DNA from: Petrimonas sp. IBARAKI
GTDB lineage: Bacteria; Bacteroidota; Bacteroidia; Bacteroidales; Dysgonomonadaceae
Length of the DNA stretch: 64,000 nt
Assembly: GCA_002356435.2 (NCBI GenBank)
Contig: AP018040.2
Span: forward strand, 992,001 to 1,056,000
Direction: 5' to 3'
In this document: positions 1-64,000 of the stretch, one piece after another
Layout of the letters: each line of letters starts with the position of its first letter
Numbering within the stretch: the first letter of the stretch is position 1
The notes under the pieces: generated by a model
Database searches by the model: none
The model's input: only the letters and a program-made list of their open reading frames with translations
What the model was told of the DNA's origin: nothing
Made by a program: the position numbers and the translations under genes

Positions 1-266
1 ATCTGTCTCAGGTTTACACCGGCTTCCAATAAATGGGTGGCAAAACAATGACGCAATGTATGAAACGATACCTCTTTTTTTATTCCGGCATTTTTAGCAC
101 TGTTTTTCACAATATACTCTACAGTTCTTTCCGACAAGGGTTGTCCTTTACGCCCCATCGGTTCGAATAGATAAGTGCTTGGTCGTTCCAATTTATAATA
201 CATTCGCAGCACTTCGAGTGTTTTCCACGAAAGAATGGTATATCTGTCCTTCTTCCCCTTTCCTTG
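1..266 (-). pseudogene. Tyrosine recombinase, C-terminal part (split by IS21 element, runs off the left edge)
   Basis: This is the 3' half of a phage-integrase-type tyrosine recombinase whose 5' half lies at 2880-3358. On the minus strand it reads on from the insertion point as GKGKKDRYTILS and contains the catalytic box HTLRHCFATHLLEAG (the H-x-x-R-H of the family). The catalytic tyrosine would lie beyond position 1, so completeness cannot be judged. Removing the IS and one copy of the 5-bp duplication gives VRIVQGKGKKDRY across the junction with no frame change. The gene was therefore intact before the insertion and is probably inactive now. Similar short recombinases in Bacteroidota can accompany transposases such as the IS91 type; whether one lies to the left is not visible. 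Confidence 0.88.
262..266. repeat. Target-site duplication CCTTG, left copy (right copy 2880-2884)
   Basis: CCTTG directly precedes the TGTAAACA end of the IS and is repeated directly after its TTTACA end at 2880-2884. Collapsing the two copies restores the recombinase reading frame exactly. Confidence 0.93.
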
Positions 267-351
267 TGTAAACAGGAATTAAAAATACAGTGAAAATGGG
301 AAAATCCTGTACAGTGTTTTTGGGAACATTACCTACAGTATTTTCGGGAAC
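267..351. repeat. Left terminal inverted repeat with three transposase-binding-type copies
   Basis: The terminal TGTAAACAGGAAT is followed by three related copies of ACAGTGAAAATGGGAA: one from about 286, ACAGTGTTTTTGGGAAC at 311-327 and ACAGTATTTTCGGGAAC at 335-351. They match, in inverted orientation, the copies at the other end. Multiple subterminal repeats are known in IS21 elements as IstA binding sites. Confidence 0.85.
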
Positions 352-392
352 AGGAATACAGTAAATTCTGAGCAAAAATAAAGATATTTTCG

Positions 393-1154
393 TTAGTTTT
401 TTTCATTTTCAAAAATTGTTTTTCTGTTTTGCATACGATAGCTTTTTCCTTTTAGTTGTATTAGTTGACATTTATACAGGAAACGGTCTAATAATGCGGT
501 AGCCAGAGTTTCATCATCAAGCGATCTGGCCCACTCGGCGGGTGATTTGTTGGTTGTGATAATAAACGAGGTGGTTTCATATACCTGATTGATAAATACA
601 AAGAACCGGTTACCATCTTCGCGGTTTACCGGAAGTGTCATCACGTCATCAATAATGATCAACTGGGCCTCCGCTAATCGTTTGAACTCTTTGGCTGCAT
701 TTTGAGATACATCCTTTAAGCGTAAGGTTGACAGAATATCACTGATATTTCTAAAATATGCCTTGTAACCACGCTGTACGGCATCAAAGCCCAAGCCCGC
801 CGAGATATAGGTCTTTCCTGTTCCCGAAGGTCCGGTTAGCATGATGTTGTAACATTGATCCAACCAGTTCAATTCACGCAACTGATTGAGCTGAGTGGGA
901 TTCAGGCCACTGGTAAAAGAGTGGTCGTACTGTTCCAGATCGTGGTTGACGGGCAGTCTGGCTAATTTCATTCGTAGCAGCTGCTGTTTGGCTTCGCGCT
1001 CCTTGACTTCGTGGGAAAACAGCTTGAACACAAACTCGTCGTAGCTGGGGGCGTCGTTCTGTGCCTCAAGTAGCAAGTTGGTGATATTACTACCGATACC
1101 CGACAGGCGCAGACGTGTGGCATGCTTCTTAATTTGTGGTATGTACTGGCTCAT
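393..1154 (-). CDS. istB: IS21-family helper ATPase IstB
   Basis: A 253-residue AAA+ ATPase that assists the IstA transposase in target selection and strand transfer. The Walker A motif GPSGTGKTY lies near residue 109 and the Walker B motif LIIIDDV near residue 167, followed by the sensor region FIITTNKSPAEW. The length is normal for IstB. Its start overlaps the 3' end of istA by 26 bases, the usual translational arrangement in IS21. It lies wholly inside the element bounded by 267 and 2879, and no frameshift or stop is seen. Confidence 0.95.
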   Translation of the reverse strand: MSQYIPQIKKHATRLRLSGIGSNITNLLLEAQNDAPSYDEFVFKLFSHEVKEREAKQQLLRMKLARLPVNHDLEQYDHSFTSGLNPTQLNQLRELNWLDQCYNIMLTGPSGTGKTYISAGLGFDAVQRGYKAYFRNISDILSTLRLKDVSQNAAKEFKRLAEAQLIIIDDVMTLPVNREDGNRFFVFINQVYETTSFIITTNKSPAEWARSLDDETLATALLDRFLYKCQLIQLKGKSYRMQNRKTIFENEKN

Positions 1155-2751
1155 GGCTGCTGATGTTCTGGTTAAAGATTAATTCATATTCGCTGATCCT
1201 TGACTTGTCAGGCTCCATGTTTGCCAGTAGTTGAGTTTGCGTCCCTCCAAGTGGTTTAAAGGTGGCCTTTTCAGGTGTCTTTTTTACTTTATTGGTACTT
1301 TCTAACAGAGATTTGAAATCATTGGCACTAAACAATTCGTTGCGAACACAAAAGTCCAGGGCTTTTTCGGATGCTGCGGCTCCATAACTTTCAGCCAATG
1401 CCAACAAGGTGCAGAGTTGATCCCGCACATAACGGGGATAACGTTGATCAATACGATCTACAAAACAAAGAATGGCCGAACTGTGCATAAAAAAGTCCTT
1501 TACCCTGGAACGTAACTGGTCCAGCTTGATAGATGTGTCCCGGCGATGATTGCTGTTGATGACATTGTTTCCAACCCCGGCTGGCACCTGATGCCTGGCA
1601 ATGGTTTGTCCGCCTTGGTCCGAGATGATTAACAGGGAACCATCTTCCTTGAGATGTACACGGGTTTCATCGTTCCTGTAGGTTCCAAAGGGTACGGAAT
1701 AGCTGTTGCCACGATATTTAACCGTATTGGTCTTTAAAACCCGGTGGCCTTCTTCTCTTGTCTGTGGAAATAACGGATACCATGTCATAAGGTAGGGTTG
1801 TTCCCTTGTCCATAGCTCCCGGGGAATCCGTCTGGTAGTGTTATGTACCATTGCATTGCCGGTACGCTCCAGCCAGTTCAGAACCTCGGTATTCAGGTGA
1901 TTAACGTCAACAAAGGTGCGATGGAACAAAAAATTATTCTTTACATACCTTACCGTATTCTCGACTTTACCTTTACTCTGGGGATCTGCCGCACGACAGA
2001 ACACAACCCGGAAGGGACGGGAGGACTGGTAGCTATTGAAGGTTTCCGTCATTACATAATCACCCAGATTCTCACGATGCAAAAATACGCTGTCCTGATC
2101 ATAAACAATCTCCTGAGGGATCCCTTTAAAGTAGGAGAAAGCCAGTTCGTGTGCCATTGCGGCACTATCGGATGTAAACGCAGAATCACGAAACAGTACA
2201 AACTTTTGCCGGCTATAACAAAGCAACATAATGAAAAAATATACTTTCACCCATTCACCATTACTTGTACGTAACTTCTTCTCTCCAAAATCGACCTGCG
2301 CCTGTTCGCCCGGTGCAAGATCAGGTACCGGCGAGTATTGACGCTCACTGGCTGTAACCTTTGGGATGTTCAGCTGCCTGCGCAGATGCATTACGTAATT
2401 GTACACGGTTTTGGGGTCAACAGTTGGAAACAAGGGAAAATGCTCTTTTATACGATCGTGAACTACGGATGCAGGAGCATCTTCAAACTGTTTCAGGTAA
2501 CGAATGATAAATTCTTTATAAGGGTCTAACAGACAGGGTTTGGAAAACTTCTTATCCATAAAATTGTCGAACTCTTCCTCGCTCATGGTGAGCAGCTTCC
2601 TTGCTGTGCGGAAATTAATCTGAAGATAATCGGCAATCCGCTGAATGGAAAAGCCCTCGTTTTTGCGAAGTGAATGAATCTGGTGATACATAATAATAAG
2701 TCCTTTCTTTTTTGCGTCCATGGCTGTAACCTTTTTAGTTTTGACTGCCAA
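1129..2751 (-). CDS. istA: IS21-family transposase IstA
   Basis: A 540-residue DDE transposase that catalyses excision and insertion of the element. An N-terminal helix-turn-helix (HSLRKNEGFSIQRIADYL, about residues 27-44) is followed by the integrase core. The acidic residues are visible in APGEQAQVDFGEK (D), EIVYDQDSVF (D) and SKGKVENTVRYVKNNF (E). A C-terminal beta-rich Mu-like domain follows (KYRGNSYSVPFGTYR). An alternative start is the methionine at 2721 (MDAKKKGLIIM), which also gives a full-length protein. It is transcribed first, with istB overlapping. Confidence 0.94.
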   Translation of the reverse strand: MAVKTKKVTAMDAKKKGLIIMYHQIHSLRKNEGFSIQRIADYLQINFRTARKLLTMSEEEFDNFMDKKFSKPCLLDPYKEFIIRYLKQFEDAPASVVHDRIKEHFPLFPTVDPKTVYNYVMHLRRQLNIPKVTASERQYSPVPDLAPGEQAQVDFGEKKLRTSNGEWVKVYFFIMLLCYSRQKFVLFRDSAFTSDSAAMAHELAFSYFKGIPQEIVYDQDSVFLHRENLGDYVMTETFNSYQSSRPFRVVFCRAADPQSKGKVENTVRYVKNNFLFHRTFVDVNHLNTEVLNWLERTGNAMVHNTTRRIPRELWTREQPYLMTWYPLFPQTREEGHRVLKTNTVKYRGNSYSVPFGTYRNDETRVHLKEDGSLLIISDQGGQTIARHQVPAGVGNNVINSNHRRDTSIKLDQLRSRVKDFFMHSSAILCFVDRIDQRYPRYVRDQLCTLLALAESYGAAASEKALDFCVRNELFSANDFKSLLESTNKVKKTPEKATFKPLGGTQTQLLANMEPDKSRISEYELIFNQNISSHEPVHTTN

Positions 2752-2797
2752 GATACGCTGGTTAATAAAATTAATACAACTTATTACTGTACTTTTG

Positions 2798-2879
2798 TTC
2801 CCATTTTCACTGTATAATTGTTCCCGTTTTTACTGTAGTCGGATTCCCATTTTCACTGTATTTTTGATTCCTGTTTACA
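2798..2879. repeat. Right terminal inverted repeat with three transposase-binding-type copies
   Basis: There are three copies in the same direction: TTCCCATTTTCACTGTA at 2798-2814, TTCCCGTTTTTACTGTA at 2821-2837 and TTCCCATTTTCACTGTA at 2844-2860. The terminal ATTCCTGTTTACA follows at 2867-2879. This mirrors the left end of the element. Confidence 0.87.
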
Positions 2880-3358
2880 CCTTGCACGATACGTACTTGC
2901 ATACGCTGTGAATCAATGTCGCGTGGTTTGATTTGTAATACTTCCATCCTGCGAAGTCCCGCAGAATAAGTAAGCATTAGAATGGCTCTGTGCTTTATGT
3001 TGTTTGTTACCGTGATCATGCGTTGCACTTCCTGCAATGACAAAACTATGGGGAGTTTTTTCTCCTTGCGAGGCCGTCTTACATGGAACTCTTCCCATTT
3101 GCGATGGCAGACGTCTACATGAAAAATCTTGAAAGCACTTATAAGCTGGTTTACCGTGGAAACGGAAATTCCTTTTTTGGTAATCAGGTAATGTAACCAG
3201 TTTTTAAAGTCTTCGGTGGTAACCTCATACAGCGATTTACCCAAGTCTTTTTCAAGTTTTATGAGCAGGCTGCAATACGTCTTAATTGTACGGGGACTGT
3301 AATTGCGAATTTGCATCTCCTTGATCTGCAAACTCTCGAATGTTTTGTTTAGATTCAT
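2880..3358 (-). pseudogene. Tyrosine recombinase, N-terminal part (split by IS21 element)
   Basis: This is the 5' half of the recombinase. It has an N-terminal SAM-like core-binding domain (IRNYSPRTIKTYCSLL, about residues 18-33, and the region VSTVNQLISAFKIFH) and the start of the catalytic domain with the first catalytic arginine in SAGLRRMEVLQIKPRDID. The host frame is lost at codon VRIVQG, where the IS21 end begins, and translation then runs into the element's terminal repeat. The remaining catalytic box lies at 1-266. The promoter side (3359-3480) is AT-rich but I see no certain promoter. Confidence 0.9.
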
Positions 3359-3480
3359 AATGATAATTAATTGAAGTTATTACGCTTCAAAATTATCACT
3401 ATTCTAATTTACCGACAGGTTTAGTTCAACTTTGTGATAGAGGAAACCTGTGAGTAGGGGAGAATACCTGAATTAACTTA

Positions 3481-3532
3481 ACCCGGTTCTTTGAGTAATT
3501 CTTTTAAAAGGGAAGTGTCTAAAGAACCGGGT
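3481..3532. terminator. Inverted repeat, possible terminator for the DUF6377 gene
   Basis: ACCCGGTTCTTT (3481-3492) and AAAGAACCGGGT (3521-3532) are perfect 12-base inverted arms with a 28-base spacer. It lies 39 bases beyond the stop of the minus-strand gene at 3571. There is no T-tract on either strand, so a terminator role is inferred from position and stem strength only. Confidence 0.45.
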
Positions 3533-3570
3533 AATTGTTGCCATGGTATGTAATAATTTTCATGCGCGTA

Positions 3571-5169
3571 CTATTGGATGCTCCCGATTTTCATTACTTC
3601 ATCTTCAAACTGATCGCTTTCTACCAATGCTTTTGCCTTTACCTTACTTTTGTAGTTATACACCGTTTGTGCGGAATAATGTAGAAATTCGGCAATCTGT
3701 TTTACATCGGTGATTCCCAATTTAATAAGAGCAAATATGCGGAGTTCATTGTTTAATTGATTTTTTTCAAGATCGTATTGTTCAGTGTTCCTGAGTAAAG
3801 AATTGAATTCCGTGACAAAATTCGGATAAAGTGCCAGAAAGGTTTTGTCGAAATTTGTATGCAGTTCATTGATGTCGGACACCATTTCATCCGTGGAGAA
3901 TTTATGTAAATTTCCCATTTGTCCGGTCTTTATGTTCAGGTTTACATTCTTATGGTACCTGTGCAACTTATTGATGTAGACCGAGCATTGATTCATGAAA
4001 TATCCGATGTAATGTTCTTTCACGATATTGGCTTCATCCAGTTTTTTATTCAACTGAATCAGGTCGTCGTTCATAACTCTAAGTTCTTTCTTTGCTCTTG
4101 AAACCGCTTTGATTTGGATGTACAGATAGGACAGAGTAACGATTAAAAAGATCACAAACAGACTGGTGACAATCGAATATAAACGGAGGTTTTTTTGTTG
4201 GGAGTGAATTTTCTGCAGATAAGTGTCCTCAATGATAGGTTGGATTCTTGCGATAACCGAATTTTTAAAACGGGCATTGTAGAAAAGGGCATCATCCAGG
4301 GCTATCCTGATGTAGTTGTATGCTCTGTCAACATCCCCATCATGGTATAGTTTCACGGCAAGAGACAGCAAGGCTTCGTTTTCCTTCACAGCCAACTCCA
4401 TATCAGAAATAGCTGCCAGTATTAAATAATAGGATTCTTTTTCTGATTCAGCTGTCTGCGCATAGTGTTTTGCCAGATTCATGGCGGCCATGGCATACTG
4501 ATGCGTGTGGGGCTGCTGGTGTCTGAAAATTGAAATCAATATTTCCTCTGCTTCAGAAAACTGACCAGACTGTTGTAATCTATGAGTAAGTTCTTTTTTG
4601 TACTCTTCCGACTGATCGCTTAGTAGATTCATCACCCTGTCTCTCCATTCTTCTTTCTCTACTTCATAGGAATAAGCATATCTTGGATCATTGATGTAGA
4701 CAATGAGATTTTCAAAGTAGCGGATGTAGTTCCAGCAATACCATGCTTTGTAATGGTCAGGAAGATGGGTATAATCCATTGAACTGAAGATTTCCGCCGC
4801 CTGGAGGAAAAGTCCGGAAAGAGAATAGACATACGAAAGGTGCAACAATGATTCAGTAATGATGTCTTTTTTGTCTAATTGCCGGGCAATGGCCAGGTTT
4901 TCCTTGATATAATACTCGGCAGAGTCGCAGATGAAACTGTTGTATTGATTGATGATCTCCCTGTTGATATCTAGGATCTCTTCTTCATTACTGAGGAGTT
5001 CTTTCTCTTGTTTCAAGTCTGATATCTTTTTTTCTTTGATTTCCAGATAATTGCTGCGTTTGGATATGACTTTATCCAATTCTTTGAGTAATGAATCAGT
5101 TTTACTTTCTACGCCCAAGAGCGAACATGGGAGAATGATAATTAATATGAAAGGTAATATATATTTCAC
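3571..5169 (-). CDS. DUF6377-family membrane-bound regulator with TPR region
   Basis: A 532-residue protein of a type common in Bacteroidales near sugar-utilisation genes. A signal segment (residues 1-18) is followed by a periplasmic alpha-helical, TPR-like sensor region to about residue 325. A membrane helix (LYSIVTSLFVIFLIVTLSYL, about 329-348) and a coiled coil come next. The cytoplasmic C-terminus ends in a LuxR-like helix-turn-helix (FALIKLGITDVKQIAEFLHYSAQTVYNYKSKVKAK, about 480-514). This layout suggests a one-protein transmembrane regulator. The target genes are unknown: no SusC/SusD pair lies in the window. It has its own promoter at 5352-5382. Confidence 0.82.
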   Translation of the reverse strand: MKYILPFILIIILPCSLLGVESKTDSLLKELDKVISKRSNYLEIKEKKISDLKQEKELLSNEEEILDINREIINQYNSFICDSAEYYIKENLAIARQLDKKDIITESLLHLSYVYSLSGLFLQAAEIFSSMDYTHLPDHYKAWYCWNYIRYFENLIVYINDPRYAYSYEVEKEEWRDRVMNLLSDQSEEYKKELTHRLQQSGQFSEAEEILISIFRHQQPHTHQYAMAAMNLAKHYAQTAESEKESYYLILAAISDMELAVKENEALLSLAVKLYHDGDVDRAYNYIRIALDDALFYNARFKNSVIARIQPIIEDTYLQKIHSQQKNLRLYSIVTSLFVIFLIVTLSYLYIQIKAVSRAKKELRVMNDDLIQLNKKLDEANIVKEHYIGYFMNQCSVYINKLHRYHKNVNLNIKTGQMGNLHKFSTDEMVSDINELHTNFDKTFLALYPNFVTEFNSLLRNTEQYDLEKNQLNNELRIFALIKLGITDVKQIAEFLHYSAQTVYNYKSKVKAKALVESDQFEDEVMKIGSIQ

Positions 5170-5351
5170 AGTAGTGATAAATCATATTGATTCACAAAAA
5201 ACAATTTCTTTCTCTATTTTCTGTTATGAATCTTTTGAGTACAAAATTTATAATATAAAAAAATTAAATTTAATTTAATCAATATTGCGATTCGGAATGT
5301 AATATCTGCTTTGAAAGTACAATGTTGTCCTGTTATGAGGAAGTTTTAGTA

Positions 5352-5382
5352 CAAATGTAGTGACTTAAATGAAATTTTCAAA
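5352..5382 (-). promoter_or_regulatory. Bacteroidota-type promoter of the DUF6377 gene
   Basis: On the minus strand TTTG (complement of 5379-5382) is followed after exactly 19 bases by TACATTTG (complement of 5352-5359), the full Bacteroidota -33/-7 pattern. It points to the start codon at 5169, giving a leader of roughly 175 bases. Confidence 0.75.
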
Positions 5383-5437
5383 AAAACCATAAAAGAGCTT
5401 GCATATTGGTTGAAAAAGCGAATCATTTTTAAGTGAT

Positions 5438-5921
5438 AAAGAGGCTGTTTCACGGTTTTCATTTTCATGAACGAAAAATTGCCTAGTTGCTTAAAAATTA
5501 GAGATTTTAAGACTATTTGAAATGGTGCAGAAGTAATGTTAAATTTTACAGACCAACGACAATGTACTACTTCCACCTCATCCAGGTGAAATAATTCCGC
5601 AAAAATAATCCGCCTTCACCAGACCACTTCCGACACCATCACATACATCGATCATCTTGAGTAGCGTGAATTCTTTACAGTTGTTACCCGAAGGAGGAGG
5701 CTACTTTCGGTACCCTGAAAAACAAAAAATTGCAAACGGTTCTTCTACAGGGGTAAAGACAGGGCAGAAGTGAAGTATGTATTGTTCTCGATTGCACATA
5801 ACCTGCTAAAGTGGCATTATAAGGTTTATCAGGGGCTATTTTTATCTTTTTAGATGTTATTATCTACTAAAAGAAGACAGAAAAAAGTCGTCTCATAGTT
5901 TATTATGAGACGGCCTCTTTT
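5438..5921 (+). mobile_element. Internally deleted IS1182-like element remnant
   Basis: The left end AAAGAGGCTGTTTCAC (from 5438) matches in inverted orientation the right end, whose complement reads AAAGAGGCCGTCTCAT (about 5906-5921). About 480 bases remain between them, including a degraded transposase C-terminus at 5694-5853. The gap from 5170 to 6016 otherwise holds the DUF6377 promoter and the perfect 12-base palindrome AGGCAATTGCCT at 5982-5993. I see no intact gene in it. Confidence 0.6.
5694..5853 (+). pseudogene. IS1182-type transposase, C-terminal fragment with frameshift
   Basis: The first frame gives EEATFGTLKNKK. After a shift, the next frame gives KRFFYRGKDRAEVKYVLFSI and AHNLLKWHYK up to a TAG at 5851. 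The pattern (a VE-x-x-FG-x-x-K motif, then a RRF-x-x-RG segment, then E-x-x-x-x-L-x-x-x-AHNL) is that of the C-terminal end of IS1182/IS5-group transposases. The rest of the transposase is missing. Confidence 0.6.
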
Positions 5922-5922
5922 T
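5889..5922 (+). terminator. Hairpin with T-tract at the IS remnant's right end
   Basis: CGTCTCATA (5889-5897) and TATGAGACG (5904-5912) form a perfect 9-base stem with a 6-base loop, followed by GCCTCTTTTT. It would terminate the transposase transcript on the plus strand. Confidence 0.6.
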
Positions 5923-6016
5923 GCGTGCCTGTAAATAAACGTGGACAACGCTCCAGATCTATCCTCCTAATTGATAGACAAAGGCAATTGCCTATTCGTT
6001 TTTCTTCGCCAGCATG

Positions 6017-6949
6017 TTAATGCATTTCGGTTCCGCAGGTACCCAGTCCCCCCCTGTAGTAGTTGAACTGGACGTTGGGGTGGTCTGCCAGCAGCGACAT
6101 GGGCACGGCGGAGTCAATAATCTTTTTCCCGATCATCAATGCGGTCAGCCTCTGTCCAAACGGATTGTCATGTACTCCCGCCTGCCAGATCGATACCTTT
6201 TCGGCCTGCCAGGTTTGTACGGGGCCCACCGTCAAGGCCTGCGAGGGGATTCCCGTAACAACACCGCCGGCACTGGTCCTCGCGTTTTGCATACAGGTAA
6301 TGGGATGCAGGTCGACAACACGGGTGGTCAGTTTCTTGTACTCTTCCAGCGAGGGAGGGTTGTCCTTGTATTTTCCTTCTCTTTTCACCGGATCATTAAA
6401 GGCCCAATGTTTCGTGTCACCCTGTCCGCCCTGCATTACCGCACATCGTACGCCCGTGTTCCAACTTTTGATGTATTTCGAGGTGTCGGCTTCGGGATAG
6501 TGTATGTTTTCCTCCGGCATGCGCAGTTTTTTATTCATTCTGTGAAACATCAGCTCATTGTTCGCCCTTTCGAACGAGATGGGGCTCTCGACGCCGATCT
6601 CCTTCCCGTCCACGTACCATTCATCCATACCCCAGAAATGGGCATTTGACAGATCCAGTTCCAGCTCGTTCACCAGCCGGGCCACCAGCGGGAGCTGTTC
6701 GGTTGGCCCTATGGGGCCGCAGACCCCGACGGGTTCACTTGCCGTAGCTTGTTTCCATGCTGTAATGTATTCAAGCGCCTCGGCCAGGTAGAAGTCCTCC
6801 AGCGTGTCGTAGAAAACAACCTTGAATCCGGGCCTTGAAAGGGCCAGCATATCTTCGGGGGTCAACCTGGCGGCATCGCCCAGAATCTCGTCTTCCAGTG
6901 TTGTGAAATCCCACCAGTCCGGGGCCAGCATACTTATTTTTCGTGACAT
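6017..6949 (-). CDS. NagB-like glucosamine-6-phosphate isomerase/deaminase family protein
   Basis: A 310-residue sugar-phosphate isomerase-fold protein. The segment GMDEWYVDG corresponds to the active-site aspartate loop of Nag[15 protein letters not shown] aligns without gaps to the NagB loop GGIGADGHIAFNEP: the histidine is kept, but the catalytic Asp is Thr and the following Glu is Asp. Further regions ([22 protein letters not shown]) also fit the fold. It ends an operon-like set after the oxidoreductase and PIG-L genes (gap of 26 bases). I infer a role in converting an amino-sugar phosphate or related sugar. The altered loop makes classical deamination uncertain. Confidence 0.78.
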
Positions 6950-6975
6950 AGTTTAAATTATTTAATTTGGGTGTT

Positions 6976-7734
6976 TTACTTGATAATGATATTCTCTTCC
7001 AGGATCCCGGCAAGCACGTTTCCCTGCTGGAACCCGTGCCCCAGGTGTTGCCGGAAACCTTCCGCGTACTTGCGGTTCACCTCTTTTCCCCTTACCTCCG
7101 CAAAGTGTTTCATGGAAAGGATGTACTCGTCCACCTTGTGGTGTTCAAGCAGCCAGTCCCGCTGGCTTGCATGGGCTTTCAACATCTCCTCCTTAACCGG
7201 CATCTCTCCCGTTATGTCCACATACATCGAGGGGGCGACGGCATGTCCGAACTTGTCCTTTCCATCCATGGCGTCCGCGTAATAGAGGTAGGGTGACGGC
7301 TCGAAGGGCGCTTCATCAACTTCCATGTTTTTTATGCCACAACAGAAGCAGGCCGTCTGAACAATCCTTGCGGTCGTCTCGTGATCCACCATGTAGTCCG
7401 TCGGGCTGGCAGTAATAACTATCGAGGGCCGGATCTTTCTCAACACGGCGGTTGTCCTGTTTATCGCTTCCCTATCGTAGATTATGTACACATCTTCGAG
7501 CCCCACGCAATGGTAGGTTGCCCCGATAATCTGCGCGGATCTGCGTGCTTCGCCGGTCCTTATCCGGGAAATTTCCTCCCGGGTGTGTACCGCAGAGCCT
7601 TTATCACCGGGAGTCATGGTGACAATATGAACCTCCCAGCCCCTGTTTCTAAACAGGGACAATGTCCCGGCACACATGAATTCCGCATCGTCCGGATGCG
7701 CTAAAATGGCAACAATTCTTTTTCCCAGATCCAT
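6976..7734 (-). CDS. PIG-L/LmbE-family zinc-dependent deacetylase
   Basis: A 252-residue protein with the zinc motif AHPDDAEF near residue 12 and a second metal ligand region DHETTARIV near residue 118, both typical of the GlcNAc-PI de-N-acetylase family. No signal peptide is seen, so it is cytoplasmic. The neighbours (Gfo/Idh/MocA oxidoreductase 9 bases upstream, NagB-like protein downstream) support action on an N-acetylated sugar. The substrate cannot be named from sequence. Confidence 0.88.
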   Translation of the reverse strand: MDLGKRIVAILAHPDDAEFMCAGTLSLFRNRGWEVHIVTMTPGDKGSAVHTREEISRIRTGEARRSAQIIGATYHCVGLEDVYIIYDREAINRTTAVLRKIRPSIVITASPTDYMVDHETTARIVQTACFCCGIKNMEVDEAPFEPSPYLYYADAMDGKDKFGHAVAPSMYVDITGEMPVKEEMLKAHASQRDWLLEHHKVDEYILSMKHFAEVRGKEVNRKYAEGFRQHLGHGFQQGNVLAGILEENIIIK

Positions 7735-7743
7735 CCTGTTATT

Positions 7744-8763
7744 TCATTTAAGATTATTTTCCTCGGCGGATTTATCAGCGGCGAAAATCAGTTCGTGTGT
7801 TTTCATGGCATCCGCCAAGCTGGTTAAAGGCATCTCCCTGCCTTCGTCCATTGCTTTAAAAAATGCTTCAAACTGATGCAGGTATGGGTGATCGGACACA
7901 TCGCCCGAATCAAGCAGCTTCATGGATAATTCACTCCATTTATTCTTGTTTAACTCTTTGATTTTCGTAGAATAAAATTTATTATCCAAAAGGCTCCCTT
8001 CACTTCCTACCAAATGGAAATGGAAATAATAGGGCTGCAGACAATCAATAACCGAGGCAACTTTTCCTACAGCACCGTTTTTGAATTTTATGATCGAAAC
8101 GGAGCTGGTGGGATATTCATATTTGGCAAAATCGGCATGGGAAGAGCCGGTCGAGTAGCTATGAACCGCATCAACTTCACTGTCGATACAGTACAAGAGG
8201 GCATCCATGGCATGACACCCTGCCGACAACAAGCTACTTCCCGCTTCCTCTTTTTTAATATTCCACCGGTACTGCCCGTAAGATGGCCCGATACCGTGGT
8301 AATAATCAACTTCCGCATAATGAATTTTCCCCAATAATCCTTGTTCTATAAGTGACTTTACAGTTTGTAATTGACCGGAAAAACGGCACTCGAAGCAGAC
8401 GCATGTCTTTACGCCAGCTTCCTTCACAGCCTTCTCCACGGCCAGACAATCTTCCCACGTGAGGGCTATCGGTTTCTCAATGATCAGGTTTTTGCCGGCC
8501 CGGGCTGCCATAATGGCCTGCTTAGCGTGGAGGGCAGGATAACTGCATATGGACACCACATGTATATCGGGATTGGCAATCATTTCCGAATAATCCTCGT
8601 AACACCTGATGTTCCCTCCGTGCCTGGCGCTGATTTCCTTCGAATCCAGTCCCCGCGAAGAACAGATCGCAGTAACCTGTGCAAGAGAGGTCCTATTAAT
8701 TGCGTCTATGTGGGCGCCTGCAGCCCAACTGTAACCAACGATTCCTACGTTATACTTTTTCAT
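7744..8763 (-). CDS. Gfo/Idh/MocA-family oxidoreductase
   Basis: A 339-residue NAD(P)-dependent sugar dehydrogenase-type protein. The N-terminal Rossmann motif is VGIVGYSWAAGAHIDAI (about residues 6-22), and the family motif NLIIEKPIALTWEDC lies near residue 94. The C-terminal alpha/beta domain carries GPSYGQYRWNIKKEEAGSS and LLSAGCHAMDALLY. It is cytoplasmic and the first gene of the three-gene set. It likely oxidises or epimerises a sugar that the next two enzymes then deacetylate and isomerise; this order is an inference from gene content. Confidence 0.88.
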   Translation of the reverse strand: MKKYNVGIVGYSWAAGAHIDAINRTSLAQVTAICSSRGLDSKEISARHGGNIRCYEDYSEMIANPDIHVVSICSYPALHAKQAIMAARAGKNLIIEKPIALTWEDCLAVEKAVKEAGVKTCVCFECRFSGQLQTVKSLIEQGLLGKIHYAEVDYYHGIGPSYGQYRWNIKKEEAGSSLLSAGCHAMDALLYCIDSEVDAVHSYSTGSSHADFAKYEYPTSSVSIIKFKNGAVGKVASVIDCLQPYYFHFHLVGSEGSLLDNKFYSTKIKELNKNKWSELSMKLLDSGDVSDHPYLHQFEAFFKAMDEGREMPLTSLADAMKTHELIFAADKSAEENNLK

Positions 8764-9182
8764 AATACGTTGAATTTATATTTATAAATTGTTTTAATTG
8801 ATTTCATGTATTGTTTTATAATAATTTCAACTATGGCAAACTCACTCATTCTCTTTTGACAAGTCCTGTTAAATTTAAATGCTTTGTTCATTGATATTTC
8901 TTGGTTCAGGGAGTAATTATTTTATAAATACTTACGGTGTTTATGTTGAGAATTTCGTAAAAAAAGATTCAACCTTATGATTGCTTTACTACAAGTCATA
9001 GGTTAAAGAAAAACCAAGCTTTTTGTCCGAAAAAGTTAAAAAGCTTGCGAAACTGAAAAATTGATTCTATCGCCTTTTTACTAAAGTAAAGAAGCTGTTT
9101 GTCTTTGAAAGTATCGTTGAACCATTGTTTCACAGTACGTCGTTTTGTTTGGGAAGGTTCAATTATTTATTGTTGGTTCTGC
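8764..9182 (-). other. Long intergenic leader between promoter-like element and oxidoreductase gene
   Basis: This stretch has no certain gene. It holds a hairpin at 9016-9046, a low-confidence short reading frame at 8996-9180 (about 60 codons, ending VKQWFNDTFKDKQLLYFSKK, then 25 further residues to TGA) and AT-rich DNA. The short frame could be a decayed gene end or chance; it has no convincing start. Confidence 0.3.
9016..9046 (-). terminator. Hairpin with T-rich tail in the leader of the oxidoreductase operon
   Basis: AAGCTTTTT (9016-9024) and AAAAAGCTT (9038-9046) form a perfect 9-base stem. On the minus strand the stem is followed by GGTTTTTCTTT, as in an intrinsic terminator. It lies between the -7-like element at 9182-9189 and the gene start at 8763, so it may end a short RNA or attenuate the operon. 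Confidence 0.45.
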
Positions 9183-9189
9183 AAATGTA
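9182..9189 (-). promoter_or_regulatory. Putative -7 element TACATTTG upstream of the oxidoreductase operon
   Basis: CAAATGTA on the plus strand reads TACATTTG on the minus strand, a full match to the Bacteroidota -7 box. A TTTG lies only 14 bases upstream instead of about 19, so the promoter is uncertain. A transcript would have a leader of about 415 bases. Confidence 0.4.
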
Positions 9190-9282
9190 TAAAAAAAGCA
9201 TAACAAATCAGTAATTTATTGAATTAACTTGCCGGCATAGATTCAGACCGCTATAAACAACAGTAAGGCACAAGGTATTATA

Positions 9283-9330
9283 ACACAATAAGGCCCTGTA
9301 AAGCATTTGGCTTTCAGGACTTTATTGTGT
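9283..9330 (-). terminator. Terminator-like hairpin downstream of trxB
   Basis: ACACAATAAGGCCCTGTAAA (9283-9302) pairs imperfectly with the segment ending CTTTATTGTGT (to 9330) around the loop ATTTG. The stem is long and lies 22 bases past the trxB stop. A T-tract is weak, as is usual in this phylum. Confidence 0.6.
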
Positions 9331-9351
9331 TTGTTAAATTCGAAAGGAAAT

Positions 9352-10278
9352 TTACTCTTTGGCCCTTACGTATTCGGTGGCGCTGAGTGCGGCAATTGTG
9401 CCGTCACTCACCGCAGTGGTTACCTGCCGGTAGCGTTTGGCAATACTGTCGCCTGCGGCAAAAACGCCGGGGATATTGGTCCTCATTGCTGGATCCACAA
9501 TGACCTCGTCCCTTTCGTTGATCTCTACCATACCTTTAAATGCGGAGGTATTGGGTTTGTAGCCGATAAAAACAAAAACGCCATCGGTCTCCAATTCGGA
9601 GACCGCTTTGGTTTTTAAGTTCTCGATCTGCACCTTTTTCAACGTTCCGTTGCCCATATAGGCACGAAGCTCCGATTCCATCACAAAGCTGATCTTCGGG
9701 TTTTGCTTCGCCTCTTCCACAGCATGAGCAAATGCCTGAAAATGGTCAAACTGATGCACTATCGTTACGTGCGATGCAAAGTTGGTTAGGGTTACGGCTT
9801 CTTCCAGAGCGGAGTTTCCGCCTCCCACCACAATCAACCGCTTGTCCTGAAAGAAATCGGCATCGCACGTGGCACAATAGGAGATTCCCCGTCCTTCGAA
9901 CTCCTTTTCACCGGGAATATCCAGCGAGCGGGGTTTTCCTCCGGGGGCCAAGATCACCGATTTCGCCCGGAAGATTCTTCCGTCCTCCAGTTCTACTTCT
10001 TTAGTTTCACCCGCTAATTGGTAACGTACAATCTTAACATTTGTCTTGATGGTGCAGCCAAAACTTTTGGCCTGCCTCCTCATAATATCCACCAGTTCGT
10101 ATCCCTTTATCGTTTCCACGCCAGGATAATTGGCTATTTCATTGGTCAATACCATTTGTCCTCCCGTAACGCCTTCGCTTAAGATCAACGTATCCAGTTT
10201 TCCGCGCGAGGCATAGATTCCCGCAGACAATCCGGCCGCTCCGGCTCCCAAGATCATTACGTCGTATATTTTCTCCAT
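9352..10278 (-). CDS. trxB: Thioredoxin reductase
   Basis: A 308-residue flavoprotein that passes electrons from NADPH through FAD to thioredoxin. The FAD motif MILGAGAAGLSAGIYAS lies at residues 8-24, the redox-active disulfide is in SYCATCDADFF (near residue 134), and the NADPH motif VVGGGNSALEEA is near residue 152. The C-terminal FAD motif is GVFAAGDSIAKRYRQV. The length is normal. It lies 72 bases downstream of an atypical thioredoxin-fold gene on the same strand, probably in one transcript, which suggests the two proteins act together. Confidence 0.95.
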   Translation of the reverse strand: MEKIYDVMILGAGAAGLSAGIYASRGKLDTLILSEGVTGGQMVLTNEIANYPGVETIKGYELVDIMRRQAKSFGCTIKTNVKIVRYQLAGETKEVELEDGRIFRAKSVILAPGGKPRSLDIPGEKEFEGRGISYCATCDADFFQDKRLIVVGGGNSALEEAVTLTNFASHVTIVHQFDHFQAFAHAVEEAKQNPKISFVMESELRAYMGNGTLKKVQIENLKTKAVSELETDGVFVFIGYKPNTSAFKGMVEINERDEVIVDPAMRTNIPGVFAAGDSIAKRYRQVTTAVSDGTIAALSATEYVRAKE

Positions 10279-10350
10279 ACTCTTTCTTTTAAAAGGAAGA
10301 CCAATCCTTTTGGGGATTGATCTTCATGAAATTAATACAAAAAATAATTA

Positions 10351-10698
10351 TCAGGACAGAAACTGATCCAGATTCGATGTGATTTGCTGCATATTTTGTA
10401 TGCTGGTGGTTGCCTTGGCTACCTTTCCGCTTTTATAATACATGGTGAAAGGAAGTCCCATAAATCCGCGGCATTCGGGAGCATTTCTTATAACTCCCGA
10501 TTCCGGGCTGTCAAAAGCCATGGAGTAGAATTTCACTTCAGGGCGTTCTTCTTCCAGTTCTTCCATGATTTCATAAACAGGGATACACATCGGTCCCATA
10601 CGTCCGCAGCATACCATTACGTTTTCGTTCTCGTCGATAATTTTCTGCAGCTCTTCAGCAGTTTCAATCTCGTGGATGTTAGTTCTTAAATACTTCAT
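10351..10698 (-). CDS. Atypical thioredoxin-fold protein with CC-x6-C motif
   Basis: A 115-residue protein with thioredoxin-like secondary structure and the cis-proline loop GLPFTMYYKSGKVAKA (about residues 81-96). The usual C-x-x-C is replaced: the active-site strand carries VMVCCGRMGPMCIPVY, giving adjacent cysteines and a third after six residues. There is no signal peptide. It lies upstream of trxB on the same strand and is divergent from a Crp/Fnr regulator, so it is probably a cytoplasmic thiol-redox protein reduced by TrxB. Its target is unknown. Confidence 0.72.
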   Translation of the reverse strand: MKYLRTNIHEIETAEELQKIIDENENVMVCCGRMGPMCIPVYEIMEELEEERPEVKFYSMAFDSPESGVIRNAPECRGFMGLPFTMYYKSGKVAKATTSIQNMQQITSNLDQFLS

Positions 10699-10732
10699 AA
10701 TTATTGTTGATTTTATTGTTATTTTCCGACGA

Positions 10733-10740
10733 CAAAGTTA
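10733..10740 (-). promoter_or_regulatory. -7 element TAACTTTG of the thioredoxin-like gene
   Basis: CAAAGTTA on the plus strand reads TAACTTTG on the minus strand, 35 bases before the start codon at 10698. No convincing -33 TTTG is seen, which would fit dependence on an activator. Confidence 0.5.
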
Positions 10741-10805
10741 TGGCATAATCGGTTTGAAAACGAAGAATACCGGCTGACATACTCCATGAAAAAAAATGAG
10801 CTTTG

Positions 10806-10832
10806 TCAGTTTTTGGACTGATAAATGTCAGT
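10806..10832. promoter_or_regulatory. Overlapping palindromes, candidate Crp/Fnr operator
   Basis: TCAGT-TTTTGG-ACTGA (10806-10821) and ACTGA-TAAATG-TCAGT (10817-10832) share the central ACTGA. The second has the same core TGATAAATGTCA as the palindrome in front of the other Crp/Fnr gene (29218-29233). It lies between the divergent thioredoxin-like and Crp/Fnr genes. Confidence 0.55.
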
Positions 10833-10847
10833 TATATGAAAAGGTTG

Positions 10848-10855
10848 TATCTTTG
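10848..10855 (+). promoter_or_regulatory. -7 element TATCTTTG of the Crp/Fnr gene
   Basis: TATCTTTG matches the -7 consensus and lies 18 bases before the ATG at 10874. It decides the start: the more upstream in-frame ATG at 10796 precedes the promoter, and the one at 10856 would leave no leader. Confidence 0.55.
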
Positions 10856-10873
10856 ATGGAAAAAGTAAGAAAA

Positions 10874-11566
10874 ATGAACCCATTTCCAGAGAGTGATACA
10901 GATAATTGCGAAAAGATGGTAGCTTGTTTTCGCGACTTGAAGCCTGAGGAGCTGACGCTTATCAGTTCCGGTAAAACAGAACTCACCTATCTGGCAGGAG
11001 AAACGTTGTTTAAACAGGGCGCATTCTCCACCCATGTCTTGTTGGTAATGGATGGGTTGGTAAAGGTTTACCTACAAGCCGGACGCGATAAGCAGCTGAA
11101 TCTACAACTGGCAAAACCGGGAGATTTTCTGGCGTTTGCCTCTGTTTTCGGGGAAACGGTACACACTACATCGGCTATAGCGTTGACGGATACACAGGTT
11201 TGCATGATTGATAAGGAAAACATGCGTCAATTGTTGATGAACAATGCGGAGTTTGCCATGCGCATTACGTCGCGAAATTTTCGCGATGAGCGTCAATTGT
11301 TGACGGTTATCGGTAATATCACGTATAAGCAGATGCGGGGCAAACTGGCTTCGGCACTGTTGTATCTTAGCGGAGATGAATTCTCGGGACAAGAAGTTTT
11401 TCCGCACCTTTCCCGGCAGGACATTGCCAATTTTGCTTCCATAGCCACGGAGAGTACCATCAAGTTTCTAAAAGAGTTTGAGCGTGATGGGATTATAGTG
11501 CTTGAAGGAAAAGACATCACTATACTTGACCGGTCGGAGTTGGAAAAAACAGAGCGGTTGGGTTAA
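10874..11566 (+). CDS. Crp/Fnr-family transcriptional regulator
   Basis: A protein of about 230 residues with an N-terminal cyclic-nucleotide-binding-type beta barrel (LAGETLFKQGAFSTHVLLVMDGLVKVY) and a C-terminal winged helix (FPHLSRQDIANFASIATESTIKFLKEFERDGII). I see no cysteine cluster for an iron-sulfur centre; the ligand is unknown. The start at 10874 is chosen because a -7 box lies at 10848-10855. It is divergent from the thioredoxin-like/trxB pair and shares an intergenic palindrome with it, so control of thiol-redox genes and of itself is likely. Confidence 0.86.
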   Translation: MNPFPESDTDNCEKMVACFRDLKPEELTLISSGKTELTYLAGETLFKQGAFSTHVLLVMDGLVKVYLQAGRDKQLNLQLAKPGDFLAFASVFGETVHTTSAIALTDTQVCMIDKENMRQLLMNNAEFAMRITSRNFRDERQLLTVIGNITYKQMRGKLASALLYLSGDEFSGQEVFPHLSRQDIANFASIATESTIKFLKEFERDGIIVLEGKDITILDRSELEKTERLG

Positions 11567-11587
11567 CAAAAGGTTCACTTTCAAAAA

Positions 11588-12463
11588 TTATCCAGGCTTT
11601 CCAAACGATCCGCCAATGATATCCAACAGCTCGTTAGTAATGGATTGCTGGCGTAGTTTATTGTATTGGAGTGTGAGTTCGTCCAGCAGATCATCGGCAT
11701 TGTCGGTGGCGGTTTGCATGGCGATAGTACGTGCGGCATGTTCCGATGATACTGAATCTGCGTGAATAGTGTATAGTTTCAATTTCAGTACTTTAGGGAT
11801 GAGCTGGTCCATGATGGTTTGTGGATCAGGCTCAACGATATAATCGGGCTGGGGAATTTTCCATCTTTCATCTTCTGTCATCAGGGTAATGGGTAAAAAT
11901 GTTTCCCGTAACAGTTCCTGTGTTCCTTTGCTTTTGTAGTGATGATAAATTAACTCCACTTTATCGATCTTCTTGTTTAAAAAAAGTTCCATCAGATCCG
12001 AGGCCAGTTGCCGCGTTGCTTCATACGAGGGCTTGTCGGCGATGTGGCAAAAATTATTTGGAGTCTCAAACCCCAATTTCCGGGCTGCTTCATACACTTT
12101 ATCACCAATGGCATAAATGTGGATATTCTCTTTTCCTAGAGGGAGATATTCGTTTACCGTAACCTTCAGTTGGGAGATTACATTTTCATTGAATCTGCCG
12201 GCAAGGCTTGTGTTGGACGAAAACAGGATAAGTGCCACCCGCTTTATCTGACGTCGTTCTGCAAATGGGGAAACCAGGTTATCTTGTGAGTTCACAAAAA
12301 GCTCCATTAATTGTTGCAGTTTCTGTTGGTACGGATACAGGTTTTCTATGATTTTCTGTATTTTCCGTAATTTGGAAGAAGCGATCATCATCATGGCCGA
12401 CGTGATTTTTCGTGTCGACCGCACCGACTGTATCCGTGTTTTTATTTCCTTTAACGAAGGCAT
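11588..12463 (-). CDS. atpG: ATP synthase subunit gamma
   Basis: The 291-residue rotor shaft of F1. The N-terminal helix MPSLKEIKTRIQSVRSTRKITSAMMMIASSKLRK and the C-terminal helix (RTIAMQTATDNADDLLDELT, LQYNKLRQQSITNELLDIIG) form the family's coiled coil. It is the last gene of the ATP synthase operon, 3 bases after atpA. It ends 21 bases from the convergent Crp/Fnr gene. Confidence 0.96.
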   Translation of the reverse strand: MPSLKEIKTRIQSVRSTRKITSAMMMIASSKLRKIQKIIENLYPYQQKLQQLMELFVNSQDNLVSPFAERRQIKRVALILFSSNTSLAGRFNENVISQLKVTVNEYLPLGKENIHIYAIGDKVYEAARKLGFETPNNFCHIADKPSYEATRQLASDLMELFLNKKIDKVELIYHHYKSKGTQELLRETFLPITLMTEDERWKIPQPDYIVEPDPQTIMDQLIPKVLKLKLYTIHADSVSSEHAARTIAMQTATDNADDLLDELTLQYNKLRQQSITNELLDIIGGSFGKPG

Positions 12464-12466
12464 TGG

Positions 12467-14050
12467 CTACAACTGTTTCTTGGTGTCGGCAGCAACGGTT
12501 TCCAGAATGTTAGTGACAACATCGTTGAGAACACCTTTTTTCAACTCATCCAGTACGTCTGTCCGGTGGTTAAGCTCAAGAATCTGGAGAAATTTCTTTT
12601 CAAATTCGGAAACTTTTTCCAACGGAACATCGGTTAACAGTCCTTTTGTCCCGCAGTAGAGGATAGCGATTTGCTTTTCTACACTCAGGGGTTGATGGGG
12701 CGACTGTATGAGGAGTTGCTCGTTTTTTTGCCCTTTATCGATGGTCATTGCCGTCACTTTGTCCATATCGCCACCGAATTTGGTGAATGCTTGCAGCTCC
12801 TGGTATTGAGCCTGATCAATTTTGAGCGTTCCTGCTACTTTTTTCATCGACTTAATTTGAGCGTTTCCGCCTACGCGCGACACCGAGATCCCTACGTTTA
12901 TGGCCGGGCGCTTGCCGTTGTTGAACAAATCGGTCTCAAGAAAAATTTGTCCGTCTGTAATGGAAATCACGTTCGTGGGAATATATGCCGATACGTCTCC
13001 CGCCTGTGTTTCTATGATGGGAAGAGCGGTAAGGGAACCGCCACCTTTTACTTTTCCTCTCAGACTTTCGGGAAGGTCGTTCATCTGAACGGCCATCTCC
13101 TCCTGCGAGATAATCCGTGCCGCACGCTCCAGCAGTCGCGAGTGCAGGTAGAAGATATCTCCCGGATAGGCCTCCCGTCCCGAAGGACGGCGAAGAATCA
13201 GCGATACTTCCCGATAGGCTACGGCCTGCTTGGAAAGGTCATCGAATACTACCAGGGCATTTCGTCCCGTATCGCGGAAATACTCGCCTATGGCAGTTCC
13301 GGTAAAAGGAGCATAGTACCTCATTGCTGCAGGATCGGCTCCGTTGGCGGCAACAACAACGGTATAATCCATTGCTCCGTATTCCTTGAGTGTTTGTACG
13401 GCAGCAGCCACCGTTGAACCCTTTTGTCCAATAGCTACATAGATGCAGTACACCGGATCCCCAGTTTCGAAATTACTGCGCTGGTTAATGATGGTATCGA
13501 TGGCGATGCTGGTTTTTCCAGTTTGCCGGTCGCCAATGATAAGCTCGCGCTGTCCGCGGCCGATAGGAATCATGGAATCCACAGCTTTCATTCCCGTTTG
13601 CAGAGGAGTATTTACGGGTTGCCGGAAAACTACCCCGGGCGCTTTGCGCTCCAGTGGCATTTCATAAACCTCGCCGGTTATTTTTCCCAACCCATCGATG
13701 GGCTCCCCTATCGTGTTTATGACACGTCCCAGCATTCCTTCTCCCACAAAGACTGAGGCTACCCGTTTGGTGCGTTTCACGGTTGTTCCTTCTTTGATTT
13801 CTATCGAAGGCCCCAACAGGACGGCACCGACATTGTCTTCTTCAAGATTCATCACGATTGCATCTACACCGTTGTCGAAACGGAGCAGTTCGTTAGCTTC
13901 GGCATTTCGCAGTCCGTAAATCCGGACAACACCGTCGCTCACCTGCATCACAACGCCGGTTTCGTCGAATCGAACATCGGTGTCTATAGCCTGCAACTGC
14001 ATGCGTAACACTTCCGATACTTCGCTCGTTCTTATTATATTGTTAGACAT
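12467..14050 (-). CDS. atpA: ATP synthase subunit alpha
   Basis: The 527-residue regulatory nucleotide-binding subunit of F1. The P-loop GDRQTGKTSIA lies near residue 172, and the family stretch SILYLHSRLLERAAR is represented by IFYLHSRLLERAARI. The signature PAINVGISVSRVGG is present. The length is normal. It follows atpH by 10 bases and is followed by atpG. Confidence 0.98.
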   Translation of the reverse strand: MSNNIIRTSEVSEVLRMQLQAIDTDVRFDETGVVMQVSDGVVRIYGLRNAEANELLRFDNGVDAIVMNLEEDNVGAVLLGPSIEIKEGTTVKRTKRVASVFVGEGMLGRVINTIGEPIDGLGKITGEVYEMPLERKAPGVVFRQPVNTPLQTGMKAVDSMIPIGRGQRELIIGDRQTGKTSIAIDTIINQRSNFETGDPVYCIYVAIGQKGSTVAAAVQTLKEYGAMDYTVVVAANGADPAAMRYYAPFTGTAIGEYFRDTGRNALVVFDDLSKQAVAYREVSLILRRPSGREAYPGDIFYLHSRLLERAARIISQEEMAVQMNDLPESLRGKVKGGGSLTALPIIETQAGDVSAYIPTNVISITDGQIFLETDLFNNGKRPAINVGISVSRVGGNAQIKSMKKVAGTLKIDQAQYQELQAFTKFGGDMDKVTAMTIDKGQKNEQLLIQSPHQPLSVEKQIAILYCGTKGLLTDVPLEKVSEFEKKFLQILELNHRTDVLDELKKGVLNDVVTNILETVAADTKKQL

Positions 14051-14060
14051 GTTTTTATTA

Positions 14061-14615
14061 TCAGACGATTTTTCTATTCACTTCTTTCAATTCGCTCTTT
14101 ATCCGGAGTAGTTGTCCCGATACGCTTGTATCCAATCGATTATCGCCTATTTGAAGTATAAAACCTCCCAAAATGGATGCGTCTGTCAGTCGTTCCAATT
14201 CTAATGTTTCACCCGTTTTGCTTTCTATAAACGACTTTAATCGGTTGTACGTGGGTTTATCAACCTTAGTGGCCGTGATAAGCGTTCCGCTTAAGATGTT
14301 GAATTTTTTCCGGTATAATTCCAAAAAGCGCAAGGCTATATATTGCAGCCGCTCTTCCCTTTTATTTTTGAGCAACAGATCGATAAACTGTTCCAACGGT
14401 TTAGAGATACTTTCCCCTGAGGCGGTATGAATCAGTTTTCTTTTTTCCGGTATACTTATGGCTGGATTTGCCAAGGCTTCCCGGAAGTTGCTCACCTCCG
14501 AATACATATGTAGAAGTGTTTTGATTTCTGAATACACTCTTTCCTGCAGGTTTTGTTCTACGGCAAAATCCAGCAAAGCAGTAGCGTATCGGGTGGAAAT
14601 AAGTCCTGTGTTCAT
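14061..14615 (-). CDS. atpH: ATP synthase subunit delta
   Basis: A 184-residue OSCP-type subunit joining F1 to the peripheral stalk. It starts MNTGLISTRYATALLDFAVEQ, matching the helical N-terminal domain. It ends with the family's C-terminal segment ILGGFILQIGDNRLDTSVSG, LLRIKSEL. It lies between atpF (11 bases upstream) and atpA. Confidence 0.94.
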   Translation of the reverse strand: MNTGLISTRYATALLDFAVEQNLQERVYSEIKTLLHMYSEVSNFREALANPAISIPEKRKLIHTASGESISKPLEQFIDLLLKNKREERLQYIALRFLELYRKKFNILSGTLITATKVDKPTYNRLKSFIESKTGETLELERLTDASILGGFILQIGDNRLDTSVSGQLLRIKSELKEVNRKIV

Positions 14616-14626
14616 TAAGGAAAGAA

Positions 14627-15127
14627 TTACGATTTTGAAATAATTACTTCGTCCATTAGCCGGTTTATCATTTTCGATTGTTCTTCCTCTGAGTTCAGTT
14701 TCTCCCGAAGTATCTTTTCGGCCACACTCACTGAAAGGGATGCTATCTCGCCACGGATGGCCCGTACTGCGCTTTCTTTCTCAATTTCAATCTGTTTTTG
14801 AGCATCTGTGATGATTTTATCGGCTTCTATACGGGCACGTTCTTTGGCTTCTTCAAGTATCCGGTCACGCGATTGTGCTGCAGCCTCCAGTATTTTTGCT
14901 TGTTCCAGGCGAGTTTGTTCCAGAATTGTCTGGCTGTTCTCTTTCACCTTGTCCAGCTCTTCATGCGCCTGTTTAGCTGCCAACAACGCGTTGTCGATAT
15001 ACCTTTTCCGTTTGTTCACCATCTGTAGGATTACGGGAAATCCATATTTCATCAGAATGAATGCAACCATTCCAAACGAGAGCGACATCCAGAACACAAG
15101 TCCCGGTTCGGGGGTCAATAGGGACAT
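14627..15127 (-). CDS. atpF: ATP synthase subunit b
   Basis: A 166-residue peripheral-stalk subunit. One N-terminal membrane helix (GLVFWMSLSFGMVAFILMKYGF, about residues 9-30) is followed by a long charged helix (AKQAHEELDKVKENSQTILEQ onwards) typical of b-subunit dimers. It follows atpE by 7 bases. Confidence 0.95.
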   Translation of the reverse strand: MSLLTPEPGLVFWMSLSFGMVAFILMKYGFPVILQMVNKRKRYIDNALLAAKQAHEELDKVKENSQTILEQTRLEQAKILEAAAQSRDRILEEAKERARIEADKIITDAQKQIEIEKESAVRAIRGEIASLSVSVAEKILREKLNSEEEQSKMINRLMDEVIISKS

Positions 15128-15134
15128 ACCGGTG

Positions 15135-15389
15135 CTATTTTATCAGGATAAATCCACAGACTACGACGGCAAACAGGGCTACTCCCTCTATAAGGGCAGC
15201 TGAAATAATCATGTTCATGCGGATATCTCCTGCCGCTTCCGGTTGCCTGGCAATCCCTTCCATGGCGGATGTGCCGATTTTCCCGATTCCCCATCCGGCG
15301 GCTAGAACAGCGATACCAACACCTAAGGCTGCACCAAAAACATCCAGGCCTGAGCCCGTAGCTTGTAATAAAATTGAAAGTAGTTCCAT
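15135..15389 (-). CDS. atpE: ATP synthase subunit c
   Basis: An 84-residue rotor-ring proteolipid with two membrane helices and the polar loop ARQPEAAGDI. The ion-binding carboxylate is the Glu in AALIEGVALF. Aligned on the loop, the residue that is Gln in sodium-type rings is Ile here, and the Ser after the Glu is Gly. The sodium ligand set is therefore absent and proton coupling is likely. It lies between atpB and atpF. Confidence 0.96.
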   Translation of the reverse strand: MELLSILLQATGSGLDVFGAALGVGIAVLAAGWGIGKIGTSAMEGIARQPEAAGDIRMNMIISAALIEGVALFAVVVCGFILIK

Positions 15390-15404
15390 AGTTTTTTAAT
15401 CAGT

Positions 15405-16520
15405 TTATTTGTTTATTGTCTTGTATTTTGTTTCCACAAGTTCTTTTTCTTTCTGATGCGATTCTACGCGTGCCATCCCGATAAAGACGGCAGACAGCAT
15501 CGTGAACACATACGCCTGTATAAAGGCTACCAGCAACTCCACCAGCATGATAAACACAGTGAAGATAACCGATAATGCCGTCATGGACGCGTTTATGGTT
15601 GCACCCATGCTTGCCGTTACAAAAACAATGGCCGTCAACCCCATCACGGTGGAGTGTCCGCCGGTAATATTGGCAAAAAGACGGATCATTAGCGCGAAAG
15701 GCTTGGTAAAAACCCCAACCAGTTCGATAACGGGCATCAACGGAACCGGAACTTTCAGCCATTTAGGTACATCGGGCCAGAAAATTTCCTTGTAATATTC
15801 TTTTGTTCCGGTAAGATTGACAACAAGCAGGGTTGAAATGGCCAAAACCATCGTTACAGCTATGTTTCCGGTGACGTTTGCCCCACCCGGAAAAACAGGG
15901 ACAAGCCCCAGGAGGTTGTTCAGAAAAATAAAGAAAAACACCGTGAGCAGAAATGGAGCGTACCGAGCATGGTCTTTACCGACGGCAGGTTTTATAACAT
16001 CATCATGGATGGACATAATAAACATCTCCATCAAACCGATAAATCCTTTTTTCCCTTCCATCGGATTGCGTCTCAGTGAACGGGCAACGCTCATTACGAG
16101 AATAATCAGCAAAATGGATGAAAAGATAAGCGATGCAGCATTCTTGGTCAGCGAAAGGTCAAACGGCCTTATCTCGGCTCCGGAAGCATCTCTTTCCACA
16201 ATTTTTCCTTTGTATTTTCCTTCGTGGGTAACGTAGAATCCGTTAAATGAATTTTCATCATTATGTAATTTCGACGAAAGGAACAGGTGCCATCCGCTTG
16301 TCTTACTGTGAAGAATGACCGGAAGCGGAACGGTGATGTGTCCGTTATCCCAGCCGGTAATTTTCCATTCGTATGTGTCTGCCAGATGTTCAAGAATCAT
16401 TTCTTTCACATTCAATTCTTCGGCTTGTGGGTCCGGACTAGATTCCGGTGAGGCCGAAAGGGGCAGAGCCATTAAAAACAGTCCACACACCCACATCCAT
16501 ATGTGAAACGGGTACTTCAT
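15405..16520 (-). CDS. atpB: ATP synthase subunit a with long N-terminal extension
   Basis: A 371-residue membrane subunit that forms the ion half-channels. It carries the conserved KPFALMIRLFANITGGH segment with the essential Arg. It is about 100 residues longer than the E. coli protein. The extra part holds a signal-like segment (residues 1-23, ending LPLSASPE) and a soluble domain before the first core helix (AASLIFSSILLIILVMSVA). Such extensions are usual in Bacteroidota. The start overlaps the preceding gene's stop by 4 bases (ATGA). Confidence 0.95.
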   Translation of the reverse strand: MKYPFHIWMWVCGLFLMALPLSASPESSPDPQAEELNVKEMILEHLADTYEWKITGWDNGHITVPLPVILHSKTSGWHLFLSSKLHNDENSFNGFYVTHEGKYKGKIVERDASGAEIRPFDLSLTKNAASLIFSSILLIILVMSVARSLRRNPMEGKKGFIGLMEMFIMSIHDDVIKPAVGKDHARYAPFLLTVFFFIFLNNLLGLVPVFPGGANVTGNIAVTMVLAISTLLVVNLTGTKEYYKEIFWPDVPKWLKVPVPLMPVIELVGVFTKPFALMIRLFANITGGHSTVMGLTAIVFVTASMGATINASMTALSVIFTVFIMLVELLVAFIQAYVFTMLSAVFIGMARVESHQKEKELVETKYKTINK

Positions 16521-16954
16521 CGATCTTCCAGGTATTTCTTTTTAACCGGATTATTTTTCTTTTGTTCTTCTTTCAGATACATTTCTATTTTCATATAGAT
16601 ATAGGTTTCTATTCCGAGATAGATCAGGTAAAAAATAATAAAAATAATGGCGAAACTGCGTATTTGCTCTTTGTCCAGGAACCAGTAAAGAGTGATGATT
16701 ATCACTCCAATAAATACTTTTATCACCCGCAACAGCATGTACATATTCACTATTTCCTTGGGATTGTCTTTAGGCATTTTCATCATAATGAAAATAAATA
16801 CTAATCCGGTTATGTAGAAGAAAAGCGGAAGCACAAAGTACGCATCAATTAATGTGTCGGGGGAAAATATTTTTAATATATACCATACTCCGAACCCTGC
16901 TGCAAACAACATAACCGTGTGAACGATGAGAAAATGCCTGACTAATCTCTTCAT
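16517..16954 (-). CDS. ATP-synthase-operon membrane protein of unknown function
   Basis: About 145 residues with four predicted membrane helices (around HFLIVHTVMLFAAGFGVWYI, YFVLPLFFYITGLVFIFIM, KVFIGVIIITLYWFL and SFAIIFIIFYLIYLGIETY) and a Lys-rich C-terminus. The ATG at 16954 overlaps the atpC stop by 4 bases and its own stop overlaps atpB by 4 bases, so the start is well supported over 16981. Its place in front of atpB is that of atpI in other phyla, which acts in c-ring assembly. I see no clear sequence match to AtpI, so equivalence is only inferred. Confidence 0.82.
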   Translation of the reverse strand: MKRLVRHFLIVHTVMLFAAGFGVWYILKIFSPDTLIDAYFVLPLFFYITGLVFIFIMMKMPKDNPKEIVNMYMLLRVIKVFIGVIIITLYWFLDKEQIRSFAIIFIIFYLIYLGIETYIYMKIEMYLKEEQKKNNPVKKKYLEDR

Positions 16955-17205
16955 AATTCTTTGATAATTGATTCCAAACAAACCGTTACCTTATTATTGT
17001 TCTTTTCCACAAAACCATCTTCGACAAGCAATTCGATCAGTTCGTTCTGGTGGGTTACAAACGAAAGTCTTCCTTTCACCAGTGATGAAATAATGGATGC
17101 ATGATTTTCCAGTATCTGAAATGAACCCGATGCGCCGGGGAGTGTGACGGAGCTGACACTGCCGGTGAAAATCATTTTTTCGGGAGAGATAATTTCTAAT
17201 TGCAT
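16951..17205 (-). CDS. atpC: ATP synthase subunit epsilon, short form
   Basis: An 84-residue subunit comprising only the N-terminal beta-sandwich (MQLEIISPEKMIFTGSVSSV and LPGASGSFQILENHASIISS). The C-terminal helical hairpin that inhibits ATP hydrolysis in E. coli (about 138 residues in total) is absent. This short form is common in Bacteroidota. It lies 22 bases after atpD, its operon partner. Confidence 0.94.
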   Translation of the reverse strand: MQLEIISPEKMIFTGSVSSVTLPGASGSFQILENHASIISSLVKGRLSFVTHQNELIELLVEDGFVEKNNNKVTVCLESIIKEL

Positions 17206-17227
17206 GATCGAAGAATGTAAATTACTC

Positions 17228-18814
<1,587 letters not shown>

Positions 18815-18923
18815 TCATAGCAACGGTAATTGCCTTGTGTACCAACTGCGTTGATTGCTTATTTATTTGTACGTTGTTGCCCGTTAGCAACAAAACGGAT
18901 GCACTTGTGGATTATTTAGTTTG

Positions 18924-19511
18924 TTAATCCGGATTGCGTCTTAAAAGAGCCAAGAGAGAAGCAGACATTTTCCCGATGTTCTCTGTCAGGTTAAACTTGA
19001 ATTTATTGAACTTCCAATTAAACATGTGCAGTTTAAAGGTGGCCAATGATATCATCGTTAAATCGCTTGATGCAACGGACTGAATAAAGGTTCCTTGTTT
19101 TTGGCCTTCTTGGAGAATTTGCTCCAGATGGCTACTTGTAAGGGTCATTAAACCAGATATTTCGTTATTTATCTTATCACTTTCGTCCATTAATCCTTCC
19201 GAAAATACCGTAACCACGAAATATGGATTTTCTTTAAAATAGAGGCTAAGTCTAGTGAAGAATATTACAAAATCTTTTTCTACATCGCCGGTTTTTGTCA
19301 GGTTACTTAATATTTTGCTGATATTGGTTTTTAAATATTTAAGCATCATAATAATAATCTCTTCTTTGCTCGAAAAATGCCTGTAAATAGCGCCTTCAGA
19401 GAACTGCATTTCTTTTGCGAGATTTTTAATCGTTAGCCCGTTAGCTCCCGAAGCAGTAAGAATTTTTCCGGTTGCTTCAATAATTTCCAGTTGTCTTGGC
19501 GTAATTTCCAT
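18924..19511 (-). CDS. TetR-family transcriptional regulator
   Basis: About 195 residues from the ATG at 19511 (MEITPRQLEIIEATGKILTA). The N-terminal helix-turn-helix is GLTIKNLAKEMQFSEGAIYR, then HFSSKEEII; the rest is a helical ligand-binding domain of the TetR fold. An upstream in-frame ATG at 19610 would place 33 extra residues ahead of the -7 box at 19549-19556, so 19511 is preferred. It is divergent from the ECF sigma gene, with a palindrome between them at 19631-19646. The ligand is unknown. Confidence 0.86.
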   Translation of the reverse strand: MEITPRQLEIIEATGKILTASGANGLTIKNLAKEMQFSEGAIYRHFSSKEEIIIMMLKYLKTNISKILSNLTKTGDVEKDFVIFFTRLSLYFKENPYFVVTVFSEGLMDESDKINNEISGLMTLTSSHLEQILQEGQKQGTFIQSVASSDLTMISLATFKLHMFNWKFNKFKFNLTENIGKMSASLLALLRRNPD

Positions 19512-19548
19512 TGTAATAATTATTTGACGGTAAAAGAGAACATGATTA

Positions 19549-19556
19549 CAAAGATA
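19549..19556 (-). promoter_or_regulatory. -7 element TATCTTTG of the TetR-family gene
   Basis: CAAAGATA on the plus strand reads TATCTTTG on the minus strand, 38 bases upstream of the ATG at 19511. No clear -33 TTTG is seen. Confidence 0.5.
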
Positions 19557-19630
19557 GATCTTATTTACGATTACCGGTTTTATTTTTAATTGAAATAAGG
19601 GGGTAAACACCGTGCGTGACCATTCATCCT

Positions 19631-19646
19631 AAGTATAAATATACTT
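19631..19646. promoter_or_regulatory. Perfect palindrome between TetR and ECF sigma genes, candidate operator
   Basis: AAGTATA-AA-TATACTT is a perfect 7+7 inverted repeat with a 2-base spacer. It lies just upstream of a -7-like TACCTTTA (19663-19670) for the sigma gene and upstream of the divergent TetR promoter. The size and symmetry suit a TetR dimer site. Confidence 0.5.
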
Positions 19647-19727
19647 GAATAGCTAAAAATTGTACCTTTACCGTAGGAAAAATTATTTTCCGGTGTCTTA
19701 TATCTTATTGAATGCTGAAACGAGTAA

Positions 19728-20267
19728 ATGTCTGACGAACAACTCATACACGAAATAATATCGGGCAATACTTCTGCCTTTAAAATGCTGGTGGAGAAAT
19801 ACCAATTACGGGTATTTCGCACCGTTTTAGGGTTCGTTCATTCTAAAGAAGATGCCGAGGATATCACCCAGGATATTTTTATGAAAGCGTATCAGTCGCT
19901 CGTGTTCTTTAAAGGTGAATCGGAATTTACTACATGGCTCTACAGGATTACCGCGAATATGAGCATCAATTTCGTCAATCGAAATCGAAAAAACCGGTTC
20001 TTGCAATCCCTCGAAGATATTTTTTACAAGCCAAGCGGTGAAAAAACGCCATTGGAACAACTGGAAGAGTCGGAACGCGACCAGCGTATCCGTAAAGCAA
20101 TCGATTCGTTGCCTGAAAAGCAACGAACGGCTTTTGTCTTAAGTAAATACGAAGAACTGCCTCAGAAAACGATTGCTTCTGTAATGAATATATCGGAAGG
20201 TGCCGTTGAGCAACTTTTGCAACGGGCAAAAAACAATTTGCAAAAAAAATTAAGCACACATCCGTAG
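19728..20267 (+). CDS. ECF-type RNA polymerase sigma factor
   Basis: A 179-residue sigma-70-family factor with region 2 (FVHSKEDAEDITQDIFMKAY, about residues 39-58) and region 4 (LPEKQRTAFVLSKYEELPQK then TIASVMNISEGAVEQLLQRA). Regions 1.1 and 3 are absent. It is followed by a small single-pass membrane protein and a periplasmic sensor-like protein, an arrangement seen for envelope or metal-stress sigma factors. It is divergent from a TetR regulator, which may repress it. Confidence 0.93.
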   Translation: MSDEQLIHEIISGNTSAFKMLVEKYQLRVFRTVLGFVHSKEDAEDITQDIFMKAYQSLVFFKGESEFTTWLYRITANMSINFVNRNRKNRFLQSLEDIFYKPSGEKTPLEQLEESERDQRIRKAIDSLPEKQRTAFVLSKYEELPQKTIASVMNISEGAVEQLLQRAKNNLQKKLSTHP

Positions 20268-20312
20268 GAAATTAAATGTCATCGTGTCTAACTCATTAAA
20301 CAAACAACAAGA

Positions 20313-20606
20313 ATGAAAACGGAACATCAAATAGATGATTTTATCCGACGCGAAAAGCAAACGGAACCTAATCCGTTTTTAAGCAGCCGCGTGATGGCAA
20401 ACATTGAAAAGTTGCAGAAGCCGGAAGTGAAAAAAAATCCGGTTTGGCAAGTTGCTGCCGTTTCTGCGAGCGTAGCCGCTGTTGTTTTTTTAGGAATATC
20501 AATCGGTAACAGTTATGTTGACAGCACATCGCCGGAAACGGTTATGAACATCAACGACAGCCAGATGGAAAATTTAGGATATTACAACCTCGAAAATTAT
20601 GAATAA
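20313..20606 (+). CDS. Small single-pass membrane protein, probable anti-sigma factor
   Basis: A 97-residue protein with a charged N-terminal cytoplasmic part (about residues 1-45, IDDFIRREKQTEPNPFLSSR) and one membrane helix (WQVAAVSASVAAVVFLGISIG, about 46-66). A short periplasmic tail rich in Asn and Ser follows. It has no zinc-binding HxxxCxxC motif. Its place directly after an ECF sigma gene, and its overlap by 8 bases with a periplasmic sensor gene, suggest that it holds the sigma factor at the membrane. The function is inferred from context. Confidence 0.7.
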   Translation: MKTEHQIDDFIRREKQTEPNPFLSSRVMANIEKLQKPEVKKNPVWQVAAVSASVAAVVFLGISIGNSYVDSTSPETVMNINDSQMENLGYYNLENYE

Positions 20607-21165
20607 GACAAACAAAATACTGTGGTTCGTAATAGCATTGCTGGTTATCCTGAATCTGGCAACCATCGGGACCATTTTCTACCATAACAGGCAGAGTAAA
20701 GACGACAACCAGGCAATTGTTCTCGATGAAAACCGGCCAAACCCCTTGACCGGACGTTTTTTCAGGCAGGAACTTGGATTCAATGATGCCCAGATGGAGG
20801 TTTTCAGGGAAGCGAACCGCCATTTTCAATACGTTGCCAATGATTTGATTTTCGAAATGGACTCACTGAAAAGCGAGATGTTTGAGGAGTTAAACGGGAC
20901 TCATCCCGACTCAACAAGATTGCATAATTTGTCGGCTCATTTAGGCAGGCATCATGCCGAACTAAAGAATGTCACCAACGACTTTTACCTGAAAATAAAA
21001 TCAGTATGCGATTCCTCACAATGCGAGCGTTTACAGGGGGCCTTTCTTCCGCTTTTCAGAGACGGGACGGTAGCCAATTTCGGAAGAAGATACAACCGGA
21101 ACGACAGCATTGGTCGCGGGCAGGAATACAGGCACAGATACAGGCGCGGTTGGAGATTGCAATAA
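20599..21165 (+). CDS. Spy/CpxP/CnrX-like periplasmic sensor protein
   Basis: A 188-residue protein anchored by one N-terminal helix (ILWFVIALLVILNLATIGTIFY, about residues 7-28) with a helical periplasmic domain. The family's LTxxQ-type helix pair appears as LGFNDAQMEVFREANRHF, followed by a second helix pair and an Arg-rich tail. The relation is to the CnrX/Spy (heavy-metal resistance) group, which either sense metals or act as chaperones. A regulatory role beside the sigma/anti-sigma pair is likely. I see no clear metal-binding cluster. Confidence 0.72.
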   Translation: MNKTNKILWFVIALLVILNLATIGTIFYHNRQSKDDNQAIVLDENRPNPLTGRFFRQELGFNDAQMEVFREANRHFQYVANDLIFEMDSLKSEMFEELNGTHPDSTRLHNLSAHLGRHHAELKNVTNDFYLKIKSVCDSSQCERLQGAFLPLFRDGTVANFGRRYNRNDSIGRGQEYRHRYRRGWRLQ

Positions 21166-21207
21166 ATAAGATAGAAGCACATAACTAACAATTAAAAATC
21201 AGAAAAG

Positions 21208-21573
21208 ATGAAAGCAAAACTTTTTATTTCAGCTATAGCAGTTGTTTTATCGGTAGGGATGGTAACTGCTCAGAATCAGAATCCGGTCAGAAAAGACACA
21301 ACAACTTCCACTCAAAACGGACCTGCGTTTGTGGATAAAGACAACAACGGTGTTTGCGACAATTTTGAGAACGGGACACCGCGAAATCCGAATGCAAACG
21401 GAAAACAGCGCCTGCTTGACGGAAGCGGCCGGGGGATGGGCTTCCGTAACGGAAAAGGCATGCCGCGGCGAGGCCGGGGACAAGGCTGCTGCATAGGGCT
21501 TCGCAACGGTAAAGGGAGTGCGGTAAATTTCGTGGATGCCAATAAAAACGGCATTTGTGACCGCAGGGAATAA
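21208..21573 (+). CDS. Small secreted protein with two DxDxNGxCD-type loops
   Basis: A 121-residue protein with a signal peptide (MKAKLFISAIAVVLSVGMVTA). The mature part contains FVDKDNNGVCDNF near residue 42 and FVDANKNGICDRRE at the very end. Both resemble the calcium-binding loop of EF-hand or dockerin-type proteins, with a cysteine inside each. Between them is a Gly/Arg-rich stretch with GQGCCIGLRNGKG. It is probably the last gene of the sigma-factor set. The function is unknown; a metal-binding or redox role fits the cysteines. Confidence 0.65.
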   Translation: MKAKLFISAIAVVLSVGMVTAQNQNPVRKDTTTSTQNGPAFVDKDNNGVCDNFENGTPRNPNANGKQRLLDGSGRGMGFRNGKGMPRRGRGQGCCIGLRNGKGSAVNFVDANKNGICDRRE

Positions 21574-21775
21574 ATCACAAAAATCAAAGCACCCGATACC
21601 AACATTTAGCCCAATTATGCGAATTTAGTTTGTACATCAGAAAGCCATTGGGTGTTTGTAGAAAAATTTATTACGCAGGAATGTTGAGTTTCAATTCAAA
21701 ATACTAAATTTACAGCGTTTTGGCGACACCGTTTTACCTCAATACAGGAGTATCAAGATTAATTAATCAAAGCCT

Positions 21776-22021
21776 ATGGATATTAGAAAAAACATTGCTG
21801 TCAGCGAAAACGGATTTATCTTTAATCCTCTTACGGGAGACAGTTTCAGCGTTAATCAGACGGGTGTATTTATTCTCCGTAAAATGAAAGAGGGTGACAG
21901 TAATGAAGATATCATGAAGGCACTCCAGGAGGAATACGAATTAGATACTTACACCGCCGAAAAGGACCTTTACGATTTCTTGTCTTTACTGAAAAGTTAC
22001 CAGCTGACCGAAAATGAGTAA
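21776..22021 (+). CDS. PqqD-like small protein
   Basis: An 81-residue protein of the PqqD fold, with a beta-rich N-terminus (FIFNPLTGDSFSVNQTG) and a helical C-terminus (EDIMKALQEEYELDTYTAEKDLYDFLSLL). PqqD-type domains are known to bind leader peptides for modifying enzymes. Here no precursor peptide is visible in the 200 bases upstream. The gene overlaps the ATP-grasp gene by 8 bases, so the two are surely co-translated and may work as a pair. It heads the six-gene cassette 21776-28510. Confidence 0.72.
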   Translation: MDIRKNIAVSENGFIFNPLTGDSFSVNQTGVFILRKMKEGDSNEDIMKALQEEYELDTYTAEKDLYDFLSLLKSYQLTENE

Positions 22022-23063
22022 AAGAAAAATTACCGTCGGGGTAAGCGGACTCAACAATATAGACAGCCCGGGACCCGGGATTCTTGTCATTCGCGCATTG
22101 AAGGAAAGCAGTGAATTCGATGTGCGAATTATCGGATTCTCGTACGAGACCCTGGAACCGGGAATTTATATGCACGAACTGGTGGACAAAGTGTATCAGT
22201 TGCCGTTACCCACTGCAGGATCTTCAATGCTGAAAGAAAGGCTGCAATATATTGCGGGCATTGAGAAAATAGATGTAATCATTCCCAATTTTGATGCAGA
22301 ACTGCACAACTTCATCAAGATACAACAGCAATTGAAATCGGAGCTGGACATTGCCACGTTTCTGCCTTCTCACGAATCGTTTGAAGAACGACAGAAATCG
22401 GAACTGAACAAATTTGGCGAAAAATACAACGTAAGGGTGCCGAAAAGCCATATGATAAATCAGCTTTCGGAATTGAAAAAGCTCGAAGACGATTTGGATT
22501 ATCCCATGGTTATCAAAGGCAGGTATTACGACGCATACGTTGCTTCTTCTCACGAACAGGCAAGCGCTGGTTTTTACAAGATAGTGTCCAAGTGGGGTTA
22601 CCCGGTGATTGTTCAGGAATTTGTGACCGGAACGGAAGTGAACGTCACCGCCATTGGTGATGGGTATGGCAACTGTATCGGTGCCGTGCCGATGCGGAAG
22701 CTTTACATCACCGACAAAGGAAAAGCGTGGTCGGGCATTTCGCTGGAAGATGATACGCTGATGGAAATTACACGCCGGGTGATTGAAAACAGCAAATGGC
22801 GCGGTGGCTGCGAGCTGGAGTTTATCAAAACCAAGAAAGATGAATATTATTTGCTGGAGATGAATCCGCGTTTTCCAGCCTGGGTTTACCTGGCAAACGG
22901 ATGCGGGCAAAACCACGCCGAAGCATTGGTGAAAATGGCGCTGGGTGAAGAGGTAAAACCATTTGCCGGATATAAAAGCGGGAAAATGTTCATCCGCTAT
23001 TCTTACGATATGATTGTGGATATTACGGAATTTGAAAAAATTTCAACAACGGGGGAAATGTAA
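22014..23063 (+). CDS. ATP-grasp ligase
   Basis: A 349-residue protein of the carbamoyl-phosphate-synthase/PylC-like ATP-grasp type. An N-terminal pre-ATP-grasp domain (ITVGVSGLNNIDSPGPGILV) is followed by the ATP-binding lysine segment YPMVIKGRYYDAYV, the loop VIVQEFVTGTEVNVTAIGDG, and the metal-binding end YYLLEMNPRFPAWVYLA. Such enzymes join a carboxylate to an amine or thiol using ATP. It lies between a PqqD-like gene and a decarboxylase gene 2 bases away. The substrate cannot be stated. Confidence 0.85.
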   Translation: MSKRKITVGVSGLNNIDSPGPGILVIRALKESSEFDVRIIGFSYETLEPGIYMHELVDKVYQLPLPTAGSSMLKERLQYIAGIEKIDVIIPNFDAELHNFIKIQQQLKSELDIATFLPSHESFEERQKSELNKFGEKYNVRVPKSHMINQLSELKKLEDDLDYPMVIKGRYYDAYVASSHEQASAGFYKIVSKWGYPVIVQEFVTGTEVNVTAIGDGYGNCIGAVPMRKLYITDKGKAWSGISLEDDTLMEITRRVIENSKWRGGCELEFIKTKKDEYYLLEMNPRFPAWVYLANGCGQNHAEALVKMALGEEVKPFAGYKSGKMFIRYSYDMIVDITEFEKISTTGEM

Positions 23064-23065
23064 AG

Positions 23066-24421
23066 ATGAAACCTACCTATGAACGCCCTGTCATTCAAAA
23101 ACTGAATACGGGCTTACTCAATAAATTCGGCAGCAGAACCGAGTACACACCCGTAAAACAGATCGATGGTGTTTCCGTAAACAACTTGATGGATCAGTAC
23201 GGTTCACCCTTGTTTGTGATCAGCGAGAAAACCATCCGTCAAACCTATCAACGTGCGTTGAAGGCGTTTAAAATGCGTTACCCGAAAGTGCAGTTTGCCT
23301 GGAGCTATAAAACCAACTATCTCGATGCGGTCTGCAACGTTTTTCATCAGGAAGGAAGCTGGGCGGAAGTGGTATCAGGATTTGAATACCAAAAAGCGCT
23401 ACACAACGGAGTGCCGGGTAACCTTATCATTTTCAACGGCCCTGATAAATCGGTGGAAGATTTGAAAAAGGCTGTCGAAAACCGTTCGCTTATTCATATC
23501 GACCATTTCGATGAACTCTATTCACTTATCGAGATGCTGGAAGGGACCTCCTACAGCGCACGCGTAGCCATTCGTGTAAATATGGACACGGGTGTTTATC
23601 CACAATGGGACAGGTTCGGATTCAATTATGAATCCGGACAGGCATGGAATGCTATCATGAAGATTGTGACACAGAAAAATCTCGAACTGGAAGGCCTGCA
23701 CTGTCACATCGGTACCTATATGCTTACGGCAAACGCATATGCGGTTGCTGCCCGGAAAATGTGTGAGTTGGCACAAGCTACGGCAAACACTGCCGGTATT
23801 AAAGTCAAGTACCTGGACATGGGTGGCGGATTTTGTTCTTCGAACACGCTGAAGGGCTCTTACTTGCAGGGTGTTGATGTAATTCCCAATTTTGACGATT
23901 ATGCCGAGGCTATTGTGAACACCCTTTTGCATTTTGGTTTCAAACCCGATGAATTACCCTTGTTGATCCTCGAAACAGGGCGGGCGTTGATCGACGAGGC
24001 CGGGTACCTGCTGGGGTCAGTCCTGGCTACGAAACGTCTGGCTGACAGTAGGCGGGCAACCGTTCTCGATATCGGTGTAAACATCATGTTTACCTCATTC
24101 TGGTACAATCATCGGGTATCGCCCGCACAGGATTTTACGCAGCATGCCGAAGAAATGGCGCTTTATGGCCCGTTGTGTATGAATATCGATTGCCTTCGTG
24201 AAAGTGTGAGCCTGCCTTTGCTGAAGAAGGGTGACCGTGTGGTGGTTCACGAAGTAGGTGCATACAACATGACACAATGGATGCAGTTTATCACGCTTCG
24301 GCCGAATGTAGTTATGATAGACACCACCGGGAAGGTGCATTTAATCCGGAAAAACGAAACCGTGGAAACTATCGTGGAAAACGAAAACGTACCCGATCAC
24401 CTAAAGGTTTTCAAGTTGTAA
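23066..24421 (+). CDS. Fold-III PLP-dependent decarboxylase (LysA/ornithine decarboxylase-like)
   Basis: A 451-residue enzyme of the alanine-racemase-fold decarboxylases. The PLP lysine is in FAWSYKTNYLDAV (near residue 76), the His in LEGLHCHIGTYM, and the Gly-rich phosphate loop is DMGGGF. The partner active-site residues are in LILETGRALID, GPLCMNIDCL and EVGAYNMTQW. Catalytic residues are intact. It is unlikely to be the housekeeping diaminopimelate decarboxylase, since it lies in the ATP-grasp/PqqD cassette and diverges around the lysine. It probably decarboxylates an amino acid or a ligated product. Confidence 0.83.
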   Translation: MKPTYERPVIQKLNTGLLNKFGSRTEYTPVKQIDGVSVNNLMDQYGSPLFVISEKTIRQTYQRALKAFKMRYPKVQFAWSYKTNYLDAVCNVFHQEGSWAEVVSGFEYQKALHNGVPGNLIIFNGPDKSVEDLKKAVENRSLIHIDHFDELYSLIEMLEGTSYSARVAIRVNMDTGVYPQWDRFGFNYESGQAWNAIMKIVTQKNLELEGLHCHIGTYMLTANAYAVAARKMCELAQATANTAGIKVKYLDMGGGFCSSNTLKGSYLQGVDVIPNFDDYAEAIVNTLLHFGFKPDELPLLILETGRALIDEAGYLLGSVLATKRLADSRRATVLDIGVNIMFTSFWYNHRVSPAQDFTQHAEEMALYGPLCMNIDCLRESVSLPLLKKGDRVVVHEVGAYNMTQWMQFITLRPNVVMIDTTGKVHLIRKNETVETIVENENVPDHLKVFKL

Positions 24422-24441
24422 AGTGTAAAAAGGATTGGTAA

Positions 24442-26613
24442 ATGAAATCGCAGATTCAATCCATCGGTGAGTTGCACTTGAATGGCACGATCAACAGCTA
24501 TGCCCAGATATTCTTTTCTCAGGATAGATGGTACGCCGTCATTTTACTGACGGTCAGTATGCTCGATTACCGGTTGGGATTGGGTGGGCTTACTGCGGTG
24601 GTCTTGACCAACCTGATGGCGCACCTGCTCGGTTTCTCGAAAGAAAAAATCAGAACCGGGCTATATGGTTTCAACGCTGTTTTTATCGGGATCAGTATGG
24701 TATATAAGTTTCACGTGAACCCGGCGCTGTTTGTGCTTTTCTTTTTTTCTGTTATTTTGGGATTTATGCTGACGATCTGGTTTGAAACCCTGTTATCCAA
24801 ATACAAAGTTCCCATCCTCACTCTTCCGTTTGTATTCACGTTGTTTGTAGTTGACCTTTCATTTAAAACATTTACCCATATCCAGCCCATTCTCCCTTTC
24901 GACCGTTTTACAATTGTTCTGGCAGAACAGATGAAAGTTCCCTGGTATAATGCCGTGCACTTTTTCGATAATACCGAAATTCCGCAGATGCTCTATTTTT
25001 ACTTAAAGACGATGGCCTCAATTTTCTTTACCGACAGCATTTTAGTGGGGGTGATTGTTGTAATTGCGTTGCTGTTTCATTCGAGAATTAAATCGACGGT
25101 GGCTTTTCTGGGATTTTTCTTTGCTTTTGTGACAAGCAAAATGATGGGAGTGGATATTCAGCAGCTGACCCAAAACCTGGCCGGGGTGAATTATATTTTC
25201 TGGGGAATGGCTATCGGCAGTTTCTTTATTATCCCCAACGCGTACAGCTACTTGTTGGTTGTAGGGCTTACCCCGGTGCTTTTCCTTTTTTATACAGGTA
25301 TCGAAAACCTTATTTTGAATATGGGGTTGTCTTCATATACCTTGTCGTTCAGTCTTTTGTCGATATTGCTGTTGTTCATTTTAAGGCAGCGAAGCCTGAA
25401 CCGATTTTTTGTTTTCCCCTATATACAATATTATAATCCTGAAAAGACGGTGTACAAGAATGTAAACTACATGCAACGTTTTGGACAGGAAACCTTGTTT
25501 AAGATGCAACTTCCATTTTTAGACAAGTGGACGGTCAGTCAGGGATACGATGGAGCTATCACGCATTTGGGCGACTGGGGAAAAGCGCTTGACTTTGTGA
25601 TTATGGATGAAGAGGGGAGTACTTGCTTCGGCAGGTGTGCGCAGAAAGAAGATTTCTACTGTTACAACAAACCGGTTCTTGCTCCTGCTGACGGTTATGT
25701 CTATACAATCAGCAACATTGCCGGAGACAATGAGATAAACCAGGTTGACACCCGGAAAAATTGGGGCAATACAATTATTATTAATCACCTAAACGGATTA
25801 TATACACAGATAAGTCACCTGAAGAAAGACAGTTTCAAGGTTCGCACCGGCGATTTTGTAACGAAAGGAACCGTCGTCGCCGCATGTGGCAATTCGGGAC
25901 GCTCTCCGGAGCCTCATCTTCATTTTCAAGTGCAGCTGACACCGGAAATCGGTGCGGCAACCCATCCGTATCCAATCGGGTATTTTTTCGAAAAAGCAAA
26001 GGGAAAAAGAGTACTGCGCATCGGTGAGGTTCCGCAGGAAAATTCAACCGCTTGGAATGTAGTGGCATCGGGTCTGTTGCTTGACGCATTTGAGGCTAAA
26101 CCGGGAAAACTGCTACGTGTAAAATACAACGGCGAAGATTTTATGTGGCCGGTAGCTACGGATGCTTATAACAAAACGTATATACATTGCCGGAAAACAA
26201 AATCGATGGCTTACCTGGAGAACGACGGCACAATGTTCTATTTTACCGATTTTGAAGGGAAAAAATCGTCGCCGTTGTATCTTTTTTATCGGAGTTGCTT
26301 TAAACTCCTGCTTTCCTGTGAAAAAGAAATTCCTGTAAAGGACTTCGTTCCCCTGACGAAAGAGCACCCCACCGGAACAAGGTGGATCCAGGACCTGTTG
26401 GCTCCGTTTGTAATTTTTACTCGAATCAAGTACCGGTCGGAATTGATAGAGGTGGACAACATGCATTTTCCCGAAAAAGTTGTTTACCTGACACAAACAA
26501 ATACGGTATCGTTTCATTTTAAAAACCGCCGGAAAGAAACATCGGTGACGGTTTTAAAAAACAGCATTGAAATCCATTTCCAAAACGAAAAATTATGTAT
26601 CGATTGGGCGTAA
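24442..26613 (+). CDS. Urea-transporter domain fused to an M23-type peptidase domain
   Basis: A 723-residue protein. Residues about 25-330 are polytopic and carry the urea-transporter feature IRTGLYGFNAVFIGISMVY, with a second inverted-type half (SKMMGVDIQQLTQNLAGVNY). Residues about 360-520 form a LytM/M23 metallopeptidase domain: THLGDWGKALDF supplies the first metal ligands with a longer spacing than the usual HxxxD, and EPHLHFQVQL supplies the HxH. A C-terminal beta-rich part follows (to 723), without a match I recognise. The topology places the peptidase after the last helix. Its neighbours suggest export or cell-wall work for a small product. Confidence 0.8.
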   Translation: MKSQIQSIGELHLNGTINSYAQIFFSQDRWYAVILLTVSMLDYRLGLGGLTAVVLTNLMAHLLGFSKEKIRTGLYGFNAVFIGISMVYKFHVNPALFVLFFFSVILGFMLTIWFETLLSKYKVPILTLPFVFTLFVVDLSFKTFTHIQPILPFDRFTIVLAEQMKVPWYNAVHFFDNTEIPQMLYFYLKTMASIFFTDSILVGVIVVIALLFHSRIKSTVAFLGFFFAFVTSKMMGVDIQQLTQNLAGVNYIFWGMAIGSFFIIPNAYSYLLVVGLTPVLFLFYTGIENLILNMGLSSYTLSFSLLSILLLFILRQRSLNRFFVFPYIQYYNPEKTVYKNVNYMQRFGQETLFKMQLPFLDKWTVSQGYDGAITHLGDWGKALDFVIMDEEGSTCFGRCAQKEDFYCYNKPVLAPADGYVYTISNIAGDNEINQVDTRKNWGNTIIINHLNGLYTQISHLKKDSFKVRTGDFVTKGTVVAACGNSGRSPEPHLHFQVQLTPEIGAATHPYPIGYFFEKAKGKRVLRIGEVPQENSTAWNVVASGLLLDAFEAKPGKLLRVKYNGEDFMWPVATDAYNKTYIHCRKTKSMAYLENDGTMFYFTDFEGKKSSPLYLFYRSCFKLLLSCEKEIPVKDFVPLTKEHPTGTRWIQDLLAPFVIFTRIKYRSELIEVDNMHFPEKVVYLTQTNTVSFHFKNRRKETSVTVLKNSIEIHFQNEKLCIDWA

Positions 26614-27908
26614 CGTTAATTATAGTCATGGTTGTGGCTTCGGTTCTTGCTCAGGACAGCCTGCGCAGAGAATTAGACAGCCTCACATATCAGCAATACC
26701 TCAACAAGGATTACAAAAACCTGATAGAAACGGGTAAGAAGGCCTGTGAGCAACATATTAATTTTTACTACCTCAATTACCGGACCGCCATTGCCTACTA
26801 CGAACTGAAAAATTATGCGAAGGCAGCAGAATTCTACAGAAAGACGCTCGCCGAAACCCCCGATGACCCGATTTTGCAGGAAAGTCTTTACTACTCCTAT
26901 CTGTTAAGCGGACAGAAAGAAAACGCAGCTATCGTTGCCAGATCGCTTGCGCCGCACACGCAGGTAACCATAGGATACAAGCCTTCGTCCGTAGATTACA
27001 TTTTATTATCGGGCGGATATATGACAAACGACAATACACCGGATATACACTCTGATTTTGCGGGAAACGATTCCGTCAATCAATATAGAGATATGATTTT
27101 CACGAGCTTGGGATTGGGCTTTAATCTTTCTTCCCGTTCCAGATTTAAACTCGGCTACCAAGTGTACAACACGAATTTCGAACAGTATACAGCCGCCGGG
27201 CTTGCTCAGACCGATAAACTCACTCAGCATCAATTGGTTGGGACATTGGAATTCTTTACGGAAAACAATGTTTTGTGGGGAGTTGCAGGGGGGTATTACT
27301 TCATTGAATTGTTTGATAGGACAGCCATTTATACTCTCGGAGGCGGAGGAAAGGGCTTCGGGCCGGGAACCGGGAGAATCTTCACAACTTCAGGCGGAAA
27401 ATCCGTTTCGGCATTTTCTGCACTAGTATTTCTGAACAAACGCTTTGCGTACACTTTACCCGAGATTGCTGCAACCTATTCCAATTTTGGGGGCGGGCAC
27501 CAGTATCAGGTAAAGGGATCGCTTACTTATTATCCGTTAGGTAATCTCAATTTTTACGGAACAACTGCTGCAGCAGTCATCCGCAACCAAGACGCCTGGA
27601 CGGACACTCAACTTATATTCTCTCAGAGCCTCGGAGTAAAGTTAACCAAACAGTTGTGGCTCGACGGAAACATAAGCCTGGGAAATCACCGGAATTACGT
27701 TTCAGAACGCTCTTTTCTGGTGTATGACACGTACGATCCCGTGAAGGCCATTGCCGGGCTTTCTCTTTCCTGCTTTTTCCGAGATGTCATGCTGTCTGCA
27801 GGATACCAGTGGCAACAAAGAGAGGGATATGCTTATTCTGCGATCAACTACTCTGCCTATAAATACAACAATCACCTCCTAAATATTGCATTCACATGGA
27901 ACCTTTAA
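26595..27908 (+). CDS. TPR / outer-membrane beta-barrel protein
   Basis: A 437-residue protein with a signal peptide (MYRLGVTLIIVMVVASVLAQ) and two to three TPR units (about residues 35-125, YYELKNYAKAAEFYRKTLAE). A C-terminal part of alternating aromatic/Gly-rich strands follows, ending AFTWNL, as in outer-membrane barrels. This TPR-plus-barrel plan is that of YaiO/BcsC-type exporter components. It overlaps the transporter-peptidase gene by 19 bases and the following TPR gene by 13. It probably forms the outer-membrane part of the cassette. Confidence 0.72.
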   Translation: MYRLGVTLIIVMVVASVLAQDSLRRELDSLTYQQYLNKDYKNLIETGKKACEQHINFYYLNYRTAIAYYELKNYAKAAEFYRKTLAETPDDPILQESLYYSYLLSGQKENAAIVARSLAPHTQVTIGYKPSSVDYILLSGGYMTNDNTPDIHSDFAGNDSVNQYRDMIFTSLGLGFNLSSRSRFKLGYQVYNTNFEQYTAAGLAQTDKLTQHQLVGTLEFFTENNVLWGVAGGYYFIELFDRTAIYTLGGGGKGFGPGTGRIFTTSGGKSVSAFSALVFLNKRFAYTLPEIAATYSNFGGGHQYQVKGSLTYYPLGNLNFYGTTAAAVIRNQDAWTDTQLIFSQSLGVKLTKQLWLDGNISLGNHRNYVSERSFLVYDTYDPVKAIAGLSLSCFFRDVMLSAGYQWQQREGYAYSAINYSAYKYNNHLLNIAFTWNL

Positions 27909-28510
27909 ATAAAAAAAGCGGATGGTTTATCCTTTTGTTGTTGTTCTCAGCAACAGTTTCAGCACAAGTGAATTCATCTCAGGTTTTTGCAGACAGTTAT
28001 CGATACGAATCGTCGGGCGATTATCAGAAAGCCATAGCGGAATTGAATGTCCTGAACGGATACGATTATCACAAATCGTTGCGCCTCGGCTGGCTGTATT
28101 ACCTGGCTAAGGATTACGAGAGCAGCAAAAAATTTTATAATCAGGCCATCAGTTTAGCACCGCAGGCTGTTGAAGCCTTGTTGGGAATTTGTTATCCGCT
28201 AGAAGCACAAAAGAAAACGGATGAACTGGAAACGGTCTATAAAAAAATCCTGTCGCTGGATAAGACAAACTCAAAAGTGAATTATGCACTGGGAAATATC
28301 TATTATTACCGGAAAGATTTTATACAGGCTGAAAAATATTTTGACCTGGTGCAAACCATGTATCCTTTCGATTACTATTCAACACTGATGAGCGCCTGGA
28401 CAAAATATTTTCTCAACAAAAAAAACGATGCCCAGCGACTCTTCAATATTGTTCTTATCATCTCTCCAACTGACCAGTCAGCAAAAGAGGGGTTGAATCT
28501 TCTAAAATAG
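27896..28510 (+). CDS. Periplasmic TPR protein
   Basis: A 204-residue protein with a signal peptide (WFILLLLFSATVSAQ) and about four TPR units, for example DYESSKKFYNQAISLAPQAV and DFIQAEKYFDLVQTMYPFDY. It is the last gene of the cassette and overlaps the barrel gene by 13 bases, so it probably binds partners of that system in the periplasm. No catalytic motif is seen. Confidence 0.75.
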   Translation: MEPLNKKSGWFILLLLFSATVSAQVNSSQVFADSYRYESSGDYQKAIAELNVLNGYDYHKSLRLGWLYYLAKDYESSKKFYNQAISLAPQAVEALLGICYPLEAQKKTDELETVYKKILSLDKTNSKVNYALGNIYYYRKDFIQAEKYFDLVQTMYPFDYYSTLMSAWTKYFLNKKNDAQRLFNIVLIISPTDQSAKEGLNLLK

Positions 28511-28519
28511 CCATTTTTT

Positions 28520-29197
28520 CTAGCCGTTTTGGCTAATCATTTTCAGGAGTTTCTTGTCGCGTATTTTCACGTTTCTTCCCGTCATCTCAATAAGCCCATC
28601 GGTAGCGAATTCCGAAAGGACACGGTTGATGCTTTCTCTGCCTGCGTCCACCCAGTTTCCGATATCCGATTGTGAAACCGGCAGGACAAACTCATCCGAA
28701 TTAAAAATAGTATCGGAAAAGTCGAGCAATACGTCAGCAAGCTTGCCGCGTGTTTGTTTTTGCGTGCGGTTGGCGCATCGGCGATAAGCCTCCAGCTCGC
28801 TTTTGGACAACTCCATGATGATATAGGAAGAGAAATCCCTGTTTTCTTCCAGCACACGTTTAAAAACTTCAATGTCGATAAAACAAACCTCCGAGTCCAA
28901 TACTGCCGTAACGCTGTACTGATTTATCTTGTCACCCAGTGTAGTGGGTAAACCCAAATAGGTTGGTGCTTTTATAAGGCGGACAATTTGTTCGCGATAG
29001 GGCCCTGTGATATGAATTTTTACCAGTCCTTTCCGAAGAAAGATAACGTTCGTGGAAAAAACGCCCTGTTTAATGATGGAATCTCCTTTGCGGAATTTTA
29101 CCACCGCGTGGTTGTTCTCCAACATCTCAAGCTGACAATTTTTTAGTGTGCTCGATGATTTCATCACACAGGCACAATCGATGCATTCGTTTTTCAT
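28520..29197 (-). CDS. Crp/Fnr-family regulator with N-terminal cysteines
   Basis: About 225 residues from 29197 (MKNECIDCACVMKSS). The N-terminus carries Cys at 5, 8 and 10, resembling the cysteine cluster of Fnr-type iron-sulfur sensors. A cyclic-nucleotide-binding-fold barrel follows (VKFRKGDSIIKQGVFSTNVI, FLRKGLVKIHI), then a winged helix (LPVSQSDIGNWVDAGRESIN, RVLSEFATDGLI). The -7 box at 29202-29209 is so close that translation would be nearly leaderless. The next Met (29164) is possible but would remove the cysteines. It is divergent from the DsrE2-TusA-Hdr operon and probably controls it. Confidence 0.84.
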   Translation of the reverse strand: MKNECIDCACVMKSSSTLKNCQLEMLENNHAVVKFRKGDSIIKQGVFSTNVIFLRKGLVKIHITGPYREQIVRLIKAPTYLGLPTTLGDKINQYSVTAVLDSEVCFIDIEVFKRVLEENRDFSSYIIMELSKSELEAYRRCANRTQKQTRGKLADVLLDFSDTIFNSDEFVLPVSQSDIGNWVDAGRESINRVLSEFATDGLIEMTGRNVKIRDKKLLKMISQNG

Positions 29198-29201
29198 ACA
29201 G

Positions 29202-29209
29202 CAAAAATA
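29202..29209 (-). promoter_or_regulatory. -7 element TATTTTTG of the Crp/Fnr gene
   Basis: CAAAAATA on the plus strand reads TATTTTTG on the minus strand, only 4 bases from the ATG at 29197. Either the mRNA is leaderless or the methionine at 29164 is used. Confidence 0.5.
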
Positions 29210-29217
29210 GATAAAAA

Positions 29218-29233
29218 TGTGACATTTATCACT
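29218..29233. promoter_or_regulatory. Palindrome TGTGA-N6-TCACT, candidate Crp/Fnr operator
   Basis: TGTGA-CATTTA-TCACT has the layout of the classic Crp site. On the minus strand its core reads TGATAAATGTCA, identical to the core at 10819-10830 in front of the other Crp/Fnr gene. It lies between this regulator and the divergent DsrE2 gene. Confidence 0.6.
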
Positions 29234-29329
29234 AAATATTGTAAGAATGTTCACCCGGTAAAAACAAATAATTAAAGAAATATATCTTTAATTTGCGTCC
29301 GGTTAATTCACTCAAAAACATCTTTTTAA

Positions 29330-29896
29330 ATGGAAAGTATTAATACCCTGACCCTGGAGAAACTCCAGGCGGAACTGGAAAGCCTGGAGGCAAAAGCCGA
29401 CCGGCTAGAAGTTTCCCGTAAAGACCAGTTGTCTATTGCCATCGTATCGGGCGATATGGATAAAATTCTGGCGGCCATGATTATTTCCCTGGCTGCAGCA
29501 GCCATGGACACACAAGTGAAACTTTTCTTCTCCTTTTGGGCGTTGTCCGCATTGCGTGATCCCCGGAAAAAGGTAAGAGGAAAAGATTTTATCTCGAAAA
29601 TGTTTGGAATGATGCTTCCCAATGGACGCAACAAACTGAAGTTGTCGAATATGAACATGTGCGGTATGGGGCCGGTGATGATTAAAAAACTGATGAAGAA
29701 GCAAAACGTGATGTCGCTTGATGCGATGTTTACGGAAGCTGCCGAACTGGGAGTGGAAATCACGGTTTGCGAAATGTCGATGAACCTGATGGGTTTCAAG
29801 AAAGAGGAGATGATCGATTATCCTCATCTTCGTTATGCTGGTGCTACCACATTCGTTGCCGATGCCGGTGAAAGCAGTATGCAATGGTTCATTTAA
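29330..29896 (+). CDS. DsrE2 / DsrE-DsrF-DsrH-like sulfur-relay protein
   Basis: A 188-residue protein. A coiled N-terminus (about 35 residues) precedes the DsrE fold, in which hydrophobic segments ILAAMIISLAAAAMDTQVKL and FFSFWALSAL are typical of DsrE2. Conserved cysteines lie in NMNMCGMGPVMIKKL and ITVCEMSMNLMGF. DsrE2 proteins are known to exchange persulfide sulfur with TusA-type carriers, and a tusA gene lies two genes downstream. It is the first gene of the sulfur/Hdr operon, after a weak -7 element TATCTTTA at 29283-29290. Confidence 0.88.
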   Translation: MESINTLTLEKLQAELESLEAKADRLEVSRKDQLSIAIVSGDMDKILAAMIISLAAAAMDTQVKLFFSFWALSALRDPRKKVRGKDFISKMFGMMLPNGRNKLKLSNMNMCGMGPVMIKKLMKKQNVMSLDAMFTEAAELGVEITVCEMSMNLMGFKKEEMIDYPHLRYAGATTFVADAGESSMQWFI

Positions 29897-29906
29897 ATGT
29901 AGGATA

Positions 29907-30266
29907 ATGAAAAAAATACTCATTATTTACAACCAAAACCCATACGACGGAACAGACGTAACCTGGAATGGGCTGAGATTGGCAGAAACATTGCACAGAA
30001 ATGGTCAATCGGTAAGAATTTTCTTGATGAACGATGCCGTTGATATGGCTCGCGATGAATGTAACCCGCCCGTAACGTACGATCAGGATTTGAGTGCGAT
30101 GTTGAAGGGGTTGATTAAATCGGGTGTCCCGGTTAAAGTATGTGGAACTTGCATGGCAAGATGCGGTGTGTATAAAAACAGACCTTATTTCGAAGGTGCA
30201 GAAAAATCAACTATGCAGGCATTATCGGAATGGGTAATCGATTCTGATCAGGTATTGACTTTCTAA
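29907..30266 (+). CDS. DsrE-family protein
   Basis: A 119-residue cytoplasmic protein of the DsrE/YchN fold (KKILIIYNQNPYDGTDVTWN, then GLRLAETLHRNGQSVRIFLM). A cysteine-rich loop VKVCGTCMARCGVYK (about residues 75-89) holds three Cys and probably carries sulfur. The start at 29907 is 10 bases after the DsrE2 stop; a longer frame from 29835 would overlap DsrE2 without family support. It belongs to the DsrE2-TusA-Hdr operon. Confidence 0.87.
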   Translation: MKKILIIYNQNPYDGTDVTWNGLRLAETLHRNGQSVRIFLMNDAVDMARDECNPPVTYDQDLSAMLKGLIKSGVPVKVCGTCMARCGVYKNRPYFEGAEKSTMQALSEWVIDSDQVLTF

Positions 30267-30306
30267 TAAAAACCATCAAAATATTAATAATTTAAATACT
30301 ACAATT

Positions 30307-30558
30307 ATGACAACAGAAGAATTAAGAACATTAAAATCGAACTTAACGGTAGATGCGCGAGGTACAGCATGTCCCGGTCCACTTTTGGCGGCTAAGAAGG
30401 CTATCGGTGAAATTGAATCGGGTGAAATTATGGAAATCTTGTCGGCAGACGAAGGAACCAAAAACGATATCCCACGCTGGTGCGAGAAGGTAGGACACGA
30501 ATACCTGGGTTTTTACGACGAAGATAGCTTCAGTCGCTTGTTCCTGATTAAAGAGTAA
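30307..30558 (+). CDS. tusA: TusA-family sulfur carrier protein
   Basis: An 83-residue sulfurtransferase-type protein with the signature DARGTACPGPLLAAKKAIGE. The Cys of C-P-x-P is the persulfide-carrying residue of the family. It follows two DsrE genes and precedes Hdr-like genes, so it probably carries sulfur between them rather than serving tRNA thiolation. The mRNA downstream holds a strong hairpin (30569-30603). Confidence 0.9.
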   Translation: MTTEELRTLKSNLTVDARGTACPGPLLAAKKAIGEIESGEIMEILSADEGTKNDIPRWCEKVGHEYLGFYDEDSFSRLFLIKE

Positions 30559-30568
30559 TTTTCGGGAT

Positions 30569-30603
30569 AACACGTAATGCGGTTTCAGACCGCATTGCGT
30601 GTT
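30569..30603. other. Strong hairpin between tusA and the MvhD-like gene
   Basis: AACACGTAATGCGGT (30569-30583) pairs with ACCGCATTGCGTGTT (30589-30603) around TTCAG, fully paired with one G-T. No T-tract follows, so it may set mRNA stability or partial termination, separating a carrier-protein transcript from the Hdr genes. Confidence 0.6.
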
Positions 30604-30639
30604 CAGAAAGTTAAATAAAATATTTGACCGCAAAATTTT

Positions 30640-30659
30640 CTGACGCAATGAAGCGTCAG
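30640..30659. promoter_or_regulatory. Inverted repeat upstream of the MvhD-like gene
   Basis: CTGACGC-AATGAA-GCGTCAG is a perfect 7+7 inverted repeat, 24 bases before the ATG at 30684. It could be an operator or an mRNA stem that affects translation; the sequence does not decide. Confidence 0.4.
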
Positions 30660-30683
30660 TTATATTCTTATCATTATTTATCT

Positions 30684-31085
30684 ATGTCAAACGATAATAA
30701 ATCTCCAAAAATTTTGGTGTTTTCTACCGATAAGATTTCCGATCCGGGAATTGATCAGGCAGGATTGAGAAAAATACACTACTCTCCTTCGGTTTATGTC
30801 ATCAATATGCCTTGTTCCTCTGGAGTAAAACCGCGTTGGATTCTTCATGCCCTTGAAGAAGGATTTGATGGTGTTTTTATTGCTGCTGACGGACACGAAT
30901 GCTCGTACAGTGCGAGCTGTCCTGAACGTACAAACGATATCATTCTGGAGTCTCAAAAATTAATGACCGAAAAAAATATAAATCCGAAACGTATCCGTAT
31001 GGCAGCACTGTGTTCTGTTTGTGCAGAGCCGTTTGCCAACCACATGGAAAATTTCAGTAAAATTTTATCCGGATTGGAAGATTAA
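30684..31085 (+). CDS. MvhD-like hydrogenase iron-sulfur subunit family protein
   Basis: About 133 residues from the ATG at 30684. Five cysteines are placed as in the MvhD/HdrD-linked electron-transfer protein family: INMPCSSGVKPRWILHALEE, then ADGHECSYSASCPERTND and MAALCSVCAEPF. MvhD passes electrons to HdrA through a [2Fe-2S] cluster; in Qmo complexes such a domain is part of QmoB. It lies directly upstream of the HdrA-like gene, so it probably docks on that flavoprotein. The frame could start upstream at 30624 or 30648, but 30684 begins the conserved part. Confidence 0.8.
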   Translation: MSNDNKSPKILVFSTDKISDPGIDQAGLRKIHYSPSVYVINMPCSSGVKPRWILHALEEGFDGVFIAADGHECSYSASCPERTNDIILESQKLMTEKNINPKRIRMAALCSVCAEPFANHMENFSKILSGLED

Positions 31086-31100
31086 ACGGAGAAGAAAATT

Positions 31101-33929
31101 ATGAATAAACAGCAAAACAATAATTACGATACGTTGGTAATCGGAGGCGGAATTGCCGGCCAAGAGGCGGCGTTAAGCCTTGCTGATATGAACCATAAGG
31201 TGCTGCTGGTAGAAAAAGGACTTTCCATTGGAGGGAAAATGATTCAATTGAGTAAGGTGTTCCCTACGCTCGACTGTGCCGCATGTATCACTACCCCCAA
31301 GATGTCGGAAACAGCGCGTCATCCCAATATCACGTTGATGCTGAACAGTGAAATTAACGGAATAATTAAAAATGCCGACGGTGATTTCGAGGTAAACGTA
31401 ACCAATAAACCGCGTTATGTGATTCAGGAAAATTGTACGGGCTGCCAGGAATGCGAAGTAGTGTGTCCCGAAGTTCGGAACGATGAATACAATATGAATC
31501 TCGCAGGAAGAAAGGTTGCCTACATTCCCTTTAGCCTGGCTAATCCGCGTATTGCGACTATCGATCGTCAAGGACATTCTGCTCCTTGTATCAATGAATG
31601 TCCGGGTGGCGTAAAAGCATACGGATATATCACTTTGGCCCGAAATGGGCAGTATGAAGAAGCGATGAAACTTCATCTGGAGGACATACCTTTCCCCGGT
31701 AGTTTAGGGCGAGCCTGCTATCATCCCTGCCAAAACGCCTGTACGCGTGGATTGGTGGAAGAACCAGTAGATATACGGAAGATAAAACGCTATTTTTCCG
31801 ATTGGTACTACGAAAAATATCCGCAAGCGCCTGCTGTGGAAATCAAAGAAAATACCGGAAAGAAAGTGGCTGTAATCGGTTCCGGGCCTGCGGGAATTAC
31901 CGCTGCTTATCATCTTGCGTTGAAAGGACATACGGTGAAGATTTTTGAAGCCGCTCCCGGTGCGGGCGGTATGTTGCGTTTAGCCTTACCGGAATATCGT
32001 GCGCCGAAAGATGTGGTGGATAGAGATTTACAGAATATCACCGTTTTAGGAGTTGAAATTGAAGTAAATAAAAAAATAACCGACCTTAAATCGCTTAAAG
32101 AACAAGGGTTTGACGCCGTTTTTGTTGGAATTGGAACACACAGGGCGATGTCATCGGGAACCGAAGGTTCTGATTTGAAAGGGGTGGTAGATTGTCTTAC
32201 TTTCCTTCGTGAAGCCAATATCGGTAAACGCGAAGACCTGACAGGTAAAAAAGTGATGGTGATAGGTGGTGGAAATACCGCTATCGATGCCGCACGTACG
32301 TCACTTCGTCTTGGTGCTGGAAAAGTGATCGTGGTGTATCGCCGCAGTCGTGAGGAAATGCCTTGTTTCGCTCCCGAAATTGAGGAAGCTGAAGAAGAAG
32401 GTGTGGAAATTATGGTGCTGCGTAATCCGTTGAAGTATATCGGGGAAGACGGGCAACTCACACGGATCCAGTTGACTAAAATGCAGTTGGGCGAAAAAGA
32501 TGCGAGCGGACGCCGTAGCTCCGAACCAATCAATGGTTCTGAATACATTGAAGATGTGGATTATGTAATCGAAGCCATTGGACTTCGTGCCGATACCAAA
32601 GCGTTTGACGGACAGGTAGATTTGAATAAAAACGGAACCATCCGTACCGATGCAAAAACATTGCAAACATCTGTAGATTATATTTTCGCCGGAGGCGATA
32701 CCGTAACCGGCTCTACCACGCTGATTGAGGCTGCAGGGCAAGGAAAGAAAGCCGCTTTTTATATGGATAAATGGCTGCGTGGATTGAATATGTTCGATTT
32801 TGAAGATGGCGATAAACTTCCTGCCATCGATAAGAGAATCGTTTTGGGCAGATTCAAAGGCGAAAAACGGCCACAAGTGAAAAATGCAATGATGCCATTG
32901 GCGGATCGCGCCCGCAGTTGGGAAGAAGTGGAAAAAACATTCACTGAAGAAGAGATGAAAGCGAGCACACAGAGATGCCTGGATTGCAGTAACTGCCGTG
33001 AGTGCCATCAATGCGTGAATATTTGTCCTGCCAACGCCATCGACTTCTCACAAAAATCGAAAATTACGGAAGTTAAAGCAAAATCGGTAGTTGTGACTAC
33101 GGGTTACAAACTGTTTCCGCCATCAGCCAAACCCAATTACGGATATGCAAAATACGCCAACGTGATAGATTCGATGCAAATGGACAGGTTGATCGCACCC
33201 ACACGTCCTTTCAACAATGTCCTTCGCCCGAGCGATGGAAAAGCCCCCGATAATATTGCATACATTCTTTGTACGGGATCCCGGGATTCGGCCATTGAAA
33301 ATGGAGGTTGCGGTTCCGATTGCATCAATAATCCTATTTGTTCACAGATCTGCTGTATGTACTCCATCAAGCAGGCGCAATTACTGATGGGTGCCTTGCC
33401 GATGGCGGATATTACCATTTACTACATGGACATTCGTGCATTCGGTAAGGGATATGAAGAGTTCTATCAGCAGGCTAAAGGAATGGGAACCAATTTTGTG
33501 AAAGGAAAAGTGGCAAAAATCCGTGAAACTGAAGATGGTAAAGGTGACTTGATTGTCCGCTACGAAGATGTGACCAAAGGAGTGGTAAAAGAATCCAAAC
33601 ACGACCTGGTGGTACTTTCCGTAGGTGTTGTGCCGAATAAAGAGGTTTCAACTATGTTTAAAGGAGAGATTCTTGAGTTGGACGATTTCAGTTTTGTAAA
33701 ACAAATAGACGAACTGGTCAGCCCTGCTTTGACAAGCATTGAAGGGGTATTTGTGGCAGGTGCCGCATCAGGGCCGAAAGATATTCCCGATTCCATTCTG
33801 TCGGCCGGCTGTGCCGCATCGGAAGTTGCCGGATACTTGAACAGAAGAGAGGCCCTTTTAGACGATAAAAGAACTCAGTTTAAGGTGATGCAAAAGTCAA
33901 CAATGAGCAAATCTGTTTTACAACATTAA
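31101..33929 (+). CDS. HdrA/QmoA-like flavoprotein with inserted GltD-type domain
   Basis: A 942-residue fusion. The HdrA-type FAD motif is VIGGGIAGQEAALSLADMNH (about residues 13-32), followed by FPTLDCAACITTPKMSE and the 4Fe-4S motif CTGCQECEVVCPEV. From about residue 175 a GltD-like module is inserted: its N-terminal cysteines (CINECPGG, CYHPCQNACTRG), an FAD site VAVIGSGPAGITAAYHLALK and an NAD(P) site VMVIGGGNTAIDAARTSLRL. A further cluster CLDCSNCRECHQCVNICPAN and the HdrA C-terminal part close the protein. It could accept NAD(P)H electrons and pass them to the Hdr/Qmo partners. Confidence 0.9.
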   Translation: MNKQQNNNYDTLVIGGGIAGQEAALSLADMNHKVLLVEKGLSIGGKMIQLSKVFPTLDCAACITTPKMSETARHPNITLMLNSEINGIIKNADGDFEVNVTNKPRYVIQENCTGCQECEVVCPEVRNDEYNMNLAGRKVAYIPFSLANPRIATIDRQGHSAPCINECPGGVKAYGYITLARNGQYEEAMKLHLEDIPFPGSLGRACYHPCQNACTRGLVEEPVDIRKIKRYFSDWYYEKYPQAPAVEIKENTGKKVAVIGSGPAGITAAYHLALKGHTVKIFEAAPGAGGMLRLALPEYRAPKDVVDRDLQNITVLGVEIEVNKKITDLKSLKEQGFDAVFVGIGTHRAMSSGTEGSDLKGVVDCLTFLREANIGKREDLTGKKVMVIGGGNTAIDAARTSLRLGAGKVIVVYRRSREEMPCFAPEIEEAEEEGVEIMVLRNPLKYIGEDGQLTRIQLTKMQLGEKDASGRRSSEPINGSEYIEDVDYVIEAIGLRADTKAFDGQVDLNKNGTIRTDAKTLQTSVDYIFAGGDTVTGSTTLIEAAGQGKKAAFYMDKWLRGLNMFDFEDGDKLPAIDKRIVLGRFKGEKRPQVKNAMMPLADRARSWEEVEKTFTEEEMKASTQRCLDCSNCRECHQCVNICPANAIDFSQKSKITEVKAKSVVVTTGYKLFPPSAKPNYGYAKYANVIDSMQMDRLIAPTRPFNNVLRPSDGKAPDNIAYILCTGSRDSAIENGGCGSDCINNPICSQICCMYSIKQAQLLMGALPMADITIYYMDIRAFGKGYEEFYQQAKGMGTNFVKGKVAKIRETEDGKGDLIVRYEDVTKGVVKESKHDLVVLSVGVVPNKEVSTMFKGEILELDDFSFVKQIDELVSPALTSIEGVFVAGAASGPKDIPDSILSAGCAASEVAGYLNRREALLDDKRTQFKVMQKSTMSKSVLQH

Positions 33930-33941
33930 GGAGGAACGGTT

Positions 33942-36146
33942 ATGAGAAAAAGAATTGGTGTATATATTTGCCATTGCGGCGGAAACATTTCCGATTATGT
34001 AGATGTGGAAGAACTGAGCAAAATGTTCCACAAAGAAGACGGCGTAGTCGTTTCGAAAGATGTGATGTTCGCGTGTGCTGACTCCAACCAGAAAGCGATG
34101 GTGGAAGACATTCAGAAACACAACCTGGATGCGATTGTGGTAGCTTCTTGTTCGCCAAAACTCCACTTACATACGTTTCGTGGCGTGGCAGGACGCGCAG
34201 GATTAAATCCTAACAACTATGTTCAGGTGAATATCCGCGAGCAATGTTCCTGGCCACATAGCGATCGTCCACGCGAGGCAACAGTTAAAGCAGCCGGATT
34301 AATCCGCGCGGGTATCAACCGCGTATCATTCTCCGAAGCGTTGGACAACATAGAAATAGAAGTGAAAAAAGCAGCGATGGTTATAGGTGCCGGAATTTCG
34401 GGTATGAAAGCTGCTATTGATCTGGCACGATCCGGAAATGAAGTTTATCTGGTTGAAAAAGATTATTTTGTTGGAGGACGAATTACGCAGAGAGAGAAAC
34501 TCTTTACTACCGGACAAAGCGGAAAAGAAATTGTGAAAAAACTGTACGATGAAATTAAATTGTACAAAAATATCACCGTTTTCACCGGAGCCACCATTGA
34601 AAAAGTAACCGGAAGTTTGGGCAATTTCAATATTGAGGTGAAAGTGAAACCACGTTATATTAATGGAAAGATTGACAAGCAAACCGTGAACCGGGCAATG
34701 GATGATTTACAGGTGTACGTGGATGACGAATTTAATTTTGGACTGTCAAAACGGAAAGCTATTTACAAAAATTATCCAGACGCATTACCCGATGTTCCCG
34801 TTGTGGATGTGGAAGCGCTCAAAGATCACCCGGATTATCTGGAAAAGTATAAATCGGTTATCAATCTGAACGAAAAGGAAGAAACCATTGCGTTGCTGGT
34901 AGGCTCTGTACTTGTTACTACTGGATTTGACAATTACGAGCCTAAAGAGGGTGAATTCGGTTACAAAAATATCCCGAACGTGATTACACTTCCGCAATTG
35001 AACAGGTTAATGGAATTATCGCCAGAAAAATTGATTTACAACGGGAAAGAAATTCACAATGTGGCGTTTATTTACTGCGTTGGAAGCCGCCAGAAAAAGG
35101 GTGAAAACAAATACTGCTCACGTCATTGCTGCACTTCGACCATTTATACGGCGTTACAATTGAAAGAGAAATACGGAAAAATCCAAAACTTCCACCTGTA
35201 TCGCGACATCCGTACGTACGGTAAACAGGAAATTCTGTACGAACAGGCATCGAAACAAGGCGATTTGTTTTTCAAATACGAAGAAAAAGAATTGCCTACC
35301 GTGGAGATGAATGGAAAAGGTATTTCGCTGAAGGTAAAAGACTACCTCACAGGTAAAAAGGAGTTGGAAATCGCTCCCGATCTGGTGGTGCTTGTAACTG
35401 GAATGGTGGCACGTACGGATGCACCGCATATTTCGGAGTTATTTAAAATTCCAATTGGAAATGACAAGTTTTTCAACGAAATACACCCGAAGCTGAAACC
35501 GGTAGAAACGGTTATCAAAGGGGTGTATATCGGCGGTACATGTCAGGGACCGAAGAATGTGAGTGAAGCGGTGCAGTCTTCGCTGGCGGGAGCTTCCAAA
35601 ATAACGGCATTGCTGAAAAGCGGTACCGTGATGGGCGATCCGGTTGTGGCGCGTGTAAATGCTGATGCTTGTACTTGGTGTGGTAAGTGCGCCGAAGTGT
35701 GCGATTACACGGCAATTAGGGAAACCGTTAATGAAGCCGGCAAACATATCGCAGGTGTAAACAAGGGCGTTTGTGCGGGTTGTGGAATTTGTGCGCCGGT
35801 TTGTCCCGTGAATGCTATAGAAATAGCAAAATATACCGACAACGAAATAGAAGCGATGATTGACGGTTTTGCAGCCAAAGTGGAAATCAAGGAAAAAGAA
35901 GCATCCGGTATTACCGAAGAAAAAGCAGACGTTGTTGCAGCTCACATGAAAGAGTATCCGCAAATCTGGAAAGATATTCTAGCTACCATCGAATCGGATA
36001 AAAAAACTATTCCCGAAGTGGTAGACATGCTGAAAATTGCTCCCGAAATGGTTACTTATCATTTAATGACAATGAACAAATACGGTGTGGTAGCACCTGC
36101 AGGGACAAATGAAAAAGAAGAATATTATTATTACAAAATGAAATAG
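33942..36146 (+). CDS. Second HdrA/QmoB-like iron-sulfur flavoprotein
   Basis: A 734-residue protein. The N-terminal HdrA segment IGVYICHCGGNISDYVDVEE and the FAD motif AAMVIGAGISGMKAAIDLAR (about residue 145) are followed by the Cys region YCSRHCCTSTIYTAL. Two 4Fe-4S ferredoxin motifs follow: CTWCGKCAEVCDYTAI and CAGCGICAPVCPVNAI (about residues 570-625). The last 80 or so residues (KEYPQIWKDILATIESDKKT, MLKIAPEMVTYHLMTMNKYG) look like a winged helix, an unusual tail. It lies 12 bases after the first HdrA-like gene and before the QmoC-like gene. Confidence 0.88.
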   Translation: MRKRIGVYICHCGGNISDYVDVEELSKMFHKEDGVVVSKDVMFACADSNQKAMVEDIQKHNLDAIVVASCSPKLHLHTFRGVAGRAGLNPNNYVQVNIREQCSWPHSDRPREATVKAAGLIRAGINRVSFSEALDNIEIEVKKAAMVIGAGISGMKAAIDLARSGNEVYLVEKDYFVGGRITQREKLFTTGQSGKEIVKKLYDEIKLYKNITVFTGATIEKVTGSLGNFNIEVKVKPRYINGKIDKQTVNRAMDDLQVYVDDEFNFGLSKRKAIYKNYPDALPDVPVVDVEALKDHPDYLEKYKSVINLNEKEETIALLVGSVLVTTGFDNYEPKEGEFGYKNIPNVITLPQLNRLMELSPEKLIYNGKEIHNVAFIYCVGSRQKKGENKYCSRHCCTSTIYTALQLKEKYGKIQNFHLYRDIRTYGKQEILYEQASKQGDLFFKYEEKELPTVEMNGKGISLKVKDYLTGKKELEIAPDLVVLVTGMVARTDAPHISELFKIPIGNDKFFNEIHPKLKPVETVIKGVYIGGTCQGPKNVSEAVQSSLAGASKITALLKSGTVMGDPVVARVNADACTWCGKCAEVCDYTAIRETVNEAGKHIAGVNKGVCAGCGICAPVCPVNAIEIAKYTDNEIEAMIDGFAAKVEIKEKEASGITEEKADVVAAHMKEYPQIWKDILATIESDKKTIPEVVDMLKIAPEMVTYHLMTMNKYGVVAPAGTNEKEEYYYYKMK

Positions 36147-36220
36147 TCAAATAGCGCAGGAATTAAAGCTTCGAGATTTAAGTCTTTGTCTCTTTTTCCT
36201 GGCTCTAATAATCTTAAGAT

Positions 36221-37273
36221 ATGACAAGAGTTAATCCTGAATTTGCAACAGAGTTAATTAAATATGGAGTAGGGGATTTCAATGCGTGTTTTAACTGCGG
36301 AAATTGTACGGCTACCTGCTCTCTTTCTACCAACGACAGCTCGTTCCCCCGCGAAATGATTCGATACACCACACTGGGTTTGGAGGACGAAATCAAATCA
36401 TCGTTGAAGCCTTGGGAATGTTACTATTGTGGCGAGTGTTCCACGGAATGTCCACGTCAGGCAAATCCCGGTGAGCTGATGATGTCTTTGCGCCGCTGGC
36501 TCACGGCCAAATATGATTGGACAGGGCTTTCGGGTCTGTTTTATAAATACCTGCCGGCATTTCTTACTGCCATGGTACTGGTGTTTGCGGGGGTATTGTT
36601 CTTTGCCAATTCGGTAAATTGGGAATTGGAAAGAATGCTTCATTACGGGCATTTATTTGAAATGTTTGCCATAGCAACCGTTTTTGTGGTAATTTTTATT
36701 CCGAACTTATTGAGGATGTGGTATTTCACAGTGATAAGAGCGGGTGTCAAAGTCCCATTTAAAAATTATTTCACTGCGTTAAGCGACCTGTTTGTGCACA
36801 TGTTTACACAGAAACGTGCCAAAGATTGTGTTGACAATCATTTCCGGTGGTTAGAGCACCTGATACTGGTAATCGCATATCTTTCGCTGTTGTTTACTAC
36901 CGTGTTTCTAAACTGGTTTGGCACTCAAAATCTGTTTGTAGTCATTCTCGGATATTTGGAAAGCGCCTTTATTTTTATCATCACGGTGGATTTTGTGAAA
37001 GATCGCATTCAGAAGAAAAAAGCGTTGACTAAAAACTCCAAACCATCTGACTGGTTTTTTGTAATTTGGCTTATGTTGATGGGGTTAACAGCGTTTTTTG
37101 TACGTTTATTTATCGATTTTAATATCCTTGAAGGAAATAAATGGCTTTACCTTTTCCATTTGATGGTATTGGCACAATGGGCGTTGATTATTGTCCCTTT
37201 CGGTAAATGGACTCACTTTTTATATCGCTCATTTGCGATGTATTTTGCAAAAATAAAATCAATGAACAGTTGA
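36221..37273 (+). CDS. QmoC/HdrC-like membrane iron-sulfur subunit
   Basis: A 350-residue protein joining an HdrC-type domain with two 4Fe-4S motifs (CFNCGNCTATC near residue 23 and CYYCGECSTECP near residue 68) to a membrane domain of about five helices, like the heme b domain of QmoC. Candidate heme-ligand histidines occur in the membrane part (MLHYGHLFEMF, NHFRWLEHLILV, LYLFHLMVLAQ). QmoC links Hdr-type flavoproteins to the quinone pool. It is the last gene of the operon and converges on the GH92 gene 13 bases away. No HdrB gene is present in the window. Confidence 0.88.
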   Translation: MTRVNPEFATELIKYGVGDFNACFNCGNCTATCSLSTNDSSFPREMIRYTTLGLEDEIKSSLKPWECYYCGECSTECPRQANPGELMMSLRRWLTAKYDWTGLSGLFYKYLPAFLTAMVLVFAGVLFFANSVNWELERMLHYGHLFEMFAIATVFVVIFIPNLLRMWYFTVIRAGVKVPFKNYFTALSDLFVHMFTQKRAKDCVDNHFRWLEHLILVIAYLSLLFTTVFLNWFGTQNLFVVILGYLESAFIFIITVDFVKDRIQKKKALTKNSKPSDWFFVIWLMLMGLTAFFVRLFIDFNILEGNKWLYLFHLMVLAQWALIIVPFGKWTHFLYRSFAMYFAKIKSMNS

Positions 37274-37286
37274 TAAGGGGTGGCTC

Positions 37287-39638
37287 TTATTCTGTATCCG
37301 GGTTAGCTCCCATGGTGAGTTTTACTTTCCCACCCGATGCTATATCGCTGAAAGGAATAAAAACAGATTTCTGTATTTTACCGTTTAACGACAAAGACTG
37401 AACGTATTTATTCTCTTTCGAGTTGTTTTCCGTTTCAATCACAAAAGTATCCCCGGGGTAATATTTCTGATTAAGTTTAATTTCTATTCTTTCGAAAAGT
37501 GGACTTCCCAACTGCATTTTCGGGTTTTCTTCGGTAAGTCCTTTCACATCGAATAATCCCATTGCAGCCATCACGTACCAGGCACCCAGTTGTCCCTGAT
37601 CCTCGTCTTGTCCGTACCCGTAGCCGTGTATGCCTTCTGTACCGTAAAATTCATTGCAGATGGTGCGTGTCCACTTTTGGGTGAGGTGGGGCTTTCCCGA
37701 AAAATTGAAAAGCCAGGCAGTTTGCAGGTTGGGTTGATTGCCGTGGTTGTATAACGCATGCAGTCCGGAAAAAGCGTTGAGCTCTTTTCCACCTCCGAAA
37801 ATATTACTCTGAGAAATAATGAAGATGCTGTCGAGTCTGTTGTTAAAGATACTCTGTCCAACTTTCTCTATCAGTCTTTCGGGTTCGTGTGGCACATAGA
37901 ATGTGTATTGGATGGCATTTCCTTCCTGAAAACCTATCCAGGGAGCTGTTGGATCAAAGTCTTTGATAAAACTGCCATCGGTAAGGCGTGGACGCATCAG
38001 GTGTGTCTCTTTATCAAAAATGTTTTCCCAACTTCCGGCAAGCTTGTTAAGCAAACCGTAGTCTTTGGTTTTGTTCAGTTGCTTGGCAAACTGCGCTACG
38101 GCATAGCAACTAAAAGAATATTCCAACGTGTGCGATGTGCCAAACATCCAGCACTCGGGAACAGTTTTGTTTTGCAGTTCCGGAGCATAAGGAGCAAATC
38201 CGTTTTCGACAAAAAAGCTAACATCCGGTTTTCCGGCTCCCAACGGCCTGTTTTTTCCATCGATTTCGTTTTTAAATGCTGCTTCATAAGCCAGGTTTAT
38301 GTCGAAGTCTCGGATACCGCAGTTATAAGCCGCGGCAATGGCCAATCCTGTAAAATTGGTGCCTACGCCTGAAACGTATCTGCTGTTTGCAATTCCGTCG
38401 CCCAGCCAGCCGGTATCCTTATAAACAAGTAACTGGCTTTTAATCCAATCGGAGTAGTATTCAGGATAGGCCAGTGTCCACAGCTGGGTAATGTTCCAGA
38501 ATGCTCCCCAGATGGCATCGGTGTTGTAATGATGGTGGGCGGGAGTTCCCTGGGAATCGGTTTCGATTTGGCCAATACTTCCATCATTTTTGGGATAAGC
38601 TCCGTTTACGTCGCTTGCCAGCCCACGGCCGAGGATAGCATGATACAAACCGGTATAAAACTTGATTTTGTCGTCGTTGGTTCCTCCTGTAACTCTGATT
38701 CGGCCGATTTTTTCTTTCCACACTTCGTGCGCGGCTTGTTTTGCCTCTTCGAAGGTTTTTGCGGCGGCTTCGGTTTCGTAGTTCAGTTTTGCGTTATCGA
38801 TAGAAGTATATGACAATCCAATTTTCACGAGGACTCTTTCTTTTTCCTTCGTGCTGAACTTAACGGCCATTGTACTACCTACGCCCTTGATTTCGTTTCC
38901 GAAGAGAGGTTTTTCTCCCCGGAGGAAAACAAGGCTTTCCTCTACCGGCTTGTCTAGTTTGGCATAGAAAAACATTGTAAGATCGGTGCCGCTCTGGTAT
39001 TTCTTAACGTACTCAGGTGTGGTAGTAACAAACCCATCAATGGTTTGATTATCAATCAAACGAATGTGTGCATCTTTCACTGCACCGCTTTCACCCAATT
39101 GGTTGCCGATGTCGAAAATGATGTAAGCACTATCAGTCTCGGGAAAGATGTATCGCTGATAGCCAACTCTATCTGTGGCAGTAAGCTCAACTTTAGTGTC
39201 ATAGTCGTTGAGTACAACACTGTAATAGCCTGTAGTAGCGACTTCTGTATTCTTATCAAATTTGGAACGGTATCCTTCGTGGGGGTTTTCGAGGCTTCCG
39301 GGACGGGTTTTCACCTCACCCACCACCGGCATCAGCATGACTCCGCCGATTTGAAATTCGTGAAAACAGGCAAATCCCTCAATTGATGTATGACCGTCTT
39401 CGTAACCGACGGCTTCCCAACCACTCTTATTTCCATAAGAGCCGTTAGTGGAGGGGGCCAGTTTGGCCATTCCGAAGGGTAGCGCTGCCGGCGTGTAGAA
39501 AAACCATCGACTGTGTGTGGTTCCTATGTTGGGATTGACGTACCGCGTGAAATCTTCCTCTACATTATCTGCTTTGTTGGCACATGTAGAGCAGGTAAGC
39601 AACAAAAGCAAGAACATCAGGTTACGAAACAAAGACAT
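37287..39638 (-). CDS. GH92-family alpha-mannosidase, lipoprotein
   Basis: A 783-residue glycoside hydrolase. The lipoprotein signal ends LLLLTCSTCANK. An N-terminal beta-sandwich begins FTRYVNPNIGTTHSRWFFYT, and the (alpha/alpha)6 catalytic domain follows. The acid region is GFQEGNAIQYTFYVPHEP and the metal/base region GQDEDQGQLGAWYVMAAMG. GH92 enzymes remove alpha-mannose from N-glycans or fungal mannans with calcium. It is the last gene of the mannose locus, 13 bases after another GH92 gene. Confidence 0.93.
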   Translation of the reverse strand: MSLFRNLMFLLLLLTCSTCANKADNVEEDFTRYVNPNIGTTHSRWFFYTPAALPFGMAKLAPSTNGSYGNKSGWEAVGYEDGHTSIEGFACFHEFQIGGVMLMPVVGEVKTRPGSLENPHEGYRSKFDKNTEVATTGYYSVVLNDYDTKVELTATDRVGYQRYIFPETDSAYIIFDIGNQLGESGAVKDAHIRLIDNQTIDGFVTTTPEYVKKYQSGTDLTMFFYAKLDKPVEESLVFLRGEKPLFGNEIKGVGSTMAVKFSTKEKERVLVKIGLSYTSIDNAKLNYETEAAAKTFEEAKQAAHEVWKEKIGRIRVTGGTNDDKIKFYTGLYHAILGRGLASDVNGAYPKNDGSIGQIETDSQGTPAHHHYNTDAIWGAFWNITQLWTLAYPEYYSDWIKSQLLVYKDTGWLGDGIANSRYVSGVGTNFTGLAIAAAYNCGIRDFDINLAYEAAFKNEIDGKNRPLGAGKPDVSFFVENGFAPYAPELQNKTVPECWMFGTSHTLEYSFSCYAVAQFAKQLNKTKDYGLLNKLAGSWENIFDKETHLMRPRLTDGSFIKDFDPTAPWIGFQEGNAIQYTFYVPHEPERLIEKVGQSIFNNRLDSIFIISQSNIFGGGKELNAFSGLHALYNHGNQPNLQTAWLFNFSGKPHLTQKWTRTICNEFYGTEGIHGYGYGQDEDQGQLGAWYVMAAMGLFDVKGLTEENPKMQLGSPLFERIEIKLNQKYYPGDTFVIETENNSKENKYVQSLSLNGKIQKSVFIPFSDIASGGKVKLTMGANPDTE

Positions 39639-39651
39639 AGGCAGATTTTGT

Positions 39652-42600
39652 TTATTGTTTTAATCCCCACTTGTAGTTTGGCTTATCGCCCATTTCAAGT
39701 TCCAACATTCCGCCTTTCAGTAAATCAGGGGCGGGAAACTTGAAGCTGTCCAACGGTTTGCCGTTAAGCTTAGCCGACTGTACGTACTTGTTGATGCGCG
39801 ATGCACCGTTTGCCTTGATGATAAATTGTTTGCCTCGTCCATAACGGTTTCCTAAATTGATGACAACCTGCTTGTACAAAGGGCTGGCGATTTCATAAAC
39901 AGGATTTATGTTGCATCCGCCATCGGTCTGAAATAATCCCAGGGCAGTCGTAACAAACCAGGCGCTCATCTGGCCCTGGTCTTCATCGCCAAGATAGGCA
40001 TCGCCGGAGCCATATCCGTAATACCGTTCTAAAATGGAACGGCTCCATTTTTGTGTCTGCCAGGGTTCGCCCACCCAATTGAATAGAAAAGCAAAATGCA
40101 TACTTTGCTGGTTGCCCTGTACTACCGGAAAATCACCGTAACGCTCACCGGGGGCGTTATATCGCCACACTTCACTTTCTTCGAATCCTTCGGATAACCG
40201 ACTTAGAAAACGATCTTTGCCAATCATTTTTGCTAGCTCCGGAACATTCTGCGGAACGAAAAAAGTGAGTTGCCAGGCATTTCCTTCCACGTAGTGTTGG
40301 TTTACCCCCGTTACAAAAGGATCAAAATCTTTCTCGAAAGAGCCGTCGCTCTTACGCAGACGAGCATAACCGGTTTCGGGATCAATGGTGTTTTTCCACC
40401 ATGTGCCACGATCGGCAAAATAATGGTAGTCATCTTTTTTTCCTAACGCCTCGGCTAGTTGGGAAACCGTCCAGTCGTCAAACGAATACTCCAGCGAATT
40501 GGAGAAACGGCCAAGGTCGGAAGGTACATATTTGTATTTAAGATAAGCCTCTATATCCCGGTTTCCTGTAAGCCCGTCACCAATTTTCTGAGGTTGAACG
40601 GTTTGCATTTTCTTTATAGCGGAAAACATTTTCTCTACATCGTAATCGCGGATCCCCATCTGATACGCACTTACCAGCAACGGAATTTCGTGTTCGGCAA
40701 CCATAACCGGAATGTACTCCATTCCTGCAGGGCCTTTGGCAAGCATGCCGTTGGCATCATACATGGCCAGTTGAGATTTTACCCATCGGCTGCTCCATTC
40801 CGGAGCGATCAGGTTCCAGACCTGGTTCAGGTTCCAGAACGTGTTCCAGAAAGCATCACATCCCAACGCTACTTCATTTGCCGGGTCTTTTAGTCGCTGT
40901 ATTTTTTCGGTGGCATCCACCCATCTGCCGTCCACATCACTGAATGTATTGCGACAAAATGCCCGGTACATGTTAGTATAGAAACGGGTTTTTTCACGAC
41001 TATCGTTTGTTTCTATATTCACTCTTGACAAAATATCGTTCCAGGTTTTTTGGTTGTTATTGCGTACTGCATCAAAACTCCAACCGAATGGTTTTGTAAC
41101 CTCTTCGCTTAGGTTCCGGCGTGAACCTTCCATATCCACAAATGAGATTCCCGTACGTACCTGAACGACCGGGTTTGTTTTTGTGTCGAATTCAGCGAAG
41201 CAACCTATCTTATCTGGTTTTAAGGCGTTTACTGCTTTTTCATCGCTAAAAATCGTATCGTTTATCCAGGTGCCAAAATGCTTGATCGGTTTGTCAAATT
41301 CAATGGTGAAGTAAATGGTGTAGTCCTGATTGTCATCGGCAGACCATACTTTTGTGGTTTGCTGGACGCTGTATCCTTCAACGGTGTAGTCGTTTACCTG
41401 GTTGACGGATGCATCCAGGATATTATACCGGTATTCGGCAGGGATCTTCAAGTCAATCATCACCCGGCCGTCTTTGTCCTGCGGATAGGTATATCGTTGA
41501 AAGCTGCAACGGGTGGTGGACGTGAGTTCAGCTTCAATGTCGTAATCGGTCAGCCTGACTGCATAGTACCCCAACGGAGTTTTTTCGGTAGTTTTATCGA
41601 TTGCGGAACGGTAGGCTTCAGGATCTTTTTCGATTTGTCTCTGATCGCCTATTTTCGTTTTTAACGCTCCGTTTACGGGCAACATCCCCAGGCCCGCCAT
41701 CGTCCATTCGTGAACGTGACTGAACACGCCCACACTCTCTATGGACGGATCGTAACCTGCCTGCCAACCGGCATTCTCGTTATCGGGACTGAGTTTCACC
41801 ATGCTGAACGGCATCCACGGGCCGGGTGCGATCATCTATCTCGAGTGTGCTGTCCCTATATGTGTGTCCACATAGTCGGCTGGAGTTACAATATGTTCCG
41901 GAGTACGTAGTACCGTATCTTTTTCAACCAAATCTCCGTTTATTAAAACCTCGTATACACTCAATTTTTCCTTTTTTACTGCCGGCATGGGTGCTTCGAG
42001 TTTGTACCGCCCCTTTTCCAGCCTTTGCTTTAAGATTGTTTTACCGTCTAATCTCACGGTAAGTTCAGGCAAATCTTTCAGGTGTTCCACATCGATCAAT
42101 AACGGTTGGGCTTTTTCGTTGAGCTGGTAGCCGGCAACTTTTACGTTTCGAAGATATACGAAAGGGTTTAACGTTTCCAGTTTGGCCGAAGACGGTCCTT
42201 CCAGACGAACATCATCCAAAATCAGCCATGAACCTTCGATTACCTTTAATTGAACCGTATTTGAACCCGTTTTAATGATGTCATCGAGCGGTATTTCTAT
42301 CGTATTCGGAGTGATTTGACTGTAATCACCCGTGAGCGACGCATCGCTTTTCCCTTTGGGTAAAACGGTTTTATACACATGGCCGTTCACGGTTATTTTG
42401 AGTAAAGGCGGGTTTTTGCTGTGAGCATCCAAGACGTCCACCACCAGTTTATAACCGGTACCTGATCCGGTTTCTTTCATCCGGAAAAGTATGTTGATCT
42501 CCTGAGTTCGAATACCTGCACCGTTTAGAGAGCCGGCCCATACATCTGATGTCCCGGGAAGAACGTATGGAAAATCAGTTTTCGGATTTGACCACCCTAT

Positions 42601-42774
42601 GATGAAGTATTTATCTTCCCAACCGAAATCATTTTTCAGGAAGTCGGCGTACTTGTCCGGGGCCAATGCGAATCCGGCTGTATTCTTATCTTTTTCCCCG
42701 ATATTCCAGACGATTTGAGCCTGGATAAGGTTTGCAATTGAAATCAGATAAAATAAAACAACTGTTTTTTTCAT
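39652..42774 (-). pseudogene. GH92-family alpha-mannosidase gene split by an in-frame amber codon
   Basis: The full reading frame would encode about 1040 residues. The first part (41836-42774, 312 codons) has a signal peptide and a rhamnogalacturonan-lyase-type domain (IVWNIGEKDKNTAGFALAPD). It then begins the GH92 domain as YVDTHIGTAHSR and stops at TAG (41836-41838). The second part (39652-41835) continues in the same frame as MIAPGPWMPFSMVKLSPDN to the end, with the catalytic regions EGNAWQLTFFVPQN and GDEDQGQMSAWFV intact. The paralogue next to it has Trp at the stop position (HSRW), so TGG probably became TAG. Restart at the ATG directly after the stop would make an enzyme without signal peptide. 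Confidence 0.88.
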
Positions 42775-42814
42775 TTGGAAATTATTAAAGGGTATAGAAA
42801 CAGATAGTAAATAG

Positions 42815-43906
42815 TTAATCCAACATCCTCAGGGCATAGGCATAAGCCCCTAAAGCAATGGCTTCGCTGGTCCCTAAGCTACTTACAGTTACGCCTGTCT
42901 TTTTACCTGTGTTATGACTCATTTTTTTATCTGAACCGGGAATGGAGACCCAAAAAGACTCATCCATCAAAAAGGCTTTCTTTTCCGTATCGCTCATAAG
43001 GTTATATACCCTCATCTGGAGACGTGGAAAGACACTGCCGCTTAGCATGCTGCGCGTTCCGTTCATTTCATCTACCATTGCCGGCAAAATATATTTGTAT
43101 GCTTTGGCGATCCCTCCTCCTATTACCACAATACCATCCACAATGTTGAGCGATTCGGCAACGGTGAATCCGGCTACCCTGCCAAGCTCTTCGAAGGTGC
43201 CGATAGCTGCTTTCCTATTGCCTGGTCTTTCTCCCTCCGCTATATGATAGATTTCTTTGGGTGTGAGTTCAGTATCATCTCCCGACAGTTCCCGATATAC
43301 TCTTTTAACGGCACGAATGCTGACTCCTTCTTCCGATACCAAGCCGTTGTTGTATTTGTTTGCGGAACACCATACATCGCCCCCACAACCGTTGTCGCCC
43401 GAAAGCAATACATTGTTTATAACCACCCCGCCGCCAAAGCCTGTTCCTAAGGTAATTCCAAGCAGGTTTTTATATTGCTTGGAGCTTCCGGCCTTTTTCA
43501 ACTCGGCGTTTATTTCGGGCAACGCTCCAGCGAGGGCTTCACCATAAGCAAAAAGGTTCCCATCGTTGTTGATAAAAACAGGCAACCCGAATTTCTCAAT
43601 CAAGAAAGGGCCTAATGCCACACCGCCACGAAATGCGGGGAAATTGGGCAAATCACCTATTATCCCGTTTTCGTAATCCGCAGGGCCCGGAAATGCAAAG
43701 CTGATGGCAACAGGCAGATCATCCAGCTTTTTTTTTATTGTGCTGAAACCGTTAACAATCGTCTCCAGGCAAACCTCCCGGTTATCGGGATGAGAAGGTA
43801 ATATAACAGGATCTGTTATCTCCTTATTGCCGCGGATTGCCGTAAAGACAAAGTTGGTGCCGCCGGCATCCAACGTCAAAACTGTTCGTGGATCGTTACT
43901 GAACAT
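42815..43906 (-). CDS. ROK-family sugar kinase
   Basis: A 363-residue kinase with the ATP-phosphate motif VLTLDAGGTNFVFTAIRGN (about residues 9-27), the catalytic region PVFINNDGNLFAYGE and the second glycine loop GITLGTGFGGGVVINN. The usual ROK zinc motif C-x-C-G-x-x-G-C-x-E is not evident; NGCGGDVWCSANKYN is in that place. In a locus with mannosidases, a permease and mannose-6-phosphate isomerase, it is probably a mannose kinase. Fructose or glucose as substrate cannot be excluded. Confidence 0.85.
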   Translation of the reverse strand: MFSNDPRTVLTLDAGGTNFVFTAIRGNKEITDPVILPSHPDNREVCLETIVNGFSTIKKKLDDLPVAISFAFPGPADYENGIIGDLPNFPAFRGGVALGPFLIEKFGLPVFINNDGNLFAYGEALAGALPEINAELKKAGSSKQYKNLLGITLGTGFGGGVVINNVLLSGDNGCGGDVWCSANKYNNGLVSEEGVSIRAVKRVYRELSGDDTELTPKEIYHIAEGERPGNRKAAIGTFEELGRVAGFTVAESLNIVDGIVVIGGGIAKAYKYILPAMVDEMNGTRSMLSGSVFPRLQMRVYNLMSDTEKKAFLMDESFWVSIPGSDKKMSHNTGKKTGVTVSSLGTSEAIALGAYAYALRMLD

Positions 43907-45068
43907 TTTTCTTCAGGTTAAAGGTGAAAATCAGGATAAGTAAAAGAGAGGCAAAAATGACGGAAAGTGCGGCGGTAAAGCTGATACTGTCATTTATCAG
44001 ACCCTGGACAAAGGGGATAACAGCACCACCCACAACTCCCATAATCATCAGGGCAGATATCTCGTTTGAGCGTGAGGGAAACCGTTGTAATGCAAAAGAG
44101 AAAATAATGGAAAAAACATTGGCACCGGCAAAGCCCAGCATAAAAATCAACACCCTCAAACTCCACACCTCGTGTATGAGCATTAGAGCTAAATAAGATA
44201 GTAGTGCCACAAAAAGTGAAACGAGCAGGTACTTCATCGGCTTTATTTTCAACAGAAGGAACGTGCCCAAAAAAGCACCAGTTGTTTTAGCAGCAAAATA
44301 GACACTGTTTCCATAACCGGCATTTTCGAGCGTAAGTCCTGCATGTCTCATCAAAAGTTCAGGAATAGAGACATTTAATCCTACATCAAATCCAACGATT
44401 AAAAAAATAGATAAAAAACAAAAGAAAATAAATTTATCTTTTAATAATCCCAATGCGCCGCTAAATGTAGCAGGAGTGCTTTTGAACCCAAGCTCCTCTA
44501 CCTTGGAAAATGCAAGCAAGAATACGGAAATCACGGAGATTGCAGCAAAGACTGCAAACGTTAGCTTCCAATCCCCAAACCGGCTGGCTGTAAATCCCGC
44601 AACAATAGGGCCGAAAAAGGAACAAACAGATTTGATGAACTGTCCCAGTGTAAGGATACTGGCTGTCTTCTCCTTGTTGAACATGGCTGCTACAAGCGGA
44701 TTAAGTGATACTTGCAAAATAGTGTTGCTGATACCCAGCAGAATGAAGGCAATCAGTACCGTGTAAAACGTGTAAAAAAGAAAAGGTATGATCATTGCCA
44801 CACAGGTTGTTGCAAGCGCAAGCAGCACTGTTTTTTTTCTTCCTGCTTTTCCCATAAGAATTCCGGTGGGAATGGAGAAGATGGCAAACCAGAGGAATAC
44901 CATCATTGGCAGTGTCCCTGCGATCCCTGACGAAAGATTGAAATCGTTTTTGACATAATTAGTGGCGATACCCACTATGTCTACAAACCCCATGATGAAA
45001 AATCCGAAAAAAGCGGCAATGGGTGCAAGGACATTAGATTTCTTTGATGTGTTCATTGTATTATGCAT
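43896..45068 (-). CDS. MFS sugar permease (FucP/GlcP-like)
   Basis: A 390-residue inner-membrane transporter with about 12 helices and the MFS loop LMGKAGRKKTVLLALAT between helices 2 and 3. The start of the protein (APIAAFFGFFIMGFVDIVGI) and its length fit the fucose/glucose-type sugar:proton symporters of Bacteroidota. It overlaps the ROK kinase gene by 11 bases and the isomerase gene by 8 bases, so it is translated with them. It probably imports mannose. Confidence 0.85.
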   Translation of the reverse strand: MHNTMNTSKKSNVLAPIAAFFGFFIMGFVDIVGIATNYVKNDFNLSSGIAGTLPMMVFLWFAIFSIPTGILMGKAGRKKTVLLALATTCVAMIIPFLFYTFYTVLIAFILLGISNTILQVSLNPLVAAMFNKEKTASILTLGQFIKSVCSFFGPIVAGFTASRFGDWKLTFAVFAAISVISVFLLAFSKVEELGFKSTPATFSGALGLLKDKFIFFCFLSIFLIVGFDVGLNVSIPELLMRHAGLTLENAGYGNSVYFAAKTTGAFLGTFLLLKIKPMKYLLVSLFVALLSYLALMLIHEVWSLRVLIFMLGFAGANVFSIIFSFALQRFPSRSNEISALMIMGVVGGAVIPFVQGLINDSISFTAALSVIFASLLLILIFTFNLKKNVQ

Positions 45069-46836
45069 TAAATCTTACCGATGCTTTGATGGTAATACAT
45101 TCATTCCCTTTGGAGTTGCCATAAGGACGGACAGTATACGTTTTTATTCGAGCGGGGACAACAAAGGTCTCGGCATAATGGACAACGAAAGGTTCAAAAT
45201 CACCGTTTAAGCTCTCCACAATCACCGAATCGCCTTCTACCAGGTTTAGTACGTTTACCGAATCGTTGGTGTAGTGAGTTACTTTTTCCGTGAATATATG
45301 CCTCCTGGTTTCGATAAACTCATTTTTATGTAAGCCTGTTTTTTCTTCGCGTACCGTACCGGTATCGTTCAGGATTTTCACTTTATTCACCAGTTCACGG
45401 TAGGTAAATCCGGTATCTCTTCCCCACACGATAACCTTTTTGCCCCGATCTACGTTTATCGGGCGTGGTTTTCCGTCGAGTCCCAACCGTTGCCAGTCCC
45501 AGAGCTTAAAAGTAAAAAGATTGGGTGTTGAGCTGATTTCGAGTACCAATGTGTCTTTTCCCGAACAATGTACGGTCCCGCCGGGTATAAGGAAATGATC
45601 GTGTTTCTTTACGGGAACTTTATTCACGTATTTATCCACATCAAACACAAAGAAAGGATCTTTCTGAGCTTTATTTAGATCGGCCACCATTTCATCGGGA
45701 TTTATGTCGTTTCTAAGGCCCAGATACACGTAAGTATCCTCTTTGGTATCCATAATGTAATAACTTTCATCCTGTGTATATGCCAAGCCGAAGTTTTCCC
45801 GGGCGTATTCGGCCGTTGGGTGTACCTGCAAACTGAGGTTGCCACCTCCTATGGTATCCAAAAGGTCGAACCGGATAGGAAATTCTTTGCCAAAGCGGGC
45901 TTCGACAGGGTCTCCAAGCAACTCCCTGCTTCTCGTATACACCAGGTTAACCGAAGGCATCTCGAATTCAATGTCGTTAATTTTTAACAATAAACTGTTT
46001 TCTTCGGGTACACAGTCGAAACACCAACCAAAATTACTCACCGAACGGTCCAGATCACACACTTCTTTCATCCATTGTCCACCCCATGGTGCCGGATCGA
46101 AAAAAGGTACTAACCGGAAAGGAGAACTTGCCGCCTTGTCCATTCCCTTGAAGAAAGTCTCTTTGTCAATTAGTTTGGGCAGATCAACTTTGACTGTGTC
46201 GAGCCAGAAATCAACGGTGTCATAGATTGTTTTTTTGTGCTTGTCCAGTACTTTCCAGTCGTTGAAAAGGCCGCGTTTGTATTGAAGAGAAAAAGTTTCC
46301 TCTTTATTGTTCACACCCAGGCCGTTCACTTCCTTTCTTCGCATCCGTTGCTGGATCTCCCATCGGGGCATGTCTGCGTAAATGTTGATGTCGCCTGTTG
46401 TTACATATTGTGCCCCATATCCGAAGACGATCACAGTACCCGATGCCTGCTCAATACTTTCCCTGGCAAAACGGAGTTTCTCTTCATCGAAATAATCGCT
46501 GATGGAAAGGTTGGAATAGAAGCCAAAAAGAATGTCTTCGGTTAAAAACTGCTCGGTCAATGCGTTAATTTCATTTTCGGATTTAAAGATCTCCAATGTG
46601 TCGATAAGCCGTGCATTATTGATTTCTTGCAGCTTAGATTTTAATAAGTCATAGTAAACGCCTGTATAGCAGTCGACCGTCAGCAGTTTCGCATGTTCTA
46701 CCTTCCCGCTCACGAAAGAGGAAATGCTTTTCCACCCTTCAAGTATAAAGCCTTTCCCGATTGTAACAGCAGGACGCTTATCGTAATTGCTTTTTCTTTT
46801 CCGGTTCATATTTATATTATATGTTGGGTTTTTCAT
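45061..46836 (-). CDS. Class I mannose-6-phosphate isomerase with extra N-terminal domain
   Basis: About 590 residues from the ATG at 46836; the ATG at 46851 would be too close to the -7 box at 46862-46869. The C-terminal half is a type I phosphomannose isomerase cupin: metal-site residues lie in NLSLQVHPTAEYARENFG and KKHDHFLIPGGTVHCSGKDT. The N-terminal 230 or so residues (ITIGKGFILEGWKSI-like region through IYADMPRWEIQQRMRRKEVN) form a separate domain I cannot name; it faintly recalls nucleoside-kinase folds but lacks a P-loop. It converts mannose 6-phosphate to fructose 6-phosphate. Confidence 0.86.
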   Translation of the reverse strand: MKNPTYNINMNRKRKSNYDKRPAVTIGKGFILEGWKSISSFVSGKVEHAKLLTVDCYTGVYYDLLKSKLQEINNARLIDTLEIFKSENEINALTEQFLTEDILFGFYSNLSISDYFDEEKLRFARESIEQASGTVIVFGYGAQYVTTGDINIYADMPRWEIQQRMRRKEVNGLGVNNKEETFSLQYKRGLFNDWKVLDKHKKTIYDTVDFWLDTVKVDLPKLIDKETFFKGMDKAASSPFRLVPFFDPAPWGGQWMKEVCDLDRSVSNFGWCFDCVPEENSLLLKINDIEFEMPSVNLVYTRSRELLGDPVEARFGKEFPIRFDLLDTIGGGNLSLQVHPTAEYARENFGLAYTQDESYYIMDTKEDTYVYLGLRNDINPDEMVADLNKAQKDPFFVFDVDKYVNKVPVKKHDHFLIPGGTVHCSGKDTLVLEISSTPNLFTFKLWDWQRLGLDGKPRPINVDRGKKVIVWGRDTGFTYRELVNKVKILNDTGTVREEKTGLHKNEFIETRRHIFTEKVTHYTNDSVNVLNLVEGDSVIVESLNGDFEPFVVHYAETFVVPARIKTYTVRPYGNSKGNECITIKASVRFNA

Positions 46837-46861
46837 CGTATGTATGAACATGCTTCGGGTG

Positions 46862-46869
46862 CAAAAATA
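46862..46869 (-). promoter_or_regulatory. -7 element TATTTTTG of the mannose operon
   Basis: CAAAAATA on the plus strand reads TATTTTTG on the minus strand, in the 100-base gap after the GntR gene. It suggests that the isomerase-permease-kinase-mannosidase genes have their own promoter and supports the start at 46836. A -33 TTTG is not evident. Confidence 0.5.
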
Positions 46870-46935
46870 ATCAATATCTCTGCTGTTGAATCTTATTTTG
46901 TGTTTTTTATGTTTTTTTAATGGATGAGGTCTGGC

Positions 46936-47691
46936 TTAAAAATTGGAAGAAAAAGATCTGGACTCTCTGACGCTTTCAATCTTATAACTGAATGAATCGG
47001 CTCTGTACCAACCGATATTGTATTCTATTGGCAGATCGTTTATGTCGCTTACAAATCTTTTACGGATAAGGATTGGATCTCCGACTTCAATTTCTAATTT
47101 TCCAGCAATGAATGGATTGGCACCGGATGCCCGGATTTCTTCTCTTGATGTTTTTACGATGATATTATAATCATTTTCCAATATTTCGTATAATGGCCGG
47201 TTAAAGTTCTCCGTACCATCCATTCTGATTTTAGGATTAAATTCCGAATGAAAATAGACAAAAGGGAAATTTTCTTTGCCGCGCAATCTTTCTAAACGCA
47301 GGACCTTCACCTGGTTAGTGATTTCAAAAAACTGCCTGGCATTTTCAGTGGGAGCCTGTTTGCTGATGTGTAGTTCGAAGTTTTCAATTTTCACTCCCAA
47401 TACTTTCATTTCCTGTGAAAAACTCAGCCAGTTGGTAGCTTCGCTGTATAAATTCTTTTCGGCAACTCTTGTCCCTACGCCCTTTTTGCGTATCAACAAC
47501 CCTTCCGTGACCAAGGTGTTGATGGATTGTCTTAATGTGTTTCTCGATATTTTTAATTGTTCAGACAATTCTACTTCGTTGGGCAGCATTTTCCCTTCTT
47601 TGTACTCTTCCTTCGTTATCAAGGCGCGAAGAAGCATTTCTGCTTGTTTGTGTAGAGGGACAGGGCTGTTGCGGTCTATTTTTAATTTCAT
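46936..47691 (-). CDS. GntR/HutC-family regulator with UTRA domain
   Basis: A 251-residue repressor-type protein. The N-terminal winged helix is MLPNEVELSEQLKISRNTLR, then QSINTLVTEGLLIRKKGVGT (about residues 36-75). The C-terminal UTRA ligand-binding domain follows (VKVLRLERLRGKENFPFVYF, then GDPILIRKRFV). The UTRA domain usually binds a sugar phosphate or small metabolite. It is upstream of and on the same strand as the mannose genes, so it probably controls them and senses mannose or a phosphate of it. Confidence 0.9.
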   Translation of the reverse strand: MKLKIDRNSPVPLHKQAEMLLRALITKEEYKEGKMLPNEVELSEQLKISRNTLRQSINTLVTEGLLIRKKGVGTRVAEKNLYSEATNWLSFSQEMKVLGVKIENFELHISKQAPTENARQFFEITNQVKVLRLERLRGKENFPFVYFHSEFNPKIRMDGTENFNRPLYEILENDYNIIVKTSREEIRASGANPFIAGKLEIEVGDPILIRKRFVSDINDLPIEYNIGWYRADSFSYKIESVRESRSFSSNF

Positions 47692-47718
47692 TTTTTTTGT
47701 GCAAAGTAAAAAATTTAA

Positions 47719-47747
47719 GTCTCGTCATAGATTGATCACTGTCTCGT
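47719..47747. promoter_or_regulatory. Direct repeats GTCTCGT in front of the GntR gene
   Basis: GTCTCGT occurs at 47719-47725 and 47741-47747, spaced 22 bases start to start (two helical turns), 28 bases upstream of the GntR start codon. Near the start lies a -7-like TTACTTTG on the minus strand. This could be the operator of the locus. Confidence 0.35.
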
Positions 47748-47778
47748 ATGGCTAAATAAGATCTGTATTGAGGTTCTT

Positions 47779-49263
47779 TTATTCTACTTCCCGTTGATTC
47801 CTGAAGTCATAAAATGTTTTTCTCATCAGGTCGGCGAGCGATAATTGATAATTGATATAGGCCCTCAGGTGGGAAGTATATGCGTTGTTCAACCTGTTTC
47901 TCTCTAAAGCCAAGCCTTGGCTGTCGATATCTCCGTCAGAAAAACGCTGCCGTGTTATCTCGAAACTCTTTTCAGCGACTAAAACATTCTTTTCCAGGAC
48001 TTGTAGCCTTTTCAAGTTGCTGTTTATGCTGGCGATGAGGTTTTTGACTTCAGTTTCTATTTCCCGTTCAACTTCTTCTTTGCGGTAATTGTACTGTTTT
48101 AGCCTCGATTCCGCTGCCCTTACCAAGGCCCGGTTTTCCCCCCAGTCCAAAATGGGTATGGTGACGGTCAGTCCGATTCCGTAGCTTGAGTTTCTGTCAA
48201 CAAGATTGTTGTACGAGTTTTTGATCGATTGCATAAAACTGATGTTTGCCCGGTGATCAATACCGGCCCTTTCGAAGTACGCATCCACACTTCCTTTTAT
48301 CAGTCCGTTGGCTTTTTGTTGCTTAATGTTAAGCTTTTGCAACTCGATTTGAATTTCCTGTTCCCGGACTTCCAAACGGTTTTTCAGGGCTAACTCAACT
48401 GCTTTTGCCGGATCGATAAGGACGATTTGATAGTTCAGTTGGTTATTCAAGGCTATGCTGTCATTCAGGTCTAATCCCAATAATTCCTTGAATGAATTTC
48501 TTGCTGATACTTCATTTAAGACGGCAATATCGTGATTATTCTGAGCTTCGGCCAAATCCACCTCCATTTGAAGTGCATCTACTTCGCGGATGAGTCCGGC
48601 GGCAAATTTATTTTTTGATATTTCGTGAGCTTCCATCTGTCGCTCCAGGTCGAGAGACGCAATTTCGGTGCTCCGCTGCAACGACAGTAAATTGTAATAT
48701 GAACTGCTTACCTGATAAATAAGGTTCAATTCTTCTCTTTTGAACTGTTTGCTGGAGCGCTCATAATCCAGTTCGGCCCTTTTCAGGGTAGATTTAATGC
48801 TGTTGTAGGCATAAAACGAATTGAGCGGTTGGTTAAATCCAATCCGGGAACGCAGGCGCGATGAACGGAAATTGTTTTTAAGGTCTTCGCTGCTCGACAG
48901 CATATTGTTGATGAAAATATTGCCATCGGTAGGGAGTGGTTGATTGATGGTCAGCACTCCGGAGTATCCCAGTTCTTTTACCGGATAGTAATAAGTAATT
49001 CCCGTAGTATCTTTCCAACTCTCGATGGTTTCGTTGTACTGCGGCGCGCCGAGGGTCATATCGATATGTGTTTTCAACCGGCTTGTTGCCGATTTCAGGT
49101 TGAATTCGGCAATTTTGAGGTCTTCGCTTAACCTCAACATGCTGTAGCTCTTTTTCTTGGCTATTTCTATACTCTCTTCCAGGGTAAGCGTGTAAGCCGA
49201 CTGGCTTTGGAGCAATAAACAATAAATGAATATAAATGAACCTGCTAAAAGAAGTTTTTTCAT
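47779..49263 (-). CDS. TolC-family outer-membrane efflux protein
   Basis: A 494-residue outer-membrane factor with a signal peptide ([20 protein letters not shown]) and the two repeated helical halves of the TolC fold. Examples are [20 protein letters not shown] at the start and [20 protein letters not shown] near the end. It forms the exit duct for the MacB-type transporter encoded just upstream. Its start overlaps the ATPase stop by 4 bases. Confidence 0.92.
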
Positions 49264-49991
49264 ATTATTTCGTCATTTTGAAATGTATTCAAAGAGGGTA
49301 GGGAAGTCCTTTTTTGGTTAGGCTTGTCGGAATGAATCATGCCGTCTTTCAGGTAAATGTTCCGATGAGCGTAACTGGCGATTTCTTGCTCGTGAGTGAT
49401 TAAAATAATTGTGTTCCCTTCGGCATGCAGTTCCTCAAATAACCGCATAATTTCTATTCCTGTTTTTGAATCGAGGGCACCGGTCGGCTCATCGGCCAGC
49501 AAAATACCCGGAGTAGTCACTAACGCCCTGGCAATGGCCACACGTTGTCTTTGGCCTCCGCTTAGCTCAGCAGGTTTATGAGTTACCCGATCCGACAGCC
49601 CGACCCTGTCCAACGCCCTCAACGCTCTTTCTTTGCGCTCCGCACTCGGCGTTCCTGCGTAAATCAGGGGGAGTTCCACGTTTTGAATGGCATTTAGTCG
49701 TGGCAATAGGTTGAAATTCTGAAAGATAAAGCCTATTTCCTTGTTTCGCATGATCGATAGGGCATCGTCGTCCAATGTGCTTACATCAACATCGTTAAAG
49801 TAATAATGACCGCTCGAGGCCGTATCCAGGCATCCCAGGATATTCATTAACGTTGACTTTCCCGAACCCGACGGTCCCATAATAGCAACGTATTCGTTTT
49901 TCTCTATATTGAGGTTTATGCCGTGGATAACAGGTATTTCGGCATCTCCCAACAAGTAATTCTTTTTTAAGTCTTTTATCTCAATCAGCAT
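49260..49991 (-). CDS. MacB/LolD-type ABC transporter ATPase
   Basis: A 243-residue ATPase with Walker [17 protein letters not shown] (near residue 39), signature [16 protein letters not shown] and Walker [13 protein letters not shown]. It has no membrane segment. It powers the MacB-type permease encoded 16 bases upstream. It overlaps the TolC gene by 4 bases. Confidence 0.94.
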
Positions 49992-50007
49992 AATTTCTAA
50001 CTTGTTT

Positions 50008-51246
50008 TTATTCGTATCGAATGGAGTCGACCGGTTTTAAATTGGCGGCGTTCTTTGCCGGTAAATAACCGAAGCTCACTCCCACGATTACCGAAAAAGA
50101 GAAGGCTATAAAGACAGAGTAGGGCTTTATAAAAGTGTTTATATCGGTGAACAGCGAAACTATGAGCGACAGGACAATGCCGGTGAGGACACCGATGATA
50201 CCGCCCGTGATACTTATTGCCACCGATTCGGTGACGAACTGGCTCATTATATCTATTTTACGGGCACCGACCGAGCGGCGGATACCAATTTCCCGTGTCC
50301 GTTCCATCACGGTTGCCAACATGATATTCATAATTCCAATACCGCCCACCAACAGTGATATGGCAGCAATAGCGCCTAACAGAAAATTATAGATTTGGCG
50401 TTCTTTTTCCTCTTGTTTTAGTAATTCGTAAGGAATTACAATGCTGTAGTCGTCGTTATTGAAATGATGGCGGCGCAGAATTTCGTTAATAATTTTGGAG
50501 GCTTCTACCAGTTTATCCGAATTTTTTAGTTGAACGGTTATTTGCTGAATTTCACTGGAGAGTGCATTCTCGCGAGTGAACCGGTTCAGAAATAAGGAGA
50601 GGGGCACAAACACATCCGTATTCAGGTCACGTGCAGCCAATTCGCCAACGGTTTCCGTAAAAAGGCTCTTCGATTCCAGTACGCCAATAACTTCCAGCCA
50701 CTGATCGTCAATTTTTACCAGTTTACCTATCGGATCCTCTCCTTTAAAAAAACCGGCTGCCACGCCGGCACCCAGCACGCAGACTTTCAGACGCTCGTTG
50801 TAATGTTTGTCATTGATGAAATAACCGTTCCGTACCTTGTAATTCATCATGGCTTGAAAGTCGGGAGTGATGCCGATAATGGTGGACTTTACCGATTTAT
50901 CGTTGTACCTCACGTCTGTGTTTTTCTCAGCCTGTGAGGCGATTCTTTCCACTCCGGGCACGATTTCTTGAATCACTTGGGCATCCTGGATGGAAAGCCC
51001 TTGCGAGAACTTCGCCCTCACTTCTTCCAACTCTTCATCGGACAGTGTTTTTTCGCGGATGATGATGTTGTTTACACCCAGATCCTGGTATTTAGCAATG
51101 GCTTCACGCTTGGCCCCTTCTCCGATTGATAACATTGTGATAACGGATGCCACACCGAAGATGATTCCCAACATAGTAAGGAAAGAACGGAACTTATGGT
51201 CCACTAGTCCTTGAAGCGCCAAACGAATATTTTCACCGTACTGCAT
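50008..51246 (-). CDS. MacB-type ABC transporter permease
   Basis: A 412-residue permease with the MacB plan: one N-terminal membrane helix ([20 protein letters not shown]), a large periplasmic domain, and three C-terminal helices around [20 protein letters not shown]. The coupling segment is [20 protein letters not shown]. In MacA-MacB-TolC systems it drives transport of toxins or peptides from the periplasm through TolC. The ATPase is a separate gene, unlike E. coli MacB. Confidence 0.93.
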
Positions 51247-51254
51247 AATTTACT

Positions 51255-52256
51255 TTATAAAAATTCACAACTTACTGTCATCCCGGGTTTTAATCGTTCA
51301 TCGGGTTTTATTATCTTTACTTCCACATCGAATACTTTCTGCCGGGATTTTTGGTCTTTCAGCCTGCAAAGTTTGCCGATATAGACAATCTCCCCTTCAA
51401 AAACAACTTTAGGCATGGCATCCAGCCTCACCGCAACTTTCTGGTTAAGTGCTACTTTCAAAAAGTCGGTTTCGTTCACCTGCGTATTCACTTTCATAAA
51501 TTCCAGTTCCGGAACTATGGCGAGGTTATTGCCGGCATATATGTTGTCTCCGATCTTGTAAATGTTCCTGTTGGAATTTTGCCAGTTTGTCGCAATTTGA
51601 AACACCCCTGATACGGGTGCGCGTAAGGTCAGCAAAGGTATGAGGTTCTTTGCATTTTCAACCTCTTTTTTTATTTGTTCAACCCTGATTTCCTGTATTT
51701 TAAGCTCGCTGGTATTGATAGCTTTGTTCAGTTCGTAGATTTTTTTCTCTTTTTCGAGGTTGATGACAGCTTGTTCGTATTCGAGCTGTTTTATTTTTCG
51801 CAATCGCTCCGATTCGAACCGGGAGGCCTCCCATTCAATTTTTTTTAAATCGAATGCTGCAGACTCGTTTCTTATTTTCGATTCGCTTTCCTGTTTTTTG
51901 TTTTCTTGTTCTACATAGAGTTTTTCCAGTACCGCCAGTTGTGTTTCGAGGTTGCTCTCGCTTTCCAAAATGTACTTGTTGATATCAGCCGGGTCGAGTT
52001 GCGCTATGGAATCGCCTTTTTTTACAATCTCTCCGTGGTTCAACAACCCCACAATTTTCATCTGGTACCATTGCCTCCCATACCGGCTGACAACGACCGA
52101 ACGGGAATTTACTGCCGCCAGTTCCCCGGTTTCCACAATAACACTGCCGTCGGAAGTTCTTCTTTCGCTCTCCGATTCTGAACTTCTTTTGCATGAAAAA
52201 AGAAGTGCTGCGACGAGGACAACAGAAAACAGGCTATATAATTGTGATCTTTTCAT
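51255..52256 (-). CDS. HlyD/MacA-type periplasmic adaptor lipoprotein (third of three)
   Basis: A 333-residue adaptor with a lipoprotein signal ending VALLFSCKRSSE. A beta-barrel/lipoyl part (VVVSRYGRQWYQMKIVGLLN) is interrupted by a long coiled-coil hairpin (about residues 85-190, AVLEKLYVEQENKKQESESK onward). It joins the permease and TolC. Its ATG overlaps the preceding adaptor's stop by one base (TAATG), and it ends 8 bases before the permease gene. Confidence 0.87.
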   Translation of the reverse strand: MKRSQLYSLFSVVLVAALLFSCKRSSESESERRTSDGSVIVETGELAAVNSRSVVVSRYGRQWYQMKIVGLLNHGEIVKKGDSIAQLDPADINKYILESESNLETQLAVLEKLYVEQENKKQESESKIRNESAAFDLKKIEWEASRFESERLRKIKQLEYEQAVINLEKEKKIYELNKAINTSELKIQEIRVEQIKKEVENAKNLIPLLTLRAPVSGVFQIATNWQNSNRNIYKIGDNIYAGNNLAIVPELEFMKVNTQVNETDFLKVALNQKVAVRLDAMPKVVFEGEIVYIGKLCRLKDQKSRQKVFDVEVKIIKPDERLKPGMTVSCEFL

Positions 52257-53497
52257 TATATCTCCGCGTTTTCGGTTTTCTTTTCTTCCGTTTCTTTTGA
52301 AAAAGGATTTACGAGTGCTATCTCTTCACCTTCTTTTAATCCATTGACAACCACGATGTAGTCGGTGTTGTTTATCCCGGTTTCTATTTCTGCCTTTTCG
52401 TAGCCAGTACCTTTCTTTTTGTAGACAAAATTGTTGTCTCCTTCAGTGAACAGGGCGTCTAGCGGAATATAGAGCACATCTTCAACTTTGTCCATTATTA
52501 TGCGGCAGCTGACGGTGAGCCCGGGAAGCAAATTCTTATCGGACTCGTTGAGCAATATCTCAACGGGGAACACCTTTATTTTCGATGACTCATCTTTGTT
52601 CACAGCTAGATTGGCAATCGAATTGACCGTTCCGGAAAAAACACTGTCGGAAAATGCATCGGGTTTAATTTCTACTTTAAGCCCTTTGCTGATTTTGGCT
52701 ACGTCCACTTCGTTTATCTTTACCGTAGCTTTCAGCGAAGATAAATCGGGCAATTGAATAATGGGAAACCCACTCCAGCATTGGTCGCCAATCTGAAATT
52801 TATTGTTGCTACTCCAGTTTTTCGATAAAATGGCTATACCTGAAGAGGGGGTTACAACCGATAGCTTTTGAAGTGTTTCGTGCGCTTCGTCCAGCCTCGA
52901 TTGGAATTGCATGATGGAGAGGTTTTTTTGCTTGATCTCTTCTTTCTGAATTTTTATACGGTTCTCAATTTGCTCTTTAGCTCTTTCCAGCGCAATTTCT
53001 GCTTTATCGAGGTTTAGCTGGATCTCTTTTTTCTTGATATCCGATTCGTACCCGGCAGACTCGAAGCGGATTTTCGATATTTCGTGCGAAATGCGTGTAA
53101 CTTCATAAGCTGCCTTCAGCTCTTCGAGCTCCGATTGTTGCTGTGCTTTCATTTTATCGAACTCGGCCCGTGCAATCTCTAAACTCGATTCTGCCTCCAC
53201 AATGCCTTTTAGAACTTCCGACGGGTCAAACACAATCAGCGTGTCTCCTGCTTTCACTTCCTGCCCGTCCTTGACCAGCTCGGTGATTTTAAGGTTCCCG
53301 TATCGCCACGAAATCATCGGTGCTACAATGTTGATGGACTTAATGGCCTCTATCTCTCCTTCTTCATACAAGTCGAGAAATAAAGTGCCCTGAGTTACTT
53401 TTCCAACAGGTATTTGTTGGGTTTCCTTTTTTTTGCACGCTACAAAAAGTAGCGAACAAATAACGATGAGGATCCATGTTTTTGAAAAATTCTTCAT
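52256..53497 (-). CDS. HlyD/MacA-type periplasmic adaptor lipoprotein (second of three)
   Basis: A 413-residue adaptor with a lipoprotein signal ending SLLFVACKKKET. The coiled-coil hairpin spans about residues 100-205, between lipoyl halves (VKAGDTLIVFDPSEV before it, VTPSSGIAILSKNW after). The beta-barrel and membrane-proximal parts follow (GLTVSCRIIMDKVEDVLYIP, then GLKEGEEIALVNPF). It lies 20 bases after the first adaptor. Confidence 0.87.
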   Translation of the reverse strand: MKNFSKTWILIVICSLLFVACKKKETQQIPVGKVTQGTLFLDLYEEGEIEAIKSINIVAPMISWRYGNLKITELVKDGQEVKAGDTLIVFDPSEVLKGIVEAESSLEIARAEFDKMKAQQQSELEELKAAYEVTRISHEISKIRFESAGYESDIKKKEIQLNLDKAEIALERAKEQIENRIKIQKEEIKQKNLSIMQFQSRLDEAHETLQKLSVVTPSSGIAILSKNWSSNNKFQIGDQCWSGFPIIQLPDLSSLKATVKINEVDVAKISKGLKVEIKPDAFSDSVFSGTVNSIANLAVNKDESSKIKVFPVEILLNESDKNLLPGLTVSCRIIMDKVEDVLYIPLDALFTEGDNNFVYKKKGTGYEKAEIETGINNTDYIVVVNGLKEGEEIALVNPFSKETEEKKTENAEI

Positions 53498-53517
53498 ATT
53501 GCTGCAATGGCTTGAAA

Positions 53518-54726
53518 TTATTTTGTTTTTCCTCTCACCATCGATGGCGGCGGTTTTATTAACGCAATTACTTCTCCCGGTTTTAATCCGTCTGATACGA
53601 TAGCTTCTTTGGAAGAAGAGAGTCCGGTTGTTATTGGACGCATCTCGTATTTGTTTTTCTTCTTCACATACACAACTTTAAGGGAGTCTTCTTCATAAAT
53701 GGCAATTTGTGGAACCACGATTGTGTCGCGGATTTGTTTTATGAATACCCGGCAATTTGCTGTGAAACCGGGTTCAGGGAGTTGCAGTGCGCTGTCTACA
53801 GATGCTTCTACCTCAAAAAACTTTACCTTCGAATCCCTTTTATAGGGTTGGCCTACGGGCAGTTTTTTGGTGATTTTTCCATAGGCGACGTTGTTGGGCA
53901 TAGCATCGAAACTGAAGCTAACGGAATCGTTCTCGTTTATCTGGCGAAAGTCCACTTCCCCCGCCATCATTTTTACCTTCATTTCCGAAACTTCAGGCAT
54001 GGTGATCAACGGCATGTTGTTCCATACATTGTCACCCACCTTCAGTTTTTCTCCTGTCATCCGGGAATTAGAGACAACGGTTAGTCCTTTACGCGGGGAG
54101 CGTATGGTTAAGCCGTCGAGAATGGTCTTTGCGGAGGCTAACCGGTTGGTTAATTGTTGAATATTAAGCTCCAATTTTCTTACCTCTGATTGATTGATGA
54201 TCTCGAGAGCTTCGAGCTTCTTCTCAAATTTATTTTTTTCGATTAGCGCCCGTTCAAGCTCTAATTCCTTGATTCGTTTCTGTGTAGGAGTGGCGAAATG
54301 TAATTGGAGGGAGTCTAATTGCGCTATTTCGGTATCGGCTTTATTGTTTTTTACTTGTGCCTCAAGCAGGGCGTACTGCATCTGTAAATCAGCTTTTACC
54401 TTGCTTAATTCGGCTACTGCAGTTTCCAACTGCATCGCTAAGTTATCGTGAAGGGTTTTACGGTCATTGTCTTCGAGAATGCACACAACATCTCCTTCAT
54501 TGACATGCGTTCCGTCATCAATAAGGAAAGTAATAATGGCATCCACATTGCTAGGACAGGCTATTGTTGTGTATCGGACAGGTTCAGCAACGCCGTCGAT
54601 CATCAGGGTGTTTTCAAAATTGGACGTTAGTACAGGGTATGTTGAGATCTTTTCTTTATTGCTTTTGTTGCATGAACAGATTAACAATAAAAAGGCCAGC
54701 ATCCATAAAATTACATATCTTTCCAC
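53518..54726 (-). CDS. HlyD/MacA-type periplasmic adaptor lipoprotein (first of three)
   Basis: A 402-residue adaptor with a lipoprotein signal ending LLLICSCNKSNK. The coiled coil runs over about residues 85-185 (ELSKVKADLQMQYALLEAQV onward), between lipoyl halves (HVNEGDVVCILEDND and IRSPRKGLTVVSNS). The C-terminal part includes GFTANCRVFIKQIRDTIVVP. It is the first gene of the six-gene efflux operon, with a promoter at 54752-54782. The three adaptors differ too much to be recent duplicates. Confidence 0.87.
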   Translation of the reverse strand: MERYVILWMLAFLLLICSCNKSNKEKISTYPVLTSNFENTLMIDGVAEPVRYTTIACPSNVDAIITFLIDDGTHVNEGDVVCILEDNDRKTLHDNLAMQLETAVAELSKVKADLQMQYALLEAQVKNNKADTEIAQLDSLQLHFATPTQKRIKELELERALIEKNKFEKKLEALEIINQSEVRKLELNIQQLTNRLASAKTILDGLTIRSPRKGLTVVSNSRMTGEKLKVGDNVWNNMPLITMPEVSEMKVKMMAGEVDFRQINENDSVSFSFDAMPNNVAYGKITKKLPVGQPYKRDSKVKFFEVEASVDSALQLPEPGFTANCRVFIKQIRDTIVVPQIAIYEEDSLKVVYVKKKNKYEMRPITTGLSSSKEAIVSDGLKPGEVIALIKPPPSMVRGKTK

Positions 54727-54751
54727 GATAGTGTTTTGTAGATTATGGTCG

Positions 54752-54782
54752 CAAATGTACGATCTTCTTTTTTATTTACGAA
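54752..54782 (-). promoter_or_regulatory. Promoter of the efflux operon
   Basis: On the minus strand TTCG is followed after 19 bases by TACATTTG (complement of 54752-54759). This is the Bacteroidota pattern with one mismatch at -33. It lies 25 bases upstream of the first adaptor's start codon. Confidence 0.65.
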
Positions 54783-54851
54783 AATTAAGTAGATTCAATT
54801 AGAGAAATTTATGATTTGTTCTGAAAAGTTTAAAATCGTGGAAAAACTGCG

Positions 54852-55490
54852 TTACGGGGCCAGCCTGTGTAACGTCCAACCCTCTTCAGTCCGGTAGTAT
54901 ACAAGCCTGTCGTGCAGACGGCCGGGACGTCCCTGCCAGAATTCGATGGTTGTGGGGAGTAGGATAAAGCCACCCCAATATGACGGGCGGAAAATTTCCA
55001 GGTCATTGAATTTTTTCTCGAAAGAGGCTTGTAGTTGTTCTAATTCCTCACGGCTCCCCAATATTTTGCTTTGCGGTGAGGTCCATGCTCCGATTTGTGC
55101 CTCGCGGGGACGTTCATTGAAATAAACATCGGAGTCAAGGGCGGAAAGTTTTTCTACCCGTCCTTCAACGCGGATCTGACGTTCAATGGAATGCCAGTCG
55201 AAAACAAGTGCGGCAAACGGATTTTCGAGTAACTCCCTGCCTTTCCGGCTAAGGTAATTGGTGAAAAACACAAATCCGTTTTTATTTATTTCTTTTAACA
55301 GCACTACCCTGGCGGAGGGCTTTCCACTTGCGGTGCATGTTGCAATAGTCATGGCGTTTGCTTCCGGGACCCCTGAGTCGATAGCTGCCTGTAGCCACTG
55401 CTGAAATTGTTCCATTGGATTGGCTTTCACTTCAGTCTCATTTAGTTCCCCTGTTGTATATTCTTCCCTGAATTCAAACAGTTTTTTCAT
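54852..55490 (-). CDS. pdxH: Pyridoxamine 5'-phosphate oxidase
   Basis: About 212 residues. It oxidises pyridoxine or pyridoxamine 5'-phosphate to pyridoxal phosphate with FMN. Family segments are ATCTASGKPSARVVLLKEIN, GFVFFTNYLSRKGRELLENP, RQIRVEGRVEKL and the C-terminal FWQGRPGRLHDRLVY. The start at 55490 (MKKLFEFREEYTTGEL) is chosen: the longer frame from 55574 would begin upstream of the -7 box at 55561-55568. Confidence 0.94.
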   Translation of the reverse strand: MKKLFEFREEYTTGELNETEVKANPMEQFQQWLQAAIDSGVPEANAMTIATCTASGKPSARVVLLKEINKNGFVFFTNYLSRKGRELLENPFAALVFDWHSIERQIRVEGRVEKLSALDSDVYFNERPREAQIGAWTSPQSKILGSREELEQLQASFEKKFNDLEIFRPSYWGGFILLPTTIEFWQGRPGRLHDRLVYYRTEEGWTLHRLAP

Positions 55491-55560
55491 TTGTGATCGT
55501 TTTTTCTGATAAAGCAACCCGATAACCTTTAGCTGCCGGTCCACATCGCGAGTTGCTATA

Positions 55561-55568
55561 CAAATATA
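55561..55568 (-). promoter_or_regulatory. -7 element TATATTTG of pdxH
   Basis: CAAATATA on the plus strand reads TATATTTG on the minus strand, about 70 bases before the pdxH ATG at 55490. The -33 position holds TGTC, a weak match. Confidence 0.5.
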
Positions 55569-55699
55569 AGCCATGCTGCAGCTATCTGACAGTGAGGTTT
55601 AGTTAATAAATACTAACGATTTTTTCTTGTAATCCTATTAAATTCAATAAGACAGAGTAATTTGCTATCTTCGCACAGGATTTAGAAATAATGTTTCGA

Positions 55700-56365
55700 A
55701 TGATAAAGGTTGAAAAGATACAGAAGAGTTTTGGTGACCTTCAGGTGTTGAAGGGAATTGATTTGGAAGTGGGTAAAGGGGAGATCGTATCGATCGTGGG
55801 TCCCAGCGGTGCAGGAAAAACCACGCTGTTGATGATTATGGGCACACTTGAAAAGGCAAATTCCGGAAAGGTAATGATTGACAACAACGACCTGAGTAAA
55901 CTCAGCGAGAAAAAACTTGCGGATTTTCGTAACAAGAATATCGGGTTTGTTTTTCAGTTCCATCAACTTCTGCCGGAATTTACGGCTTTGGAAAACGTTA
56001 TGATACCCGCACTGATCGGTAACATGAAGCAGGGTGCGACGGAGAAAAAAGCAAAAAAACTTTTGGCTATGATGGGGCTGAGTGAACGAATGGAACACAA
56101 GCCTGCTGAACTATCCGGAGGAGAAAAGCAGCGTGTGGCAGTTGCCCGCGCACTGATAAACGATCCCGTAGTTGTTTTTGCCGATGAGCCCTCGGGAAGC
56201 CTTGATACCGATAATAAAGCCGAACTGCATTCATTGTTTTTTGAACTTCGCAGCCAGCTAAATCAAACGTTTATCATTGTAACACATGACGAACAACTGG
56301 CATCCATTACAGATCGAACCATTCATATGATGGATGGGAGAATTGTTGAAAAGATTTCAGATTAA
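55700..56365 (+). CDS. lolD: LolD-type ABC transporter ATPase
   Basis: About 221 residues with Walker [18 protein letters not shown], signature [16 protein letters not shown] and Walker [13 protein letters not shown]. The sequence type is that of LolD, which powers lipoprotein release from the inner membrane with LolC/E. No permease gene is adjacent here, so it may serve a distant LolCE. A start at 55691 (MFRMIKV) is equally possible. It ends just ahead of the peptidase gene. Confidence 0.85.
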
Positions 56366-56372
56366 AAATCAA

Positions 56373-58523
56373 ATGGCAAAAAACAAGTATTCTATGAAAC
56401 TAAAATCGTTTTTTATTATGGTAATGGCAACGACTGGACTGTTACTCTCATGTAACAACGAACAGAAATCGGATACTGATTCAAAGAACCTGGGGGAAGC
56501 TATAGGGAGATCAAAAATAAAAGTGGAGAATGGGTTAATAACCCCGGAGGTTTTGTATAGTTTTGGACGTATAGGAAGTGTGGAAGTGTCTCCGGACAAG
56601 TCGAAAATACTTTATCAGGTTACCTACGTCGATATTAAACAGAACAAGACCAATCCCGAACTTTTTGTGATGAATACTGATGGGAGCGATAAAAAACAAT
56701 TAACAGTCACCAATGCCAGAGAGAGCAATCCGCAATGGATCTCGGGGGGGAAGAAGGTCGCGTTCATAAGCAACGAAAGCGGGACATCACAAATATGGAT
56801 CATGAATCCCGACGGTAGCGGAATGAAAAAGATAACCGATGTGGAGGAAGGAATAACTGGTTTTGTTTTTTCGCCAGACAATAAAAAGGTGCTGTTCATC
56901 AAGAACGTAAAAGTGGGGGAGGCCATAAAAGATAAGCATCCCGATTTGCCGGAGGCATCGGGCAGGATCGTGGATAACCTGATGTACAAGCATTGGGACA
57001 GTTGGGTGGAAGAAATCCCGCACACGTTTGTGGCTGATTTCAGCGACGATAAAGTATCGAACATTATTGATTTACTCCAGGATGAGCCTTATGAGGCCCC
57101 CATGCTGCCTTTTGGCGGGATAGAACAACTGGCCTGGAGCCCCGACGGGAAAACCATCGCATACACCTCCCGTAAAAAAACAGGAAAGGAATACGCCGTT
57201 TCCACCAATTCCGATATCTTTTTTTACGATGTGGAAAGCGGAAAAACAACAAACATGACCGAAGGAATGATGGGTTACGATGTGAATCCGCAGTTTTCGC
57301 CCGACGGTTCAAAACTTGCCTGGCAAAGCATGGAGCGTGACGGATATGAGGCCGATAAAAACAGGCTGTTTGTGATGGACCTGGCAACGGGTGATAAGAC
57401 GTATGTGACGGAGAATTTCGACTACAATACCGATGCATTTGTCTGGAACACGGATAATAAAACCCTTTATTTGGTGGCTTGCGTTGAAGCCAAAACGCAG
57501 CTGTTCTCTGCCGATATCCGGTCGAAACAGATTTCGCCAATAACCAAAGGCAAGCACGACTATGCATCCGTTGCGCTTGGAAACGGAAAGCTTATAGCAA
57601 AACGCCATTCCATGTCGCAACCCGACGAGATATACTCCGTTGAACTTACCAACGGGCAAGCCACTGAAATTTCGTTTGAGAACAAACACATCCTGGAGCA
57701 GCTGACCATGGGCGAAACGGAAGAGCGCTGGATTGAGACTACTGACGGAAAACAGATGTTGACCTGGATAGTTTATCCGCCTGACTTCGATTCTTCAAAG
57801 ACTTATCCGGCATTGTTGTATTGCCAGGGCGGTCCTCAAAGCACGGTAAGCCAGTTCTGGTCTTACCGGTGGAACCTGCAAATGATGGCTGCCAACGGAT
57901 ATATTGTGGTGGCGCCCAACCGTCGTGGGTTGCCGGGATTCGGACAGGAATGGAACGAACAGATCAGCGGTGACTACGGTGGGCAGAACATGAAAGATTA
58001 TCTCTCCGCCATCGATGCTCTCGCTCAAGAACCGTATGTTGATGAAACCCGATTAGGTTGTACCGGGGCAAGTTATGGAGGTTTTTCCGTTTACTGGCTT
58101 GCCGGTAATCACGACAAGAGGTTTAAAGCATTCTTGTCGCATGCGGGGATTTTTAATCTGGAAGCGCAATATCTCGAGACCGAAGAGATGTGGTTTGCCA
58201 ACTGGGATATGGGAGGGCCTTATTGGGATAAATTAAATGCAGTAGCGCAGAAAACATACGCTACGTCCCCTCATCGCTTTGTGGATAAATGGGACACGCC
58301 TATTATGATTACACACGGCGAACTTGATTATCGTATCCTGGCGTCACAAGGAATGATGGCGTTCAATGCGGCACAACTTCGGGATATTCCTTCGCGGATG
58401 CTGATTTTTCCCGACGAGAATCATTGGATTTCGAAGCCGCAAAACGGAATTTTATTTCAGCGTGAATTTTTCAGGTGGTTCGATCAATGGTTAAAACCAG
58501 GAGGGAAGGTAAATACACAATAA
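56373..58523 (+). CDS. S9-family serine peptidase, DPP5-like lipoprotein
   Basis: About 716 residues from 56373; the Met at 56394 begins the lipoprotein signal ending GLLLSCNNEQ. An N-terminal beta propeller with TolB-type repeats (VSPDKSKILYQVTY, WSPDGKTIAYTSR, FSPDGSKLAWQS) is followed by an alpha/beta hydrolase domain. The nucleophile is in TGASYGGFSVYWLAG (near residue 570), the Asp in THGELDYRI and the His in PDENHWISK. It resembles the dipeptidyl peptidase 5 group of Bacteroidales, which trims dipeptides for amino-acid fermentation. It lies 7 bases after lolD. Confidence 0.88.
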   Translation: MAKNKYSMKLKSFFIMVMATTGLLLSCNNEQKSDTDSKNLGEAIGRSKIKVENGLITPEVLYSFGRIGSVEVSPDKSKILYQVTYVDIKQNKTNPELFVMNTDGSDKKQLTVTNARESNPQWISGGKKVAFISNESGTSQIWIMNPDGSGMKKITDVEEGITGFVFSPDNKKVLFIKNVKVGEAIKDKHPDLPEASGRIVDNLMYKHWDSWVEEIPHTFVADFSDDKVSNIIDLLQDEPYEAPMLPFGGIEQLAWSPDGKTIAYTSRKKTGKEYAVSTNSDIFFYDVESGKTTNMTEGMMGYDVNPQFSPDGSKLAWQSMERDGYEADKNRLFVMDLATGDKTYVTENFDYNTDAFVWNTDNKTLYLVACVEAKTQLFSADIRSKQISPITKGKHDYASVALGNGKLIAKRHSMSQPDEIYSVELTNGQATEISFENKHILEQLTMGETEERWIETTDGKQMLTWIVYPPDFDSSKTYPALLYCQGGPQSTVSQFWSYRWNLQMMAANGYIVVAPNRRGLPGFGQEWNEQISGDYGGQNMKDYLSAIDALAQEPYVDETRLGCTGASYGGFSVYWLAGNHDKRFKAFLSHAGIFNLEAQYLETEEMWFANWDMGGPYWDKLNAVAQKTYATSPHRFVDKWDTPIMITHGELDYRILASQGMMAFNAAQLRDIPSRMLIFPDENHWISKPQNGILFQREFFRWFDQWLKPGGKVNTQ

Positions 58524-58527
58524 TCAG

Positions 58528-58618
58528 TTTCGATAACGAGTGCAAGAAAAAGGAAAAAAATACGGTGAAATATTTGCAGGTTTTAAAAATATAGCTACCT
58601 TTGCACTCGCTATCGAAA
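58528..58618. repeat. Long inverted repeat around the tRNA-Asp promoter
   Basis: TTTCGATAACGAGTGCAA (58528-58545) and TTGCACTCGCTATCGAAA (58601-58618) match in inverted orientation at 17 of 18 positions, with 55 bases between them. The right arm begins inside the -7 box and covers the start of the tRNA-Asp transcript; the left arm lies just after the peptidase stop. Confidence 0.7.
58573..58603 (+). promoter_or_regulatory. Promoter of tRNA-Asp
   Basis: TTTG (58573-58576), exactly 19 bases, then TACCTTTG (58596-58603). This is the complete Bacteroidota promoter pattern, 29 bases ahead of the tRNA. Confidence 0.78.
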
Positions 58619-58631
58619 ACGATTTGCAAAC

Positions 58632-58705
58632 GGTGTGGTAGTTCAGTTGGTTAGAATACCTGCCTGTCACGCAGGGGGTCGCGGGTTCGAGTCCCGTCCA
58701 TACCG
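58632..58705 (+). tRNA. tRNA-Asp (anticodon GTC)
   Basis: A 74-base cloverleaf. Acceptor arms GGTGTGG and CCATACC pair with one G-T. The D-arm is AGTTCAGTTGGTTAGAAT, the anticodon stem-loop CCTGC-CTGTCAC-GCAGG has anticodon GTC, and the T-loop GGTTCGAGTCC is intact. CCA is not encoded. Confidence 0.97.
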
Positions 58706-58712
58706 CAGATTT

Positions 58713-58751
58713 AAAACCTAATAAGCTTGTTAAAAGCTTGTTGGGTTTTTT
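58713..58751 (+). terminator. Intrinsic terminator after tRNA-Asp
   Basis: AAAACCTAATAAGCTT and AAGCTTGTTGGGTTTT pair through G-T matches around a short loop and run into TTTTTTATTTTT, 8 bases after the tRNA. Confidence 0.8.
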
Positions 58752-58850
58752 ATTTTTGGTATTTATTTGTGCCACATTTGGAATCAACGGATCAACGGGG
58801 ATCAACCCTAAAAGTTGTGGAGGGATTTTAAAACCTTTACCTTTGTATCC

Positions 58851-58952
58851 ATGAAGACAGGATACGAGTTATTGTTGCCCCAGGGCATGACAGATTACTT
58901 TGAGGTAGTAGAGGTTGAAGAGACAGACAAGACAATTATTTTATATTTGTAA
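58851..58952 (+). pseudogene. ISAon1-type transposase N-terminal fragment
   Basis: A 33-codon frame from ATG at 58851 reads MKTGYELLLPQGMTDYFEVV, then EVEETDKTIILYL, then stop. It resembles the N-terminal region of the first ORF of ISAon1-family elements of Bacteroidota, in which a LLLP-x-G-x-x-DYFE segment is characteristic. The rest of the element is absent, so this is a decayed remnant. The surrounding gap (58752-59035) holds no other gene that I can support. Confidence 0.55.
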
Positions 58953-59035
58953 GAGAAGGGCTGATCCCATATTTGTACCTAGTCCACAAGGTGTTGGGTT
59001 GCTCTGTTATTTGCTTATGGAAATTATAAAAAACA

Positions 59036-59068
59036 AAAACACCTGAATATCAAATATTCAAGTGTTTT
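59036..59068 (-). terminator. Intrinsic terminator of tRNA-Phe
   Basis: AAAACACCTGAATAT and ATATTCAAGTGTTTT pair around CAA with one mismatch. On the minus strand the stem is followed by TTTTTGTTTTTT and lies 7 bases beyond the 3' end of tRNA-Phe. Confidence 0.78.
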
Positions 59069-59074
59069 TTAAAG

Positions 59075-59147
<73 letters not shown>

Positions 59148-59169
59148 ATCGCTTTTTTAATTGCGACTG

Positions 59170-59177
59170 CAAAGATA
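59170..59177 (-). promoter_or_regulatory. -7 element TATCTTTG of tRNA-Phe
   Basis: CAAAGATA on the plus strand reads TATCTTTG on the minus strand, 22 bases before the tRNA 5' end. A TTTG lies only 13 bases further upstream, so the -33 element is uncertain. Confidence 0.55.
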
Positions 59178-59234
59178 AAAGGATTTTTTACAAATAAAAA
59201 ATTTTTGGAACAAAAATATGCGGAAATTATCCGG

Positions 59235-60260
59235 TTATTTTCCAATTGGATTCCATCCCTGCGCTTTCAATTCCATTTCCTGTCCATCGCGGGTAACCAG
59301 GTAGCACCCTTCTTCGGGTTTAGTGATGTGGCCCACAAGATGTACGCCCGGCAGGGCAGACACTTTCTCGTGAAGAGACAAGGGAACGGTAAAAAGCAAT
59401 TCATAGTCTTCGCCGCCGTTTAACGCAACGGTTGTGACATTCATATGGAATGTTTCTGCCATTACGGCGGTTTGGTAATCGATGGGTAGCCGTTCCTCGA
59501 AAATACGGCAACCCGTGTTGCTTTGCTTACAGATGTGGAGGAGGTCTGACGATAATCCATCCGAGATATCAATCATTGCCGTGGGGACTATTTCCTGTCC
59601 GGACAGGAACTGAACAATGTCTTTCCGGGCTTCCGGCTTGAGCTGGCGTTCAAGGATATATTCTTTCCCCGAAAAATCAGGTTGAAAATCCGCTTTTCCT
59701 CCGAAAACCGCCTTTTCACGTTCCAACAATTGCAGGCCCATGTATGCCGCACCGAGGTCGCCCGAAACAAATATCAGGTCGGTATCTTTGGCTCCGTTTC
59801 GGTATACGATTTTTTCTTCATCAGCTGTGCCGACACAGGTTATGGAAATAGAAAACCCGGTTAGCGATGATGTCGTGTCGCCTCCTACGAGATCAACACC
59901 GTAAATTTCACATGCAAGTAATACCCCGGCGTAGAAAGTTTCCAGATCTTCAACCGAAAACCGTTGAGAGATACCCAATGAAACCGTTATTTGCTGTGGT
60001 TTTCCGTTCATCGCATAAATGTCGGAAAAGTTGACAACTGCCGATTTATATCCCAAGTGTTTCAACGGAACGTAAGTCAGGTCGAAATGAATACCTTCCA
60101 GCAATAAATCGGTGGTGACAAGCGTCCGTTTGTCCGAGTTGTCTATAACAGCAGCATCGTCTCCCACTCCTTTTTTTGTTGTGGGTTGCGTGAGTATTAT
60201 ATTTTTGGTGAGGTGGTCTATTAATCCAAACTCTCCTAAGGTGGAAATTTCTGTACGCAT
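59235..60260 (-). CDS. thiL: Thiamine-monophosphate kinase
   Basis: A 341-residue AIR-synthase-fold kinase that phosphorylates thiamine monophosphate to thiamine diphosphate. The N-terminal metal-binding segment GVGDDAAVIDNSDKRTLVTT (about residue 31) and the motif VNFSDIYAMNGKPQQITVSL are followed by DLVGGDTTSS and AMIDISDGLSSDL. It is the last gene of the sppA-lpxK-pnp-thiL set and begins 11 bases after pnp. Confidence 0.95.
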   Translation of the reverse strand: MRTEISTLGEFGLIDHLTKNIILTQPTTKKGVGDDAAVIDNSDKRTLVTTDLLLEGIHFDLTYVPLKHLGYKSAVVNFSDIYAMNGKPQQITVSLGISQRFSVEDLETFYAGVLLACEIYGVDLVGGDTTSSLTGFSISITCVGTADEEKIVYRNGAKDTDLIFVSGDLGAAYMGLQLLEREKAVFGGKADFQPDFSGKEYILERQLKPEARKDIVQFLSGQEIVPTAMIDISDGLSSDLLHICKQSNTGCRIFEERLPIDYQTAVMAETFHMNVTTVALNGGEDYELLFTVPLSLHEKVSALPGVHLVGHITKPEEGCYLVTRDGQEMELKAQGWNPIGK

Positions 60261-60271
60261 AAATTAACTGC

Positions 60272-61084
60272 TTACATTCTTTCCACAATTGCCCGCATAA
60301 TTTCTGCCATTTTGGGCTGAGCAATTTTTGCAGCTTCCTGTACCTCTTCGTGTGAAACTTCCACAATTTTTCCGACTACACCTAGGTCAGTAATGATGGA
60401 AAAAGCCAATACTTTCATTTTGGCGTGGTTGGCAACGATAACTTCGGGGACGGTGGACATGCCTACGGCATCACCGCCGATAACGCGGAAGAAATGATAT
60501 TCTGCAGGCGTTTCAAACGTCGGGCCGGATACGCCTACGTACACACCGTGCTGTAACTTGATGTTTTTCTCTTTGGCAATTTCCATCGCCATTAACCGGA
60601 GTTCTTTGTTGTAGGCTTCGCTCATATCGGGAAATCTTGTTCCCAGTTCGTTGTAGTTCTTGCCGTGAAGCGGATGCTCGGGAAACATGTTAATATGATC
60701 TTCAATGAGCATGATGTCGCCCACGTCGAAGCTCGGATTCATTCCGCCGGCAGCGTTTGATACGAAAAGATATTCAACACCCAAAGCCTTGAAAACACGG
60801 ATGGGAAAAGTTACCTGTTTCATGTTGTATCCTTCGTAAAAGTGAAAACGCCCTTGCATGGCCAGTACTCTTTTACTGCCGAGTGTTCCGATGATGAGTT
60901 TTCCGCTATGACCCTCCACGGTCGAAACCGGGAAGTTGGGGATTTCGGTGTAAGGAATTTCAGTTTTATCATTAATCTCCCGGGCTAGTTCTCCCAGTCC
61001 GGTTCCTAAAATGATAGCGGTATTGGGAACATCACCGATTCTATTTTTTAGATAATCGGCTGTTTGATTGATAGCTTCTAACAT
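60272..61084 (-). CDS. Purine nucleoside phosphorylase
   Basis: A 270-residue trimeric-type phosphorylase that splits purine nucleosides with phosphate. Phosphate-binding and family motifs are IILGTGLGELAREI (about residue 24), VSTVEGHSGKLIIG, MQGRFHFYEGY and FVSNAAGGMNPSFDVGD. The base-binding segment is GVSGPTFETPAEYHFF with VGMSTVPEVIVANH. The start overlaps the end of lpxK by 44 bases in another frame. Confidence 0.94.
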   Translation of the reverse strand: MLEAINQTADYLKNRIGDVPNTAIILGTGLGELAREINDKTEIPYTEIPNFPVSTVEGHSGKLIIGTLGSKRVLAMQGRFHFYEGYNMKQVTFPIRVFKALGVEYLFVSNAAGGMNPSFDVGDIMLIEDHINMFPEHPLHGKNYNELGTRFPDMSEAYNKELRLMAMEIAKEKNIKLQHGVYVGVSGPTFETPAEYHFFRVIGGDAVGMSTVPEVIVANHAKMKVLAFSIITDLGVVGKIVEVSHEEVQEAAKIAQPKMAEIMRAIVERM

Positions 61085-62159
61085 GTTTGTTGATTTTTTT
61101 ATTAAATGATTCTTTTTCGTTTTTTTCTAAAAATACTACTTCTATGGGGATATAGTACAATCTTTTTTTCACCTCTTCGTCAAGAAACGACAATGCATGA
61201 AAGCGTACAGCATCTTTCTCGGTAGTTACGATCATCTTATCGTCGTCGTCCACATCCAGGGCGTTCATTTCCCGTACAACTTCCTCAATATCTTCTTTTT
61301 TAAAAAAATGGTGATCGGGGAAGTATTTCGGATATAAATTGTACGTTTTCAGTTCCAGCTTTTCTACTAACGGTTTAGGCGATGCAATTCCAGTAATCAG
61401 AAAAACGTGCTTTTTGCGCAAATCATCGGGCTCGAGAATTTCCGGTTGCAACTCGGGGAAAACAGGTATGAGGTTACCGTAATCAAAAGTGGTGAAGTAC
61501 AGATCCTGATAAGGAAATAAATCGAGGCCGTTTTCATAAATACGGAAGTCGATGGGTTGCATATCGCGGCTGCATTTGGTGACAATGACGATTGAAGCGC
61601 GGTCTTTTCCCTGTAACGGCTCTCGCAAGTTTCCTGCGGGAAGTAATTTGTCCTCGTAGACCGGGCGGTTACTGTCGACCAATAAGATGGAGAGAGACGG
61701 AGTGACGTAGCGGTGTTGGAAACCGTCGTCCAGCAGAATGACCTGAGGTCGCTCTTCTATGTCGATGGATTGTATTTTCTCTATGGCGCTTCTCCTGTTT
61801 TTATCCACCACAACGAGTGTTCCGGGAAATTTCTGCTTTATTTGAAGCGGCTCATCACCCACATCCTGTGGCTTTGAATCGACGTCTACAATCCTGAACC
61901 CTTTGCTTTTCCGCTTGTAACCCCGGCTTAGGACGGCCACTTTATATCTTGACGATAATAAGTAGATAAGGTATTCAATGTGTGGTGTTTTTCCTGTGCC
62001 CCCCACAGTGATATTCCCCACACAAATAACGGGAATATCAAACTTGTGCTGCTTCAGGATTTTCGCATCAAACAACCTGTTCCGAAAATTCACGCCAAGC
62101 CCGTACAACCACGATAGTGGCAGCAACGAACGTCGTATATCGGGAACGGGTGAATCCAT
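61041..62159 (-). CDS. lpxK: Tetraacyldisaccharide 4'-kinase
   Basis: A 372-residue inner-membrane-associated kinase that adds the 4'-phosphate to the lipid A precursor. The Walker A motif is ITVGGTGKTPHIEYL (about residue 50), followed by AVLSRGYKRKSKGFRIVD and the catalytic-loop region VILLDDGFQHRYVTPSLSIL. The length is normal. It lies between sppA (41 bases) and pnp, whose start it overlaps. Confidence 0.95.
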   Translation of the reverse strand: MDSPVPDIRRSLLPLSWLYGLGVNFRNRLFDAKILKQHKFDIPVICVGNITVGGTGKTPHIEYLIYLLSSRYKVAVLSRGYKRKSKGFRIVDVDSKPQDVGDEPLQIKQKFPGTLVVVDKNRRSAIEKIQSIDIEERPQVILLDDGFQHRYVTPSLSILLVDSNRPVYEDKLLPAGNLREPLQGKDRASIVIVTKCSRDMQPIDFRIYENGLDLFPYQDLYFTTFDYGNLIPVFPELQPEILEPDDLRKKHVFLITGIASPKPLVEKLELKTYNLYPKYFPDHHFFKKEDIEEVVREMNALDVDDDDKMIVTTEKDAVRFHALSFLDEEVKKRLYYIPIEVVFLEKNEKESFNKKINKHVRSYQSNSRLSKK

Positions 62160-62200
62160 CTTTTGTTTACAACTTTAGATTACGCGTTTTAAAGCCTGTA

Positions 62201-63976
62201 TTATTTTATATTCAACTCATACGGAATACGTGCTTGGATATAATCCTGATCTTTGAGGTTTTTCAAGAACATAAACTTATCGTAGCTTTCTCCCAGATAA
62301 CTTTTTAACGTCTTGGCGGCCAATTCTTCCTTGTCTTTGCTGAAAATCTCCTCAAACGGTGACCTTATCCTTGGATACTCGAAAACAGCATAGCTTTTGC
62401 CTAAATTAGCCATTTCAGCCGCGATACGGATAGCTTCATCGACCCCGCCCAGTTCATCTACCAATCCAATTTCCCTGGCCTGATTTCCTGTCCAAACCCT
62501 GCCTTCGGCATATTTGGCCAGGCTATCTTTCAGCATTCCACGGCCTTCGGCACATCTGGTCAGGAACAGATCGTAACCGCTGTCCACATAAGCTTGCATC
62601 ATCGCTGCTTCCTGAGCGTTAAAAGCTCGGGAAACGTCACCAAAATCAGAAAATTCGTTGGTTTTAACTACGTCCGTATCGATACCCAGTTTATCAAGTG
62701 TGCCGCTAAAATTGGGAAACATACCGAAAATGCCGATAGAACCTGTGATGGTGGTGGGCTGAGCAACTATTTTATCAGCATTACACGCAATATAGTAGCC
62801 GCCCGATGCAGCCATGTCACCCATAGAAACAACTACCGGTTTTTCCGACTTCAGATCGGAAATTGCTTTCCAGATTTGCTCCGAGGCATATGCGCTTCCG
62901 CCTCCCGAATTGATGCGAAAAACAACCGCTTTAATGTCATCGTCTTTCCGAAGTTTTTCAATCTCGTTTACGAAATATTTATCCTGAATGCCATTAGGCC
63001 TATTGCCGGATGCAATTCCTCCTGTGGCGTATAGCAAGGCGATGGAGTTTGTTGATTTCCGTATAGCCGGTGTTTTTACTGATTTCATTTCCGCAACCGT
63101 TGCCGACGGAATTTTAGTGTCAGTATCTATCCCGAGCAGTTCCCGGACATAATTTTTCATTTCACTTTCGTAGAGAACGGTGTCGACTAAATTTCGGGAC
63201 AACAGGAAATCGGTTTTTCTGAGCATTGGAAACTGATTGGCGATCGAATCTATTTGCATAGTTTCCATATTTCTGGATGCAGCCATATCGGTTTTTATAG
63301 TATTCCAAATATCTGTAATGAATGAGTTCACCTGTTCTCTGTTGGCTTCACTCATTTCGGTTTGGGTAAAAGGCTCGGCAAAAGATTTATAAGTGCCCAC
63401 TTTAAACAGTTGCATTTCTACGCCGAGTTTCTGCAACGCGTCTTTATAAAACAGCGGAACCGAAGCAATTCCGTGAACATCGAGCATCCCCTGAGGATTG
63501 ATGGCCACCTTATCAGCAACAGAAGCCAGATAATAGCCGTTTTGAGTGTATGTATCGGCATATGCAACGATAAACTTGCCACTTTTTTTAAAATCCTCCA
63601 ACTCTTGCCGTATTTCTGCCAATGTAGCAGTGGAAGCTGCAAAAAGACGTGTATCCAGATAAATACCTTTTATCTTGTCGTTATTTTTTGCTTTACGGAT
63701 GGCTCCAATGATATCGTTCATACCTATGGCAGATGGGACTCCACCTACCAGGTCGGTAAACGGGTCACTTTCCGCAATACGTTCCTGTATGGCGCCTTCG
63801 AGTCTTAGATTTAAAACGGAGTTATTTTGCAATACAAATGATTCCTGTTTGCCAAAAGAACCCATGATCGAGCCCATCATAGCAAACATGATCAGCATTG
63901 AAATAAGCGAAAAAATAAAACTCGCGATGATGAAGCCCAATGCTGATGCAAACATCATTTTAAAGAAATCTTTCAT
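62201..63976 (-). CDS. sppA: Signal peptide peptidase SppA, long form
   Basis: A 591-residue membrane protease that degrades cleaved signal peptides. An N-terminal anchor (ASALGFIIASFIFSLISMLI, about residues 10-29) precedes two tandem ClpP-like domains. The general-base lysine is expected in the first domain (about residues 130-200, around FIVAYADTYTQNGYYLASVA). The nucleophile serine is in MGDMAASGGYYIACNADKIV in the second. It is the first visible gene of the sppA-lpxK-pnp-thiL set; its promoter would lie at or beyond the right edge. Confidence 0.95.
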   Translation of the reverse strand: MKDFFKMMFASALGFIIASFIFSLISMLIMFAMMGSIMGSFGKQESFVLQNNSVLNLRLEGAIQERIAESDPFTDLVGGVPSAIGMNDIIGAIRKAKNNDKIKGIYLDTRLFAASTATLAEIRQELEDFKKSGKFIVAYADTYTQNGYYLASVADKVAINPQGMLDVHGIASVPLFYKDALQKLGVEMQLFKVGTYKSFAEPFTQTEMSEANREQVNSFITDIWNTIKTDMAASRNMETMQIDSIANQFPMLRKTDFLLSRNLVDTVLYESEMKNYVRELLGIDTDTKIPSATVAEMKSVKTPAIRKSTNSIALLYATGGIASGNRPNGIQDKYFVNEIEKLRKDDDIKAVVFRINSGGGSAYASEQIWKAISDLKSEKPVVVSMGDMAASGGYYIACNADKIVAQPTTITGSIGIFGMFPNFSGTLDKLGIDTDVVKTNEFSDFGDVSRAFNAQEAAMMQAYVDSGYDLFLTRCAEGRGMLKDSLAKYAEGRVWTGNQAREIGLVDELGGVDEAIRIAAEMANLGKSYAVFEYPRIRSPFEEIFSKDKEELAAKTLKSYLGESYDKFMFLKNLKDQDYIQARIPYELNIK

Positions 63977-64000
63977 AAATTTGTGTTCTAAATTGATTAT

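Follow-up and report, generated by a model that had tools for sequence, protein, structure and literature searches.

What could a peptide-recognition protein be doing in a gene cassette with no visible precursor peptide? This question is raised by six genes of the window, which is the whole 64,000-nucleotide stretch of DNA analyzed here. The cassette combines a PqqD-like protein with a ligase, a decarboxylase, a channel-peptidase fusion and two secreted proteins. Its features are as follows.

21776-28510, + strand: six-gene cassette
21776..22021, + strand: PqqD-family protein, 81 aa, assigned as a lasso-type RiPP recognition element (RRE) by Pfam PF05402, NCBIfam and a PDB match
22014..23063, + strand: ATP-grasp ligase, 349 aa (Pfam/NCBIfam)
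23066..24421, + strand: AR-fold PLP decarboxylase, 451 aa, FigC/FslC-like rather than a DAP decarboxylase (PDB match, active-site residues)
23078..23095, + strand: YERPVI, putative lasso-leader-like RRE-binding motif, decarboxylase residues 5-10 (conservation in 114 homologues)
24442..26613, + strand: UT-family urea-channel-like membrane protein fused to an M23 metallopeptidase, 723 aa (Pfam, Foldseek)
24487..25380, + strand: UT channel domain, residues 16-313 (Pfam PF03253, E 2.6e-46)
25492..25971, + strand: M23 domain, about residues 351-510, predicted cytoplasmic (alignment, topology from homology)
26595..27908, + strand: secreted TPR protein, predicted outer-membrane barrel, 437 aa (TPR_2, signal peptide read from the sequence)
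27896..28510, + strand: secreted TPR protein, 204 aa (TPR_2, E 6.8e-14, signal peptide read from the sequence)

A conserved six-gene unit

The original prediction that these genes form one unit is confirmed. All six open reading frames were recovered as predicted, and successive genes overlap by 8, -2, -20, 19 and 13 bases (negative values denote gaps). Pfam and NCBIfam models identify the PqqD protein (E 1.6e-12), the ATP-grasp protein, the AR-fold PLP decarboxylase (E 4.7e-34), the TPRs and the predicted fusion of a urea transporter to M23 (E 4.8e-17 for the peptidase). The outer-membrane barrel with TPRs stands in part: Pfam confirms the TPRs, while no Pfam model assigns a barrel to the fifth gene, for which one is predicted only from length, signal peptide and position. 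A YaiO-type barrel was rejected for this gene as having no Pfam support.

The six families also stay together in relatives, with the gene order kept across hundreds of Bacteroidota genomes. Neighbor order was judged only at loci with sufficiently long flanks, and there the neighbors and their order are identical. Of 92 informative loci, 91 have the PqqD-like and ATP-grasp genes upstream of the decarboxylase; the UT-M23 gene follows downstream in 94 of 94. The junction between the PqqD-like and ATP-grasp genes has a median of -4 nt (in these medians a negative value is an overlap), with overlap in 64 of 97; the UT-M23/barrel and barrel/TPR junctions both have medians of -13, so spacing is tight throughout. 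The decarboxylase is present in 120 of the 295 genomes of the window's order (about 40% of those sampled). Since the UT-M23 protein, or a split or truncated form of it, recurs in 34 of 396 Bacteroidota genomes with its neighbors in constant order, chance association is excluded. Regulators of the LytTR/LytS type stand beside the cassette in some lineages. PADLOC returned no defense-system match for the cassette, and no description of it was found in openly licensed PMC papers, in keeping with the original remark that it was not recognized.

The two enzymes and the membrane protein

The ATP-grasp protein was modeled with AlphaFold2 at a pLDDT of 93.8. In Foldseek, 2pn1 is the best match to this model, and amino-acid ligases (RizA/3vot), PylC, biotin carboxylase and CPSase are also matched; K168, E269, E282, N284 and R286 are invariant. 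The scatter of these similarities across carboxylases and ligases counts against the explanation preferred below.

The nearest PDB entry to the decarboxylase is 7kh2, an N-citrylornithine decarboxylase (E 6.7e-57). Two residues specific to DAP decarboxylases, the Arg of the specificity helix and the Glu beside the catalytic Cys, which recognize the distal end of DAP, are replaced by T343 and M372, and the protein falls under the NCBIfam lysA cut-off (225 vs 297.9 bits). A separate, genuine LysA lies at genome positions 754461-755564, scores 402 bits, above the cut-off, and carries IRPALY and CES at the DAP-reading sites. The idea that the cassette enzyme is the sole diaminopimelate decarboxylase of the genome is consequently rejected. 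Clade-2 AR-fold enzymes other than DAPDC or D-ODC serve specialized metabolism. FigC acts on a conjugate made by a ligase and binds its citrate through H357 and R387 (PMC7857480). Its specificity helix is open, with Thr and Tyr, and a Met stands beside the Cys. The FigC residues T327, Y331, M355 and R290 are matched by T343, Y347, M372 and R306 of the cassette enzyme, but H357 and R387 are replaced by I374 and Q404, so that the substrate is not readable from homology (FigC residues from PMC7857480). The original suggestion that ligase and decarboxylase make a small amide or amine is still the best reading: the FigC-like residues, the loss of the DAP-reading residues and the gene content point to a small conjugated amine.

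The channel half of the fourth protein resembles the urea transporter dvUT (3k3f), both in Foldseek (TM(target) 0.83, with LytM domains also matched) and in profile comparison (E 2.9e-54 across residues 9-328). In the peptidase half, the zinc and catalytic pattern H...D...H...HxH (H375, D384, H459, H492 and H494) is invariant in 29 members. This domain comes after the cytoplasmic C-tail of the canonical UT fold, and the positive-inside pattern agrees, so the M23 domain is predicted to be cytoplasmic. The earlier label of wall peptidase is doubtful for this reason. It would be unusual for an intact M23 fold to be cytoplasmic, which counts against the preferred explanation.

The complete set of M23 catalytic residues is one of the points in favor of a link to peptidoglycan. 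Here the decarboxylase would act on the free D-center of meso-DAP in murein-derived peptides, M23 would cleave bonds such as D-Ala-DAP, and transport of the fragments would fall to the UT and TPR-barrel proteins. The presence of DAP decarboxylases within the closest enzyme family fits this reading, as do the adjoining regulators. It is nevertheless unlikely, given the lost DAP-recognition residues, the urea-sized molecules that UT channels carry and the predicted cytoplasmic side of the M23 domain.

The recognition element and the leader-like tail

The original assignment of a peptide-recognition fold to the PqqD-like protein has held up and can be made more precise: judged by sequence, the protein is a lasso-type RRE. 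The top NCBIfam model is lasso_PqqD_Strm, which matches 22 of 22 members, and the best PDB match is the lasso RRE TbiB1 (E 1.5e-13), with TfuB1 at 2e-9, whereas PqqD proper matches at only about 0.02. The contact residues of LppB are N33, D70, F74, M78 and L83 (PMC13381572). They align with N27, D64, F68, L72 and L77 of the cassette protein, which are conserved in 101, 96, 91, 96 and 99 (L or I) of 101 cassettes, respectively. It had also been proposed that this protein is itself the carrier. This does not hold for an acyl or amino carrier of the BtrI or LysW type: the C-terminus is variable, and neither an invariant phosphopantetheine Ser nor a conserved C-terminal Glu is found.

A candidate ligand lies within the cassette. 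Lasso leaders bind their RREs through the motif [Y/W]xxPx[L/V/I/F/A] (PMC13381572), and the N-terminal tail of the decarboxylase carries YERPxI in 113 of 114 homologues, with F in place of Y in five. By position, the counts among the 114 are Y 108 and F 5, E 112, P 113 and I/L/V 113. Within the first 25 residues, the general lasso motif occurs in 103 of 114 decarboxylases, compared with 9 of 848 neighboring genes; the same scan found it in 0 of 103 ATP-grasp, 2 of 113 UT-M23 and 0 of 105 TPR proteins. Motifs of the YERPxI type are missing from the genome's own LysA and from the other cassette proteins. Among small intergenic ORFs of the fetched neighborhoods, 2 of 260 contain the motif, and these are mutually unrelated. 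The original statement that no leader was visible thus needs revision, with the leader-like motif found on the enzyme and not on any conserved small ORF. The RRE ligand is probably the decarboxylase's own N-terminal tail rather than a precursor peptide, and docking of the two is strongly inferred. A tail Y is paired with RRE D64 in 102 loci (and once with N), and a tail F with Y, F or H in 15 loci and never with D; this covariation is weaker than the raw counts, because the decarboxylase tree needs only one or two changes.

The conserved part of the tail extends beyond the motif. K20 is present in 113 of 113 alignable tails, and N19, F21 and G22 (the last nearly invariant) are also kept, which is more than docking needs. 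The position of K20 and G22 outside the RRE motif suggests a further role for the tail. One such role, likewise improbable, is that of substrate or carrier: the RRE would present the tail, the ATP-grasp enzyme would use an amino acid to acylate Lys20 (or a different residue of the tail), the decarboxylase would act on the tethered group, and M23 or another step would release it. RREs normally present a peptide for subsequent modification, and BtrK works on carrier-bound glutamate. Against this, K20 could be a structural contact, a conserved cleavage site is not evident, and we know of no enzyme that bears its own leader and core. In a more specific and quite unlikely version, the tethered amino acid would be decarboxylated on the enzyme itself, and the cytoplasmic, channel-fused M23 domain would free the product into the channel. 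If true, this would make the system a self-carrying, ribosomally encoded assembly line that belongs to neither the RiPP nor the carrier-protein classes.

A genuine RiPP system, with the precursor encoded elsewhere in the genome and the tail a coincidence or an RRE competitor, is held at a similarly low probability. Elsewhere, RREs have been described in RiPP clusters, and ATP-grasp enzymes make graspetides (PMC8939145). However, no small ORF that carries the motif is conserved in the retrieved neighborhoods, the tail motif is far over background, the lasso leader peptidase B2 (PF13471) has no match in the window's genome, and the ATP-grasp protein is CPSase/PurK/PylC-like and not near the graspetide ligases.

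The proposed pathway and known systems

The preferred explanation, to which we give about an even chance of being right as a whole, is a small-molecule pathway, built on an RRE-held ligase/decarboxylase pair, that has a membrane route of its own. The RRE would act in the cytoplasm, gripping the YERPxI tail in the manner of lasso RREs with their leader peptides. Given the translational coupling of its gene to that of the ATP-grasp enzyme, the RRE probably holds ligase and decarboxylase together, with the ATP-grasp enzyme as the presumed third partner. This enzyme would couple a partner to an amino acid or a comparable carboxylate, after which the FigC-like decarboxylase would remove CO2 from the conjugate, leaving an amine in amide or carrier linkage. 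Judging by gene content and the active-site residues, this logic appears to parallel FigA/FigC (citryl-ornithine to citryl-putrescine) and BtrJ/BtrK. At the inner membrane, the product or a substrate would pass through the UT-family channel, whose M23 domain, on the presumed cytoplasmic face, may trim or hydrolyze the product there. Passage across the outer membrane could occur through the TPR-barrel/TPR pair, which is a guess.

The channel might instead import urea or a small amide for the enzymes to consume, but such a nitrogen-supply module is very unlikely: the UT fold is fully kept and, of the polar pair that flanks the dvUT pore (Q24 and E187), most members retain the equivalent of Q24, yet the E187 equivalent is Ala or Ser in the family profile, the cassette has no urease, and relatives also have stand-alone UTs (L069, L070) that lack M23 and occur in another neighborhood. 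Ordinary urea uptake for urease was also judged unlikely, with urease genes absent, the M23 fusion present and a pore residue altered.

RREs are used as a class-independent marker in RiPP discovery, and the authors of RRE-Finder noted many lasso-type RREs without lasso machinery, labeled only as possible false positives (PMC7470986). The cassette represents a concrete class of such RREs together with a likely ligand, an enzyme's N-terminal tail. If the RRE-held pathway is real, the known uses of RREs would grow to include enzyme scaffolding as well as peptide processing, and orphan RREs in genome mining would be read differently. The cassette likewise points to a metabolite pathway not yet described, in about 40% of the genomes sampled from one order of bacteria, and to a channel whose peptidase is predicted to lie where it would not be expected, on the cytoplasmic side.

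Each part has known relatives. With urea transporters (dvUT, UT-A/UT-B), the UT domain shares the full ten-helix fold and the PEEN tail after helix 10, but it adds M23 and a C-terminal beta-rich domain and, in the family profile, lacks the Glu/Gln of the second half of the pore. The M23 domain shares its fold and five active-site residues with LytM/M23 endopeptidases, but it has no signal peptide of its own and is joined to a channel at the end predicted to be cytoplasmic. The butirosin system BtrI/BtrJ/BtrK likewise unites an ATP-grasp ligase (BtrJ), an AR-fold decarboxylase whose substrate is carrier-bound glutamate, and a small protein; BtrI, however, is an acyl carrier protein, whereas the PqqD-like protein is an apparent RRE without carrier features. 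FigC/FslC with the FigA ligase offers the closest solved structure, the same loss of DAPDC/ODC side-chain readers and the same ligase-then-decarboxylase logic. It differs in having an NIS synthetase partner and H357/R387, while the cassette enzyme has an ATP-grasp partner, neither residue and an extra leader-like tail. The discrete lasso RREs (TbiB1, TfuB1/FusB1, PbaB1 and the related LppB) agree with the cassette protein in sequence family, contact residues and the YxxPx[L/I/V] ligand motif, but in the cassette, which is without precursor peptide, leader peptidase or cyclase, this motif sits on the N-terminus of an enzyme.

Conservation of the cassette

All six genes predicted at 21776-28510 are found there on the + strand; their junctions measure 8, -2, -20, 19 and 13 bases (negative values are gaps). 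Family scans agree with the proposed assignments, including the urea-transporter-family membrane protein fused to an M23 metallopeptidase domain (UT-M23), except for the barrel of gene 5, which is matched by no Pfam model. The six genes form a conserved unit. The UT-M23 protein, or a split or truncated form of it, occurs in 34 of 396 Bacteroidota genomes, and the common gene order is PqqD-like, ATP-grasp, decarboxylase, UT-M23, [TPR-barrel], TPR, with short or overlapping junctions across loci. Searching 84,980 species genomes with the decarboxylase alignment yielded at least 581 relatives, of which 80 were kept (identity 64-84%), including the named cultures Pedobacter paludis, P. nototheniae and Mucilaginibacter myungsuensis; a few records bear the names of other phyla and seem to be mis-binned MAGs.

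Both upstream genes were seen in 87 of the 92 loci with enough upstream sequence and recovered by tblastn in four more; they are absent only at L109, a truncated contig with a DnaA-like neighbour. Downstream, UT-M23 is present in 94/94 loci with enough sequence and the TPR gene in 87. Scattering of the genes in relatives, which would have counted against the original prediction, is thus ruled out. Within the window's order the decarboxylase occurs in 120 of 295 genomes, nearly always in single copy, while four further genomes from the window's family lack it. The second finding that would have counted against the prediction, that this gene is the genome's sole diaminopimelate decarboxylase (DAPDC), does not hold either: the genome (one 3.69 Mb contig, completeness 99.99%) encodes an over-cut-off LysA elsewhere.

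The RRE and the decarboxylase tail

The PqqD-like small protein is recognizable from its sequence as a lasso-type RiPP recognition element (RRE). In profile comparison TbiB1 (E 1.5e-13) and TfuB1 (2e-9) are much stronger matches than PqqD (about 0.02), and the lasso_PqqD_Strm model matches 22/22 scanned members. LppB contacts its leader through N33 (proline kink), D70 (hydrogen bond to Tyr), F74 (proline), and M78 and L83 (second pocket) (PMC13381572). These residues align on N27, D64, F68, L72 and L77 of the cassette RRE, the mapping being chain 9x8z numbering minus 18; one offset suits all five contacts, a fit which suggests that chain 9x8z is LppB. All of 101 cassettes have N27; the counts for the other positions are 96 (D64), 91 (F68), 96 (L72) and 99 (L or I at position 77). 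In the membership test, the RRE did not class as a carrier protein. The genome has a second PqqD-like protein:

G000:C1:2353005-2353220, - strand, PqqD-like protein (locus L152 of the window's own genome)

Its neighbours are an NTP_transf_5 nucleotidyltransferase and a protein that by eye looks HPr-kinase-like, a neighbourhood resembling the HPr-rel-A system, which is named but unexplained.

Sequence evidence points strongly to the N-terminal tail of the decarboxylase as the probable RRE ligand. This conserved, leader-like tail of about 30 residues, KxxYERPVIxKxxxGxxNKFG, is found on every cassette decarboxylase and is absent from the genome's LysA. Nearly all full-length matches in the window's order start at residues 1-4, and therefore the tail belongs to the decarboxylase family. 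Of 114 sequences, 108 have Y and 5 have F at position 5, 113 have P at position 8, and 113 have I, L or V at position 10. The tail fits the lasso-leader motif, [Y/W]xxPx[L/V/I/F/A] (PMC13381572), which occurs in the first 25 residues of 103/114 decarboxylases but of 9 in 848 unrelated neighbouring genes and of none of the 103 ATP-grasp genes. No conserved small ORF with this motif was found in the cassette neighbourhoods, and no lasso leader peptidase in the window's genome. Over 118 loci, Tyr tails pair with D64 in 102 and with N in one, while Phe tails (15 loci) pair with Y, F or H at position 64, never D, the pattern that binding of the Tyr hydroxyl by D64 would predict. Because this covariation represents one or two events on the tree, it is consistent with a tail-D64 contact rather than proof of it.

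Enzyme chemistry

The DAPDC specificity residues are lost from the cassette decarboxylase, whose closest solved relative is the N-citrylornithine decarboxylase FigC/FslC. T343 replaces the Arg reading the distal carboxylate of DAP, and M372, next to the catalytic Cys, stands in place of an acidic residue; FigC likewise has Thr and Met, and R306 and Y347 are kept, as in FigC (PMC7857480). The importance of the acidic residue is explained by a study of T. maritima DAPDC (PMC8277567). The FigC citrate contacts H357 and R387 become I374 and Q404, which makes a citryl conjugate unlikely. In membership tests the cassette classed with neither DAPDC nor citrylornithine decarboxylase.

Best matches, rather than a tree with named enzymes, place the decarboxylase in the FigC clade. 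According to the FigC authors, clade members that are neither DAPDC nor D-ODC most likely serve specialised metabolism (PMC7857480). The characterised ones use conjugates or carrier-bound amino acids. The ATP-grasp enzyme (structure model pLDDT 93.8) resembles 2pn1, amino-acid ligases, PylC, PurK, biotin carboxylase and CPSase. Conjugate-then-decarboxylate chemistry is suggested for the cassette enzymes.

Envelope proteins, neighbours and known systems

In UT-M23, both domains are fused in one protein. Residues 9-328 match dvUT end to end, down to the PEEN tail that follows helix 10, and superposing the model on 3k3f gives TM(target) 0.83. Since in UTs the inter-half loop between T5a and Pb is periplasmic (PMC4357013) and five helices follow, the UT C-terminus should be cytoplasmic. 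The loop charges agree, most Lys/Arg being on the predicted inner side, with the segment leading into M23 averaging 5.3 of these residues. The M23 domain would then be cytoplasmic. At locus L063 the two halves are separate frames, possibly through a frameshift, and no signal peptide precedes the M23 half. The M23 active site is intact (H375, D384, H459, H492 and H494 invariant). dvUT E187 is Ala/Ser in this family, so the substrate may be something other than urea. Two genomes have the gene in two frames (L063:7944-10198; L112:9209-11401), by frameshift or genuine fission. A beta-rich C-terminal domain with no family match follows M23 (residues 512-723, window about 25975-26610).

Genes 5 and 6 contain TPRs and, by inspection, signal peptides. 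A 277-residue secreted protein follows the TPR gene in 12-14 loci. In some lineages, neighbours of the cassette include LytTR regulators, LytS-type kinases and GNAT acetyltransferases, the GNAT cases seemingly being largely one clade; none lies beside the window's cassette, which is flanked by two groups:

19728-21573, + strand, ECF sigma factor, with short anti-sigma-like, CpxP/Spy-like 188-aa and Gly/Arg-rich secreted 121-aa proteins (last three by eye)
29330-37273, + strand, DsrE2, DsrE, TusA, FlpD-like protein, two HdrA-like flavoproteins, QmoC/HdrC-like membrane subunit

The first, just upstream in the same direction, is not a recurrent cassette neighbour. The second, a redox cluster of the sulfur-relay/Qmo type, here occurs in a member of the Bacteroidota.

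The cassette did not class as a lasso/RiPP cluster. Since it falls outside the classes tested, and works like RRE-guided, FigA/FigC or BtrJ/BtrK systems yet belongs to none of them, it is rated a categorically new system, judged against openly licensed literature alone.

Follow-up and report, generated by a model that had tools for sequence, protein, structure and literature searches.

A GH92 α-mannosidase gene interrupted by an in-frame TAG in Petrimonas sp. IBARAKI: probably a young pseudogene

Introduction

What does a single in-frame stop codon mean in a gene that otherwise looks sound? It may be a recent mutation, an error in the deposited sequence, a codon that is read through, or the border between two working genes. 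We address this question at a GH92 locus in a 64,000-nucleotide stretch of Petrimonas sp. IBARAKI (contig AP018040.2, positions 992,001 to 1,056,000; hereafter the window, to which unlabelled positions refer). The GH92 family consists of Ca2+-dependent exo-α-mannosidases, and its members in Bacteroides thetaiotaomicron include BT3130, BT3965, BT3990, and BT2199.

Results

One gene interrupted by a single stop

The preliminary description of this locus placed a TAG between the motifs HSR and MIAPGPW, and the minus strand reads exactly so: CAC-TCG-AGA-TAG-ATG-ATC-GCA-CCC-GGC-CCG-TGG, i.e., HSR, a stop, and MIAPGPW. The open frame runs from an ATG at 42774 to a stop at 39652 and comprises 312 codons, the TAG, and 727 further codons. 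Along these 1040 codons we found no stop or frameshift beyond the TAG, so that both halves are otherwise intact, as had been proposed. The TAG does not lie in a homopolymer. The features of the gene and of its neighbours are listed in Table 1.

Table 1. Coordinates of the interrupted GH92 gene, its parts, and neighbouring genes in the window
Feature	Position	Strand	Remarks
In-frame TAG, codon 313 of 1040	41836..41838	-	Column is Trp in 85/85 orthologous loci
5' half, 312-aa ORF: signal peptide-like N-terminus and CBM-like domain	41836..42774	-	Stops 12 residues into GH92N
3' half, 727-codon ORF from the ATG directly after the TAG: remaining GH92N and entire GH92 catalytic domain	39652..41835	-	Without signal peptide
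CBM-like domain PF14683, residues 22-191	42202..42711	-	Pfam
GH92 N-terminal domain PF17678 (Glyco_hydro_92N), residues 301-544, across the TAG	41143..41874	-	Pfam
GH92 catalytic domain PF07971, residues 552-1030	39685..41121	-	Pfam
Second GH92 gene, intact, tandem, 783 aa	37287..39638	-	About 34% identity to the interrupted gene
Sugar kinase-like gene of the ROK family, immediately upstream of the broken GH92 gene	42815..43906	-	In the probable mannose operon
MFS transporter	43896..45068	-	In the probable mannose operon
596-aa protein	45061..46851	-	Weak, sub-cut-off match to mannose-6-phosphate isomerase
GntR/UTRA transcriptional regulator	46936..47691	-	Opens the probable mannose operon

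The stretches on either side of the TAG are one interrupted gene and not two adjacent genes, because the Glyco_hydro_92N domain runs across the stop. When the frame is translated through the TAG, this domain scores 198 bits (cut-off 34.5) and the catalytic domain 438 bits (cut-off 24.6). The N-terminus of the resulting 1040-residue protein is hydrophobic and, as judged by eye, signal peptide-like; the gene product is a predicted periplasmic or secreted α-mannosidase.

The GntR regulator, the isomerase-like protein, the MFS transporter, the ROK gene, and the tandem intact GH92 gene probably form a mannose operon, which is whole apart from the gene broken by the TAG. There are 14 GH92 catalytic domains in the genome, i.e., 13 GH92 genes besides the broken one. 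The protein of the tandem neighbour reads THSRWFF at the site of the stop, in agreement with the HSRW motif reported for it earlier. No donor copy for gene conversion is evident, the other matches listed for the protein in its own genome being about 35% identical or less. Elsewhere in the window, a single ORF (24442-26613) carries urea-transporter and M23 peptidase domains.

Comparison with orthologous loci

Is the stop shared with any relative? A scan of genome contigs with the 3' half as query yielded at least 573 relatives, of which the 80 best were kept; the scan may lack records of the window's own genome. Comparing the whole protein with the fetched loci by tblastn gave 137 rows over the site, paralogues included. 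Trp occupies the site in 116 of them, encoded by TGG in every case, and only the window has a stop there. When the best match per orthologous locus was retained (85 loci; L015 was excluded because L031 represents the same gene), the column was Trp in all 85, always TGG, and a stop in none. These results bear out the earlier view that a conserved Trp codon was altered by a single-base change from TGG to TAG.

The gene is full-length and uninterrupted in 80 of the 85 loci. Among the remaining five, L010 is broken near the C-terminus by an IS insertion, the gene is cut by contig ends in L031, L071, and L096, and the alignment of L061 starts at residue 290, near a contig end, with the N-terminal part absent. 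In genome G001 the GH92 gene is split across two contig ends and keeps the Trp, the upstream ROK gene, and the downstream second GH92 gene (GH92b). No orthologue was found in six of eight other genomes of the genus that were searched, where matches were about 33% identical or less and several genomes are incomplete. In-frame stops also occur in two other GH92 relatives. A distant paralogue (L109, G047:C110, about position 3530; about 38-41% identical; genome incomplete) has one in-frame TAG at a different place, in the CBM-like part, and one in-frame TAA is reported for a further relative from the same genus (L114, G007:C121).

An independent disruption in the sister genome

The closest genome, G003, encodes a GH92 protein 81% identical to that of the window. 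Its homology ends after residue ~995, and the missing C-terminus is found about 2.1 kb further on. The interrupting element contains a 627-aa ORF with a DDE transposase domain; it spans G003:C1:1197787-1199877 (equal to L111:17788-19878, hand-counted), with 13-bp inverted repeats CCCACATTGCAGC and TTAA at both junctions. This ~2.1 kb IS is a disruption of the same gene that is independent of the window's TAG. No other disruption was seen in the comparison of 86 sequences, although four of these are truncated by a contig end or stop close to one.

The surroundings of the gene also differ between the two genomes. The window carries ~12 kb (42787-54855) between pdxH and the GH92 gene, consisting of the mannose-type operon and a six-gene MacB/RND-adaptor/TolC-type efflux cluster. 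G003 is without this segment, and pdxH and the GH92 gene are adjacent there. Likewise, at the position corresponding to about 30511-39657 of the window, G003 has neither the FAD/4Fe-4S oxidoreductase genes (31101-37273 in the window) nor the second GH92 gene. Relatives of the GntR, isomerase-like, MFS, ROK, and GH92b genes are found elsewhere in G003, at 54-67% identity.

How old is the stop?

Relative to G003, the non-synonymous divergence (pN) of the window's gene is 0.152 upstream of the TAG and 0.075 downstream, and the synonymous divergence (pS) is about 0.7 (near saturation). We polarised the differences using six outgroups. Downstream of the TAG, 15 changes fall on the window lineage and 18 on the G003 lineage (binomial p 0.73; 56 undecided, 5 in both), and so there is no excess divergence on the window lineage in this part. 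Upstream, the counts are 16 and 7, respectively (46 undecided, 18 in both). At near-invariant downstream columns, the window departs at 5 of 241, the 7th highest count of the 86 sequences, and two of the five departures are common to G003. These departures may be a weak hint of relaxed constraint, which is not decisive and is absent from the downstream polarised counts. Some conserved positions changed before the two lineages split: the window and G003 alike encode Gly at codon 880, where Trp is near-invariant, and Glu at codon 333, where the other sequences have Gln. Since the GH92 frame shows no clear decay, the TAG is either very recent or an error.

In-frame stops in the rest of the genome

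We scanned 444 kb of the genome by codon usage for in-frame stops with coding-like flanks (1036 stops; locus L167 was dropped, being inside the window). The TAG ranked 21st and is thus not singled out by the scan alone. We inspected 17 of the 20 higher-ranked stops together with three ranked below the TAG, and the 17 higher-ranked ones look like ordinary gene junctions. Ten of the inspected stops were scanned with Pfam: in none does the best-scoring domain stretch extend across the stop, and two gave no Pfam match at all. Widespread stop-type frame damage in the assembly was considered and rejected, since interrupted genes are not obviously over-represented in the 444 kb sampled.

Discussion

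Which explanation fits these observations? A recent point mutation probably made an amber stop in this α-mannosidase gene and left a young pseudogene, the ordinary loss of a dispensable enzyme. The TAG at codon 313 is a disabling change in a frame that is intact among orthologues (80/85 at full length). We infer that the base is real in the organism and that active enzyme is absent. A wrong base in the deposited sequence, with the strain's gene intact, is unlikely, while retaining an appreciable chance. The TAG is a single transition with no other damage across the 1040 codons, the part downstream of it has the pattern of purifying selection, and a base-calling error would yield an identical picture, the lack of further damage included. 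Systematic nanopore errors driven by base modification are described in one published study (PMC10687267) and could apply here if the assembly came from that platform. However, the TAG lies outside any homopolymer, the assembly is a single contig with 99.99% completeness, the 444-kb sample is not visibly full of interrupted genes, and the sister species' copy is broken as well, by an IS. That the sister's copy was disrupted independently raises the likelihood of a real, tolerated loss in the window. Because this disruption and the 14 GH92 genes of the genome make a tolerated mutation plausible, we rank mutation above error, roughly threefold, a ratio set by judgement.

Two further explanations would keep a working product, and we consider each of them very improbable. 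Functional readthrough, in which UAG would be decoded as Trp or another residue to give the full-length enzyme, is compatible with purifying selection on both halves over the divergence from the sister. However, RF1 is present (prfA, 499 bits; cut-off 423), and TAG is an ordinary terminator, found at the end of 28 of the 176 long stop-free stretches sampled. A suppressor tRNA, a non-standard tRNA-Trp stem, and RNA structure were each sought and none was found: no gene among 47 for tRNAs has a CTA anticodon (at L153, "tag" denotes the anticodon of a Leu tRNA that reads CTA codons), tRNA-Trp is unremarkable, its anticodon being CCA and its anticodon stem predicted at 5 bp, and the RNA around the TAG folds worse than shuffled sequences (z +1.67), with no stem-loop after the stop and no notable local structure. 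Readthrough is also at odds with the lack of a stop at this site in any of the 85 orthologous loci. Gene fission into two separate working proteins could draw on the ATG immediately after the TAG, a layout allowing reinitiation, from which the second protein would start; yet this ATG encodes the conserved Met of the WMIAPGPW motif and is found in relatives without the stop, the break lies inside one domain, the second product would be without a signal peptide, and no relative is split at the same place. Among the options in the preliminary description, a very recent mutation and a sequencing error thus both stand, given the clean frame, the full-length orthologues, and no lineage excess, while readthrough is not supported in view of RF1, TAG usage, the tRNAs, and the orthologues.

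If the young pseudogene is taken as the starting point, translation from 42774 should yield only 312 residues, a signal peptide with a carbohydrate-binding-like fragment that is devoid of the catalytic domain. The ATG after the TAG could permit some reinitiation, whose product would be without a signal peptide and the first GH92N residues. With 13 further GH92 genes left and the rest of the operon whole, the loss is probably tolerated, and the same gene was lost separately in the sister species through IS insertion. It is tempting to go further and suppose that the gene is actively or repeatedly discarded in the genus, two sister species having broken it separately, one by nonsense and one by an IS; we think this improbable. 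On that reading, the enzyme would perhaps have become costly after the gain of the tandem GH92 gene, e.g., by exposing a glycan or serving as a phage target.

For annotation, the two ORFs should be described as one frame-interrupted GH92 gene, and the use of mannan or N-glycans by this strain should not be predicted from it. Together with the separate loss in the sister species, it illustrates, in a small way, parallel decay within a paralogue-rich enzyme family.

How does the gene compare with known GH92 enzymes? The protein has the two-domain architecture of the family, GH92N plus catalytic domain, above both Pfam and NCBIfam cut-offs, and solved GH92 enzymes align to it over residues 300-1037. 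It differs from the family in its extra N-terminal CBM-like domain and in the stop inside GH92N. The Trp at the column of the TAG is a feature of the HSRW subgroup and is absent from 7zgm, the best relative of solved structure. In BT3990, according to the published account, Trp88 contacts the +1 sugar (PMC5930347). The Trp column of the window gene could not be placed on this residue, and therefore we claim no catalytic role for it. Compared with young nonsense pseudogenes of bacteria, the gene shows nothing unusual: it has one disabling change, uninterrupted orthologues, and otherwise conserved sequence, and the separate IS knock-out in the sister species adds some interest.
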